From IMG/VR virus record IMGVR_UViG_3300032288_000059, positions 1 through 37,091 of that record: DNA of 37,091 nt, one strand, 5' to 3'. Under the pieces are notes generated by a model, which was given only the letters and a program-made list of their open reading frames with translations, was not told the origin of the DNA and made no database searches. Each line of letters starts with the position of its first letter. Positions within the stretch are counted from its first letter, which is position 1. Both the position numbers and the translations under genes were made by a program. Source of the stretch: a virus. Positions 1 to 37,091 of the stretch are shown piece by piece.

Positions 1-2
1 AA

Positions 3-197
3 GTTGCCCCCGGTAAAGGGCGCAGCACAGGTGCACCGACAGGAACAAACGCCAAGACCTACAGCCCTGATGACATCAAAAACTTCTTCAACGATGTTCG
101 TCAAGGTAAGTACAAAGGGCGCGAAGCAGAGCGTGACCGCATTGAACGCGATATTTTCGCTGCACAGCGAGAAAATCGTATAACTGTTAACGCTTGA
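3..197 (+). CDS. C-terminal part of probable scaffold protein (partial)
   Basis: The open frame runs in from the left edge and stops at TGA 195-197, giving the last 64 residues of a protein whose start is outside the window. The visible part is polar and charged, with a Gly/Thr/Pro-rich segment (about residues 4-17) followed by a helix-prone stretch rich in Arg, Glu, Lys and Asp. In tailed phages the gene directly upstream of the major capsid gene very often encodes the scaffolding protein, and a charged helical C-terminus is typical of scaffolds because it binds coat subunits. The assignment therefore rests on position and composition, not on a recognised motif. A minor structural or protease gene is the alternative. 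Confidence 0.55.
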   Translation, partial: VAPGKGRSTGAPTGTNAKTYSPDDIKNFFNDVRQGKYKGREAERDRIERDIFAAQRENRITVNA

Positions 198-213
198 TTA
201 GAGGAGTTTTATC

Positions 214-1119
214 ATGGGATTTCCCGTCGCCGCAGGACGCCCGAATTATTCGGGTAACTTCATTCCAGAAATTTGGTCTGGTAAATTAATCGAGAATTTC
301 TACGATGCCACCGTGCTCGCAGCAATCTCTAACACTAACTATGAGGGCGAGATTCGCCGCATGGGTGATACGGTTAACATCCGTACCACTCCTGAAATCA
401 GCATCAAGACTTACGTTAAGGGCCAAACCCTAAGCGTTGAGAATCCTGATAAGCCAAAAATCCAGTTGGTCATCGACAAGGGTGAGTACTTTGCCTGTAT
501 CGAAGACGACGTGGACAAGGTTCAGTCTGACGTAAACATGATGGACACTTGGTCTAAAGACGCTTCTGAGCGTATGAAGATTAAGATTGACCAACGTGTA
601 TTGACAGATATTCTTCCAGACATTTCTTCCTTGAACAAAGGTGCATCTGCTGGTCGTATCTCTGGCAACATTGACTTGGGTACAACTGGTACTCCAGTAG
701 CTATCACCAAGACTAACGTGTTGGAATACATTGTTGACATCGGTACTGTTCTTGACGAAGCTAACGCTCCTGAGAGTGACCGCTTCATTATCATCCCTGC
801 TAAGATGGCTGGCATGATTAAGAAGTCTGACCTTAAGGATGCTTCTTTGACTGGTGACAGCGTGTCTGTGCTCCGTAATGGTCGTCTCGGTATGATTGAC
901 CGATTCACCGTTTACATGAGCCACAACTTGTCTGTAACTTCTGGCAAGTTCAGTCTTATCGCTGGTCACAAGATGGGCTTTACTTTCGCCTCTCAAATGA
1001 CCGAGATGGAGTCTCTACGCGCCGAGTCTACTTTTGGTAACGTCATCCGTGGCCTGCAAGTTTATGGCTACAAAGTGGTGAAACCTGAAGCATTGGCTCA
1101 AGGCATTATTACTCTGTAA
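214..1119 (+). CDS. Major capsid protein (HK97-fold / P22 coat-like)
   Basis: This 301-residue protein most likely forms the icosahedral head shell. The N-terminal part has the pattern familiar from podovirus coat proteins: a segment around residues 16-27 reading IPEIWSGKLIEN, then a GDTVNIRTTPEI beta strand near residue 51, and a Lys/Glu-rich long-helix region around residues 100-130. The C-terminal part (VYMSHNL, then an SLIAGHKMGFTFASQ segment) also matches coat proteins that I recall from P22-like and aquatic podophages. Length is normal for a coat without extra domains. The ATG start has a strong Shine-Dalgarno (GAGGAG, about 8 bases upstream). A GC-rich hairpin follows immediately, as is common after highly expressed capsid genes. 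Function is confident; the exact coat family is not. Confidence 0.9.
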   Translation: MGFPVAAGRPNYSGNFIPEIWSGKLIENFYDATVLAAISNTNYEGEIRRMGDTVNIRTTPEISIKTYVKGQTLSVENPDKPKIQLVIDKGEYFACIEDDVDKVQSDVNMMDTWSKDASERMKIKIDQRVLTDILPDISSLNKGASAGRISGNIDLGTTGTPVAITKTNVLEYIVDIGTVLDEANAPESDRFIIIPAKMAGMIKKSDLKDASLTGDSVSVLRNGRLGMIDRFTVYMSHNLSVTSGKFSLIAGHKMGFTFASQMTEMESLRAESTFGNVIRGLQVYGYKVVKPEALAQGIITL

Positions 1120-1124
1120 TTCAT

Positions 1125-1142
1125 GGGGGGCTTTGGCCCCCT
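1125..1142 (+). terminator. GC hairpin after the capsid gene
   Basis: Directly after the capsid stop there is a 6-base-pair stem (GGGGGC 1126-1131, loop TTTG, GCCCCC 1136-1141), extendable by one G-T pair. The T-run (1150-1154) lies about eight bases beyond the stem rather than touching it, so it is not a textbook intrinsic terminator. It may attenuate read-through or protect the 3' end of capsid mRNA. A strong ribosome site (AGGAG) for the next gene follows. Confidence 0.5.
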
Positions 1143-1167
1143 ATCGTAACTTTTTAGGAGATTTAAA

Positions 1168-1641
1168 ATGGCTACATATACTGACTCGTTGGGCTTTAAC
1201 AAAGGCTCGGCTGCTTATCCTGCGGATTCTTTGAACAAGACTGTCCGCGTGGAGATTACCCTTGACTTCCCGAAAATCATTGCGGCACGTTCTGCTGCTG
1301 GTGCTACTGCACTGGCTGCTTCTGATGTGTTGGAAGTAATTCCTGTACCTGCTGGCACTATTGTGTCTAACGTAGGTATGGTGGTTACTACCGCCGCTGG
1401 CGTGACTAGCACCATTGCAATCGGTGACGGCTCTGCCGCCGCTGGTTACTTGGCTGCAACTTCAGCGAACGCAACTGGTACTTCCGGTGGTGTTCCTGTG
1501 TTGTCGGCTGGTGCGTTTGCTCCTACCTTGAGTGGTGGCAAAGTTTACGCTGCTGCTGACACTATTGACATCACGATTGGTACTGCTGTACCAGCCGCTG
1601 CTGTTGTACGTGTCTTTGCATTGTTGACAGACATCAACTAA
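1168..1641 (+). CDS. Probable head decoration-type structural protein
   Basis: The product is 157 residues, very rich in Ala, Thr, Val and Gly and almost free of charged residues after residue 40, which suggests an all-beta secreted-type or capsid-surface fold. It begins with a short polar N-terminus (MATYTDSLGFNKGSAAYP), then alternates hydrophobic strands and Thr/Ser/Gly loops to the end (VRVFALLTDIN). The start has a clear ribosome site (TTAGGAG). It sits alone between two hairpins just after the capsid gene. That is the usual place for a decoration or cement protein and suggests separately tuned, high expression. No specific family is recognised, so the decoration role is inferred from position and composition. 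A tail or fibre-related beta protein is the alternative. Confidence 0.6.
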   Translation: MATYTDSLGFNKGSAAYPADSLNKTVRVEITLDFPKIIAARSAAGATALAASDVLEVIPVPAGTIVSNVGMVVTTAAGVTSTIAIGDGSAAAGYLAATSANATGTSGGVPVLSAGAFAPTLSGGKVYAAADTIDITIGTAVPAAAVVRVFALLTDIN

Positions 1642-1655
1642 ACGTAGGTAAGGAT

Positions 1656-1678
1656 GGGGGCTTCGGCCCCCTCCTTTT
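1656..1678 (+). terminator. UUCG-loop hairpin terminator after 1168-1641 gene
   Basis: A perfect 6-base-pair stem GGGGGC / GCCCCC (1656-1661 and 1666-1671) closes a TTCG tetraloop, the exceptionally stable C(UUCG)G arrangement. It is followed by TCCTTTT (1672-1678). This is a reasonable intrinsic terminator or strong attenuator. The T-tract is short and is shared with a small CCTTTTAAGG palindrome leading into the next gene's ribosome site (AAGGAGG). Confidence 0.65.
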
Positions 1679-1690
1679 AAGGAGGTTATT

Positions 1691-1972
1691 ATGGCCCGTG
1701 ATGTTACTTCGATACATACAAATGTCGATGCTGTACTCCATACCGGAAAAATTCGGATGCTGGGTTTCTTATTTACCTCTAGTGGAGGAAATTTAGACCA
1801 CATTAAAATTTACGATGGTCTTACTGCAACCGGCCCCGTCAAGTTAGAACTTGATACTACGAAACAAGGGGTTGTAGCCTTTAGTATCCCCGAAGGTGGA
1901 ATGATATTTTCTACTGGTATCTATTGTGATATTGGTGGGGCTACCTCGGTAACCATTTTAGTTCGGGACTAA
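1691..1972 (+). CDS. Small beta-rich structural protein, unknown
   Basis: The product has 93 residues and no recognised family. It reads as a compact beta sandwich: alternating hydrophobic strands (KIRMLGFLFTS, HIKIYDG, GVVAFSIPEGGMIF, SVTILVRD) with Gly turns, no signal peptide and no membrane segment. The start ATG follows a very strong AAGGAGG ribosome site placed after the UUCG hairpin, so it may be a second transcription/translation unit. The neighbourhood is purely head morphogenesis, so a minor capsid or head-completion role is likely, but this is inference from position only. Confidence 0.6.
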   Translation: MARDVTSIHTNVDAVLHTGKIRMLGFLFTSSGGNLDHIKIYDGLTATGPVKLELDTTKQGVVAFSIPEGGMIFSTGIYCDIGGATSVTILVRD

Positions 1973-1973
1973 T

Positions 1974-2243
1974 ATGGCTAAAGTCATCAAAAAATCTGAG
2001 ATGGCATGTAATTCCCCGAAAAGAACACCGGGTCATGCTACTAAGTCTCATGTAGTTAAAGCCTGTGCTGACGGCAAAGAGAAAGTTATTCGCTTTGGTC
2101 AGCAAGGTGTAAGTGGCGCTGGGTCTAGCCCAAGCACGCCAAGTGAGAAGGCAAGACAAAAAAGTTTTAAAGCCCGCCATGCGAAGAACATCGCTAAGGG
2201 AAAAATGTCAGCCGCTTATTGGGCAGATAAGGTAAAGTGGTGA
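1974..2243 (+). CDS. Small basic phage protein, conserved type, unknown function
   Basis: This 89-residue, strongly basic protein starts MAKVIKKSEMACNSPKRTP and carries the segments KSHVVKAC, KVIRFGQQGV, FKARHAKNIAKGKMSAAYW and a terminal KVKW. I recall very similar small proteins in many aquatic phages and phage-like contigs near the capsid/adaptor genes, but none with a known function. It begins two bases after the previous stop and lacks a clear ribosome site, so translation is probably coupled. High Lys/Arg content suggests nucleic acid or head-DNA contact, which is inference. Confidence 0.7.
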   Translation: MAKVIKKSEMACNSPKRTPGHATKSHVVKACADGKEKVIRFGQQGVSGAGSSPSTPSEKARQKSFKARHAKNIAKGKMSAAYWADKVKW

Positions 2244-2244
2244 T

Positions 2245-2439
2245 ATGGCTACGAAACCTAAAACCAAATCCAAAGTAAACGCCGCAGGTAACTATACGAA
2301 GCCTGAGTTGCGTAAACGGATTGTGTCGCAGGTTAAGGCCGCAGCAGTGCAAGGTACAGCCGCAGGTCAGTGGTCTGCACGCAAAGCACAGCTTGTTGCA
2401 AAGAAATACAAAGCTGCTGGTGGGGGGTACAAAGATTGA
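2245..2439 (+). CDS. Small Lys/Ala-rich phage protein
   Basis: The product is 64 residues, with about one fifth Lys and a long Ala/Lys/Arg/Gln helix-prone centre. The segment NYTKPELRKRIVSQVKAA and the C-terminal GQWSARKAQLVAKKYKAAGG are typical of a short protein family that I remember as recurrent in phage structural modules. No function is established. The gene starts one base after the previous stop and its TGA stop overlaps the TTG start of the next gene, so it is embedded in a coupled trio of small basic genes. It could bind packaged DNA or RNA; nothing in the sequence proves this. Confidence 0.65.
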   Translation: MATKPKTKSKVNAAGNYTKPELRKRIVSQVKAAAVQGTAAGQWSARKAQLVAKKYKAAGGGYKD

Positions 2440-2669
2440 AAGCCCCGCAAAAGTCGCTTAAAGATTGGACTGCACAGAAGTGGCGCACCAAGAGTGGTAA
2501 GCCGTCGTCAAAGACAGGTGAGCGGTATTTACCTGAGTCGGCTATTAAAGCGTTGACCCCCGCAGAGTATGCTGCTACAACTAAAGCAAAACGCGAAGGC
2601 AAAGCAAAAGGGCAACAGTTTGTAAAACAGCCAGCTAAAATAGCGGCTAAGACCAGTAAGTATAGATAG
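2436..2669 (+). CDS. DUF5872-like small basic protein (TTG start)
   Basis: The recognisable family body begins exactly at TTG 2436: (M)KAPQKSLKDWTAQKW, then TKSGKPSSKTGERYLPESA, EYAATTKAKREGKAKGQQF and a Lys-rich end. From memory this matches the DUF5872 type found in phages and large algal viruses; function unknown. The frame extends upstream to an ATG at 2370, but those extra residues are Cys/Trp-rich, lie wholly inside the preceding gene and look like out-of-frame noise. The TTG overlaps the preceding TGA (TTGA) and is preceded by a G-run that can serve as ribosome site. The product is 77 residues and very basic. Confidence 0.7.
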   Translation: MKAPQKSLKDWTAQKWRTKSGKPSSKTGERYLPESAIKALTPAEYAATTKAKREGKAKGQQFVKQPAKIAAKTSKYR

Positions 2670-2678
2670 GAGAATTAA

Positions 2679-2924
2679 ATGGCACGTTACCTACGAAACA
2701 AACGCGATGGCTTTATTTACGATTACACTGAGATGTTGGCTGAAAACCCAATGGTTGAAGAAGTTACCGAAGAAGAAGCATTTCCTGAGAAATTTATTCC
2801 AAAGAAGCAAACTGGTCGTAAAACCGGTTTAAAGTTGGAGACTCCAACAGAAGAAATTCCAGTTGAACCTCCTATTGAAAACCATGAACTCAACGCAGAT
2901 GCATCTAAGGGATTACCCGAATGA
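2679..2924 (+). CDS. Small acidic protein, unknown
   Basis: This 81-residue protein has a short basic N-terminus (MARYLRNKRDGFIYDYTE) followed by an acidic, Pro/Glu-rich, probably disordered tail with clusters such as EEVTEEEAF and PTEEIPVEPP. It has a good ribosome site (AGGAG) and its last bases overlap the next start as ATGA. It contrasts sharply in charge with the three basic proteins just upstream. The N-terminal motif (residues carrying a type, then a DGFIYDY segment) is recalled from small phage proteins located near head-tail adaptors. No function can be assigned. Confidence 0.6.
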   Translation: MARYLRNKRDGFIYDYTEMLAENPMVEEVTEEEAFPEKFIPKKQTGRKTGLKLETPTEEIPVEPPIENHELNADASKGLPE

Positions 2925-3571
2925 TACTCAATGATGTAGTTACAGAGGCTCGCCGTCTTATACAAGACATTAGTGCACCGCAACGATATAGTGATGCGGT
3001 GTTGCTAGGCTTTGCTAATCAGGCGCTAAAGCGTATGGCAGTACTACGCCCCGACCTCTTTGCCTACATTGGGGAGATTCCTTGTACGGCTGGAACTGTT
3101 ATTCAGTCCCCGCCGTCTGACTCTATTCGTATTATTGAGATTTTCCAAGTTAAAGACGGCGCAGGTGTCACTGAAGTTGACCGCACTGTTCTTGACCAGA
3201 CCCTCCCTAACTGGATGAATGACACGGCTGCAACCACTGTTAACTGGATGCGGCACGTACGTAACCCAAACAAGTTTTTTATATACCCTAAAGCTCCTGC
3301 GTCGTTGATTCTTATTGGGGAATATGCGCAGACTCCTCCTAATTACACAGGGTCGCAAACTGTAGCTTTGCTACCCGATGCTTTCTTCCCTGTCGTAGTT
3401 GACGGGACTGTGTTCCTAGCTGAGTCAGTTGACAATGAGCATGTAAACTCTAACCGTGCACAGTTGTTCCAGCAGGCGTTTACCCAAGCATTGGGCGTAA
3501 GCGCACAGGCAAGAACCTTGACTGATACAGAAGAAGCGGGTTTACCTAACGAAGCGGTGGTCGCATCATGA
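2921..3571 (+). CDS. Phage adaptor protein (DUF6682-like)
   Basis: This 216-residue protein resembles the head-tail adaptor family annotated in many podophages as phage adaptor or DUF6682. It opens with an alpha-helical segment (VVTEARRLIQDISAPQRYSD), continues with FANQALKRMAVLRPDLF, then a beta region, and ends in a helical segment (LLPDAFFPVVVDGTVFLAE, then ARAQLFQQAF-type helix). Such proteins join the portal ring to the tail, as T7 gp11 and P22 gp4 do. It overlaps the preceding and following genes by four bases at each end (ATGA), so translation is coupled. The adaptor role is well supported by pattern and position; the exact family number is from memory. Confidence 0.75.
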   Translation: MILNDVVTEARRLIQDISAPQRYSDAVLLGFANQALKRMAVLRPDLFAYIGEIPCTAGTVIQSPPSDSIRIIEIFQVKDGAGVTEVDRTVLDQTLPNWMNDTAATTVNWMRHVRNPNKFFIYPKAPASLILIGEYAQTPPNYTGSQTVALLPDAFFPVVVDGTVFLAESVDNEHVNSNRAQLFQQAFTQALGVSAQARTLTDTEEAGLPNEAVVAS

Positions 3572-4221
3572 GTACTCGCACATTTCTTTCTTTGGCTAAC
3601 CGCCTTGCACCTAGCGTGCCGGGCTGTCCTCAGCCAATCTTAGAGCAATATATTCGTGATGCAGCAATCGAGTGTTGCGAAAAGACGCTTGCATGGCGCT
3701 ATGAGCAGCCTTCAATCCGTCTAACACCGGGGGTGTATGAGTACCCCTATAACAACCCATTGCAGACAGAAGTCCATGCTTTTCTGACTGCCGCTGTTAA
3801 TGGCGCACCTCTTACGCCTTTAACGCTTGAGAAACTGTATATGCACTACCCCAACTGGCCTGATTTAGACCCAGACCAGAGGGCTGACCCTAGGTATATT
3901 TGTCAACTAGACCCTGATAATTTTGTACTTGCTCCACTACCTGATGCTTCTGTAGCCTATGACCTTAAGATGATTGCTGTCTTAAAGCCGCTACGCACAG
4001 CTACCGGCATGGACAAGTCAATTATGGATGACCTAGAGAATACGATTATGCATGGTGCGTTGCAGCATTTATTGGTTATGCCGAACAAAAATTGGAGCGA
4101 CCGTGAATTGGCAACGTATCATGCTAAGCAATATATTTCTAAAATAACCGAGCGCAGAGCAAGGGCTAATCTAGGTGCAGCACGTGCCTCGATGAGTGTC
4201 CAAATGCGCCCTTTTGCGTGA
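3568..4221 (+). CDS. Head-tail connector / tail tubular-like protein
   Basis: This 217-residue protein follows the adaptor directly. It has an N-terminal helix segment (TFLSLANRLAPSVPGCPQPI, then YIRDAAIECCEKTLAWRY), then a beta-strand centre (PSIRLTPGVYEYPY, FVLAPLPDASVAYDLKM), and a C-terminal helical segment (DLENTIMHGALQHLLVMPNKNW) ending in a basic, Ala/Arg-rich tail. This helix-beta-helix layout is what T7 gp11-type gatekeeper/tail tubular proteins look like, and similar sequences are annotated as connector proteins in related phage contigs. Together with 2921-3571 it would form the neck. The tubular-A equivalence is an inference from layout, not from a signature motif. Confidence 0.6.
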   Translation: MSTRTFLSLANRLAPSVPGCPQPILEQYIRDAAIECCEKTLAWRYEQPSIRLTPGVYEYPYNNPLQTEVHAFLTAAVNGAPLTPLTLEKLYMHYPNWPDLDPDQRADPRYICQLDPDNFVLAPLPDASVAYDLKMIAVLKPLRTATGMDKSIMDDLENTIMHGALQHLLVMPNKNWSDRELATYHAKQYISKITERRARANLGAARASMSVQMRPFA

Positions 4222-4228
4222 GGCTATT

Positions 4229-4564
4229 ATGGCTGTCGATGTCATTCGTTTAGTAGAAGGTGATGAGAGACCAGTCATTGTTCTCACGTTGACCGACGAT
4301 AATACAGGGTCGCCAATTGACTTATCTTTATCCACCACGGTGGTAACTGTTAAGTTTCGTGAGGCTGGTACAACTACGCTGTTGTCAACTATTAGCACTT
4401 CAAAATTAAGTGGCGGTACAACAGGGCAGGTACAGTTTGACTTTACAGGCGGTGTGCTTAATGTAGACCCCGGCATGTACGAAGGTGAAATTGTTATTAA
4501 CTTTAACGGGCAAGTCCAGACTGTATATGACACCCTACGCTTTACGGTTAGAGAGAACTTCTAA
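4229..4564 (+). CDS. BppU N-terminal-like beta domain protein
   Basis: The chosen start ATG 4229 lies after a GAGG ribosome site. An upstream in-frame ATG at 4196 sits inside the previous gene and adds eleven unrelated residues. The 111-residue product has the beta-strand pattern of the phage baseplate upper protein N-terminal domain (BppU_N-like): IRLVEGDERPVIVLTLTDD, PIDLS, VTVKFREAG, QVQFDF, PGMYEGEIVINF and a final TLRFTVREN. In Gram-positive siphophages this domain anchors receptor-binding proteins to the baseplate; in many other phages it is a stand-alone protein near fibre genes. Here it precedes the fibre/adhesin group, fitting a fibre-anchoring role. The domain call is fairly firm; the role is inferred. 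Confidence 0.65.
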   Translation: MAVDVIRLVEGDERPVIVLTLTDDNTGSPIDLSLSTTVVTVKFREAGTTTLLSTISTSKLSGGTTGQVQFDFTGGVLNVDPGMYEGEIVINFNGQVQTVYDTLRFTVRENF

Positions 4565-6054
4565 TGGCTAATATCCGTGCCTCCTATGTTGTTTCGCAAG
4601 TACTGTTGGCAACCACTACCTCAGTGGTTATCAATATTGCTGCGATTGGCGGAGCCACGGCTACAGCACATGCAACACCCGTAATCAAAGCGTCAGCGTT
4701 TGTTGTACCTACCACTGCACTGGAGAATGAAATTGTCCAGATGTCGGACTTCCGTGCGCTTGATATTGGGCAAATATCTATTGACGTAGCCACGGCTACG
4801 GATGACGTAGCTATCTCATTCGATACCTCGTTCACAGACTCTGTGACGATGACGGATGCAGTCAATCGTATGTTCTATGGGAACATTGACTTTGACCCTA
4901 CCGACCCAGACGCTGACCCAGACCCTATTGTGATGGCGGATACGGACGCTAAGTCAGTTGACAAAGTGTTGGATGATGCAAGTGCAGTAACTGATACGGA
5001 TGTAAAGTCGGTAGGTAAAGTTGCTTCGGATTCTGTAACCGCAGCAGAAGACATCAACACTAAAGATGTTGGCAAGTCATTGGCTGATGCTGCTACAGCA
5101 GCGGACAACATCAACACATTTGACACAGACAAAGTTGTTGCTGATAGTGCGACGGCTACAGACGCAGCGGCTAAAAACTTCACACGCCCAGATGTTGTTG
5201 ATTCGGTAACTACAGCAGATGATTTTTCACGTCAGCCGGAGTTGGGCAAAACTGAAACAGTTACAGCCTCTGATGCGTTTGGCCCATTTGATATAGGGGT
5301 AAACCCTAGTGATGCCGTAACTGCATCTGATGCAGTAGATTCTTTTGCTGTCACGACTGTCTTGGCTGATTCCGTTGAGATAACGGACTTTATTGCTAAG
5401 ACCCCGGGGTATGAGTTTGACTTTGACGTGACTGATGCTGATGCTGATGCTGACCCAGTAACCATGACCGAAGTCATGGCAAAAGACTTTACTCGCCCTG
5501 ACATTACAGATAGTGCATCGGCTACGGATGCTATTGCTAATAATCCCGAGTTACCAAAAACCGATACTGTTACGGCTACGGATTCTGATGCGAAGTCTTT
5601 TGATACCGCACGTACTGAGTCTGTATCCGCAACAGATGAGGCTGCTATTAGCACAACAAAGGTTCTGACTGACGCTACTACCGGGGCTACAGACGCACTG
5701 GTGGTTGAAGTAGGTAGTGTTTTGGCTGATGCTGTTACTGGTACAGATGCAATCAATACTTTCTCTGTTAGTCAAGTTTTGGCGGATACAGCATCTGTTA
5801 CTGATAGCCTAATTACTACCCTTATACTTGGGCAGTCTACACCGCTCTATGACTTCGCATTTATGTCGGATGACAAGTTTACGTACTTCGCAGTGCCGGG
5901 TACGATTAACAGTCATCTAATCCACCAACCTGTCGTTAACGGTGAATTTGTACTGACAACTGACCCCAATGCTGGTATCGTATATACCATCCGCACGGAG
6001 TCGTACAGTTACATGTTTGCTGGTTACGGCTTGAACGAAAACCAACTTAACTAA
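4564..6054 (+). CDS. Repetitive fibre-like structural protein
   Basis: This 496-residue, very acidic protein starts by TAATG overlap with the previous gene. After an N-terminal beta region (residues 1-80) it is built of degenerate units of roughly 20 residues with the core pattern D-S/A-V/A-T-A/x-T/A-D-A, for example DSATATDA, DAVTASDA, DSVEITDF and DTVTATDS, separated by short K/N/F segments. Two Asp-rich stretches (FDPTDPDADPDP near residues 110-121 and FDVTDADADADP near 287-298) sit about 177 residues apart. The C-terminus (about 430-496) is non-repetitive and aromatic-rich. The form suggests an extended beta fibre, possibly calcium-binding at the Asp clusters. It lies at the head of the adhesin genes. 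A tail fibre shaft is the best guess; no named family is recognised. Confidence 0.6.
   Translation: MANIRASYVVSQVLLATTTSVVINIAAIGGATATAHATPVIKASAFVVPTTALENEIVQMSDFRALDIGQISIDVATATDDVAISFDTSFTDSVTMTDAVNRMFYGNIDFDPTDPDADPDPIVMADTDAKSVDKVLDDASAVTDTDVKSVGKVASDSVTAAEDINTKDVGKSLADAATAADNINTFDTDKVVADSATATDAAAKNFTRPDVVDSVTTADDFSRQPELGKTETVTASDAFGPFDIGVNPSDAVTASDAVDSFAVTTVLADSVEITDFIAKTPGYEFDFDVTDADADADPVTMTEVMAKDFTRPDITDSASATDAIANNPELPKTDTVTATDSDAKSFDTARTESVSATDEAAISTTKVLTDATTGATDALVVEVGSVLADAVTGTDAINTFSVSQVLADTASVTDSLITTLILGQSTPLYDFAFMSDDKFTYFAVPGTINSHLIHQPVVNGEFVLTTDPNAGIVYTIRTESYSYMFAGYGLNENQLN
4960..5820 (+). repeat. Degenerate tandem repeats encoding ~20-residue TATD units
   Basis: Within the fibre-like gene, units with the core DS(A/V)T(A)TDA recur roughly every 20 codons. 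At DNA level the copies differ, sharing only short words such as GCTACGGATGC and ACAGATGC, so the repeat is ancient or selected at protein level. Open frames on the opposite strand through this segment are by-products of the repeated codon pattern. Confidence 0.6.
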
Positions 6055-6063
6055 GGAGTAATC

Positions 6064-6504
6064 ATGCTTCACGATACCATTAAAATGACTGGCGACCTGA
6101 AGATTGTTCTAACAGACGAAAACGGTCAAATTAAACATGAGCAAGAAATTAAAAACCTAGTCGTTACGACTGGTAAGAACTTCATTGCATCTCGCATGAA
6201 GGATGCTACAGCAACAGCTATGACCCACATGGCTATTGGTTCTGGTACTACGGCTGCTGCCGCAGGCGACACTACGCTTGGTACTGAACTTGGTCGTGTT
6301 GCATTGACTTCAACTACTGTTACTACCAACAACGTGGCATATGTTGCTACGTTCCCAGCCGGTACTGGTACTGGTGCAGTAACCGAAGCAGGTTTGTTTA
6401 ATGCTTCTTCTGCTGGTACGTTGCTTTGCCGTACAGTGTTCTCAGTTATCAACAAAGGTGCAGCAGACACACTCGGCATTACTTGGACTGTGACTGTTAA
6501 CTAA
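6064..6504 (+). CDS. Tail/fibre-associated beta protein, conserved type
   Basis: This 146-residue protein has a good ribosome site (AAGGAG). It shows a pattern I recall from many short phage tail proteins: an N-terminal LKIVLTDENGQIKHEQEIKN strand pair, GKNFIASRM, MAIGSGTTA, then ELGRVALTSTTV, VAYVATFPAGTGTGAVTEAG, LFNASSAGTLLCRTVF and a C-terminal ITWTVTVN strand. These proteins are generally all-beta and found with fibre or baseplate genes. It probably forms part of the fibre attachment or tip complex, consistent with its place between the repeat protein and the first glycine-rich adhesin. No enzymatic motif is present. Confidence 0.65.
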   Translation: MLHDTIKMTGDLKIVLTDENGQIKHEQEIKNLVVTTGKNFIASRMKDATATAMTHMAIGSGTTAAAAGDTTLGTELGRVALTSTTVTTNNVAYVATFPAGTGTGAVTEAGLFNASSAGTLLCRTVFSVINKGAADTLGITWTVTVN

Positions 6505-6515
6505 GGAGTCCGGGA

Positions 6516-7847
6516 ATGGGTATCAAACTCACAAACAATGCTTTTGCTACGCTTGCAGCGGGTATCAACTCGTCTGCAACAAGCATTACGTTGACAACGG
6601 GGCAGGGTGCTCGCTTCCCAACTTTAGCGGGTGGGGACTACTTTTACGCCACACTGGTTGACACATCGAACAACCTTGAAATTGTCAAGTGTACGGCTCG
6701 CAGTACTGATGTACTGACAGTTGTTCGTGGACAAGAATCAACGACTGCTCGTGCGTACACCACTGGTGACCGCATTGAGATTCGTATTACTGCACAGACA
6801 TTCTTAGATGCTTCTGGTGACCCAGCAAATGTAAGTGATAAAGCAAATACCTCTACTGGGTATTTTGATTTACCCAGTGGTACAACTGGACAACGCCCCG
6901 GTTCCCCCGGGACAGGGATGATACGGCACAATAGTACTACTGGATACCCTGAGTGGTACGACGGTACTGCTTGGCAAACAATTCAACCTGCAACTTATGC
7001 TATTCAGTATGTAGTTGTTGCAGGTGGCGGTGGCGGCGGTGGATGGGTTGGAAGTGGTGGCGGTGCTGGCGGCTATCGTTCATCTGTAACCGGGGAATCT
7101 TCTGGTGGTGGGGCATCTGCGGAAGCCTCAATAAATGCTCTTTCTGGGACTGCGTACACAGTAACTATTGGCGGCGGCGGTGCTGGTTCGTCAATTGCTT
7201 CGGGTGGTAGTGTAACAACTACTGGTGCTAATGGAAGCGATTCTGTTTTTGGAACAATTACATCTGTTGGCGGTGGACGCGGCGCGGCGTGGAACGCAGT
7301 TGGTGCAACAAGCGGTGGCTCTGGCGGTGGTTTTGATAATGGACAAACTGGCTCTCGTGCTGGAACTGCTGGACAAGGTTATCAGGGCGGTATTGGCTCT
7401 GCTTCTCCAAACTACGCTGGTAGTGGCGGCGGTGGCGCAGGACAAGCTGGGCAAGACGCTACAACGGTTGTAGGCGGGAATGGTGGCAATGGAGTCCAAA
7501 CATCTATTAACGGAACAGCCACATACTTTGCTGGGGGTGGCGGTGGAGGAGTAAATACTCCTGTTTCTGGTTCTGCTCCCGGTTCTGGTGGTTTAGGCGG
7601 CGGCGGTGCTGGTCGACAATCGAATGGTGTTTCTGGTACTGCACCTTCTGGTTCAGCTAATACCGGTGGAGGCGGTGGCGGTGATGGTTTAAGTGGGCCA
7701 GCCTCCCAAACTACAGGTGGTAATGGCGGTTCTGGAATTGTCATTATTCGTTACACAGGTAGCCAACGCGGCACAGGTGGAACAGTCACATCGTCTGGCG
7801 GATACACCATCCACACCTTTACATCGTCTGGCACGTATACAGCATAA
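6516..7847 (+). CDS. Glycine-rich adhesin with N-terminal tail-attachment module
   Basis: This 443-residue protein has three parts. Residues 1-100 form a beta module (MGIKLTNNAFATLAAGINSS, FPTLAGGDYFYATLVD, LTVVRGQESTTARAY) that also occurs alone at 8224-8577. Residues about 118-155 carry a GTTGQRPGSPGTGMIRHNS-type fibre motif with a WYDGTAWQTI end. From residue 163 a Gly-rich domain runs almost to the end, with repeated blocks of five to seven glycines, finishing with IVIIRYTG and GGYTIHTFTSSGTYTA. Gly-rich phage proteins of this type include adhesins such as T-even gp38, whose glycine strands pack as polyglycine II helices and expose receptor-binding loops. A receptor-binding role is inferred from that composition and from the fibre neighbourhood. 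Confidence 0.7.
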   Translation: MGIKLTNNAFATLAAGINSSATSITLTTGQGARFPTLAGGDYFYATLVDTSNNLEIVKCTARSTDVLTVVRGQESTTARAYTTGDRIEIRITAQTFLDASGDPANVSDKANTSTGYFDLPSGTTGQRPGSPGTGMIRHNSTTGYPEWYDGTAWQTIQPATYAIQYVVVAGGGGGGGWVGSGGGAGGYRSSVTGESSGGGASAEASINALSGTAYTVTIGGGGAGSSIASGGSVTTTGANGSDSVFGTITSVGGGRGAAWNAVGATSGGSGGGFDNGQTGSRAGTAGQGYQGGIGSASPNYAGSGGGGAGQAGQDATTVVGGNGGNGVQTSINGTATYFAGGGGGGVNTPVSGSAPGSGGLGGGGAGRQSNGVSGTAPSGSANTGGGGGGDGLSGPASQTTGGNGGSGIVIIRYTGSQRGTGGTVTSSGGYTIHTFTSSGTYTA

Positions 7848-7858
7848 GGAGAATTTGA

Positions 7859-8221
7859 ATGGCACATTTTGCAAAAGTACAAGATGGCATCGTTACGCAA
7901 GTAATCGTTGCTGAGCAAGAGTTTTTTGATACGTTCGTGGACTCTAGTCCCGGGCAATGGATTCAGACAAGCTACAACACACACGGTGGTGTTCATGCTA
8001 ATGGCGGCACGCCTCTGCGTAAGAACTATGCAGGCATTGGGTATACCTACGACGCTGGTCGTGATGCGTTTATCCCACCGAAGCCATACAGTAAGTGGGT
8101 TCTGAATGAGACTACCTGCTTGTGGGATGCACCGACACAAATACCTAATGATGGCAAGCGTTACGCATGGGATGATGCCGCAGGTAACTGGGTAGAAGTA
8201 CCTGACACTCAAGGACAGTAA
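7859..8221 (+). CDS. Small conserved phage structural protein
   Basis: This 120-residue protein belongs to a type I recall from cyanophages and other aquatic phages, starting MAHFAKVQDGIVTQVIVA and carrying WIQTSYNTHGGVHANGGTP, RKNYAGIGYTYD, FIPPKPYSKWVLNET and a C-terminal KRYAWDDAAGNWVEV. In those phages it accompanies fibre or baseplate genes and its function is not established. The many Trp/Tyr residues and paired WVLNETTCLWD / YAWDDAAGNWVE beta hairpins fit a compact carbohydrate- or fibre-contacting protein, which is speculation. It has a strong ribosome site (AAGGAG) and sits between the two adhesin clusters. Confidence 0.7.
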   Translation: MAHFAKVQDGIVTQVIVAEQEFFDTFVDSSPGQWIQTSYNTHGGVHANGGTPLRKNYAGIGYTYDAGRDAFIPPKPYSKWVLNETTCLWDAPTQIPNDGKRYAWDDAAGNWVEVPDTQGQ

Positions 8222-8223
8222 TC

Positions 8224-8577
8224 ATGGGAATTAAAGTCACCAATAACGCTTTTGGCACATTGAACGCAGGTATCAATAGTTCGGTAACGACTATTGTGCT
8301 AACTGCGGGCGATGGTGCGCGTTTTCCTACATTAAGTGCTGGTGACTATTTCTATGCCACACTGATTGATACGTCAAACAATCTCGAGATTGTAAAAGTT
8401 ACAGCCCGTTCGACTGACACTATGACTGTAGTACGTGGTCAGGATAACACAACGGCTCGTGCATACAGCACGAACGACAGGTTTGAGCTACGCCCAACGG
8501 CGGCTCTATTCACAGAGTTTGCTGACCGTGCTACCACTGGTAAAGCAATCGCAATGGCAATTGTCTTCGGAGGATAA
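8224..8577 (+). CDS. Stand-alone copy of the adhesin N-terminal module
   Basis: This 117-residue protein is a clear paralogue of residues 1-100 of the 6516-7847 product. Both share MGIK-TNNAF, AGINSS, GARFPTL, GDYFYATL-DTSNNLEIVK, TARSTD, TVVRGQ-TTARAY and a following basic/acidic strand. After the shared part it ends with a short unique tail (FADRATTGKAIAMAIVFGG) instead of a glycine-rich domain. It would supply the attachment part of an adhesin as a separate chain, or cap a fibre. It starts two bases after the previous stop. Function is inferred from the fused paralogue. Confidence 0.7.
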   Translation: MGIKVTNNAFGTLNAGINSSVTTIVLTAGDGARFPTLSAGDYFYATLIDTSNNLEIVKVTARSTDTMTVVRGQDNTTARAYSTNDRFELRPTAALFTEFADRATTGKAIAMAIVFGG

Positions 8578-8580
8578 AAC

Positions 8581-8934
8581 ATGGCAGCCCCTAATATCGT
8601 AAACGTAGTAACCATCACAGGTAAAACAGCGGTACAAGCTGTCGGCACTTCGGCAACAGCCATTGTCACCAACTCAGGTAGCAGCGGCAAAGTCTTTAAA
8701 GTCAATGCGCTATACGTGGCAAACATTGACGGTACTACTGCGGCGGACATCACAGTGGATTTGTTCCGCTCGTCGACTGCGTATCCCATTGCCTCAACTA
8801 TTACAGTCCCTGCGGATGCCTCTTTAGATGTTGTTTCTAAAGCAATTTACTTAGAGGAAGGTGATTCACTCCGTTGTACAGCCAGTGCGTCTGGTGATTT
8901 GACAGCGGTGTGTTCTTATGAGGAGATTTCGTAA
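8581..8934 (+). CDS. Small beta structural protein in adhesin cluster
   Basis: The product has 117 residues, is Thr/Ala/Ser/Val-rich and is predicted by eye to be all beta (VVTITGKTAVQAV, FKVNALYVANIDG, DITVDLFRSS, STITVPADASLDVVS, YLEEGDSLRCTA). The segment ALYVANIDGTTAADITVDLF and the later GDSLRC strand look like phage tail-tip or capsid-surface beta sandwiches that I have seen in cyanophage-type contigs, without a named function. It has a strong GGAGG ribosome site and its stop overlaps the next start (TAATG). Its placement between the separated module and the second glycine-rich protein suggests it takes part in the same adhesion complex. Confidence 0.6.
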   Translation: MAAPNIVNVVTITGKTAVQAVGTSATAIVTNSGSSGKVFKVNALYVANIDGTTAADITVDLFRSSTAYPIASTITVPADASLDVVSKAIYLEEGDSLRCTASASGDLTAVCSYEEIS

Positions 8935-9857
8935 TGGGTACGTCGCTTAGTGGAATTTGGACAATTCGCCAAGCTCGTGATGGACGGGGCGATGCTGATT
9001 ACCCACGGTTGTATTCAGTCCAGTATCTAGTTATTGCTGCTGGCGCTGGCGGTGGCGACGGTACTGCTGGTGGCGGCGGTGGCGCAGGCGGGTATCGGTC
9101 TTCTGTAGCCGGAGAGTCTTCTGGCGGTGGCGGCAGTGCTGAAGCAGAATTGACACTAACACCCGGCGCTGCATACACAGTTACCGTTGGCGCTGGCGGA
9201 AGCGGAGCGGCAGGTTCTAGTGGTAGCAAAGGTGGTAACGGTAATAATTCTGTATTTCATACTATTACTTCAACTGGCGGCGGCGGGGGCGGTGCAGAAG
9301 GAAATTTCGCAGGTAATTCAGGCGGTAGCGGGGGTGGTGCTTCGTATAACGGGGCATCTGGTGGCTCCGGCACATCTAATCAGGGTTATGCTGGCGGAAC
9401 AGGAACATCAGGTGGGAGTAGATGGACGGCAGGCGGTGGCGGTGGTGCTGGTGCAATTGGCGGAAATGCTGCGGCATACGTTGGTGGAAACGGCGGCAAT
9501 GGCGTTTCGTCGTCAATTACAGGTTCTGCTGTTACTCGTGCAGGCGGTGGCGGCGGTGCAGTTCAATCATCAGGTGGCGGCGCAGTCACAGGTGGTACAG
9601 GCGGTAGCGGTGGCGGCGGTGCAGGTGCTACTGACAATTCAGGTGGCGATATTGTAAACGGCGGAGATGCTACAGCAAACACAGGTAGCGCAGGCGGCGG
9701 TGGCCCTAATGCTGTAGGTACTCGTGGTGGTAACGGTGGTTCCGGCGTTGTGATTGTTCGCTATTTTGGTTCGCAACGTGGTTCCGGCGGTACAGTTACA
9801 TCATCCGGCGGCTATACCATCCACACATTCACATCATCTAGTACATACACAGCATGA
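8934..9857 (+). CDS. Second glycine-rich adhesin
   Basis: The product has 307 residues. After a short N-terminus (MGTSLSGIWTIRQARDGRGD) it is a paralogue of the glycine-rich domain at 6516-7847. The two share the start of the domain (GGYRSSV-GESSGGG-SAEA, then AYTVT-G-GG), repeated poly-Gly blocks, and an almost identical end (GSQRG-GGTVTSSGGYTIHT, FTSSxTYTA). It lacks the N-terminal attachment module, which is encoded separately just upstream. This looks like a polyglycine-sandwich receptor-binding protein; the loops between Gly blocks differ strongly from the first copy, as expected if they contact different receptors. Receptor binding is an inference. Confidence 0.65.
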   Translation: MGTSLSGIWTIRQARDGRGDADYPRLYSVQYLVIAAGAGGGDGTAGGGGGAGGYRSSVAGESSGGGGSAEAELTLTPGAAYTVTVGAGGSGAAGSSGSKGGNGNNSVFHTITSTGGGGGGAEGNFAGNSGGSGGGASYNGASGGSGTSNQGYAGGTGTSGGSRWTAGGGGGAGAIGGNAAAYVGGNGGNGVSSSITGSAVTRAGGGGGAVQSSGGGAVTGGTGGSGGGGAGATDNSGGDIVNGGDATANTGSAGGGGPNAVGTRGGNGGSGVVIVRYFGSQRGSGGTVTSSGGYTIHTFTSSSTYTA

Positions 9858-10039
9858 TAGACGGACGCAGACTCCCTCTTGTTATGTTTCCGAACGGCGC
9901 ACTAATGCGCTGCGAAGCTGTACCTGAGGGCTGCGTTCTTGTAATTGAACCTGAAGAACCGCAAGAGATTGACTTTCCTGCGGTAATAGACCAAACACAA
10001 GCCGTTAAGGAGGCTAACCGTGGCAGCAACAACTCATGA
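9854..10039 (+). CDS. Small acidic/proline-rich protein, unknown
   Basis: This 61-residue product starts by ATGA overlap with the adhesin stop, so it is probably translationally coupled. It begins MIDGRRLPLVMFPNGALMRC, has a Glu/Pro stretch (EPEEPQEIDFP) and no membrane segment. Its end overlaps the next gene by 20 bases in another frame. I recognise no family. Its position between fibre and lysis genes, and its good coding character up to the strong ribosome site of the next gene, support it as real, but only moderately. Confidence 0.5.
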   Translation: MIDGRRLPLVMFPNGALMRCEAVPEGCVLVIEPEEPQEIDFPAVIDQTQAVKEANRGSNNS

Positions 10040-10202
10040 ACTAGAAGTACAACTAACCTCTCATGAGGCTGTTTGTGCTGAGCGTTACCAAACTTTTATC
10101 CAACGGGTTGACCGTTTGGAGTCTTTAATTTTTAAAACCGCCGGTGCTCTGATAGTCGGCATGGCGGGTATCCTTGTGGCTATTCTTTTTAAGGGGATTT
10201 GA
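10020..10202 (+). CDS. Small one-helix membrane protein, XhlA-like (GTG start)
   Basis: This 60-residue protein uses GTG at 10020, preceded by a strong AAGGAGG site. Residues 5-38 form an amphipathic, probably coiled-coil helix (ELEVQLTSHEAVCAERYQTF, RVDRLESLIF), and residues 40-58 form a hydrophobic helix (AGALIVGMAGILVAILF). A short coiled coil followed by one C-terminal membrane helix is the layout of XhlA/hemolysin-like phage lysis accessory proteins. It lies five genes ahead of the endolysin in the lysis/membrane cluster. A holin-assisting or antiholin role is plausible but inferred from layout alone. Confidence 0.6.
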   Translation: MAATTHELEVQLTSHEAVCAERYQTFIQRVDRLESLIFKTAGALIVGMAGILVAILFKGI

Positions 10203-10203
10203 A

Positions 10204-10350
10204 ATGATGAACAAGAAACCTGCTGTAAAAAAAGCTGCTGGTAAGCCTATGGGTTACGCTAAAGGCGGTATGACTTTCAAACCTTGTGCTGGTTGTCCTA
10301 ACGCTGCAAAGTGTAAGGCAATGGGCAAGTGCATGAAAAAAGCAAAATAA
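10204..10350 (+). CDS. 48-residue cysteine-rich basic protein
   Basis: A short frame from ATG 10204 to TAA 10350 encodes 48 residues. The N-terminal half is Lys/Ala-rich (MMNKKPAVKKAAGKPMGYAK) and the C-terminal half holds four cysteines spaced C-x2-C-x5-C-x5-C (positions 28, 31, 37, 43), followed by KKAK. Such spacing could bind one zinc ion or form two disulfides. I recall similar short 'KGGM...C-x-x-C' proteins in other phage contigs near lysis or structural genes; no function is known. It begins one base after the preceding stop, with an AAGGGGATTTGAA leader as ribosome site. The fit between flanking genes supports it as real. Confidence 0.6.
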   Translation: MMNKKPAVKKAAGKPMGYAKGGMTFKPCAGCPNAAKCKAMGKCMKKAK

Positions 10351-10375
10351 CCACTGCGGGGTTTTAAATTGAGCT

Positions 10376-10828
10376 ATGTCAGACGAACTGGGGTTGTCGG
10401 TTGGTGCCAAGGGTATCAGCGAAGGGATAAAAACTGGTAGGGAAGCTGGTCGAGAGATTGGCAAGAACATTGAAGAAGTCCAGAAAGAAGCAGTTGACGT
10501 AGCAAGACAACAAGCGAACGCTAAGATTCGTGAGCGCAGAGAAGCAGAGTTTAGGAAAGAGCGGGCAATATTCAAAGCCCTTGATGAGTATCGACACCGA
10601 AAGAAAATTTCGGAGGAAGAATACAAATTAAGGGTAGATTTTATAAAGCAGCATGGTACTAAAGAATGGCAAAAGGTTTTAGATATTAAGACCGAGATTG
10701 AACGATTGGAAAAAGAAGACAAGAAGTACTTTGATGCAGAGTTATCAAAAGTTAAATGGGTGCAGTTTTGGTGCTTTATGGCAGCAGGCTGGATTGCTTA
10801 TTTTATAGTTTGGGGAGGTAAAAAGTAA
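10376..10828 (+). CDS. Coiled-coil protein with C-terminal membrane helix
   Basis: The product has 150 residues. The first 35 are Gly/Lys/Glu-rich (GLSVGAKGISEGIKTGREAG), followed by a highly charged helix from about residue 35 to 125 (many Lys, Glu, Arg), and a C-terminal hydrophobic segment near residues 126-146 (VQFWCFMAAGWIAYFIVW) ending GGKK. It looks like a tail-anchored membrane protein with a long cytoplasmic coiled coil. It is in the lysis cluster, and its last bases overlap the holin start (TAATG). It is not a classical Rz-type spanin, which has its membrane helix at the N-terminus. A lysis-regulating or membrane-docking role is possible; no family is recognised. Its ribosome site is weak. 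Confidence 0.6.
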   Translation: MSDELGLSVGAKGISEGIKTGREAGREIGKNIEEVQKEAVDVARQQANAKIRERREAEFRKERAIFKALDEYRHRKKISEEEYKLRVDFIKQHGTKEWQKVLDIKTEIERLEKEDKKYFDAELSKVKWVQFWCFMAAGWIAYFIVWGGKK

Positions 10829-11331
10829 TGGATGCGCTACTAGGCATACTAAAAGGTGTTGCTCCTGCTTTAGCAACTGCTGTTGCTGGCCCTGCTGGGG
10901 GTGCTGCTGTAGGTTGGATTGCTTCTAAGCTAGGTATACCCGACGAAACAATAGAAGGCGTTACCGCCGCTTTGACTGGCAACCCTGAACTTACCCTCAA
11001 ACTTAAAGAGCTTGACCTTGAGTACGCTAAATTAGAAGCAGCAGACCGTGATTCTGCTCGTACAGCGTATGCAACCGTAGCCACAAGCGAACATGCTACC
11101 AAACTGGATAAGTCGGTAGTGCCTATTCTTGCGCTTGGCACGGTTTCCCTTGCGTTTATATTTATCGCTATTTTGATGTTTCGTGATGTACCCGTAGACC
11201 AGCAACAAATGGTTATCTTTGCATTAGGGTTTATCACTAGCTCAGCAGGACAAGTCCTGTCATTTTATTTTGGTTCAAGTCAAGGTAGCAAAGACAAGAA
11301 CAAAGAGATTCAGGAGATGATGAAAAAATGA
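10828..11331 (+). CDS. Holin-like protein (3TM GTA-holin type)
   Basis: This 167-residue protein resembles the 3TM_holin / gene-transfer-agent holin family. It has an N-terminal hydrophobic Ala/Gly segment (residues 1-32), a charged middle with LTLKLKELDLEYAKLEAADR, then two strong membrane helices (about 95-116, VVPILALGTVSLAFIFIAIL, and 128-148, MVIFALGFITSSAGQVLSFY), and a polar Lys-rich C-terminus. The -FGSSQGSKDKN tail is characteristic of the family as I recall it. Holins form membrane lesions that let endolysin reach the cell wall and set lysis time. The gene overlaps the endolysin start by ATGA, as expected for a holin-endolysin pair. Confidence 0.75.
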   Translation: MDALLGILKGVAPALATAVAGPAGGAAVGWIASKLGIPDETIEGVTAALTGNPELTLKLKELDLEYAKLEAADRDSARTAYATVATSEHATKLDKSVVPILALGTVSLAFIFIAILMFRDVPVDQQQMVIFALGFITSSAGQVLSFYFGSSQGSKDKNKEIQEMMKK

Positions 11332-11795
11332 CGCAACTAACAAATAATTTTTCTTTAACCGAGATGGTTAAATCTGAAACAGCGTTGCGTCATAACATGG
11401 ACAATACGCCCGGGGAGGCTGAAATTGAAAACCTTAAAAAACTATGTGAGCAAATTCTTCAGCCTGTTCGGGAACACTACGGCAAAGGAGTTAAAGTCAA
11501 CTCCGGTTTCCGACACCCCGAAGTCAACGCCAAAGTCGGTGGCTCCAAAACCAGCGACCACTGCAAAGGCCAAGCGGCAGACATCGAAATCCCCGGTGTC
11601 CCCAACGCGGAACTCGCGGAGTACATCGCAAAAAACTTCTCGTTCACGCAAGTCATCCTAGAGTTTTACACTCAAGGTATTCCTGATTCTGGTTGGGTGC
11701 ATGTATCGTATGACCCTGCAAATTTAAAGAAACAAACACTGACTGCTGTCAAACAAGACGGCAAGACTGTGTATCTACCCGGATTGGTTGCCTAA
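11328..11795 (+). CDS. M15-family peptidase endolysin
   Basis: This 155-residue protein is a peptidase M15A-type endolysin, which cleaves peptide bonds in peptidoglycan. The zinc site can be read directly: SGFRHPEVNAKVGGSKTSDH gives His78, GQAADIE gives Asp85 (H-x6-D), and GWVHVSY supplies the third ligand His125. It has no signal peptide or membrane segment, so it relies on the holin encoded immediately upstream with a four-base overlap. Length is normal for a single catalytic domain. Codon choice changes abruptly to C-ending codons between about 11490 and 11660, around the catalytic core, then returns to the local style, a possible sign of recombination. Function is confident. Confidence 0.9.
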   Translation: MTQLTNNFSLTEMVKSETALRHNMDNTPGEAEIENLKKLCEQILQPVREHYGKGVKVNSGFRHPEVNAKVGGSKTSDHCKGQAADIEIPGVPNAELAEYIAKNFSFTQVILEFYTQGIPDSGWVHVSYDPANLKKQTLTAVKQDGKTVYLPGLVA

Positions 11796-11796
11796 T

Positions 11797-14415
11797 ATGG
11801 CCGCAGTAAAAATTGTTAAATTTCTTGGGGAAGCCCCGAAGATTGCTTCGGAGTTGCTGCCTGACGCTGCGGCGCAAATTGCGTTTAACGTCAAGCTATA
11901 TTCGGGAGATTTGATTCCTTATCGTTTGCCTTTTCTTGCTGGCAACGTAGACCGTGTGGGCACAATTAAGACGTTGTATGCTTTACGTGAGCCTAACACA
12001 GGCACTTTAAAGTGGTTGACTTGGGCAACTGACGTTGACATTATTACGGCTTCAGCGTCTGAAGATTTGGAACAACGCTTTTACTTCACGGGTGACGGTG
12101 TACCTAAAGTAAGCAACTATGAGTTGGCTACTGCTACGGGTGTACCCTACCCAAACAATTCCTATGACTTGGGTTTACCCTTACCCGAAACAGTACTTAC
12201 TACATCATCTACATCGTTCACCCAAAAAACCTCTACTACTCGGGCACGGGATACAGGTAATTACGCTACTGTAGTTACATCTGCAAACCATGAGTTGCGT
12301 ACAGGGATGATTATTACCATTAGTGGGTTTCCTGCGGCGACAAGCAGTATAGCTACATTTAATGCAACCAATGCTGAAGTGACTGTGGTAAATGGCACTA
12401 CGTTTACGTACTTTAGTCCGGGTGAGCAGGTTAGCACTACATCTGATACCAACGGTAAAGTATCTCTTGCTGGTAACACAATCCCTCGGAACTATGTCTA
12501 CACATGGTATACCCCGTGGGAAGAAGAATCTATTGCGTCTGAACCATCTGACAATTTGTATATCAAAGAAGGCCAGTTGGTTACAGTCAGTAATCTACCT
12601 ACCGCCAAACCTACTGGCAGTAACTTTGTACGTGGTGTACGGTTGTACCGTACGCTTGCGTCGTCTGGCGGTACAGAATATTTTCGTCTAGGAACCTTGT
12701 GGTTCCCGACTACCACGGCTCGTGTAAGCCGTGCTGACAACGTGTCTCGTGTGACACTAACTAACCATCACAATCTTGCATTAGATGACCGCTTTAAACT
12801 AAGTGGTTGTACTGATTCGTCGTTTAATATTACAGGCGGTGTTGTCCTTGACATCATTGATGACTATACGTTTGAGTATGCGCAAACCGCAAGTGCCGTA
12901 GCAGATAAGGCTGAGACCGCTGGCACGGTATATCACGATGTTGCAGAATCTTTAGATAAACCTGCTCGCTATTGGGGTGATGGTAGTTACACATTTACCG
13001 ATGACTTTGATTCACGGAATCTGTTTGACATACTGGAGACCAATGAATATGACCCCCCTCCTGAAAATCTTAAAGGTCTTATTGCAGCACAAAATAACAT
13101 TCTGGTTGGTTTTGATGGTAATCAGTTATTCTTTTCCGAACCAAATGTTCCACATGCTTGGCCTGCCAAATATGCGCTGACGTTTGAGTCAGACATTGTG
13201 GGTGTTGCCTCTGTGGGTGGATACATTCTTGTTATGACAAAAGAGTATCCATACCAAGTATCCGGTAACAACCCTGCGACTATGGCGTACGCTCGTATTG
13301 ATACCCTGTATCCTTGCATATCTAAACGCTCTATTGTGAACATGGGCTACGGCGTAGCGTATGTAACATATGGCGGTCTAGCTGTATATAACCCATCGGG
13401 TGGTATGGACTTGATTACAAAGTTTGTGCATGACTGGGATACATGGCCCGAAGCAGTTGATTTGACCAACGTAACAGGTCGTTTTTATAACGGCAAATAC
13501 TTTGGCTCTGACGGTACAGCTTCATTTATCTTTGAACGCGATGACCGCATCGGTGGTTACTTTGTTCAAATCAACTATAAATTTACTGCTGCGTGGTACG
13601 ACCCGCAGTCTAATGACTTTTATTATATTGCCGATAACCTTGGTAATTTATATGAGTGGGATAAGTCTACACAGCCTTTATCTTCTGCTGAGTGGAAGTC
13701 AAAAACCATTGTGACCAAAGACTTTCTAAACCTTGGGGCGGCTCGAATTATTGCAGACTACGCTGTACCTGACGCTGAGTCTGAAGCGATTGCTGCGTAC
13801 AACGCTGGCGTACCTGCGTACAACCTTGGAATATGGAACGAATATAACCATACATCTGTCTCACTGTCTTATGCTCGTGCTTCAGGTGTAGCAACAATCG
13901 TAACGGCTACTGCGCACCAGCTAATTACAGGCTCTCGAATCCGTATTACTGGGTTTACCTCTGGTGTTGGGGCAACCTTCAATACTTCTGATGCAGTTGT
14001 TACTGTGGTTAACTCCACAACATTTACCTACACTAATGCTGGGGGAGATGTATCTGTTGTATCTGACGGGTCTGCAACTATCCAGAGTCTAAAAGGCTTG
14101 GGGGATATGAACGGCCCATACGACCGACTAGACAGTCTTGGTAATCGCATCACTAACTTTGGGACTTTGAACTCTGTGGTTGTAAATGGAGATAACTATA
14201 CACGTTCGTTAAGAACCATTGAGTCCATACTACCAATTACGTTCCGCCTTTGGGTGGACAAGCAACTTGCCTTCCAAGCTACTGTATCCACGGATGAAGT
14301 ATTCCGTCTCCCTACAGGATACCGTTCCGATACGTTTGAAGTAGGGGTGTCAGGTTCTGCACGAGTTCGGGCTATCCATTTTGGAGAGACCCCCTTTGGA
14401 TTGAGGACAGCATAA
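11797..14415 (+). CDS. Tail nozzle/hub-like structural protein (P22 gp10 / T7 gp12-type)
   Basis: This 872-residue protein starts at ATG 11797, right after the endolysin stop. An in-frame TTG at 11788 would add three residues and overlap the endolysin. The N-terminus (VKIVKFLGEAPKIASELLPD, AQIAFNVKLYSGDLIPYR) is the pattern I associate with large podovirus tail proteins related to P22 gp10 (tail stabilisation) and T7 gp12 (tail tubular B). These are beta-propeller nozzles that hang below the adaptor ring. The rest is Thr/Tyr/Asp-rich beta sequence with inserted Ser/Thr-rich immunoglobulin-like segments at about residues 145-220 and 685-765. Those two share an ATxVTxxxHxLxTGxxIxIxGF pattern. 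Assignment is by pattern and size, not by a catalytic motif. Confidence 0.65.
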   Translation: MAAVKIVKFLGEAPKIASELLPDAAAQIAFNVKLYSGDLIPYRLPFLAGNVDRVGTIKTLYALREPNTGTLKWLTWATDVDIITASASEDLEQRFYFTGDGVPKVSNYELATATGVPYPNNSYDLGLPLPETVLTTSSTSFTQKTSTTRARDTGNYATVVTSANHELRTGMIITISGFPAATSSIATFNATNAEVTVVNGTTFTYFSPGEQVSTTSDTNGKVSLAGNTIPRNYVYTWYTPWEEESIASEPSDNLYIKEGQLVTVSNLPTAKPTGSNFVRGVRLYRTLASSGGTEYFRLGTLWFPTTTARVSRADNVSRVTLTNHHNLALDDRFKLSGCTDSSFNITGGVVLDIIDDYTFEYAQTASAVADKAETAGTVYHDVAESLDKPARYWGDGSYTFTDDFDSRNLFDILETNEYDPPPENLKGLIAAQNNILVGFDGNQLFFSEPNVPHAWPAKYALTFESDIVGVASVGGYILVMTKEYPYQVSGNNPATMAYARIDTLYPCISKRSIVNMGYGVAYVTYGGLAVYNPSGGMDLITKFVHDWDTWPEAVDLTNVTGRFYNGKYFGSDGTASFIFERDDRIGGYFVQINYKFTAAWYDPQSNDFYYIADNLGNLYEWDKSTQPLSSAEWKSKTIVTKDFLNLGAARIIADYAVPDAESEAIAAYNAGVPAYNLGIWNEYNHTSVSLSYARASGVATIVTATAHQLITGSRIRITGFTSGVGATFNTSDAVVTVVNSTTFTYTNAGGDVSVVSDGSATIQSLKGLGDMNGPYDRLDSLGNRITNFGTLNSVVVNGDNYTRSLRTIESILPITFRLWVDKQLAFQATVSTDEVFRLPTGYRSDTFEVGVSGSARVRAIHFGETPFGLRTA

Positions 14416-14762
14416 TGGCTAGATTTACTGCAATACCATCTGTACCCACTGGGAATGTTACCGAGTGGCAAGGACAAATTTTCCGAGCCTTAAAAGAAGA
14501 CGTTGAGCTTCTTGCTGGTATTCGGGGCGAAGCTGACTTGGCTAGTAAAGCAGTGACTCGAAGTCAACTTCGGGTTAACCAGACTGCGCAACCTACATTT
14601 TCTCGTGTATCTGCGACCGGTAAAGGGTATACTATTAGCGGGCAAAACGTAGCAGATTTGGACGACTTTGGAAAGTTAATTAATGATGTTCAGCTTCTTG
14701 CAAACGACGTGGCAACACTACGAAATGTTGTCAATACGCTTATTGCCCAATTGAAAGGATAA
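14415..14762 (+). CDS. Small structural protein with coiled-coil end
   Basis: This 115-residue product starts by TAATG overlap with the nozzle-like gene. It has a short beta-type N-terminus (FTAIPSVPTGNVTEWQGQIF), a polar middle, and a C-terminal heptad-like helix from about residue 80 on (LDDFGKLINDVQLLANDVAT, then LRNVVNTLIAQLKG). A trimeric coiled coil would suit a tail needle, spike stalk or nozzle plug. No family is recognised, and its role rests on its position between the nozzle and ejection-protein genes. Confidence 0.55.
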   Translation: MARFTAIPSVPTGNVTEWQGQIFRALKEDVELLAGIRGEADLASKAVTRSQLRVNQTAQPTFSRVSATGKGYTISGQNVADLDDFGKLINDVQLLANDVATLRNVVNTLIAQLKG

Positions 14763-14765
14763 ATC

Positions 14766-15740
14766 ATGGCTGCACCGAACCCAGTACTGTCAATTCTAAA
14801 CATGCAACAGAAAGCCCCGGCTTCAATGCCGCAGGCAGCCCAGCCCAGCCCACAAGGGCCAGCGGCGGTAAACTTGACAGGTACTCCTGCTCCTGTTATG
14901 CAGCCCGCACCTGCAATGTCTGCTGACCTGCCAGCACCTACAACGTCTCTTGATTTACCTGCGTCGTTACAAGGTTTGCTTGGGTCTAGTAGCCCACAGG
15001 TTGCTATAGATGAACCCCTATTAGCGCAACAAAGTCAGCAATTTACGCAGACAGGTACAGTTGCTTCTAACCCTAACGCTCCTGCGTTAGATTTTCGTTT
15101 ACAACCTACATATGCGGAGGGTGGTATGGTCGGTCAAAATGGTATGCCTATGCGCCCTGCTGGTATGCAAAGCGGGCAACAACAAGCAATGTCTCCACAG
15201 ATGATGGAGATGCAAATCCAAGAATTTATGCGTAAGAACCCACAACAGGTTCAACAAATTACACAAGCCATCATGGCAGGATTCCAATCTGGGGAGATTA
15301 CCCCTGAAGAATTAAACATGGCGGGCCAGTTGGCTATGACCGCCCTTCAGAATCCTGAAATGTATCAGTACGTACGTCAGTTTGCTATACAACAAGGTCT
15401 AGCAGGTGAACAAGACTTATCCCCCGAATATGACCAAGGTCTTGTATTTGTTCTACTTTTAGCCGTTCGTGCTGCACAGCAGCAAACCGGTAGTATGGGC
15501 GGGATGGGTACACAAACTGGCGCACCAGAGCAACCCGTTATGAGTATGGCTAACGGCGGCTACATATCAATGGGTGACAACGCACGTAATGGCGGTAAGG
15601 TTGTTGGCCCCGGTACTGGCACTAGCGATAGTATTCCAATTCGTGTATCAGCAGGTGAGTATGTTATTCCGGCTAAGATTGTTCAAGCTAAAGGTAAGGA
15701 CTTCTTTGACTCCCTTCTTAAGAAATATCAAAACGCATGA
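14766..15740 (+). CDS. Gln/Met/Pro-rich virion protein with SAGEYVIPAK motif
   Basis: This 324-residue protein has a Pro/Ala/Gln-rich disordered N-terminus (residues 1-110), a Gln/Met-rich helical centre (about 135-220, with repeated QQ and EMQ words) and a C-terminal GPGTGTSDSIPIRVSAGEYV motif near residues 281-300, followed by IPAKIVQAKGKDFFDSLLKK. This C-terminal motif recurs in phage virion and tape-measure-like proteins (typically DSIPAxLSxGEFVI...A), possibly as a processing or packing element. It probably belongs to the ejection/internal protein set, as it is followed by such genes with an ATGA overlap. Motif recognition is firm; function is unknown. Confidence 0.6.
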   Translation: MAAPNPVLSILNMQQKAPASMPQAAQPSPQGPAAVNLTGTPAPVMQPAPAMSADLPAPTTSLDLPASLQGLLGSSSPQVAIDEPLLAQQSQQFTQTGTVASNPNAPALDFRLQPTYAEGGMVGQNGMPMRPAGMQSGQQQAMSPQMMEMQIQEFMRKNPQQVQQITQAIMAGFQSGEITPEELNMAGQLAMTALQNPEMYQYVRQFAIQQGLAGEQDLSPEYDQGLVFVLLLAVRAAQQQTGSMGGMGTQTGAPEQPVMSMANGGYISMGDNARNGGKVVGPGTGTSDSIPIRVSAGEYVIPAKIVQAKGKDFFDSLLKKYQNA

Positions 15741-16225
15741 GCACACTCCCAGCAGGGTACGACCCAATACCATTAGATGACTTCGAGCCTTTGCTCCTAG
15801 CCACTAAGGAGCATTTTGATTTGTATTGGCCCTCGACTAAGCCTTTGTTGGAGCGTTGTATCAAACGTGCTATGCATGGAGAGATGAGTGTAGATGATAT
15901 TTATAACTCGGCGCTTGCTGGCAAGATGTATATATTTGTTGTGAAGTGTGATAAAACAATTACTAAGAGTGTGAAACTAGCACTTGCAATTGAGATTATC
16001 CCTTACCCAAAGTTAGCTGCTATGAATATTGTTGCACTTGGCGGTAGTGATTTAGATGCTTTACATGCAAAGTATTGGAAGATGCTTTGCGGTTGGGCAT
16101 ATATGAATAGTGTCCGAGTCATTGAGGGATGGGTGTCCCCAGCAATGGAACGGGTGATTTCTCAATATGGTTTTAAACCTGTGTATACACACATGCGACT
16201 CGAATTAACGGAGGCTATGAAATGA
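15737..16225 (+). CDS. GNAT-fold-like protein, T7 gp13 (DUF2833)-type candidate
   Basis: The product has 162 residues. The order of elements, an N-terminal polar helix, then YIFVVKCDKT-type strand, SVKLALAIEIIPYPKLAAM, MNIVALGGSDLDAL, a long helix (KYWKMLCGWAYMNSVRVIEG) and a final ISQYGFKPVYTHMRLEL, matches an acetyltransferase fold: strand, helix after it, and a terminal beta pair carrying YGF. T7 gp13, needed for internal core assembly, belongs to a family with such similarity, and this gene sits in the matching place just before the internal proteins. A classical acetyl-CoA P-loop (RxxGxG/A) is not visible, so enzyme activity is doubtful. It overlaps both neighbours by ATGA. Confidence 0.55.
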   Translation: MSTLPAGYDPIPLDDFEPLLLATKEHFDLYWPSTKPLLERCIKRAMHGEMSVDDIYNSALAGKMYIFVVKCDKTITKSVKLALAIEIIPYPKLAAMNIVALGGSDLDALHAKYWKMLCGWAYMNSVRVIEGWVSPAMERVISQYGFKPVYTHMRLELTEAMK

Positions 16226-17865
16226 ACGAAACTAAATTTATGCGTATGCCCAGTGCCAAACAAATGGCAATGATGGGGATTCCTGATTTACCTGAAGCTG
16301 CTTTTGGCGGCGATATACCCCCACTGCAACGTAAAGCATTGGTCAGAGCTATGGGTATTCGCCCACAAGGTGGCGGTGGCGGTGGTGGTAGAGGTTTAAT
16401 GGCAGTCGTTGGTGTTGTTGCTGCTGTTGCAATCCCATTTGCTGCACCTGCGATTGTTGGTGCAATGGCTTCTAGTACAGCAATTGCTGCGTCTATGCCT
16501 TTTGTAACTGCGGCTTTGAGTACCACGGCTGGTGCTGTGATTGGCTCTGCGATTGTTGGTGCTGGTTTAGGTGCGGTAACTGCGGCAGTAACTGGCGGTA
16601 ACGTCGGTCGTAGCGCCTTGATGGGTGCTATCGGTGGTGGTATCGGTGGTTACTCACAAGCTGGTAGTATTACTGCGCAAGGTCAAAACGTCGGTACTGG
16701 CGCTACAGCACTTACAGATGCCGGTACTGCGCAACTAGCTACTACCCCAACGGCTAATGCTGTTGTGACTAACGTCGGTTCCAACACTGGTTACTGGTCT
16801 CCTGAGCTTGGTGCGTTTGTTGACCCAATGACTGGTAATACTATTGCCGCTCAAAACATTGCTTATGGCGGTACAATTGACAGCGCGCTTTCAAGCCAGT
16901 TAAGTTCAGGTTCTCTTGGTTCACAAAACCTTGCTAATGCAATCAGTGCTAATGGAACTTTGGCTGTTAACACACCAGTAGCTGCTGGCGGTAATGCGGC
17001 TGCGTTTGGTGCTGGTGGCGGTACATACTATGACCCAACCACTGCGGTGGCTGGTTCTGCTCCAGCGTATTCTCAAGCAGGTTTGCAGTACACACCTGCA
17101 ATGGAACAAGCTGCGGCTAATCAAGCTGTACAGTCTGGTCAGATGGTTAACGTACCTGCTAAAGGTGCGACTCCTGCGCAAACTTTACCTGCTGGGGCTG
17201 GCCCTGCTCCCGGTACTGGTATTGTGCCTTCTGCTGCTCCGACTACATTTAGCGAAGCTCTTAAACAGAAATTTACTGACCCACGTAATCAAGCTGACTT
17301 GTTCCTTCGTGCGGCTGGTCAAATTGCCGGTTCTGCGATTGCTGGTGACGGCTTGTCAGATGAAGAAAAAGCCTTGCTCAATCAACAAACTGCTGAACTT
17401 CGTCAGTTGCGTGAAACTAACCAAGAGTTGTTTAACCAACGTCTGCAAGAAGCACAAGGACTCATTGGCGAGTCTAAATACTTTGACCCAGCGTACTTCG
17501 GTATGCAGAGTGAACGTGCTGTTAGAACTGCTGGCGCTCGTGCAAAACGTGAAGCCCTTGGTAAGTTTGGCCCACAACGTGCAGGATTACGTAGCGCAGA
17601 AGGACGTCGCTTTGACTTAGGTATCTCGACTGGTAGTCAAACTGCTTACCTGCAAGGTGCTGATGCAGCGCAACAAAACAAAATCCGCACGCAAACTGCG
17701 GGTCTTAGCGCAATGCCTACAGGTGCTCCTACAGGTGCGTTGCAATATGGTTCTTATGTTGGTGGTTTATATGATGCGGCTGACCGTCGTCGTCGCCAAA
17801 ATGCTGGTGACATCGGTGACCTATTCGGTTCATTCACTGGTAGTCGCATGGCTACTAGCGTGTAA
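16222..17865 (+). CDS. Hydrophobic Gly/Ala-rich internal (ejection) protein
   Basis: The product has 547 residues. After a polar start there is a run of seven glycines (near residue 51), then a long Ala/Val/Gly hydrophobic region (about residues 58-150) that could span membranes (LMAVVGVVAAVAIPFAAPAI, TAGAVIGSAIVGAGLGAVTA). The middle is low-complexity Ala/Thr/Asn, and the C-terminal third is a charged helix (KALLNQQTAELRQLRETNQE) with Arg-rich patches. Podovirus internal proteins such as T7 gp14 are ejected first and line the outer membrane end of the channel; the hydrophobic block and gene order fit that role. No enzymatic motif is seen. Assignment is by composition and position. Confidence 0.6.
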   Translation: MNETKFMRMPSAKQMAMMGIPDLPEAAFGGDIPPLQRKALVRAMGIRPQGGGGGGGRGLMAVVGVVAAVAIPFAAPAIVGAMASSTAIAASMPFVTAALSTTAGAVIGSAIVGAGLGAVTAAVTGGNVGRSALMGAIGGGIGGYSQAGSITAQGQNVGTGATALTDAGTAQLATTPTANAVVTNVGSNTGYWSPELGAFVDPMTGNTIAAQNIAYGGTIDSALSSQLSSGSLGSQNLANAISANGTLAVNTPVAAGGNAAAFGAGGGTYYDPTTAVAGSAPAYSQAGLQYTPAMEQAAANQAVQSGQMVNVPAKGATPAQTLPAGAGPAPGTGIVPSAAPTTFSEALKQKFTDPRNQADLFLRAAGQIAGSAIAGDGLSDEEKALLNQQTAELRQLRETNQELFNQRLQEAQGLIGESKYFDPAYFGMQSERAVRTAGARAKREALGKFGPQRAGLRSAEGRRFDLGISTGSQTAYLQGADAAQQNKIRTQTAGLSAMPTGAPTGALQYGSYVGGLYDAADRRRRQNAGDIGDLFGSFTGSRMATSV

Positions 17866-17876
17866 AGGAGAGCACC

Positions 17877-20078
17877 ATGTCTCTAAATATGGGGCAATTA
17901 TTAGGCGGTGCTGGTATCGTTGCGGGTCGTCAGCGGCAAGCTGAAAACGCAGAGATTGAGCAACGTGGTAACTTAATGCGAATCCAAGAGGCTAACCGCC
18001 TCATGGAAATTCGTGCTCGTATGGGCGAAGGCACAAATGAAATAGCTAACGCTCCACTGCCACAGTTTGTGCAGACTCCGGGTACAACGATTGGTAACCC
18101 CAACGCACCTACTGCACCTGCTCCGGCTCCTGCACCTGCGCCTGCTCCGGCTCCGGCTGCTGCACCTGCGTCTGCTACATCTACGCCTGTTGCACCTCCT
18201 GCAAATGTACCTACAACTGCACTTCCGGCTGCACCTGCTGCGGGGTTGCGTACTCCTGCACAACTAGCTTCTATACCAACTGACCAGTTAACTACGGCTG
18301 AGTTTCAGGCGTTGCCACAACAAGAACGTCTTAAGCGATTGCAGATAGAAAATGACCGCCGCAAACTTAGTCGTATTGACACGGCTGTTGCTGCGCCACC
18401 TGCGGCTGCTTTTGATGTAGTAACACTCCCTTACACTGGGGCAGCTACGCTTTTACAAAAAGGTCTTAATGCAGTTGACTTTGCTAGATTTGGTCGTGCC
18501 GCAGGTTTTTATGACCCCGATGTAACTAGCGTAACAATTCCGGGTGCAGGTTCAATTACACCTTTTACTGACCGTCTACGTAAGTCAGATGCAGAAAACC
18601 AACCTATAACAGAAGCACAATTACTCGAGCGTTTAAAAGCAGGCGAAGCTACTAAAGCAAAAGCAGTAGAAACTGAGCGTGTTAAAAATGCAGAGGTTGC
18701 CCAGAAGCAAGGTTTGGAAGACTGGCAACTGGATGCTAAGGGTAAACCCGTACGTGGTCTAGTAAATAACAATCCCGGCAATATCCGTCCTAGCACTCAG
18801 TACACATGGCAAGGTCAGGTTGGGATTGATAAAGGTGCGAAAGAAGCCGCAGGCTTTGTGCAATTTGCTTCGCCTGAAGCAGGTATCCGTGCCATGACGT
18901 TAAACCTGTTGTCTTATGACCAGCAGGGTATTAACACAGTACAAGGAATTATTAATCGCTGGGCACCTCCGTCTGAAAATAAGACAGGTGCATATATAAA
19001 TCAAGTCGCAAAAGAATTAGGTGTTAAACCCACTGACACAATAAATCTTAAAGATGCAGCAGTTATGCGTCAGTTGGTTACTTCTATCATTCAATTTGAA
19101 AACGGAAAGAACCCATATAATGCTCAAATCATTGACACAGGCATTGCGCTCGGCTTTAACAAAGAGTCGCCAATTGTTACAGCAAGTACTGGAAAAGCTC
19201 CACCAGTACCTACTCAAGCTCAAACAGTTACTCAAGCGGTAAACACAGGTACACCTAAAGATGTGGCAACTGCTGCGTCTACTGCTGTACCAGTACAACC
19301 TGCTAAAGATGGTGTGATGTACGGCCCTGCTCAGATTGACGCAAGTGCTCGCAATCCACAAATCCAACAGTTGCTGACTACTCGTGCTATGTTGCAAAAG
19401 CAAGTGGCTCTTTATAACCAGTATGGTATGGGCGATAAAGCCATAGAAGCTGCAACTAAAATTCAAGCTATTGACCTTGGTATGTATAAAAACCAAGCAG
19501 ATATTGGTATCTACGAAGGAGCCACCACTGGTAACTTCAGCCGTGCTATGTCTGTGTTGTCTACTTTTACTGGTGCACCGCACCAAGTTCTAAGCCGTAA
19601 TGATGGCAGGTTTGATTTATACATTAACGGCAAGGTAGCAAAAACTGGTCTTGAAGGGCCACAAGTTGAGCAGCTTATTCGTACGCAAGTAGATTCAGAG
19701 TATCGCCAACAGTTTGCTGCGCTTCAAATTAAACGGGCTGAGAAACGCTTTGAGACTGACGAAGAAATTCGTAAGAAAGCTAGTGAAGAAACTCTACGTT
19801 CTGCTCGTGAGATTCAGCTTGAAATCCTCAAAGGTAATACCAAACTGGCTGAGGAAAAAATTAAATTGGCTGGCTTTAAACTTATTGGCTCTGGTGCTGG
19901 CGATGGTAAAGCCTATTACTCCAACGGTCTAGGCGATGTATTTATGATTGATGGGCAAAATAAAACAGCCACTATCAATGGTGCTACAGTTGACCTTGGA
20001 GTAGTTGCACAACAAGTTTCCGGAGTAGATAGGAGTATTTGGAGCACCGTGAATCCTCCCCAACAAGTAGTCAGGTAA
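17877..20078 (+). CDS. Ejection protein with lysozyme-like (NNPGNIR) domain
   Basis: The product has 733 residues, with a strong AAAGGAG ribosome site. Residues 70-130 are a Pro/Ala tract (repeated AP pairs). Residues about 290-430 carry a peptidoglycan-hydrolase type domain known from phage structural proteins: NNNPGNIR at 297-304, then WQGQVGID, FVQFASPEAGIRAMTLNLLS, GIINRWAPPSENKTGAYINQ and IIQFENGKNPYN. The C-terminal 250 residues are charged helices. The layout parallels T7 gp16-type proteins, whose muralytic domain opens the cell wall during genome entry. Here it is a separate chain from the giant protein that follows. The domain call is firm; the specific bond cleaved is not known from sequence. 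It sits in the ejection-protein block. Confidence 0.75.
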   Translation: MSLNMGQLLGGAGIVAGRQRQAENAEIEQRGNLMRIQEANRLMEIRARMGEGTNEIANAPLPQFVQTPGTTIGNPNAPTAPAPAPAPAPAPAPAAAPASATSTPVAPPANVPTTALPAAPAAGLRTPAQLASIPTDQLTTAEFQALPQQERLKRLQIENDRRKLSRIDTAVAAPPAAAFDVVTLPYTGAATLLQKGLNAVDFARFGRAAGFYDPDVTSVTIPGAGSITPFTDRLRKSDAENQPITEAQLLERLKAGEATKAKAVETERVKNAEVAQKQGLEDWQLDAKGKPVRGLVNNNPGNIRPSTQYTWQGQVGIDKGAKEAAGFVQFASPEAGIRAMTLNLLSYDQQGINTVQGIINRWAPPSENKTGAYINQVAKELGVKPTDTINLKDAAVMRQLVTSIIQFENGKNPYNAQIIDTGIALGFNKESPIVTASTGKAPPVPTQAQTVTQAVNTGTPKDVATAASTAVPVQPAKDGVMYGPAQIDASARNPQIQQLLTTRAMLQKQVALYNQYGMGDKAIEAATKIQAIDLGMYKNQADIGIYEGATTGNFSRAMSVLSTFTGAPHQVLSRNDGRFDLYINGKVAKTGLEGPQVEQLIRTQVDSEYRQQFAALQIKRAEKRFETDEEIRKKASEETLRSAREIQLEILKGNTKLAEEKIKLAGFKLIGSGAGDGKAYYSNGLGDVFMIDGQNKTATINGATVDLGVVAQQVSGVDRSIWSTVNPPQQVVR

Positions 20079-20086
20079 GGTGAATT

Positions 20087-23000
20087 ATGGCGACTAAAGC
20101 CACACAGTCATTTGAAAACCCACTGTACACTAGCTCTGGCGGGTCACTCGCCAGTGACATGAGTGGCTATACTTTTTTAAATCCTGCGGTTAGTACAGGG
20201 TCGGACGCTCTCCAGCAAGGGTTGGCTGACATTGCCGCAATGGGTGCAAGGGCGCAACAAATAACGCAGTTTGAACTGCCGCAGATTAAACGCCCACCCG
20301 CTATTCAGTACAGTCCATCACAGAAAAAACTTGCTGTACAGGGCGTTACCTTCGATGAAGATGACTCCGAGATGACCCTGCGTGCGGAGGCTTTACTAGA
20401 CCAGCCTCCCGTTGGAACACTAAAGGGTGGCGACTGGGTAACACTTACACCGCAAGCATACGGGCAGATTACCAGTGGTATCCGTAACCCTAGTCTTGGT
20501 CGTCTTATGTCCAAGAACTTTGGTATTGGCGTTGACCAGTTGCAGTTACTTGCTGGTCGTGGGCTTCAGCTTGCTGGCGCAGAACAAACAGGTCAGGCTA
20601 TCGTTGACCAGCAGATGGATGACATACGTAAGAACCTTCCGTTCCGTCGTGAGTTTTCTGAGATTGATTCTTCTAGGGGTGCTATTGAGTGGCTGGCTGC
20701 AACTGTTGCCCAGCAAGGGCCGAACATCCTTGAGTCTATTGGTGTTGCTGCCGCAGGTTTCTTTGCAGGTGGCGCAGCAGGTGGCCCTTTGGGTGCGGCA
20801 GGTGGTGCATTGGCTGGCTTGGCAGGTAAGACTGCCTTTAAGCAATCTGTACTTGCGGCTCTAAAGAAACAAGCAACAGGCGAAGCATTAGATGCAGCCG
20901 AAACTAAACTGCTTAAAGAAGCGGCTGGTATTGCAGGTGCAACAATTCTTAGTGTAGGTCAGAACTACGCCACTGGTGCGGCTGATATTTATGGTGAGTT
21001 CCGAGAGCAAGGAGCGGGTGCTGATAATACTAACGCTCGTCTTGCCGCTTTGTCAGGCGCAGTTCCTTATGCTGTTCTCGAATCTCTCCCTGAGTTCTTA
21101 CTAGCTTCCCGTCTATTTGGGCGTGGTGGTATATCTGCCAGAGGTGGTTCAACTAACCTACAAGATATTCAGGGTAAAACCTTTCTTGGGACACAAGCCC
21201 TTCGTGGTGGGGAACTACTTAAGCGTGGAGCAAAAGGTGCGGCAGTCGGTGGTACGGCTGAAGGCTTAACTGAACTAGGACAGGAGAGTCTGCTTATTGG
21301 TATGACAGGTCAGGACTTTACTGATGCTGATGTACAGAACCGACTCCTCGAATCCTTTGCCGCTGGCTTTGGTGTTGGCGGTACGATTGGTGCTGGTGCT
21401 AACCTACGACGCGGCCCTATCGGCAAACAACCTGCCAACTTGTTGAACCCCGGTCAGACTACTGACCCACCCTCTAGCGACTCTCGTGAAGTAACTCCCG
21501 TAGGCGGCCCAACCCCCTCAGGTGGTATGGGCGCACGCCCTGACTTCGTAGCTGGTGCTGCTGGTGTTCGTGCATCTACGCCGGGCGACCGCATCTACAC
21601 TGGCCCAGTTGAGCCTAATCAGTTTGGTGGTGCGCAAGGCGTGCTTGACCTCGGTGGTATCCCTGTGGCTGAAGCCAAGGCTCGCAGCATGCAAGGCAAT
21701 GTGCAACCACAACGGGTATGGGATGTAACCACTCAATCGTGGCGTGAAGTTAGCCCACAAAGTGCAGATGAACAAGTAGCCGCTAATTTCCAACAGAAAC
21801 GTCAGGAACGTATTCAATTAGGGCAATACATCAATGCCCTAAAACAACAACTTGCTAATCCTAATCTGCCCCCACAAGAGCGGGCTAATTTAGAACGGCA
21901 ATTAGCGCAAGCCACTGAAGCGATTCGTACTACGACTGATGTTATAGATACCACTCAGTTTGCTAGAGAGCAAGCTGGGCAACCGCCTATTCGGCAAGAA
22001 TTACCAACAGTAGACCCTAATCAGTTGGCGTTGCAGTTTGCGCCTCCTGCCCCTAGTGGCGTAGGCTTTACTGACCAAGCTGCACCTATCGTAAACCCTG
22101 CTATGCAGCAGGCAATGAACTTGGCACAAAGCCGTGAAGCTCAGGTACAGGCGCAAGCCGCAGCCGCCGCACAGCGTGAGGCTGACCTTAATAAATTGCA
22201 GGCACGTGGGCAAGCCCAACGCCAATTGGATATTGCTCAGCAAGCTATGGACGCTGCCCGGGCACAACAGCAACAGACACAGCAACAACTTCCCACAAAA
22301 CCGTTGCCTATACGGCAGCCTCAGCAGTTGGAATTGTTTAGCCGTAAAGAAGCCCCACGCCCATCCCGTGCTGAAGGTCTACGTCGTGGTGTAGGTACAC
22401 AACTTCCTGAGCCAACCACTCCCGTGTTGCCTGTCCAAGACTTGCGCCGTAGTCCTCAAGTGCCTTTGTTTACCCAGCAAGGCGCTCCATCTATGGCCGC
22501 TCTCAGAAGTGCAGGGACACAGCAACAAGTTGTACCAACAGTGCAGCAAGGCGCTACCCAGATTGCTCCGACAGGTGCACCTGTTACTGCGGTTACTTCT
22601 GAGGCAGCTAAAGGTGCGGCACTTAAGAAAGAAAAGACTGGCACGATTACCTTTGAAGATGGCTCTATATACACAGGGCAATTGAAAAAGGGCGAGCCTA
22701 ATGGTCAAGGTACTCTGATTTATTCGGACACATCCACATACACGGGGCAGTTCAAGAACGGCAAACCACAAGGTAAAGGTCGTTTTGAAGATGCAGATGG
22801 TACTGTATTTGATGGTCAGTTTGAAGATGGGGATTTTATACAACCGGAGGTAACAGAAGATGCCACTCAAAAAGGGAAGCAGCAACAAGGTCGTCAGTCA
22901 AAACGTAAGCAAGATAATGCGGGAGTACAAGGCGGGGGGCAAACTGGGCAACAGCCCACGACCCAAGAGCAAGGCGGCGGCACTGAAACAGGCGGTGGCG

Positions 23001-26000
23001 GCAAGTCTCTCAAACGCGGGAAGAAGCAAGAAGTAACTCCTGACGAGACACCCCCACCCCCACCTCCTAAGGGGGGTAAGGCTCTAAAGAAAGCCCCAGC
23101 AAAAAAGACTGAGGCTAAGGCTGAAGCCGCACCCAAAGCAGCCAAGTTGCAGAAAGGCCCGAGTGGTTTGGCTGCAATGGTTGGTCAGCTTATGGGTACT
23201 ACGGCTCAGCCTACTGTGGTTGAGAGCCAGCCTAAACGTGGGCCGAATGAAGCCAGTGCTGAAACAGTCGCAGCCAATGAAGAACTCGACATGGCTATCG
23301 AGACTGCTGAAACAACTAAGAACGCAGCAGCTTATGCTGAGGCTTTGTATGACATTGTGTCTGCTTATGTAACCTCAGCAGACCGTACGTATCTACGTAA
23401 GACATCCACAAAGTTCTTGACAGATGAAGGCGGTGTACCGAAGGGCGACTATGTAGCCGCTCTGCGTGAGATTGCGTTGGATGAAGAATCCATCTCTCCG
23501 AAGTCACGCCTGTATGGTCTGTTGGCTGATGCTGGCTTGTTAAACGATGTGAACGTACTGAAGAACGTACGTGTCCCCGGCGCAAAAACTACACAAGAAG
23601 CAGTGGTAGGAGAAACCATTGGGGCAAACTCTGAGATTACTCCTGAAGAAAGCCTTGCTAACTTCATTGATTCCAATCCACAATGGCCTAACCGCAAGCA
23701 GTTGGTTGACAAACTCAAACAACTATACGGCAGGATTGACGATGATAATTTTCTTGTCGGTAAACGTGGTCGTATTAAAGACTTCTTTGACACTAATGGG
23801 AATCCCTTAGTAACTCAACCTGCTGGTACGTCTTACTTTATTCCTAATACTGTGGCTGAGGAGAAGACTACCAAGTCTGATTTCGTAGCTAAGCACGAGT
23901 CTGCCCGTAAAGAATTGCGGGACTTGGAAGATACTGAAGACCAGACCACATTGGATGACCTCCAGTTTGACCCATTCTATGACCGCAAGCCAAACAGTGA
24001 TGATGACTGGCGTGCTTTCCGTTCTAATGGTAAACCCTTAACGCCAATGAAAGTTGGCCCACTGCGTTTGTTTGCGGCTCGGGTTATCTCTAAGTATGCT
24101 CGTAAGCCACGGGTATCTGTGTTTGCGAATATCCAAGACATGAAGCGTAGCAACCCTGTCCTGTTTGAAGCAGCAGCAAAGGCTCGTAAAGATGGTGACA
24201 TCGAGGCGGTCAATGCCGCAGGTATGGCTTGGGGTGACAACGTGGTTCTGTTTGCAGACCTCATCCACTCTGAAGAACACGCCCGCTTTATCATTGCCCA
24301 TGAAACTCTTGGGCACGTAGGTTTCCGTGGATTGTTTAGTAATCAAGCACTTAACAAGATTCTCCAGTTCGTTGCTGATGCTGACCCTCATCTCACAAAT
24401 GAGGCGATTGTCTACGCAAACGGCAAAGGAATCCCATTCCTCGAAGCAGTCGAGGAGGTGTTGGCAGACCGTGCTGCTGCCATTGACAATAACACAATCC
24501 TTCGGTTTTGGAACTGGTTAAAAGACCAACTGAATAAACTTGGCTTGTCGTTCAACGATGATGCAGCCCGCTACCTTATCAGCCTATCACGCAAGTACGT
24601 GCGTCAGGGCGTTGGGCGTAGTGAAGTCAACACCTCTGGTCTCTATAAAGAAATCAACGAGGCACTGGCTACTGAGCAGTCCGACATTGAAGTATTACGC
24701 TTTGCCCAGTCTGCCGCCCAAGGTTCTGCTAACTTTGCACAGAACTTTGTAAACCGCAACTTTGCCGTTTATGGAAACCTTGAGCGTTCCATCCGTGACA
24801 TTGTGGATGCTTCACAGAAATCTGCCGAAATGCGCAAGCAAGGCAAAGGTGTCCTTGCCAACGTACGTAACGTGGTTCAAAAGGTTCTTGATGGTATTCA
24901 AACCCAAGACAACATGGCTCGTAAGTCTAAGGGCTATTTCAAAATCTTTAGGTTGCTGCAAGACCAAGCGGCTCGTCAAACTGAACTTAAGACCCAGTAT
25001 GCTGAGATAACCAATATTGCCCATGAAGCTAAGTTCCTTGGGTTTGGTGAGGGTTTAACGTCTGAGCAAAGTGTCCGTGCTGGTGAGTTGATGGCATACG
25101 CTACGCTGTTTAAGATGAACCAATTGTCGGATAACGCTATTGCCAAGATGGACAATATCGTGTTCTATGACCCGAACAATCTTGAGCCTATACCTAAGGT
25201 AAACGTAGACGGATTTAACCAGTTAAAACAGGTTGGTCGTATGACCCCTGAGGAATTCCGTAGCGGCTTTAAAGTTCAGCAGGGTACTGAAGAACGCCCA
25301 ATGACTGAGGAATATAAAGCGGAACTGGCTGCGCAACGGGACAAAGAGTTTGCCATTATGGAAGCAGGTAGGAATCGGGAACTTGCCCGCCTGCAAAAGA
25401 AACTGGCTGCGGCTACTAATGAGGAAGCCAAGCTAGAGTTTGAGCTACGCATCAAGCGTCTTGAAAGTAGATACGCCAGTAATGTAGAAAGTACCAAGCG
25501 GTACTACACCAAGCAGATGAACGATAAGACCTATGAGGCTCCTCGTTTAACGAATTCTCTTGACTGGTTTAAAGATGTTGATGGTACTTTAGTCGAGAAT
25601 GACGATGGTACTGTGACCTACACAGGTACAAGTATTGAGTATCAGGTGTACTTGCAATTCCACGAGGCTATCTCTAAGTCGGCTGCGGATGTATTGATTG
25701 GTAAGTACCTTGGTGCTATCCACGAGCAAGCCCGTGCCATTACCTCTGGTGTTGGGGCATCGTTTAATCAGTCACTAACTGCACAGGAAACTAAGTTCAT
25801 TGAGGACATAGTTGAGCAGTACGACCGCATGCGGCTGAAGGATTCAGGCTACAAGAACAACCGTTTTGAGATGAGCGAGTCTGCCCAAGAGGATGCTAAC
25901 GAGTGGCTACGTATGAAGTTTGCCCGTGCGTTCTACTTTGACCTTGCCTTAGGTGACCTAACCAAAATGGTCGAAGGCTATACCCCCGCAGAGGTTGATA

Positions 26001-28591
26001 CGATTGTCCGTGGTATGCGCAAGAAACTCCGTACCAAGGTAGACCCTGACACAGATGACCTTCGGGATAGTTCTATTTGGGCATTAGAGCACCGCATTGA
26101 AGAACGGGCAATGTTTGCCGCCTCTATTAATGATGACCAGTTCTATGCCAAACGAACCATTGCTGGTTCGTACGTTCCCCTCATCCGTGAAGGCGATTGG
26201 CAAATTCGTATTCAAGCCTATAAGACTGTCAATGGACAAGAAGTTCCTATTAAGTTACGCCAAGGGCAACAAGACTCTTTGTTCTACGGCAAGACCGCTA
26301 ATCAAAAGGATGCCCAAGAAGTTCAAGACGAACTGGACAACTTGTTTGCAGGTGAGCACGATATGCGTGACGCCGATGGCAATATGCAGACAGTTAAGTT
26401 GCGAGCCATTGCATCGGTTGCAGAGCAGACTCCTGCCCTTGTGGACATCCTTCACTATGACGAGGTAATGTATTCGCTAAGCCGTTTGGGTATTAACATT
26501 ACTCCCGAGCAACGGACAACCTTGGTTCAGAAACTTACGGCACAGAACACTCGTGCCCGTGCAAACTTAAAGCGTTCGGGTGTACCGGGCTGGGACAAAG
26601 ATGTTGTCAAGAGTGCGTCAGCCTACCTAGAACAGCAGGCATATACCGCAGCCAACAAAGAGTTCCGCCATCAGTACGACGAAGTACTAGACAACCCATA
26701 CAACTGGCAGGGCGACCCAACTCGCTTGGAAGAACTCCGTGTTAAATGGGAAAGCAGCACTGGTGAAGCCAAAGAAATTGCCGCTCGTGACTACTTCCAA
26801 GAGAAGTTCTATTACGACAATGCCGTTGAAGTTATTGATGGTAAGCGTGTAGAGCGTGGCAACTGGTACAAAGAACGTGCTAAGTCTTTGCTCGACTGGA
26901 AAGAATCCACGGGTGACATTGTTCATGCTGACGACATTTGGACAAACAACGAATGGTCTGTTGCGGCTCGTACTTGGGCGGCTATTGCTCAACTTGGTGG
27001 CTCTATTGCTACTGGTGTAACACAGATGCTTTCGTTGCCAACCAACTCATGGGCGTATCTCTCAGCTTTCAATCCTAAGAATGGCTTTGGTTTGGGACTA
27101 GGTGCAGGTCGTGCCGCTACGCTTTTGTTTGAGTATGGTCGTAAAGCAGGTAGCTTCCGCTACTCCAACCTAGACTATATCAAAGGGCAGATTAAAGAAC
27201 TGCAAGACAGTGGTGAAGATAGGAACAAGGATGGGTTGACGTTTGCCGAACTGAACTTTCTCCAAACCATGACTGAGGAACAACGCCTTGATGCGGCACA
27301 GTTTAATGCTCTGACTGGTACTAGCCGTGGTCGTAAGATTACTGGCAATCCAACCGCACAAAAAGTTATTCAGGTATGGATGCTTCCATTCAGTTACTCC
27401 GAACAATTTAACCGCCGCACCACACTCCTAGCAGCATATCGTGGTGAGTATGACCGCCAACGTGCTGCTGGCTTAGCCCACAATGAAGCTGACCTTGCCG
27501 CCCGTGCTGCGGCATCTCGTGCCGTTGATGCTACCCAAGGTGATTACGCCCAGTACAACCGCCCTGCTTTCTTCCGTGGTGGTTTGCAGTCTTTCATCTA
27601 CATGTATAAGCAGTACCCAATCCTGATGGTTCAGTTATTGAAGAACATGAACTATGAAGGTCGCATCATCATGCTCGGGTCGTTGCTCTTGCTATCCGGA
27701 GTACGAGGCATACCGGGTTCTGACGACATCTTGGACATTGTTGACGGCATCGCACAACGCCTTGGTTTGAAGGTCGGCTCGGTTGAAAAAGAGTTTGCAC
27801 GTCTGACCCGTAGCGTATTCGGTGAGGAGTTGGCGGCTGAGATTAACCCAATCATCATGCGTGGTTTGCTTGACCATTTCACTGGTCTGTCGTTCTCTAA
27901 CCGCTTAGGTCTTGGCGACATAATCCCCGGAACTGGTCTACTTAAACCATCGGCTACCAAGCAAGAAATTCTGCGTGAGGTGGTAAATATTGCAGGTGCA
28001 CCAACGTCTTTCTTGGCGGGTGCATTTGAATACACGTTCAACACATTACCTGCCGTAGCCACAGGTCGTAAAGGCATAACTTCTTTAGCGACTGACTCTC
28101 CCTTTACGGCTATCAAGAACTTGGGTACTGCGTTTAAGTTCTACGATACTGGTGCGATTGTTGACACCAAGGGATATGTTGTGGCGCAAAACGCTACTGC
28201 TTGGGAAATACTTGGTAAGGCTCTTGGCTGGTATCCATCCCGTGCTCAGGCACAAATGGACTGGTTGATGGCTGACTCACAAGAACAAGCATATATGTCT
28301 ATGATTAAGACTGAAGCTACTCGCCAAGCAGTTGCCGCTCGATTGTCAGGCGATGCTGATGCCGAGAAGGATGTTAAGGAATACATTAAGTCATGGAACG
28401 AGAGCACCAAAGGCACACGTTTAGAGATTCGTAACTTCGAGAAAGGCTTGAGTCAAGCCTATCGTGAAGCACAGAAACCACTTGCGATACGTGCCCTCAA
28501 GTCCTCCGCCAAAGGTGGTAGAGCAGAAGCAAAAGAAATGCTCCGCCTTTATGGGGTAGACGAGGAAACCCTTTCGGGCATCCCCGACTAA
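20087..28591 (+). CDS. Giant 2834-residue ejection protein (MORN, HExxGH, PLxRFG-like)
   Basis: Start ATG 20087 follows an AAGGTGA ribosome site. Domains by eye: an N-terminal region (1-210); a hydrophobic Ala/Gly block (about 218-250, IGVAAAGFFAGGAAGG) and an EGLTELGQE segment near 393, typical of podovirus ejection proteins; a long Gln/Ala/Pro-rich disordered linker (430-850); three MORN-type repeats (853-917); a second basic low-complexity linker (920-1030); an HETLGH zincin-like motif (His1405, Glu1406, His1410); long charged helices (1550-1830); a PLIREG motif (2031-2036) resembling the PLxRFG signature of large polyvalent phage proteins; and a C-terminal hydrophobic/helical region (2300-2834). 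Such proteins are injected with the genome and may form the channel and act on host targets. Size is at the upper end for phage proteins. It ends by overlapping the opposite-strand primase stop. Confidence 0.75.
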   Translation: MATKATQSFENPLYTSSGGSLASDMSGYTFLNPAVSTGSDALQQGLADIAAMGARAQQITQFELPQIKRPPAIQYSPSQKKLAVQGVTFDEDDSEMTLRAEALLDQPPVGTLKGGDWVTLTPQAYGQITSGIRNPSLGRLMSKNFGIGVDQLQLLAGRGLQLAGAEQTGQAIVDQQMDDIRKNLPFRREFSEIDSSRGAIEWLAATVAQQGPNILESIGVAAAGFFAGGAAGGPLGAAGGALAGLAGKTAFKQSVLAALKKQATGEALDAAETKLLKEAAGIAGATILSVGQNYATGAADIYGEFREQGAGADNTNARLAALSGAVPYAVLESLPEFLLASRLFGRGGISARGGSTNLQDIQGKTFLGTQALRGGELLKRGAKGAAVGGTAEGLTELGQESLLIGMTGQDFTDADVQNRLLESFAAGFGVGGTIGAGANLRRGPIGKQPANLLNPGQTTDPPSSDSREVTPVGGPTPSGGMGARPDFVAGAAGVRASTPGDRIYTGPVEPNQFGGAQGVLDLGGIPVAEAKARSMQGNVQPQRVWDVTTQSWREVSPQSADEQVAANFQQKRQERIQLGQYINALKQQLANPNLPPQERANLERQLAQATEAIRTTTDVIDTTQFAREQAGQPPIRQELPTVDPNQLALQFAPPAPSGVGFTDQAAPIVNPAMQQAMNLAQSREAQVQAQAAAAAQREADLNKLQARGQAQRQLDIAQQAMDAARAQQQQTQQQLPTKPLPIRQPQQLELFSRKEAPRPSRAEGLRRGVGTQLPEPTTPVLPVQDLRRSPQVPLFTQQGAPSMAALRSAGTQQQVVPTVQQGATQIAPTGAPVTAVTSEAAKGAALKKEKTGTITFEDGSIYTGQLKKGEPNGQGTLIYSDTSTYTGQFKNGKPQGKGRFEDADGTVFDGQFEDGDFIQPEVTEDATQKGKQQQGRQSKRKQDNAGVQGGGQTGQQPTTQEQGGGTETGGGGKSLKRGKKQEVTPDETPPPPPPKGGKALKKAPAKKTEAKAEAAPKAAKLQKGPSGLAAMVGQLMGTTAQPTVVESQPKRGPNEASAETVAANEELDMAIETAETTKNAAAYAEALYDIVSAYVTSADRTYLRKTSTKFLTDEGGVPKGDYVAALREIALDEESISPKSRLYGLLADAGLLNDVNVLKNVRVPGAKTTQEAVVGETIGANSEITPEESLANFIDSNPQWPNRKQLVDKLKQLYGRIDDDNFLVGKRGRIKDFFDTNGNPLVTQPAGTSYFIPNTVAEEKTTKSDFVAKHESARKELRDLEDTEDQTTLDDLQFDPFYDRKPNSDDDWRAFRSNGKPLTPMKVGPLRLFAARVISKYARKPRVSVFANIQDMKRSNPVLFEAAAKARKDGDIEAVNAAGMAWGDNVVLFADLIHSEEHARFIIAHETLGHVGFRGLFSNQALNKILQFVADADPHLTNEAIVYANGKGIPFLEAVEEVLADRAAAIDNNTILRFWNWLKDQLNKLGLSFNDDAARYLISLSRKYVRQGVGRSEVNTSGLYKEINEALATEQSDIEVLRFAQSAAQGSANFAQNFVNRNFAVYGNLERSIRDIVDASQKSAEMRKQGKGVLANVRNVVQKVLDGIQTQDNMARKSKGYFKIFRLLQDQAARQTELKTQYAEITNIAHEAKFLGFGEGLTSEQSVRAGELMAYATLFKMNQLSDNAIAKMDNIVFYDPNNLEPIPKVNVDGFNQLKQVGRMTPEEFRSGFKVQQGTEERPMTEEYKAELAAQRDKEFAIMEAGRNRELARLQKKLAAATNEEAKLEFELRIKRLESRYASNVESTKRYYTKQMNDKTYEAPRLTNSLDWFKDVDGTLVENDDGTVTYTGTSIEYQVYLQFHEAISKSAADVLIGKYLGAIHEQARAITSGVGASFNQSLTAQETKFIEDIVEQYDRMRLKDSGYKNNRFEMSESAQEDANEWLRMKFARAFYFDLALGDLTKMVEGYTPAEVDTIVRGMRKKLRTKVDPDTDDLRDSSIWALEHRIEERAMFAASINDDQFYAKRTIAGSYVPLIREGDWQIRIQAYKTVNGQEVPIKLRQGQQDSLFYGKTANQKDAQEVQDELDNLFAGEHDMRDADGNMQTVKLRAIASVAEQTPALVDILHYDEVMYSLSRLGINITPEQRTTLVQKLTAQNTRARANLKRSGVPGWDKDVVKSASAYLEQQAYTAANKEFRHQYDEVLDNPYNWQGDPTRLEELRVKWESSTGEAKEIAARDYFQEKFYYDNAVEVIDGKRVERGNWYKERAKSLLDWKESTGDIVHADDIWTNNEWSVAARTWAAIAQLGGSIATGVTQMLSLPTNSWAYLSAFNPKNGFGLGLGAGRAATLLFEYGRKAGSFRYSNLDYIKGQIKELQDSGEDRNKDGLTFAELNFLQTMTEEQRLDAAQFNALTGTSRGRKITGNPTAQKVIQVWMLPFSYSEQFNRRTTLLAAYRGEYDRQRAAGLAHNEADLAARAAASRAVDATQGDYAQYNRPAFFRGGLQSFIYMYKQYPILMVQLLKNMNYEGRIIMLGSLLLLSGVRGIPGSDDILDIVDGIAQRLGLKVGSVEKEFARLTRSVFGEELAAEINPIIMRGLLDHFTGLSFSNRLGLGDIIPGTGLLKPSATKQEILREVVNIAGAPTSFLAGAFEYTFNTLPAVATGRKGITSLATDSPFTAIKNLGTAFKFYDTGAIVDTKGYVVAQNATAWEILGKALGWYPSRAQAQMDWLMADSQEQAYMSMIKTEATRQAVAARLSGDADAEKDVKEYIKSWNESTKGTRLEIRNFEKGLSQAYREAQKPLAIRALKSSAKGGRAEAKEMLRLYGVDEETLSGIPD

Positions 28592-31452
28592 ACGACTTTC
28601 AGTTGCCCATGAGTTAGGTCATTTACCGAATGGTCAGCGTCATCCAAGATTCCCAGTAAGCGTGGGTGATTGAGGTTGATGCCGACCACATAGCATTGTG
28701 GAATCTTAATACCAACATCTTTACCGAAGTACGCTTTCTGTGATTTCGGTGTAGCAATAATCCCTTCTGACTCAAACTCTTGGATAAACGCCTTGTAGTC
28801 ATAGCCCCGAGTGCTAAGCCATTTCCGTAGCTTGGTTCTTTCGACAAGCACTGTTCCGCTCTCGAACTTACCATCATAAGTTTTACGGAATAAGTCATAG
28901 CGCACAAGGATGTCTGCAATATATGGGCGGTTGTTGTCCCGCATTGGCTTCTGTCCGGGGGTGTGCATGACAGTCAAAGTTGCATCCATGTTCTCGTTAA
29001 TGAACTCGCCCAGTGCATCAAACGCATCCATACGATTGGTTGCCGCAGATACCTTCATGGACTTCAGTTCACCCAGTGCCCACTCAGTTGCGTCTTGATA
29101 GTCATACTGGATAAGCCCATACTCTTTAGCCAACTGGTTGCCTAAGTCTGAAAGCACAACACCGACTTCCCAAAAACGTTCGTCTCCAGTAAAGCTAATT
29201 CCATACTTCTTAGGGAACTCATTGATGGCATGGTCAAGCATTGCCTTTAGTCCATCTATACCCAACGGCATCAAGTGTTTAACAAACTCTTGCCCTACTG
29301 TGCCGTAGTTATTCATTAGGAAAGCGTGAATCTGCCGACCCACTTGGCTACCCTTAGTAAACAATGGGTGCGGTGCAACATTAAACTCAAGCAGTCGAGC
29401 GAGCTTGGCGTCCGTAGCATGACCACCTGCGTACAACATACTGTGCAGTGATTCGTTAGTCGATACAGTCATAGTGGTCGCCCACTCTTTGGTTGCTCGT
29501 TCTTCTGCACTGCGGTTAAGTCGTGCCTTATCCCTACCTTGGGATGTCCAGTAGATAAGGTCGCCTGCTTCTTCACGGTCAAGCATTGTCAGTTCGTCTA
29601 CTGTCATGGGTAGGTTGCCATGCAATGAAAGGCGTGAGAACAAACTGTTCTGTGTGAACTTCCCACCGAAATGGAGTTGGTCAGGATTGCCCCATATGGA
29701 TTGCATCATGTACTGACCTAGTGTCTTACCCCCGCCAGTCTTACCATACAAAGAAAGAATCAAACCTTTTAAGCCACTGACCTTGAGCAGTGGTGTTGCA
29801 AATGAAAAACCGATTAGGAACTTGTGGAGTTTTAAATCAGCAGAGTCAAGGATGCGGGTAAAGTTAACCCACTCCTGCAAGTCGCCTTTCGTGCCGTACA
29901 TATCCTCAGATATTTTTCCGACCCCTTGGGCTAGGTTGACTTGCTCAGTAGTGACTGTGCCGTTGGAGTCCCGGCGTAGAAGCGAACTACCAATGACAAA
30001 CTCGTTGTAGTTTGATTTCCAACCCATTGATGAATACAAGTTTGTTAGTCCTCGGCGTTGCTTCAACTCCTCCATGTATGAACGTAAAAGCATTTGGAAG
30101 TTTTCCGTTTGTGACTTGTTAAAAAGAAGGATGCCTTGGTCTGCAATTGTGGTAGAGAAGTCACGACTACCCTGCGCCAAGTTAGCCTGACGCATTACCA
30201 ACTCAGTCCATCCAACGTGTGGACGATTCCACATAAAGCGAACAACCTCGTAGCCAAGTCCTTCGTCTTTGCCATACCCCACTGGGTATAAGTCGAACTT
30301 GCATACGTCAATATCTGTTTCCTCAATGACCATCTTCATACCATCAGTAGTACGTTTAAATGGCTTGGGTACTGGTACAACTGCGGCAAGAGGGTCAACC
30401 ATAGCCGCCATTGATTTGACTTCAGCTAGTTGTGTACCTAGTCTTGCGGGGCTACCAATCTTGTCCTTAAACTTACAACCCTTACAACCATCAGGTCGCT
30501 CAAGCATAAACTTCTCGCACAGTGTTGGGCCTGTTGCGCCGTTCTTCCAGTTCTCAATCTTGGTGGTTACTTCACCTTCATCAAAGTGTTTGTAGTCTTT
30601 ACTCCATTTAATTGCAGTAGCTATCGGCTCTTGGCAGTAGGCAGCGACACCCATCATCTTCCACCAAAAGGGTTCGAGTACATCGTTCTGATTCTCGACA
30701 CCCCATTTAATCTGTTGGCATCCTGCGACCACTCGCTCTGCGTTTGCAGGTTGGTATTCATGCTTGACTGCCATAGCATCCAACAACGTATTGTTACGTG
30801 TCGGTTGTGCGGGTAGCTCATAAGATGAGCCATGAGTAAAAGGTTCGAGTACCGCCCACAACTGGTTGTAGGTTACATCAGGTGCATCACGCAACAACAC
30901 CGCAGTCTTATTGCCTTTGGGGTTTATGCATCCAATCGGTCTAAGAATACGTGCACTATCCCCTGTCACACCAATATCAGGTGTGAACCCTTTCTCTAAG
31001 CAAGCCGCTTTCAATGCGTTAGCCAATGGCTTCCACTGCGCAGGCGCTACCGCCGTATCAAGAATCCAGTAAACATGTAGTCCATTACCTGACGACACAA
31101 TCATCGGCATAGGTAGCCCAACATCTTTGACGAAAGCAATCAAAGCCTTGGCCCCTTCGCTTGCATCAATGAACGGCTTTGGCTTTCCGTTCTTACCAAT
31201 ACCGCAGTCAACGTCTATCGCAAGTACCTTTGTACGCTCAACGAACTCCTGCTTCCTACGCTTCTCTGTGAATGTAGAGATGGCGTAGTACGTGTTTTGC
31301 CCCCTGCTATTTAGGGCGAGTGCAACTTGTGCGAGTTTTTCTACCGAATCAAAGTAACCATGTCTTGGTGCAGGGTTGTCCTGCTCAAAACTAGCTATGC
31401 AATACAATCCTTCAGTTGGTAGTACTCGCTGAAAAAAACTCAGCGTGTCCAT
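28588..31452 (-). CDS. AEP primase fused to DUF927-type helicase
   Basis: This 954-residue protein likely makes primers and unwinds DNA at the phage fork. The N-terminal archaeo-eukaryotic-type primase shows LAIDVD (Asp80, Asp82), SSGNGLHVYW (His126) and GDSARILRPIG (Asp165, Arg168, Arg171). A cysteine set (TLCEKF, then GCKGCKFKDK) follows near residues 310-335, probably zinc-binding. The C-terminal part has an AAA+ core of the DUF927 kind: Walker A GKTGGGKT at 570-577, TVDELTML as Walker B-like, then a VSTNESL sensor strand. A T7-style gp4 with a TOPRIM primase is absent from the window. A 6-bp hairpin lies upstream of its start. The stop (TAG) overlaps the stop of the convergent giant gene. 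Confidence 0.85.
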   Translation of the reverse strand: MDTLSFFQRVLPTEGLYCIASFEQDNPAPRHGYFDSVEKLAQVALALNSRGQNTYYAISTFTEKRRKQEFVERTKVLAIDVDCGIGKNGKPKPFIDASEGAKALIAFVKDVGLPMPMIVSSGNGLHVYWILDTAVAPAQWKPLANALKAACLEKGFTPDIGVTGDSARILRPIGCINPKGNKTAVLLRDAPDVTYNQLWAVLEPFTHGSSYELPAQPTRNNTLLDAMAVKHEYQPANAERVVAGCQQIKWGVENQNDVLEPFWWKMMGVAAYCQEPIATAIKWSKDYKHFDEGEVTTKIENWKNGATGPTLCEKFMLERPDGCKGCKFKDKIGSPARLGTQLAEVKSMAAMVDPLAAVVPVPKPFKRTTDGMKMVIEETDIDVCKFDLYPVGYGKDEGLGYEVVRFMWNRPHVGWTELVMRQANLAQGSRDFSTTIADQGILLFNKSQTENFQMLLRSYMEELKQRRGLTNLYSSMGWKSNYNEFVIGSSLLRRDSNGTVTTEQVNLAQGVGKISEDMYGTKGDLQEWVNFTRILDSADLKLHKFLIGFSFATPLLKVSGLKGLILSLYGKTGGGKTLGQYMMQSIWGNPDQLHFGGKFTQNSLFSRLSLHGNLPMTVDELTMLDREEAGDLIYWTSQGRDKARLNRSAEERATKEWATTMTVSTNESLHSMLYAGGHATDAKLARLLEFNVAPHPLFTKGSQVGRQIHAFLMNNYGTVGQEFVKHLMPLGIDGLKAMLDHAINEFPKKYGISFTGDERFWEVGVVLSDLGNQLAKEYGLIQYDYQDATEWALGELKSMKVSAATNRMDAFDALGEFINENMDATLTVMHTPGQKPMRDNNRPYIADILVRYDLFRKTYDGKFESGTVLVERTKLRKWLSTRGYDYKAFIQEFESEGIIATPKSQKAYFGKDVGIKIPQCYVVGINLNHPRLLGILDDADHSVNDLTHGQLKVV

Positions 31453-31467
31453 AATATCCCCGTTAGT

Positions 31468-31486
31468 GGGGGGTAGTTAGCCCCCC
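31468..31486 (-). promoter_or_regulatory. GC hairpin in leader of the primase-helicase gene
   Basis: The 40-base gap between the HTH gene and the primase-helicase gene holds a perfect GGGGGG / CCCCCC inverted repeat (arms 31468-31473 and 31481-31486, 7-base loop). On the transcribed (minus) strand no T-run follows the stem, so it is unlikely to terminate transcription efficiently. It may separate translation of the two genes or act as an mRNA-stabilising or processing element. A GGGGAT sequence just downstream may serve as the primase ribosome site. Confidence 0.4.
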
Positions 31487-31492
31487 TGTCCC

Positions 31493-31780
31493 TCAGTTAA
31501 AACGCTTCATAAGTTCGTCAAGGCGTTCTTTCCTCTGCTTCTGTTCCATAGCGATGACGGCAGGCGTAGGCCATTTGTCATCCACCATGATAGAAAGCAA
31601 TTGTTTGAGGACAGTCCTGACAGTACCATCGTTAGCTTTGCGGATAACTTTCCCCCGCACCCAACCATAATACGTCATACGACTGACACCGAATAGGGAA
31701 GCCATGTCACTGGTTGTCAGCATCATGTGCTTCCGCAATGCCTCGACCTTTGTAAAGTCAATAGGCATATTAGGCGTCAT
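31493..31780 (-). CDS. Small helix-turn-helix DNA-binding protein
   Basis: This 95-residue protein has a Cro/CI-type helix-turn-helix in its N-terminal half: VEALRKHMMLTTSDMASLFG followed by VSRMTYYGWVRGK as turn and recognition helix (about residues 12-45). The C-terminal half is a Lys/Arg/Glu-rich helix (MEQKQRKERLDELMKRF). It could repress or activate phage promoters, or direct replication proteins. It lies between the zinc-knuckle protein and the primase and overlaps the former by 11 bases. A second in-frame ATG at 31768 (four residues shorter) directly follows the upstream stop and is an equally likely start. No integrase is nearby, so calling it a lysogeny repressor is not justified. 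Confidence 0.7.
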   Translation of the reverse strand: MTPNMPIDFTKVEALRKHMMLTTSDMASLFGVSRMTYYGWVRGKVIRKANDGTVRTVLKQLLSIMVDDKWPTPAVIAMEQKQRKERLDELMKRFN

Positions 31781-32738
31781 CTGCGGCTACCTCCCCGACA
31801 AGTGCGGCAATCTCATCAGCCAATGATGCGGCAGATGGGGCAGTAGCAACAGGCTGAGCCTTAGCCTGTGGGGTAGCAACTGCCTTTTTAGGAGCACCAA
31901 AACCACGCTTCGCAGGAGCAGGTTGTTCTGCCACGGGGATAGGAGCAGGTTCAGGTTGAGCCACTACGGGAGCGGGCTTCGGTGCAACTTGTTGTGGTGC
32001 GGCAATCTTTGGTACTGCCGGGGCAGCAGACGTACGCAACTCACCTGTAATCTGACGAACTTCTTCTGTGCCAAACAGTCTATCAACTTCTTGTTGGGTC
32101 ACTTCATCCAAGAAACCGCCAAAGTCAAACTTCAGTTTGGGGAATGATGCATCGGTATCAAAGGACACACGGGTGCGGACAATCTCAGCAGGGATACCAC
32201 GGAGCGACAACTCCTTTTGGTATTTGCTTAAGCCTTGCAAAGCGGCAGGAGTAACGGACAACAAGTATACAGGCCCAGTTGGGTCATCAGCCGATACAAC
32301 TGCCAAACGCTTTTGGTCAGAGCAGGCTTTGATTTGTTTACCTTGTGGAGTTACTTTGCTACCCCATGCGTTTTGTGGGCAAGAAGCACACAGGTCATTC
32401 TGTGGTTCAACACTTGATGCATCAGGTGATACACCATCCATAGAGAAGCAGTCAGGAGAAGCAGGCTCGCTCTCAGGTGTCCACGCCTTGGCATACCAAG
32501 TCTTAGACAGGCGTGGATTAGCACCGACTACAACAATGTCCAATGACGTAGAGTCAAGCACAGTCTCAGTACCGCCCTCAACAATACGGAAACGGCTACC
32601 TTTAATAGAGATACGTGCAGTAGCTTCGCCACTACCAATACCGCCTGCCAATGACTGGGCTAGGATAGAAGGAACACCAACACGTTGAGCGAGGTGGGAA
32701 GGAACTTGCACGTTGGCAAGAGTAATTGCATTGCTCAT
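31770..32738 (-). CDS. Zinc-knuckle, acidic-tailed putative ssDNA-binding protein
   Basis: This 322-residue protein has a strong AAAGGAG ribosome site. The N-terminal 220 residues are mixed beta, with ISIKGSRFRIVEGGTETVL, a run of four cysteines (Cys97, Cys117, Cys120, Cys139; LCASCPQNAWGS and KACSDQKRLAVV around them) suitable for one zinc ion, and DPTGPVYLLSVTP. Residues 235-300 are a Pro/Ala/Gln linker and the end is acidic (ALVGEVAADDA). A folded domain plus flexible linker and acidic tip is the plan of single-strand DNA-binding proteins such as SSB and T7 gp2.5. I recall similar LCxxCPxNxWGS proteins next to phage replication genes. The ssDNA-binding role is inference; no OB fold can be proved by eye. 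Confidence 0.55.
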   Translation of the reverse strand: MSNAITLANVQVPSHLAQRVGVPSILAQSLAGGIGSGEATARISIKGSRFRIVEGGTETVLDSTSLDIVVVGANPRLSKTWYAKAWTPESEPASPDCFSMDGVSPDASSVEPQNDLCASCPQNAWGSKVTPQGKQIKACSDQKRLAVVSADDPTGPVYLLSVTPAALQGLSKYQKELSLRGIPAEIVRTRVSFDTDASFPKLKFDFGGFLDEVTQQEVDRLFGTEEVRQITGELRTSAAPAVPKIAAPQQVAPKPAPVVAQPEPAPIPVAEQPAPAKRGFGAPKKAVATPQAKAQPVATAPSAASLADEIAALVGEVAADDA

Positions 32739-32762
32739 AGATATTCTCCTTTAGTGAGCGGG

Positions 32763-32984
32763 TTAAATACGATTGGTCGCACGTTTAGCTTTAGCAAAAC
32801 CACTGGTTAAGCTATTGTTTTGTATTGCCACTGCTCGTGCTTTCTCAGCGGCAAACATCTCTAGTTGGTTCTCGTTACTGATATTCAGCTTGCGCTTTAC
32901 TTTATCTGCCGTAACATGTTCTGTTATGGCTTGGTGTGCCCCATCGTAAGCGGCTTGCATAATCCATCTACGTAGCCATTCCAT
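32763..32984 (-). CDS. Small protein of unknown function in replication operon
   Basis: This 73-residue product has a good GGAGG ribosome site. It starts MEWLRRWIMQAAYDGAHQAI, continues with a helix (HVTADKVKRKLNISN) and ends basic (FAKAKRATNRI). It appears wholly helical. It lies one base after the preceding gene on the minus strand, so it belongs to the replication operon. No family is recognised. A small accessory or regulatory protein is all that can be said. Confidence 0.5.
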   Translation of the reverse strand: MEWLRRWIMQAAYDGAHQAITEHVTADKVKRKLNISNENQLEMFAAEKARAVAIQNNSLTSGFAKAKRATNRI

Positions 32985-32985
32985 G

Positions 32986-33390
32986 TTAGTCCTCCACTCG
33001 GTTAGCGGGTTTACGAATGTTCACTTCTAACTTTGTGCCGTAGTTAACTCCGGGGGGTACGGCTTTATTTGCCTCAATATATCCACGTACGGCAATCTTA
33101 CTGATGCGTTTCTCAAGCATGTCAAACGCTTCTTGTGTGCGGATAAAATCAAGTACTGCATCCCAGTCGCCTACGTTGGCATAGTCTGTGGTGGTTAAGA
33201 ACGCAGTGCCATGCTTGGTCTTGAACGATGTCACACCCTGTATGTCAGCTTGTTCTTTAATCCATGCCTCTAACTTTTCCATCTTGGCTTTGATGGTAGA
33301 CACTCTGTCCTTCACCTCAGCCTCCATAGCTTCCTTCTGCGACCTCAACTTCATGTAGGTCGCCACTACATCATCTACTTGTACAGTCAT
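32986..33390 (-). CDS. Coiled-coil phage protein, possibly Gam-like
   Basis: The chosen ATG start 33390 gives 134 residues, five bases after an AGGTGA ribosome site. A GTG at 33399 would lie inside that site. Residues 1-50 form a charged coiled coil (YMKLRSQKEAMEAEVKDR, KMEKLEAWIKEQADIQGV), followed by TSFKTKHGTAFLTTTDY, WDAVLDFIRTQEAFDMLEKR and a PPGVNYGTKLEVNIRKP end. I recall this pattern (coiled coil, short beta part, aromatic helix, PPGV-Y end) from many phages, generally near recombination or replication genes, without known function. The form is reminiscent of host-nuclease inhibitors such as Mu Gam, but that is speculation. The gene abuts the helicase gene. Confidence 0.6.
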   Translation of the reverse strand: MTVQVDDVVATYMKLRSQKEAMEAEVKDRVSTIKAKMEKLEAWIKEQADIQGVTSFKTKHGTAFLTTTDYANVGDWDAVLDFIRTQEAFDMLEKRISKIAVRGYIEANKAVPPGVNYGTKLEVNIRKPANRVED

Positions 33391-33395
33391 AGTTG

Positions 33396-34949
33396 TCACC
33401 TATTAGTCTGTTGTTGAATTAAATCAAGAAGCAGTCCTTGCAATTTCTGTTTGTTCTTCAATCGCTCGTACATTTTGTACTCAAGGTCTGTCGCCTCGAT
33501 GTGAATAACGTTCGATACATGCTTCTTGCCGATACGCTCAATGCGCCCGTTTGCCTGAACATATTGTTCGTTGCTAGTTATCGGGCCATACCAGACAATG
33601 GTGGATGCACTTGTTAGCGTTAAGCCGTGCGCCATTGTTGCGGGGTGAGCAATTAACACACGTGGATTTTTCTCATGCTGAAAGTCATGGAAAATTTGGT
33701 TGCGCTTTGATGCAGATACCTCACCATTCACAACCGCTACTGTCCAATGCTTGCTAAGTTCTTTCTCCAACATATGCAAAGTACCCGTCAGTGGTACGAA
33801 TACAATTACTTTCTCTCCTGCTTCTTCAATTACCTCCTTTACTAAGTTAACACGTGGGGTACAGTCCAACTCAATGTTCTGTCCATCATCACCATAGGCT
33901 ACACCGCAGGCTATCTGAACTAACTTCTGAATTTTGACTGCTTCATTAACTGCCGTGATAGTTCCATCGGTAGTCATCTCGGTTACGAAATGCCGTAGCA
34001 TTTGCGAATAATGTTTCTTTTGTTCGGGTGTCAACTCCACCTGTCTTGTCTGTACAACTGTATCAGGCAAGTCAAAGCACTCATCACGGGTATACCTTAC
34101 CGCAGGTTGTAGGATGTGCTTCACTATATCTACTGACTCAGGGCGAGGTACAAACTTCCATTGCCCAATCTTCATCATCACCTGTTCACGGAAAGCCGTA
34201 TATGTTTTTGTACAGTATGGACTGTTAACTAATTTAGCCAGTGCCCATGCATCTGTTGGGTCGTTGGGTGTAGGTGTCCCAGTCATCAACCACAAACGTG
34301 TTGCTGAATTAGCTTCCAACCATTTACGAAATATCTTAAACCTTTGTGTCGATGGGTTACGTAGCACCGCCGCCTCATCAATGATTACCAAGTCAAACAT
34401 ACCCAATGCTTGTTCAGAGATGATGTTAAAGCCATCATGGTTAATGATGTAGAAGTCAACCTCTTTCCTAAGAAGTTGTTTGCGTTTGTCTGCCGTACCA
34501 TGAAGCACAGTAAATTTACGATGAGGGAATCCTGTAAAGATTGCATCGCCCCATACCCGTTCCAATGTGGATAGTGGGGACATGATGAGCACCTTCTTGA
34601 CCTGCTTAGTCTTAATCAAATAGTCCGCCGCCCATAGTGCAGATTGGGTTTTACCAGTGCCGATTTCATTCAACACTAACCCGCGTTGATTAAGCGTCAA
34701 GAACGCAGCAGTATCTTTCTGATGGTTATACGGAGTGTACTGGCCGGGCCAGTTGTAATAATGTAGGATGGGTGAGGGCGCATCAATACCCAAGTTGCGT
34801 AGCACACGTACTTCATCAAGGCTATGTGGAGTAAGGACAAGCGGGATACCCCGAACCATCACAGTCTTTGCAGTCGGGATACTATCAAGTACCCGATTGG
34901 GATTGTTTAATTTAAGTGCAAGGGTCTTAGCCCTTTCAACTACTAGCAT
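33396..34949 (-). CDS. SNF2-type superfamily 2 helicase/ATPase
   Basis: This 517-residue protein shows all major superfamily 2 motifs: Walker A NEIGTGKT (94-101), motif Ia LIMSPLSTLERVW, motif II DEAA (191-194), motif III LMTGTPTPNDPTD, and motif VI with QANGRIERIGK near residue 490, plus a WYGPITSNEQYVQA motif V region. The GRxxRxGK ending is typical of SNF2-like enzymes that translocate on double-stranded DNA. The ATG start 34949 follows an AGGTGAC ribosome site; a TTG at 34964 would add five residues and overlap the upstream gene. It follows the VRR-NUC gene directly. VRR-NUC and SNF2 partners are known to be linked in phages and bacteria, so a joint role in recombination or fork repair is likely. 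Confidence 0.85.
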   Translation of the reverse strand: MLVVERAKTLALKLNNPNRVLDSIPTAKTVMVRGIPLVLTPHSLDEVRVLRNLGIDAPSPILHYYNWPGQYTPYNHQKDTAAFLTLNQRGLVLNEIGTGKTQSALWAADYLIKTKQVKKVLIMSPLSTLERVWGDAIFTGFPHRKFTVLHGTADKRKQLLRKEVDFYIINHDGFNIISEQALGMFDLVIIDEAAVLRNPSTQRFKIFRKWLEANSATRLWLMTGTPTPNDPTDAWALAKLVNSPYCTKTYTAFREQVMMKIGQWKFVPRPESVDIVKHILQPAVRYTRDECFDLPDTVVQTRQVELTPEQKKHYSQMLRHFVTEMTTDGTITAVNEAVKIQKLVQIACGVAYGDDGQNIELDCTPRVNLVKEVIEEAGEKVIVFVPLTGTLHMLEKELSKHWTVAVVNGEVSASKRNQIFHDFQHEKNPRVLIAHPATMAHGLTLTSASTIVWYGPITSNEQYVQANGRIERIGKKHVSNVIHIEATDLEYKMYERLKNKQKLQGLLLDLIQQQTNR

Positions 34950-34953
34950 GTTG

Positions 34954-35262
34954 TCACCTGTCAAGTTTCTCTTGTATAACTACACTCAGTTGGTCAATGG
35001 TTTCTTGGTCAAAAACAACCATCCACCAACCACCTGCCTTCTGTATCTTTGCACCGCACTGCATCTGCAAGGCAGTAGGCTTCTTTGTCCTATCTGCTTT
35101 TACCTCAATGCCAAGGAACTGCCCCCTGACTATGGCTATGATGTCGGGTATTCCTGCCATCCCAAAGCCGTTGTTTGCAGGAAAGAAATACCAAATACCT
35201 TTTGCCTTTAACACCTCTACAACCTTACGTTTTATCTTACCTTCGGGTGTCAATGCACTCAT
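34954..35262 (-). CDS. VRR-NUC nuclease
   Basis: This 102-residue stand-alone VRR-NUC domain belongs to the PD-(D/E)XK nuclease group that cleaves structured DNA such as junctions and flaps. The active site is visible: MAGIPDIIAIVRG gives Asp40, FLGIEVKAD gives Glu53 and Lys55, and KKPTALQMQ gives Gln66, the conserved helix glutamine. The N-terminus has PEGKIKRKVVEVLKAKG, the helix usual before the core. The start has an AAAGGGG ribosome site. It is followed by the SNF2 helicase gene after four bases, giving a nuclease-translocase pair. Confidence in the family is high; its exact substrate is not read from sequence. Confidence 0.9.
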   Translation of the reverse strand: MSALTPEGKIKRKVVEVLKAKGIWYFFPANNGFGMAGIPDIIAIVRGQFLGIEVKADRTKKPTALQMQCGAKIQKAGGWWMVVFDQETIDQLSVVIQEKLDR

Positions 35263-35279
35263 CTTACGCCCCTTTACAC

Positions 35280-35290
35280 ACTTGTCAAGT
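35280..35290. promoter_or_regulatory. 11-bp palindrome ACTTGTCAAGT in the gap before VRR-NUC
   Basis: A perfect inverted repeat (arms ACTTG and CAAGT, one-base centre) fills the short gap between the two nuclease genes. The minus strand reads ACTTGACAAGT, so the site also contains a TTGACA word. It could be an operator for the small HTH protein in the same operon or a chance palindrome. A TTGACA-16-TAAGAT promoter reading is possible, but its start point would fall inside the VRR-NUC frame. Confidence 0.3.
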
Positions 35291-35304
35291 TTTATTTTAT
35301 TAGG

Positions 35305-35964
35305 TTAAACCCTAGCACTGTCACAGTCATGACGAGCAGGGCAAAACCTGCACAATCCTGATGGTCTAGCAGGCCAGTTGTCGTGCTCAAAACTTGTATG
35401 AATACGTTGTATACGCTTCATAATGTCTGCCCATAGCGTGTTGGTTTCCCCCCTGTGGTAGGTCTCTGTGTCCATCTCCATTGTCTTGAGCCATACCAAA
35501 GAAGTGCGTACTGATTGCACGTCAGGGAAGTGCTTAAACACTTGCGCAGCGAACAGTTGCATTTGGAATTGGTCAGCATTTCGCTTGCCTGTTTTCCAAT
35601 CCATCACATTCGCAATGTCTTTATTGATTACAAGGATGTCAAGTTTAGAACGTAGCCATGCGTCAGCATCCCACCAACCTGTTGGTGTAAGGTTGTCGTT
35701 AAGGACTAGCTCTTTCTCGATGTGTAGTTCACCCCCCTTTGAGATACGCTCGACCGATGCACACAGGGGTTCATAGTGAGCAATCTCTTGGGGCAATAGG
35801 GAAGCAGACTTAAGCCTATGCTCAAGGTATTCATGGATGCGTTCGCCATACTTACTAGCCTCACCACCTGCATCAACAACATCTTTAACAATGCGTTGCC
35901 GAAAGTAGCGATACGGGCAGTTCTCGTATAGCTTAATTGCCGAATAGGAATGGCTTAAGTGCAT
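35305..35964 (-). CDS. PD-(D/E)XK nuclease with Fe-S type cysteines (Cas4/AddB-like)
   Basis: This 219-residue protein belongs to the RecB/Cas4-like PD-(D/E)XK exonuclease group. It reads SYSAIKLYENCPYRYFRQ (Cys16) at the start, GERIHEYLEHR (His44), SKLDIL (Asp109), MDWKTGK (Asp122, Lys124), Gln132/134 in the following helix, and a C-terminal CRFCPARHDC (Cys205, Cys208, Cys214). The first Cys plus the three terminal ones make the four ligands of the [4Fe-4S] cluster that staples this fold in Cas4, AddB and related enzymes. In phages such enzymes act as exonucleases for recombination or host DNA breakdown. There is no sign of adjacent CRISPR genes. A GAGGGG ribosome site precedes the ATG. Confidence 0.85.
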   Translation of the reverse strand: MHLSHSYSAIKLYENCPYRYFRQRIVKDVVDAGGEASKYGERIHEYLEHRLKSASLLPQEIAHYEPLCASVERISKGGELHIEKELVLNDNLTPTGWWDADAWLRSKLDILVINKDIANVMDWKTGKRNADQFQMQLFAAQVFKHFPDVQSVRTSLVWLKTMEMDTETYHRGETNTLWADIMKRIQRIHTSFEHDNWPARPSGLCRFCPARHDCDSARV

Positions 35965-36012
35965 AAATTGTAGCCCCTCGGGGTGTCCTTGGGGTTCTCT
36001 GTTTGTTGGAAA

Positions 36013-36023
36013 GTACAGTGTAC
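36013..36023. promoter_or_regulatory. 11-bp palindrome GTACAGTGTAC in the gap before the Fe-S nuclease
   Basis: The 60-base gap between the 77-residue gene and the Fe-S nuclease gene contains a perfect inverted repeat (arms GTACA and TGTAC, one-base centre), plus C-rich/G-rich words (CCCC...GGGG) nearer the start. It has the same arm length as the palindrome at 35280-35290 but a different sequence. It may be an operator or chance. No good -10/-35 pair is evident around it. Confidence 0.3.
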
Positions 36024-36024
36024 C

Positions 36025-36258
36025 TCACTCATGCATACGGCGCAAGATGTCGTACTTTAATATTTCCAACTGGGCAATTACCTCAGTTACGTTGTCTATC
36101 TTGGTGGAGTAGCGCATGTATTTGTCATCTGCCTTAAGCATGATAAGAACATCAGTCGCACCCCCCTCCTCGACACGTGCCATCGCTGATTCCAACATGG
36201 CAACAACTTCCTGCTTGCGGGTATTTCCTACTATTTCAGTCAAGTTTGTGATGCTCAT
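36025..36258 (-). CDS. Small protein of unknown function after DNA polymerase
   Basis: This 77-residue protein starts MSITNLTEIVGNTRKQEVVA, has a central strand pair (ATDVLIMLKADDKYMRYSTK) and a C-terminal helix (VTEVIAQLEILKYDILRRM). The ATG has a TGGAGAT ribosome site and overlaps the polymerase stop (TAATG), so translation is likely coupled to the polymerase. No family is recognised. The compact helix-strand-strand-helix form would fit a small accessory or regulatory factor; nothing more can be read. Confidence 0.55.
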   Translation of the reverse strand: MSITNLTEIVGNTRKQEVVAMLESAMARVEEGGATDVLIMLKADDKYMRYSTKIDNVTEVIAQLEILKYDILRRMHE

Positions 36259-37091
36259 TATGTATCTCCATAGTTAGTTGCGTAGCCTGCTTCGCAAGCC
36301 ACAGGTAAATCGGTACACCAGCTAGGTGCAGTGGACATAATCCTGACAAGATGTTGCTCTGCCTCTGACGCCCTGTCCTCCGGGGCCGTGATGATAATCT
36401 CATCATGTACTTGGAAAGCCACGTGGTAGTGTTGCCCAATGGCAGTCATCTGTTCTGATACAACAATCCTAGCCATCGCTTGAATGAGGTTCTCTGTGAC
36501 CTTACCCCCATAGATTTTTGTCCATGAGATTTCGTCTACCTGTCCAGTCATGACTCGTTCTTTGATTGCCTTACGATATGTTCGTGCATCACTGATGTAT
36601 TCATAGTTCGTTCCGTTGGCACGGAGTGCGGGATAGCGGATGTACAAGCTGTTGGGTAGCCTAATGCCTTGCTCGTCATACTCCAACATCTTTGCAATAG
36701 AGCCTGTCTGTCTTGCTACGATGCCACCCAGTGCGCTTCCACACTTCTGCCATAGAGAAACAATCTTGTGATTCTTCTGTCTATATAGACGCACAATCCT
36801 GTCAGCTTGGTCTAGGCTAATCTTCACACTAATATCACCTTGCCCAATCTCTAGGGTACGTCTGAACTTCTCAGCCCCCATGCCATAGCCAAGTCCCAAG
36901 ATACAAGTCTTACCAACAAATCGTTCTACCTTGTCAGCCTTGGTGATGGCTCGCCCATAAACTTCTGATGCGAACTCACTATATACATCACGACCTTGTG
37001 CGAACGCACTAACTAAATCGTGTTGCTCTGCTACCCACGCTACCATGCGGGCCTCAATCTGTGATGAATCACATGCCACAAGAACTTGTCC
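36258..37091 (-). CDS. DNA polymerase, family A, C-terminal half (partial, Leu762 type)
   Basis: The frame runs to the right edge, so only the last 277 residues are present; the GTG-coded Val at 37079 is internal, not a start. Motif A is GQVLVACDSSQIEARMVAWV, the O-helix motif B is R-x3-K-x7-YG (RFVGKTCILGLGYG), and motif C is FQVHDEIIIT with the catalytic Asp. The residue four after the motif B Lys, equivalent to E. coli Pol I Phe762, is Leu (codon 36897-36899). Leu at this site has been linked in phage surveys to slower or temperate replication strategies. The protein copies the phage genome with the helicase-primase encoded downstream. It is the promoter-proximal gene in view of the minus-strand operon. 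Confidence 0.93.
   Translation of the reverse strand, partial: GQVLVACDSSQIEARMVAWVAEQHDLVSAFAQGRDVYSEFASEVYGRAITKADKVERFVGKTCILGLGYGMGAEKFRRTLEIGQGDISVKISLDQADRIVRLYRQKNHKIVSLWQKCGSALGGIVARQTGSIAKMLEYDEQGIRLPNSLYIRYPALRANGTNYEYISDARTYRKAIKERVMTGQVDEISWTKIYGGKVTENLIQAMARIVVSEQMTAIGQHYHVAFQVHDEIIITAPEDRASEAEQHLVRIMSTAPSWCTDLPVACEAGYATNYGDT

What the first reader, a model, noticed from the sequence alone, without database searches (positions are those of the whole stretch)
36885..36923. DNA polymerase A with Leu at the Pol I 762 position
The O-helix reads RFVGKTCILGLGYG. Counting from the invariant Lys, the residue aligned with E. coli Phe762 is Leu. In environmental phage surveys this substitution is linked to slower, higher-fidelity or temperate lifestyles, whereas Phe/Tyr mark fast lytic phages. 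The window shows no integrase, so the lifestyle link is unsettled and worth testing.
Basis: partly seen in the sequence, partly recalled or inferred. Interest (0 to 1): 0.55.

Follow-up and report, generated by a model that had tools for sequence, protein, structure and literature searches.

The report
Phage DNA polymerase carrying Leu762
A bacterial virus copies its DNA with a polymerase that has leucine at a key active-site position; in its relatives this residue comes with two other active-site changes and a distinctive primase-helicase, and it does not by itself tell whether the virus is temperate.

Summary
The polymerase gene (36258-37091, minus strand, cut by the window end) has Leu at the E. 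coli Pol I 762 position (codon 36897-36899); all 82 close relatives aligned agree. It fits the published Leu762 Group I layout: SNF2 protein plus RecB-like nuclease, no RNR found.

The lifestyle inference does not hold for this clade. None of 19 records (window plus 18 relatives of 37-56 kb) has a tyrosine or serine recombinase hit. Across 64 Leu762 records 24 have one; 7 of 24 cultured Leu762 phages do. Leu762 phages here form one clade containing both kinds, so the residue is an inherited marker, not a lifestyle readout.

Two further results. (1) Every phage-type Leu762 polymerase aligned has Tyr where Phe/Tyr762 enzymes have His (E. coli 734; 186 of 186 against 0 of 267), and 184 of 186 have Gly at 765 (0 of 267). 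This may be the compensation a 2026 T7 study calls for but does not name. (2) Surveys call these phages ring-helicase-poor; the window encodes a PrimPol-like domain fused to an MCM-like (Cch/DUF927) helicase, and 59 of 64 Leu762 records carry AAA+ primase-helicase domains, none DnaB. All this rests on one clade.

The parts
36258..37091 (-). Family A DNA polymerase, C-terminal 277 residues (gene continues beyond the window)
   Evidence: Pfam DNA_pol_A 1.1e-25, PHROG DNA polymerase 1.3e-41; full-length homologue L003
36897..36899 (-). Codon for Leu762 (E. coli numbering)
36888..36890 (-). Codon for Gly765
   Evidence: Gly in 184 of 186 phage-type Leu762 enzymes, 0 of 267 Phe/Tyr762 enzymes
36981..36983 (-). 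Codon for Tyr734 (His in Phe/Tyr762 enzymes)
   Evidence: Tyr in 186 of 186 phage-type Leu762 enzymes, His in 267 of 267 Phe/Tyr762 enzymes
37053..37070 (-). Motif A DSSQIE (Asp705 to steric-gate Glu710)
   Evidence: Asp and Glu in all Leu762 rows
36402..36404 (-). Motif C catalytic Asp882
36025..36258 (-). 77-aa ORF next to the polymerase, function unknown
   Evidence: no Pfam or PHROG match
35305..35964 (-). PD-(D/E)XK (RecB-like) nuclease, 219 aa, no helicase domain matched
   Evidence: Pfam PDDEXK_1 1.3e-14; present in 24 of 24 clade loci with enough flank
34954..35262 (-). Small Hjc/VRR-NUC-like endonuclease, 102 aa
   Evidence: PHROG endonuclease 4.1e-16; Pfam Hjc just below cut-off; 24 of 24 loci
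33396..34964 (-). SNF2-family ATPase, 522 aa
   Evidence: Pfam SNF2-rel_dom 3.6e-21 and Helicase_C 5e-16; PHROG 1.5e-103
32986..33399 (-). 137-aa protein, PHROG 'minor head protein'
   Evidence: 24 of 24 loci
31770..32738 (-). 322-aa protein of unknown function in the replication block
   Evidence: PHROG unknown 2.2e-22
31493..31780 (-). 95-aa protein with a sub-threshold helix-turn-helix
   Evidence: Pfam HTH_17 and HTH_3 below cut-off; no PHROG match; 24 of 24 loci
28588..31452 (-). 954-aa primase-helicase: PrimPol-like N-terminus fused to a DUF927 (Cch/SaPI Rep-like) helicase
   Evidence: Pfam DUF927 1.5e-29; PDB sequence hits 8tch and 5dgk; fold hits 5dgk 3.6e-11, 8tch 7.3e-10, 6zp9 PrimPol 5.1e-7

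Best explanation
This is the replicative family A polymerase of a podovirus-like, probably obligately lytic phage clade. Leu762 is inherited from the ancestor of a large Leu762 phage clade that contains both temperate and integrase-free members, so it marks ancestry and replisome type, not lysogeny. Shown: Leu762, Tyr734, Gly765, intact polymerase motifs, proofreading-exonuclease motif residues conserved in the full-length relatives, no recombinase found in the clade. Inferred: the enzyme copies the genome at forks opened by its PrimPol-MCM-like helicase, with the SNF2 protein and two nucleases as accessory factors; and it tolerates loss of the 762 aromatic ring because Tyr734, in the dNTP site, takes over part of its contact with the incoming nucleotide while Gly765 gives the O-helix room. 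I rate the 'inherited marker, probably lytic' part at about 0.75 and the Tyr734/Gly765 compensation mechanism at about 0.4.
For: Leu762 in 82 of 82 clade loci. Phage-type Leu762 rows form one branch, SH-aLRT 98, in a 71-row tree built without the O-helix columns. PF00589 0 of 40 IMG/VR relatives and 0 in the window; PF00239 0 of 19. On that tree recombinase state needs at least 3 changes among 28 scored Leu762 rows while 762 stays Leu. Tyr734 186 of 186 versus 0 of 267, Gly765 184 of 186 versus 0 of 267. T7 Y526L alone loses 97% of activity and the phage cannot complete its cycle, and its authors say compensatory changes must exist (PMC13228545). Primase-helicase identity. AAA+ type domains (DUF927, DUF5906 or VapE) in 59 of 64 Leu762 records; DnaB_C in 0 of 64 against 19 of 31 Phe/Tyr762 records. 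Polymerase model matches Klenow over its length.
Against: Leu762, Tyr734, Gly765 and the helicase type trace to one clade in my sample, so their link has no independent replicates (independent-pair test: 1 to 2 usable pairs, p = 1). Four cyanobacterial contig sequences have Leu762 with His734 and Ile765, so Leu762 can exist without the proposed compensation. Other columns also separate the groups. No IMG/VR record carried a completeness estimate, so a lysogeny gene could sit outside the contigs. A small HTH protein is conserved in the clade and could be a repressor. The contact assigned to position 734 is recalled, not from a call.
Confidence: 0.65

Rival explanations
1. Leu762 does mark a temperate or pseudo-temperate phage here; the lysogeny genes are unrecognised or lie outside the sampled contigs.
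For: Published association. 17 of 21 Leu762 records of the second set carry serine recombinases. A conserved small HTH protein is present.
Against: 0 of 40 relatives have PF00589, 13 of them 47-56 kb; PF00239 0 of 19. The genome-contig scan found its three closest relatives only on short contigs of 5.3-17 kb, no chromosome.
Confidence: 0.15
2. Tyr734 and Gly765 are ordinary clade signatures, fixed by descent, with no compensating role; Leu762 itself is tolerated through other changes.
For: Single origin in the tree; several other columns separate the groups equally well; cyanobacterial Leu762 sequences keep His734 and Ile765.
Against: No exception at 734 among 186 phage-type Leu762 rows, and both positions lie in or beside the dNTP-binding O-helix region, unlike most discriminating columns (734 role recalled).
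Confidence: 0.45
3. Leu762 reflects the fork machinery: these polymerases evolved to work behind 3'-5' AAA+ helicases on the leading-strand template instead of DnaB/gp4-type helicases.
For: DnaB_C 0 of 64 Leu762 against 19 of 31 Phe/Tyr762 records; AAA+ primase-helicase domains 59 of 64. Cch is described as 3'-5' like MCM (PMC7581432).
Against: One clade only; N4-type Phe762 phages also lack DnaB (0 of 12); four Leu762 phages have AAA_25-type proteins instead.
Confidence: 0.35

Closest known systems
Leu762 Group I viral PolA (Nasko et al. 2018, PMC6302109)
   Same: Leu762, neighbouring SNF2-like and RecB-like genes, no RNR found with the two RNR queries used
   Different: Carries a PrimPol-like/DUF927 helicase fusion that the survey's helicase list (UvrD, DnaB, Gp4, RecB, SNF2) did not score; the RecB-like gene here is a 219-aa nuclease with no helicase domain matched
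Pseudomonas phage R18 / KPP25 (Kochitakasuvirus) polymerase
   Same: Leu762, Tyr734, Gly765; closest cultured PolA, 41% identical; no PF00589 or PF00239 in R18
   Different: R18 has a DUF5906-type rather than DUF927 helicase
SCCmec Cch (5dgk) and SaPIBov1 Rep (8tch) helicases
   Same: Match the DUF927 part of the 954-aa protein by sequence and by fold
   Different: Here fused to a PrimPol-like N-terminal domain and carried by a phage
T7 gp5 and Klenow/Taq Pol I
   Same: Fold, catalytic Asp, Glu710, Arg754, Lys758, Tyr766
   Different: Phe/Tyr762 with His734 and Leu or Ile at 765

Membership tests
Family A DNA polymerase | Motifs A, B and C with catalytic Asp705, Lys758, Asp882 | tested here: met
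Family A DNA polymerase | Klenow-like fold over the whole protein | tested here: met
   Foldseek 8oo6 E 4.8e-19, TMq 0.66, model pLDDT 83.9 of the L003 homologue
Leu762 Group I viral PolA | Leu at 762 | tested here: met
Leu762 Group I viral PolA | SNF2-like plus RecB-like neighbours | tested here: met
Leu762 Group I viral PolA | No RNR | tested here: inconclusive
   tblastn with two RNR proteins found none in the window and 16 loci; no profile search was made
Leu762 Group I viral PolA | Places with Group I in the authors' tree | not tested
   their sequences were not held; whether my sample includes their Leu II clade is unknown
Temperate phage | Tyrosine or serine integrase | tested here: not met
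   window and near-complete relatives 0 of 19 for both families
Temperate phage | Prophage in a host chromosome | tested here: inconclusive
   one genome-contig scan, 9 relatives; the three closest on contigs of 5.3-17 kb whose flanks were not examined
Cch/SaPI Rep (DUF927) helicase | DUF927 domain with Walker A and match to solved members | tested here: met
Cch/SaPI Rep (DUF927) helicase | Hexameric 3'-5' unwinding | not testable with these tools
   inferred from the family (PMC7581432)

The most novel reading that the evidence does not exclude
Viral Leu762 polymerases use a rebuilt dNTP site: the aromatic side chain lost at 762 is replaced from the opposite side by Tyr734 (His in all other family A enzymes sampled), with Gly765 loosening the O-helix, and this rebuilt site co-evolved with AAA+ primase-helicase forks, not with lysogeny.
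Probability: 0.35. Interest if true: 0.75.

Novelty: new member of a known kind. Interest (0 to 1): 0.55.

Why it matters
Viral ecologists read position 762 as a proxy for lifestyle in metagenomes. Within the Leu762 clade lifestyle markers come and go while the residue stays, so the proxy should not be used phage by phage. A 2026 T7 study found that Leu alone nearly destroys the enzyme and asked which other changes make natural Leu762 enzymes work; Tyr734 and Gly765 are two named, testable candidates. The survey claim that Leu762 phages lack ring-type helicases appears to come from not scoring DUF927, DUF5906 and VapE proteins.

Tried and rejected
Rejected: an alignment shift at the O-helix (three alignments agree). 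Rejected: that this is an HMO-2011-type phage, my first guess; HMO-2011 has Phe762, DnaB and an integrase. Rejected as a statistic: the 762/765 and 762/helicase link as a phylogenetically independent association, because the tree gives one to two usable pairs (the pair test was run for 765 only). Weak: the AlphaFold model of the 954-aa protein has mean pLDDT 60.7, so its fold hits are support, not proof; profile comparison of its family with the Prim-Pol/DUF5906 family found no relation. An attempt to widen the Leu762 sample with the phiM5 polymerase found nothing, and the R18 query brought only two loci. Literature searches for the contact role of His734 or T7 His506 returned no papers. Selection: the 24 cultured phages were picked by me from two listings (40 best and 60 spread) of 1360 matching records for taxonomic spread; the second set of 45 IMG/VR records was picked mainly for length and spread, not at random; the second Leu762 set came from one query (Chi-like). 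Dropped rows: from 465 aligned polymerases, 453 passed the length and residue filter for representatives; rows with gaps or other residues at 762 (N4-type, one T7-type, and one archaeal His762 row) were left out of the 734/765 counts; the four cyanobacterial Leu762 rows are counted apart from the 186, the 186 include three rows from bacterial or archaeal MAG contigs (L083, L084, L085), and the 267 include one cyanobacterial row (L086).

Full report
What is there. The window is a linear IMG/VR virus record of 37,091 bases. Its last gene, 36258-37091 on the minus strand, is the C-terminal 277 residues of a family A DNA polymerase (Pfam DNA_pol_A 1.1e-25; PHROG 1.3e-41). The rest of the gene lies beyond the window, but close relatives carry it whole: about 625 residues starting MDIVTIDFETYYD.

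Position 762. Ungapped alignments to Taq and Klenow chains give window residue i = Taq 602+i = E. coli 697+i. Residue 65, codon 36897-36899, is Leu and equals 762. Arg754, Lys758, Tyr766, Asp705, Glu710 and Asp882 are all in place. All 82 window-clade loci in the large alignment have Leu762.

The enzyme. The AlphaFold model of the L003 homologue (mean pLDDT 83.9) matches Klenow and Bst structures along its length. In alignment A2 the residues of the three exonuclease motifs, Asp7-Phe-Glu9, Asp76 and Tyr148/Asp152, are invariant in 18 of 18 sequences (the motif names are recalled). So a proofreading domain is probably active.

The neighbourhood. Downstream of the polymerase on the same strand lie a 77-aa ORF, a PD-(D/E)XK nuclease, a small Hjc/VRR-like endonuclease, an SNF2 protein, three small or unknown proteins and a 954-aa protein. 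In 24 of 24 clade loci with at least 7.8 kb downstream the nuclease, endonuclease, SNF2, the three further proteins and the 954-aa protein are all present in this order (a 25th locus in that listing is the outgroup R18). The virion side includes a major head protein, an internal virion protein and an endolysin; a 49-kb relative adds terminase and head-tail adaptor (portal-like) genes.

The 954-aa protein. Pfam sees DUF927. Its helicase part matches SaPIBov1 Rep (8tch, 9.2e-12) and SCCmec Cch (5dgk, 2.4e-7) by sequence. A low-confidence model (pLDDT 60.7) finds the same two at 3.6e-11 (5dgk) and 7.3e-10 (8tch), and for its N-terminus the PrimPol domain of cyanophage S-2L at 5.1e-7. The N-terminus has invariant D-x-D and S-G-x-G-x-H residues. 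I read it as a primase fused to an MCM-like helicase. Fusions of archaeo-eukaryotic primases with DUF927 or VirE domains, and the helicase activity of a DUF927 protein, are published (PMC5862659, passages; PMC7581432, passages).

The lifestyle claim. Nasko 2018 and Keown 2022 (passages) report that Leu762 occurs primarily in temperate phages and pairs with non-ring helicases. I tested this. Window clade: PF00589 0 of 40 IMG/VR relatives, of which 13 are 47-56 kb, and 0 in the window; PF00239 0 of 19. Cultured Leu762 phages: PF00589 in 7 of 24 (Mae-Yong1326-1, phiM5, phiFL4A, Javan458, StAB, phiSa2wa, Ollie), PF00239 in 0 of 24. Second IMG/VR set: PF00589 over cut-off in 0 of 21, PF00239 in 17 of 21. 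Total 24 of 64 Leu762 records with a recombinase, against 5 of 31 Phe/Tyr762 records. So Leu762 leans somewhat to temperate overall, through one prophage-rich subgroup, and not at all in the window clade. All 24 cultured phages have Leu762 by alignment. An independent published case is the virulent Bradyrhizobium elkanii phages, Leu762 without lysogeny hallmarks other than a tmRNA gene (PMC12656738, passages).

The helicase claim. DnaB_C: 0 of 43 plus 0 of 21 Leu762 records; 6 of 7 plus 13 of 24 Phe/Tyr762 records, the 12 misses being N4 and 11 N4-like. DUF927 is in the window and 17 of 18 near-complete relatives; the eighteenth, L074, has only about 1.3 kb after the polymerase gene. Among 24 cultured phages 20 have DUF927, DUF5906 or VapE domains and 4 an AAA_25 protein. 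In the second set 21 of 21 Leu762 records have DUF5906 or VapE. DUF5906 is in 0 of 31 Phe/Tyr762 records; VapE over cut-off in 0 of 24 tested; DUF927 was tested in only two of them, 0 of 2. So Leu762 phages do not lack replicative helicase candidates; the surveys' helicase list omitted these families. That they form rings is inferred from their families.

Other active-site residues. On 43 phage-type Leu762 and 26 Phe/Tyr762 representatives (below 72% identity), the column of E. coli His734 is Tyr in 43 of 43 and His in 26 of 26; column 765 is Gly in 41 of 43 and 0 of 26. On all rows: Tyr734 186 of 186 phage-type Leu762, His734 267 of 267 Phe/Tyr762; Gly765 184 of 186 against 0 of 267. Four cyanobacterial contig sequences with Leu762 keep His734 and Ile765. 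From recalled structures, His734 (Taq 639, T7 506) touches the triphosphate of the incoming dNTP beside residue 762. Hence the proposal that Tyr734 makes up for the missing ring. Keown 2026 states that natural Leu enzymes need compensatory changes; its main text does not contain the terms 506, 529, 765, glycine or histidine. I did not see its supplement. Searches for earlier mention used and are limited to the held open-access library.

Limits. Phage-type Leu762 rows form one branch (SH-aLRT 98), so Leu762, Tyr734, Gly765 and helicase type may be one inherited package; the independent-pair test has no power. The tree program warned of long branches meeting. Recombinase state changes at least three times within that branch while 762 does not (28 scored rows; the window clade was scored as one negative row). 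My sampling was by similarity to chosen queries, not random.

Verdict. Real and correctly described residue; ordinary member of the known Leu762 group; the lifestyle reading is not supported for this clade; the Tyr734/Gly765 signature is the part worth following.

Noticed in passing
L087, L088, L089, L091 (Pleurocapsales contigs): Cyanobacterial PolA-like proteins with Leu762 but His734 and Ile765 (NLGLIYG): a separate Leu762 case without the phage signature.
   Followed up: partly
L115 (Microbacterium phage Burro) and L109 (Xanthomonas phage XapPhi2): Very long-branch Leu762 polymerases; XapPhi2 has Gln at 765 but keeps Tyr734.
   Followed up: partly
L117 (HMO-2011) and records of L199, L229, L262: HMO-2011-type Phe762 records mostly carry a tyrosine integrase gene (4 of 5), at odds with Phe762 as a marker of lytic phages.
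   Followed up: partly
window 20087-28591: A 2834-aa ORF on the plus strand, apparently a giant internal virion protein, much less conserved across relatives (30-99% identity) than the replication genes.
   Followed up: no
L540:1733-2122: 130-aa protein just upstream of the polymerase gene in a relative, with C-terminal similarity to many PHROG 'nucleotide kinase' families although it looks too short for a kinase.
   Followed up: no
L083, L084, L085: Relatives of this polymerase in bacterial and archaeal MAGs on contigs of 5-17 kb, probably binned phage contigs.
   Followed up: no
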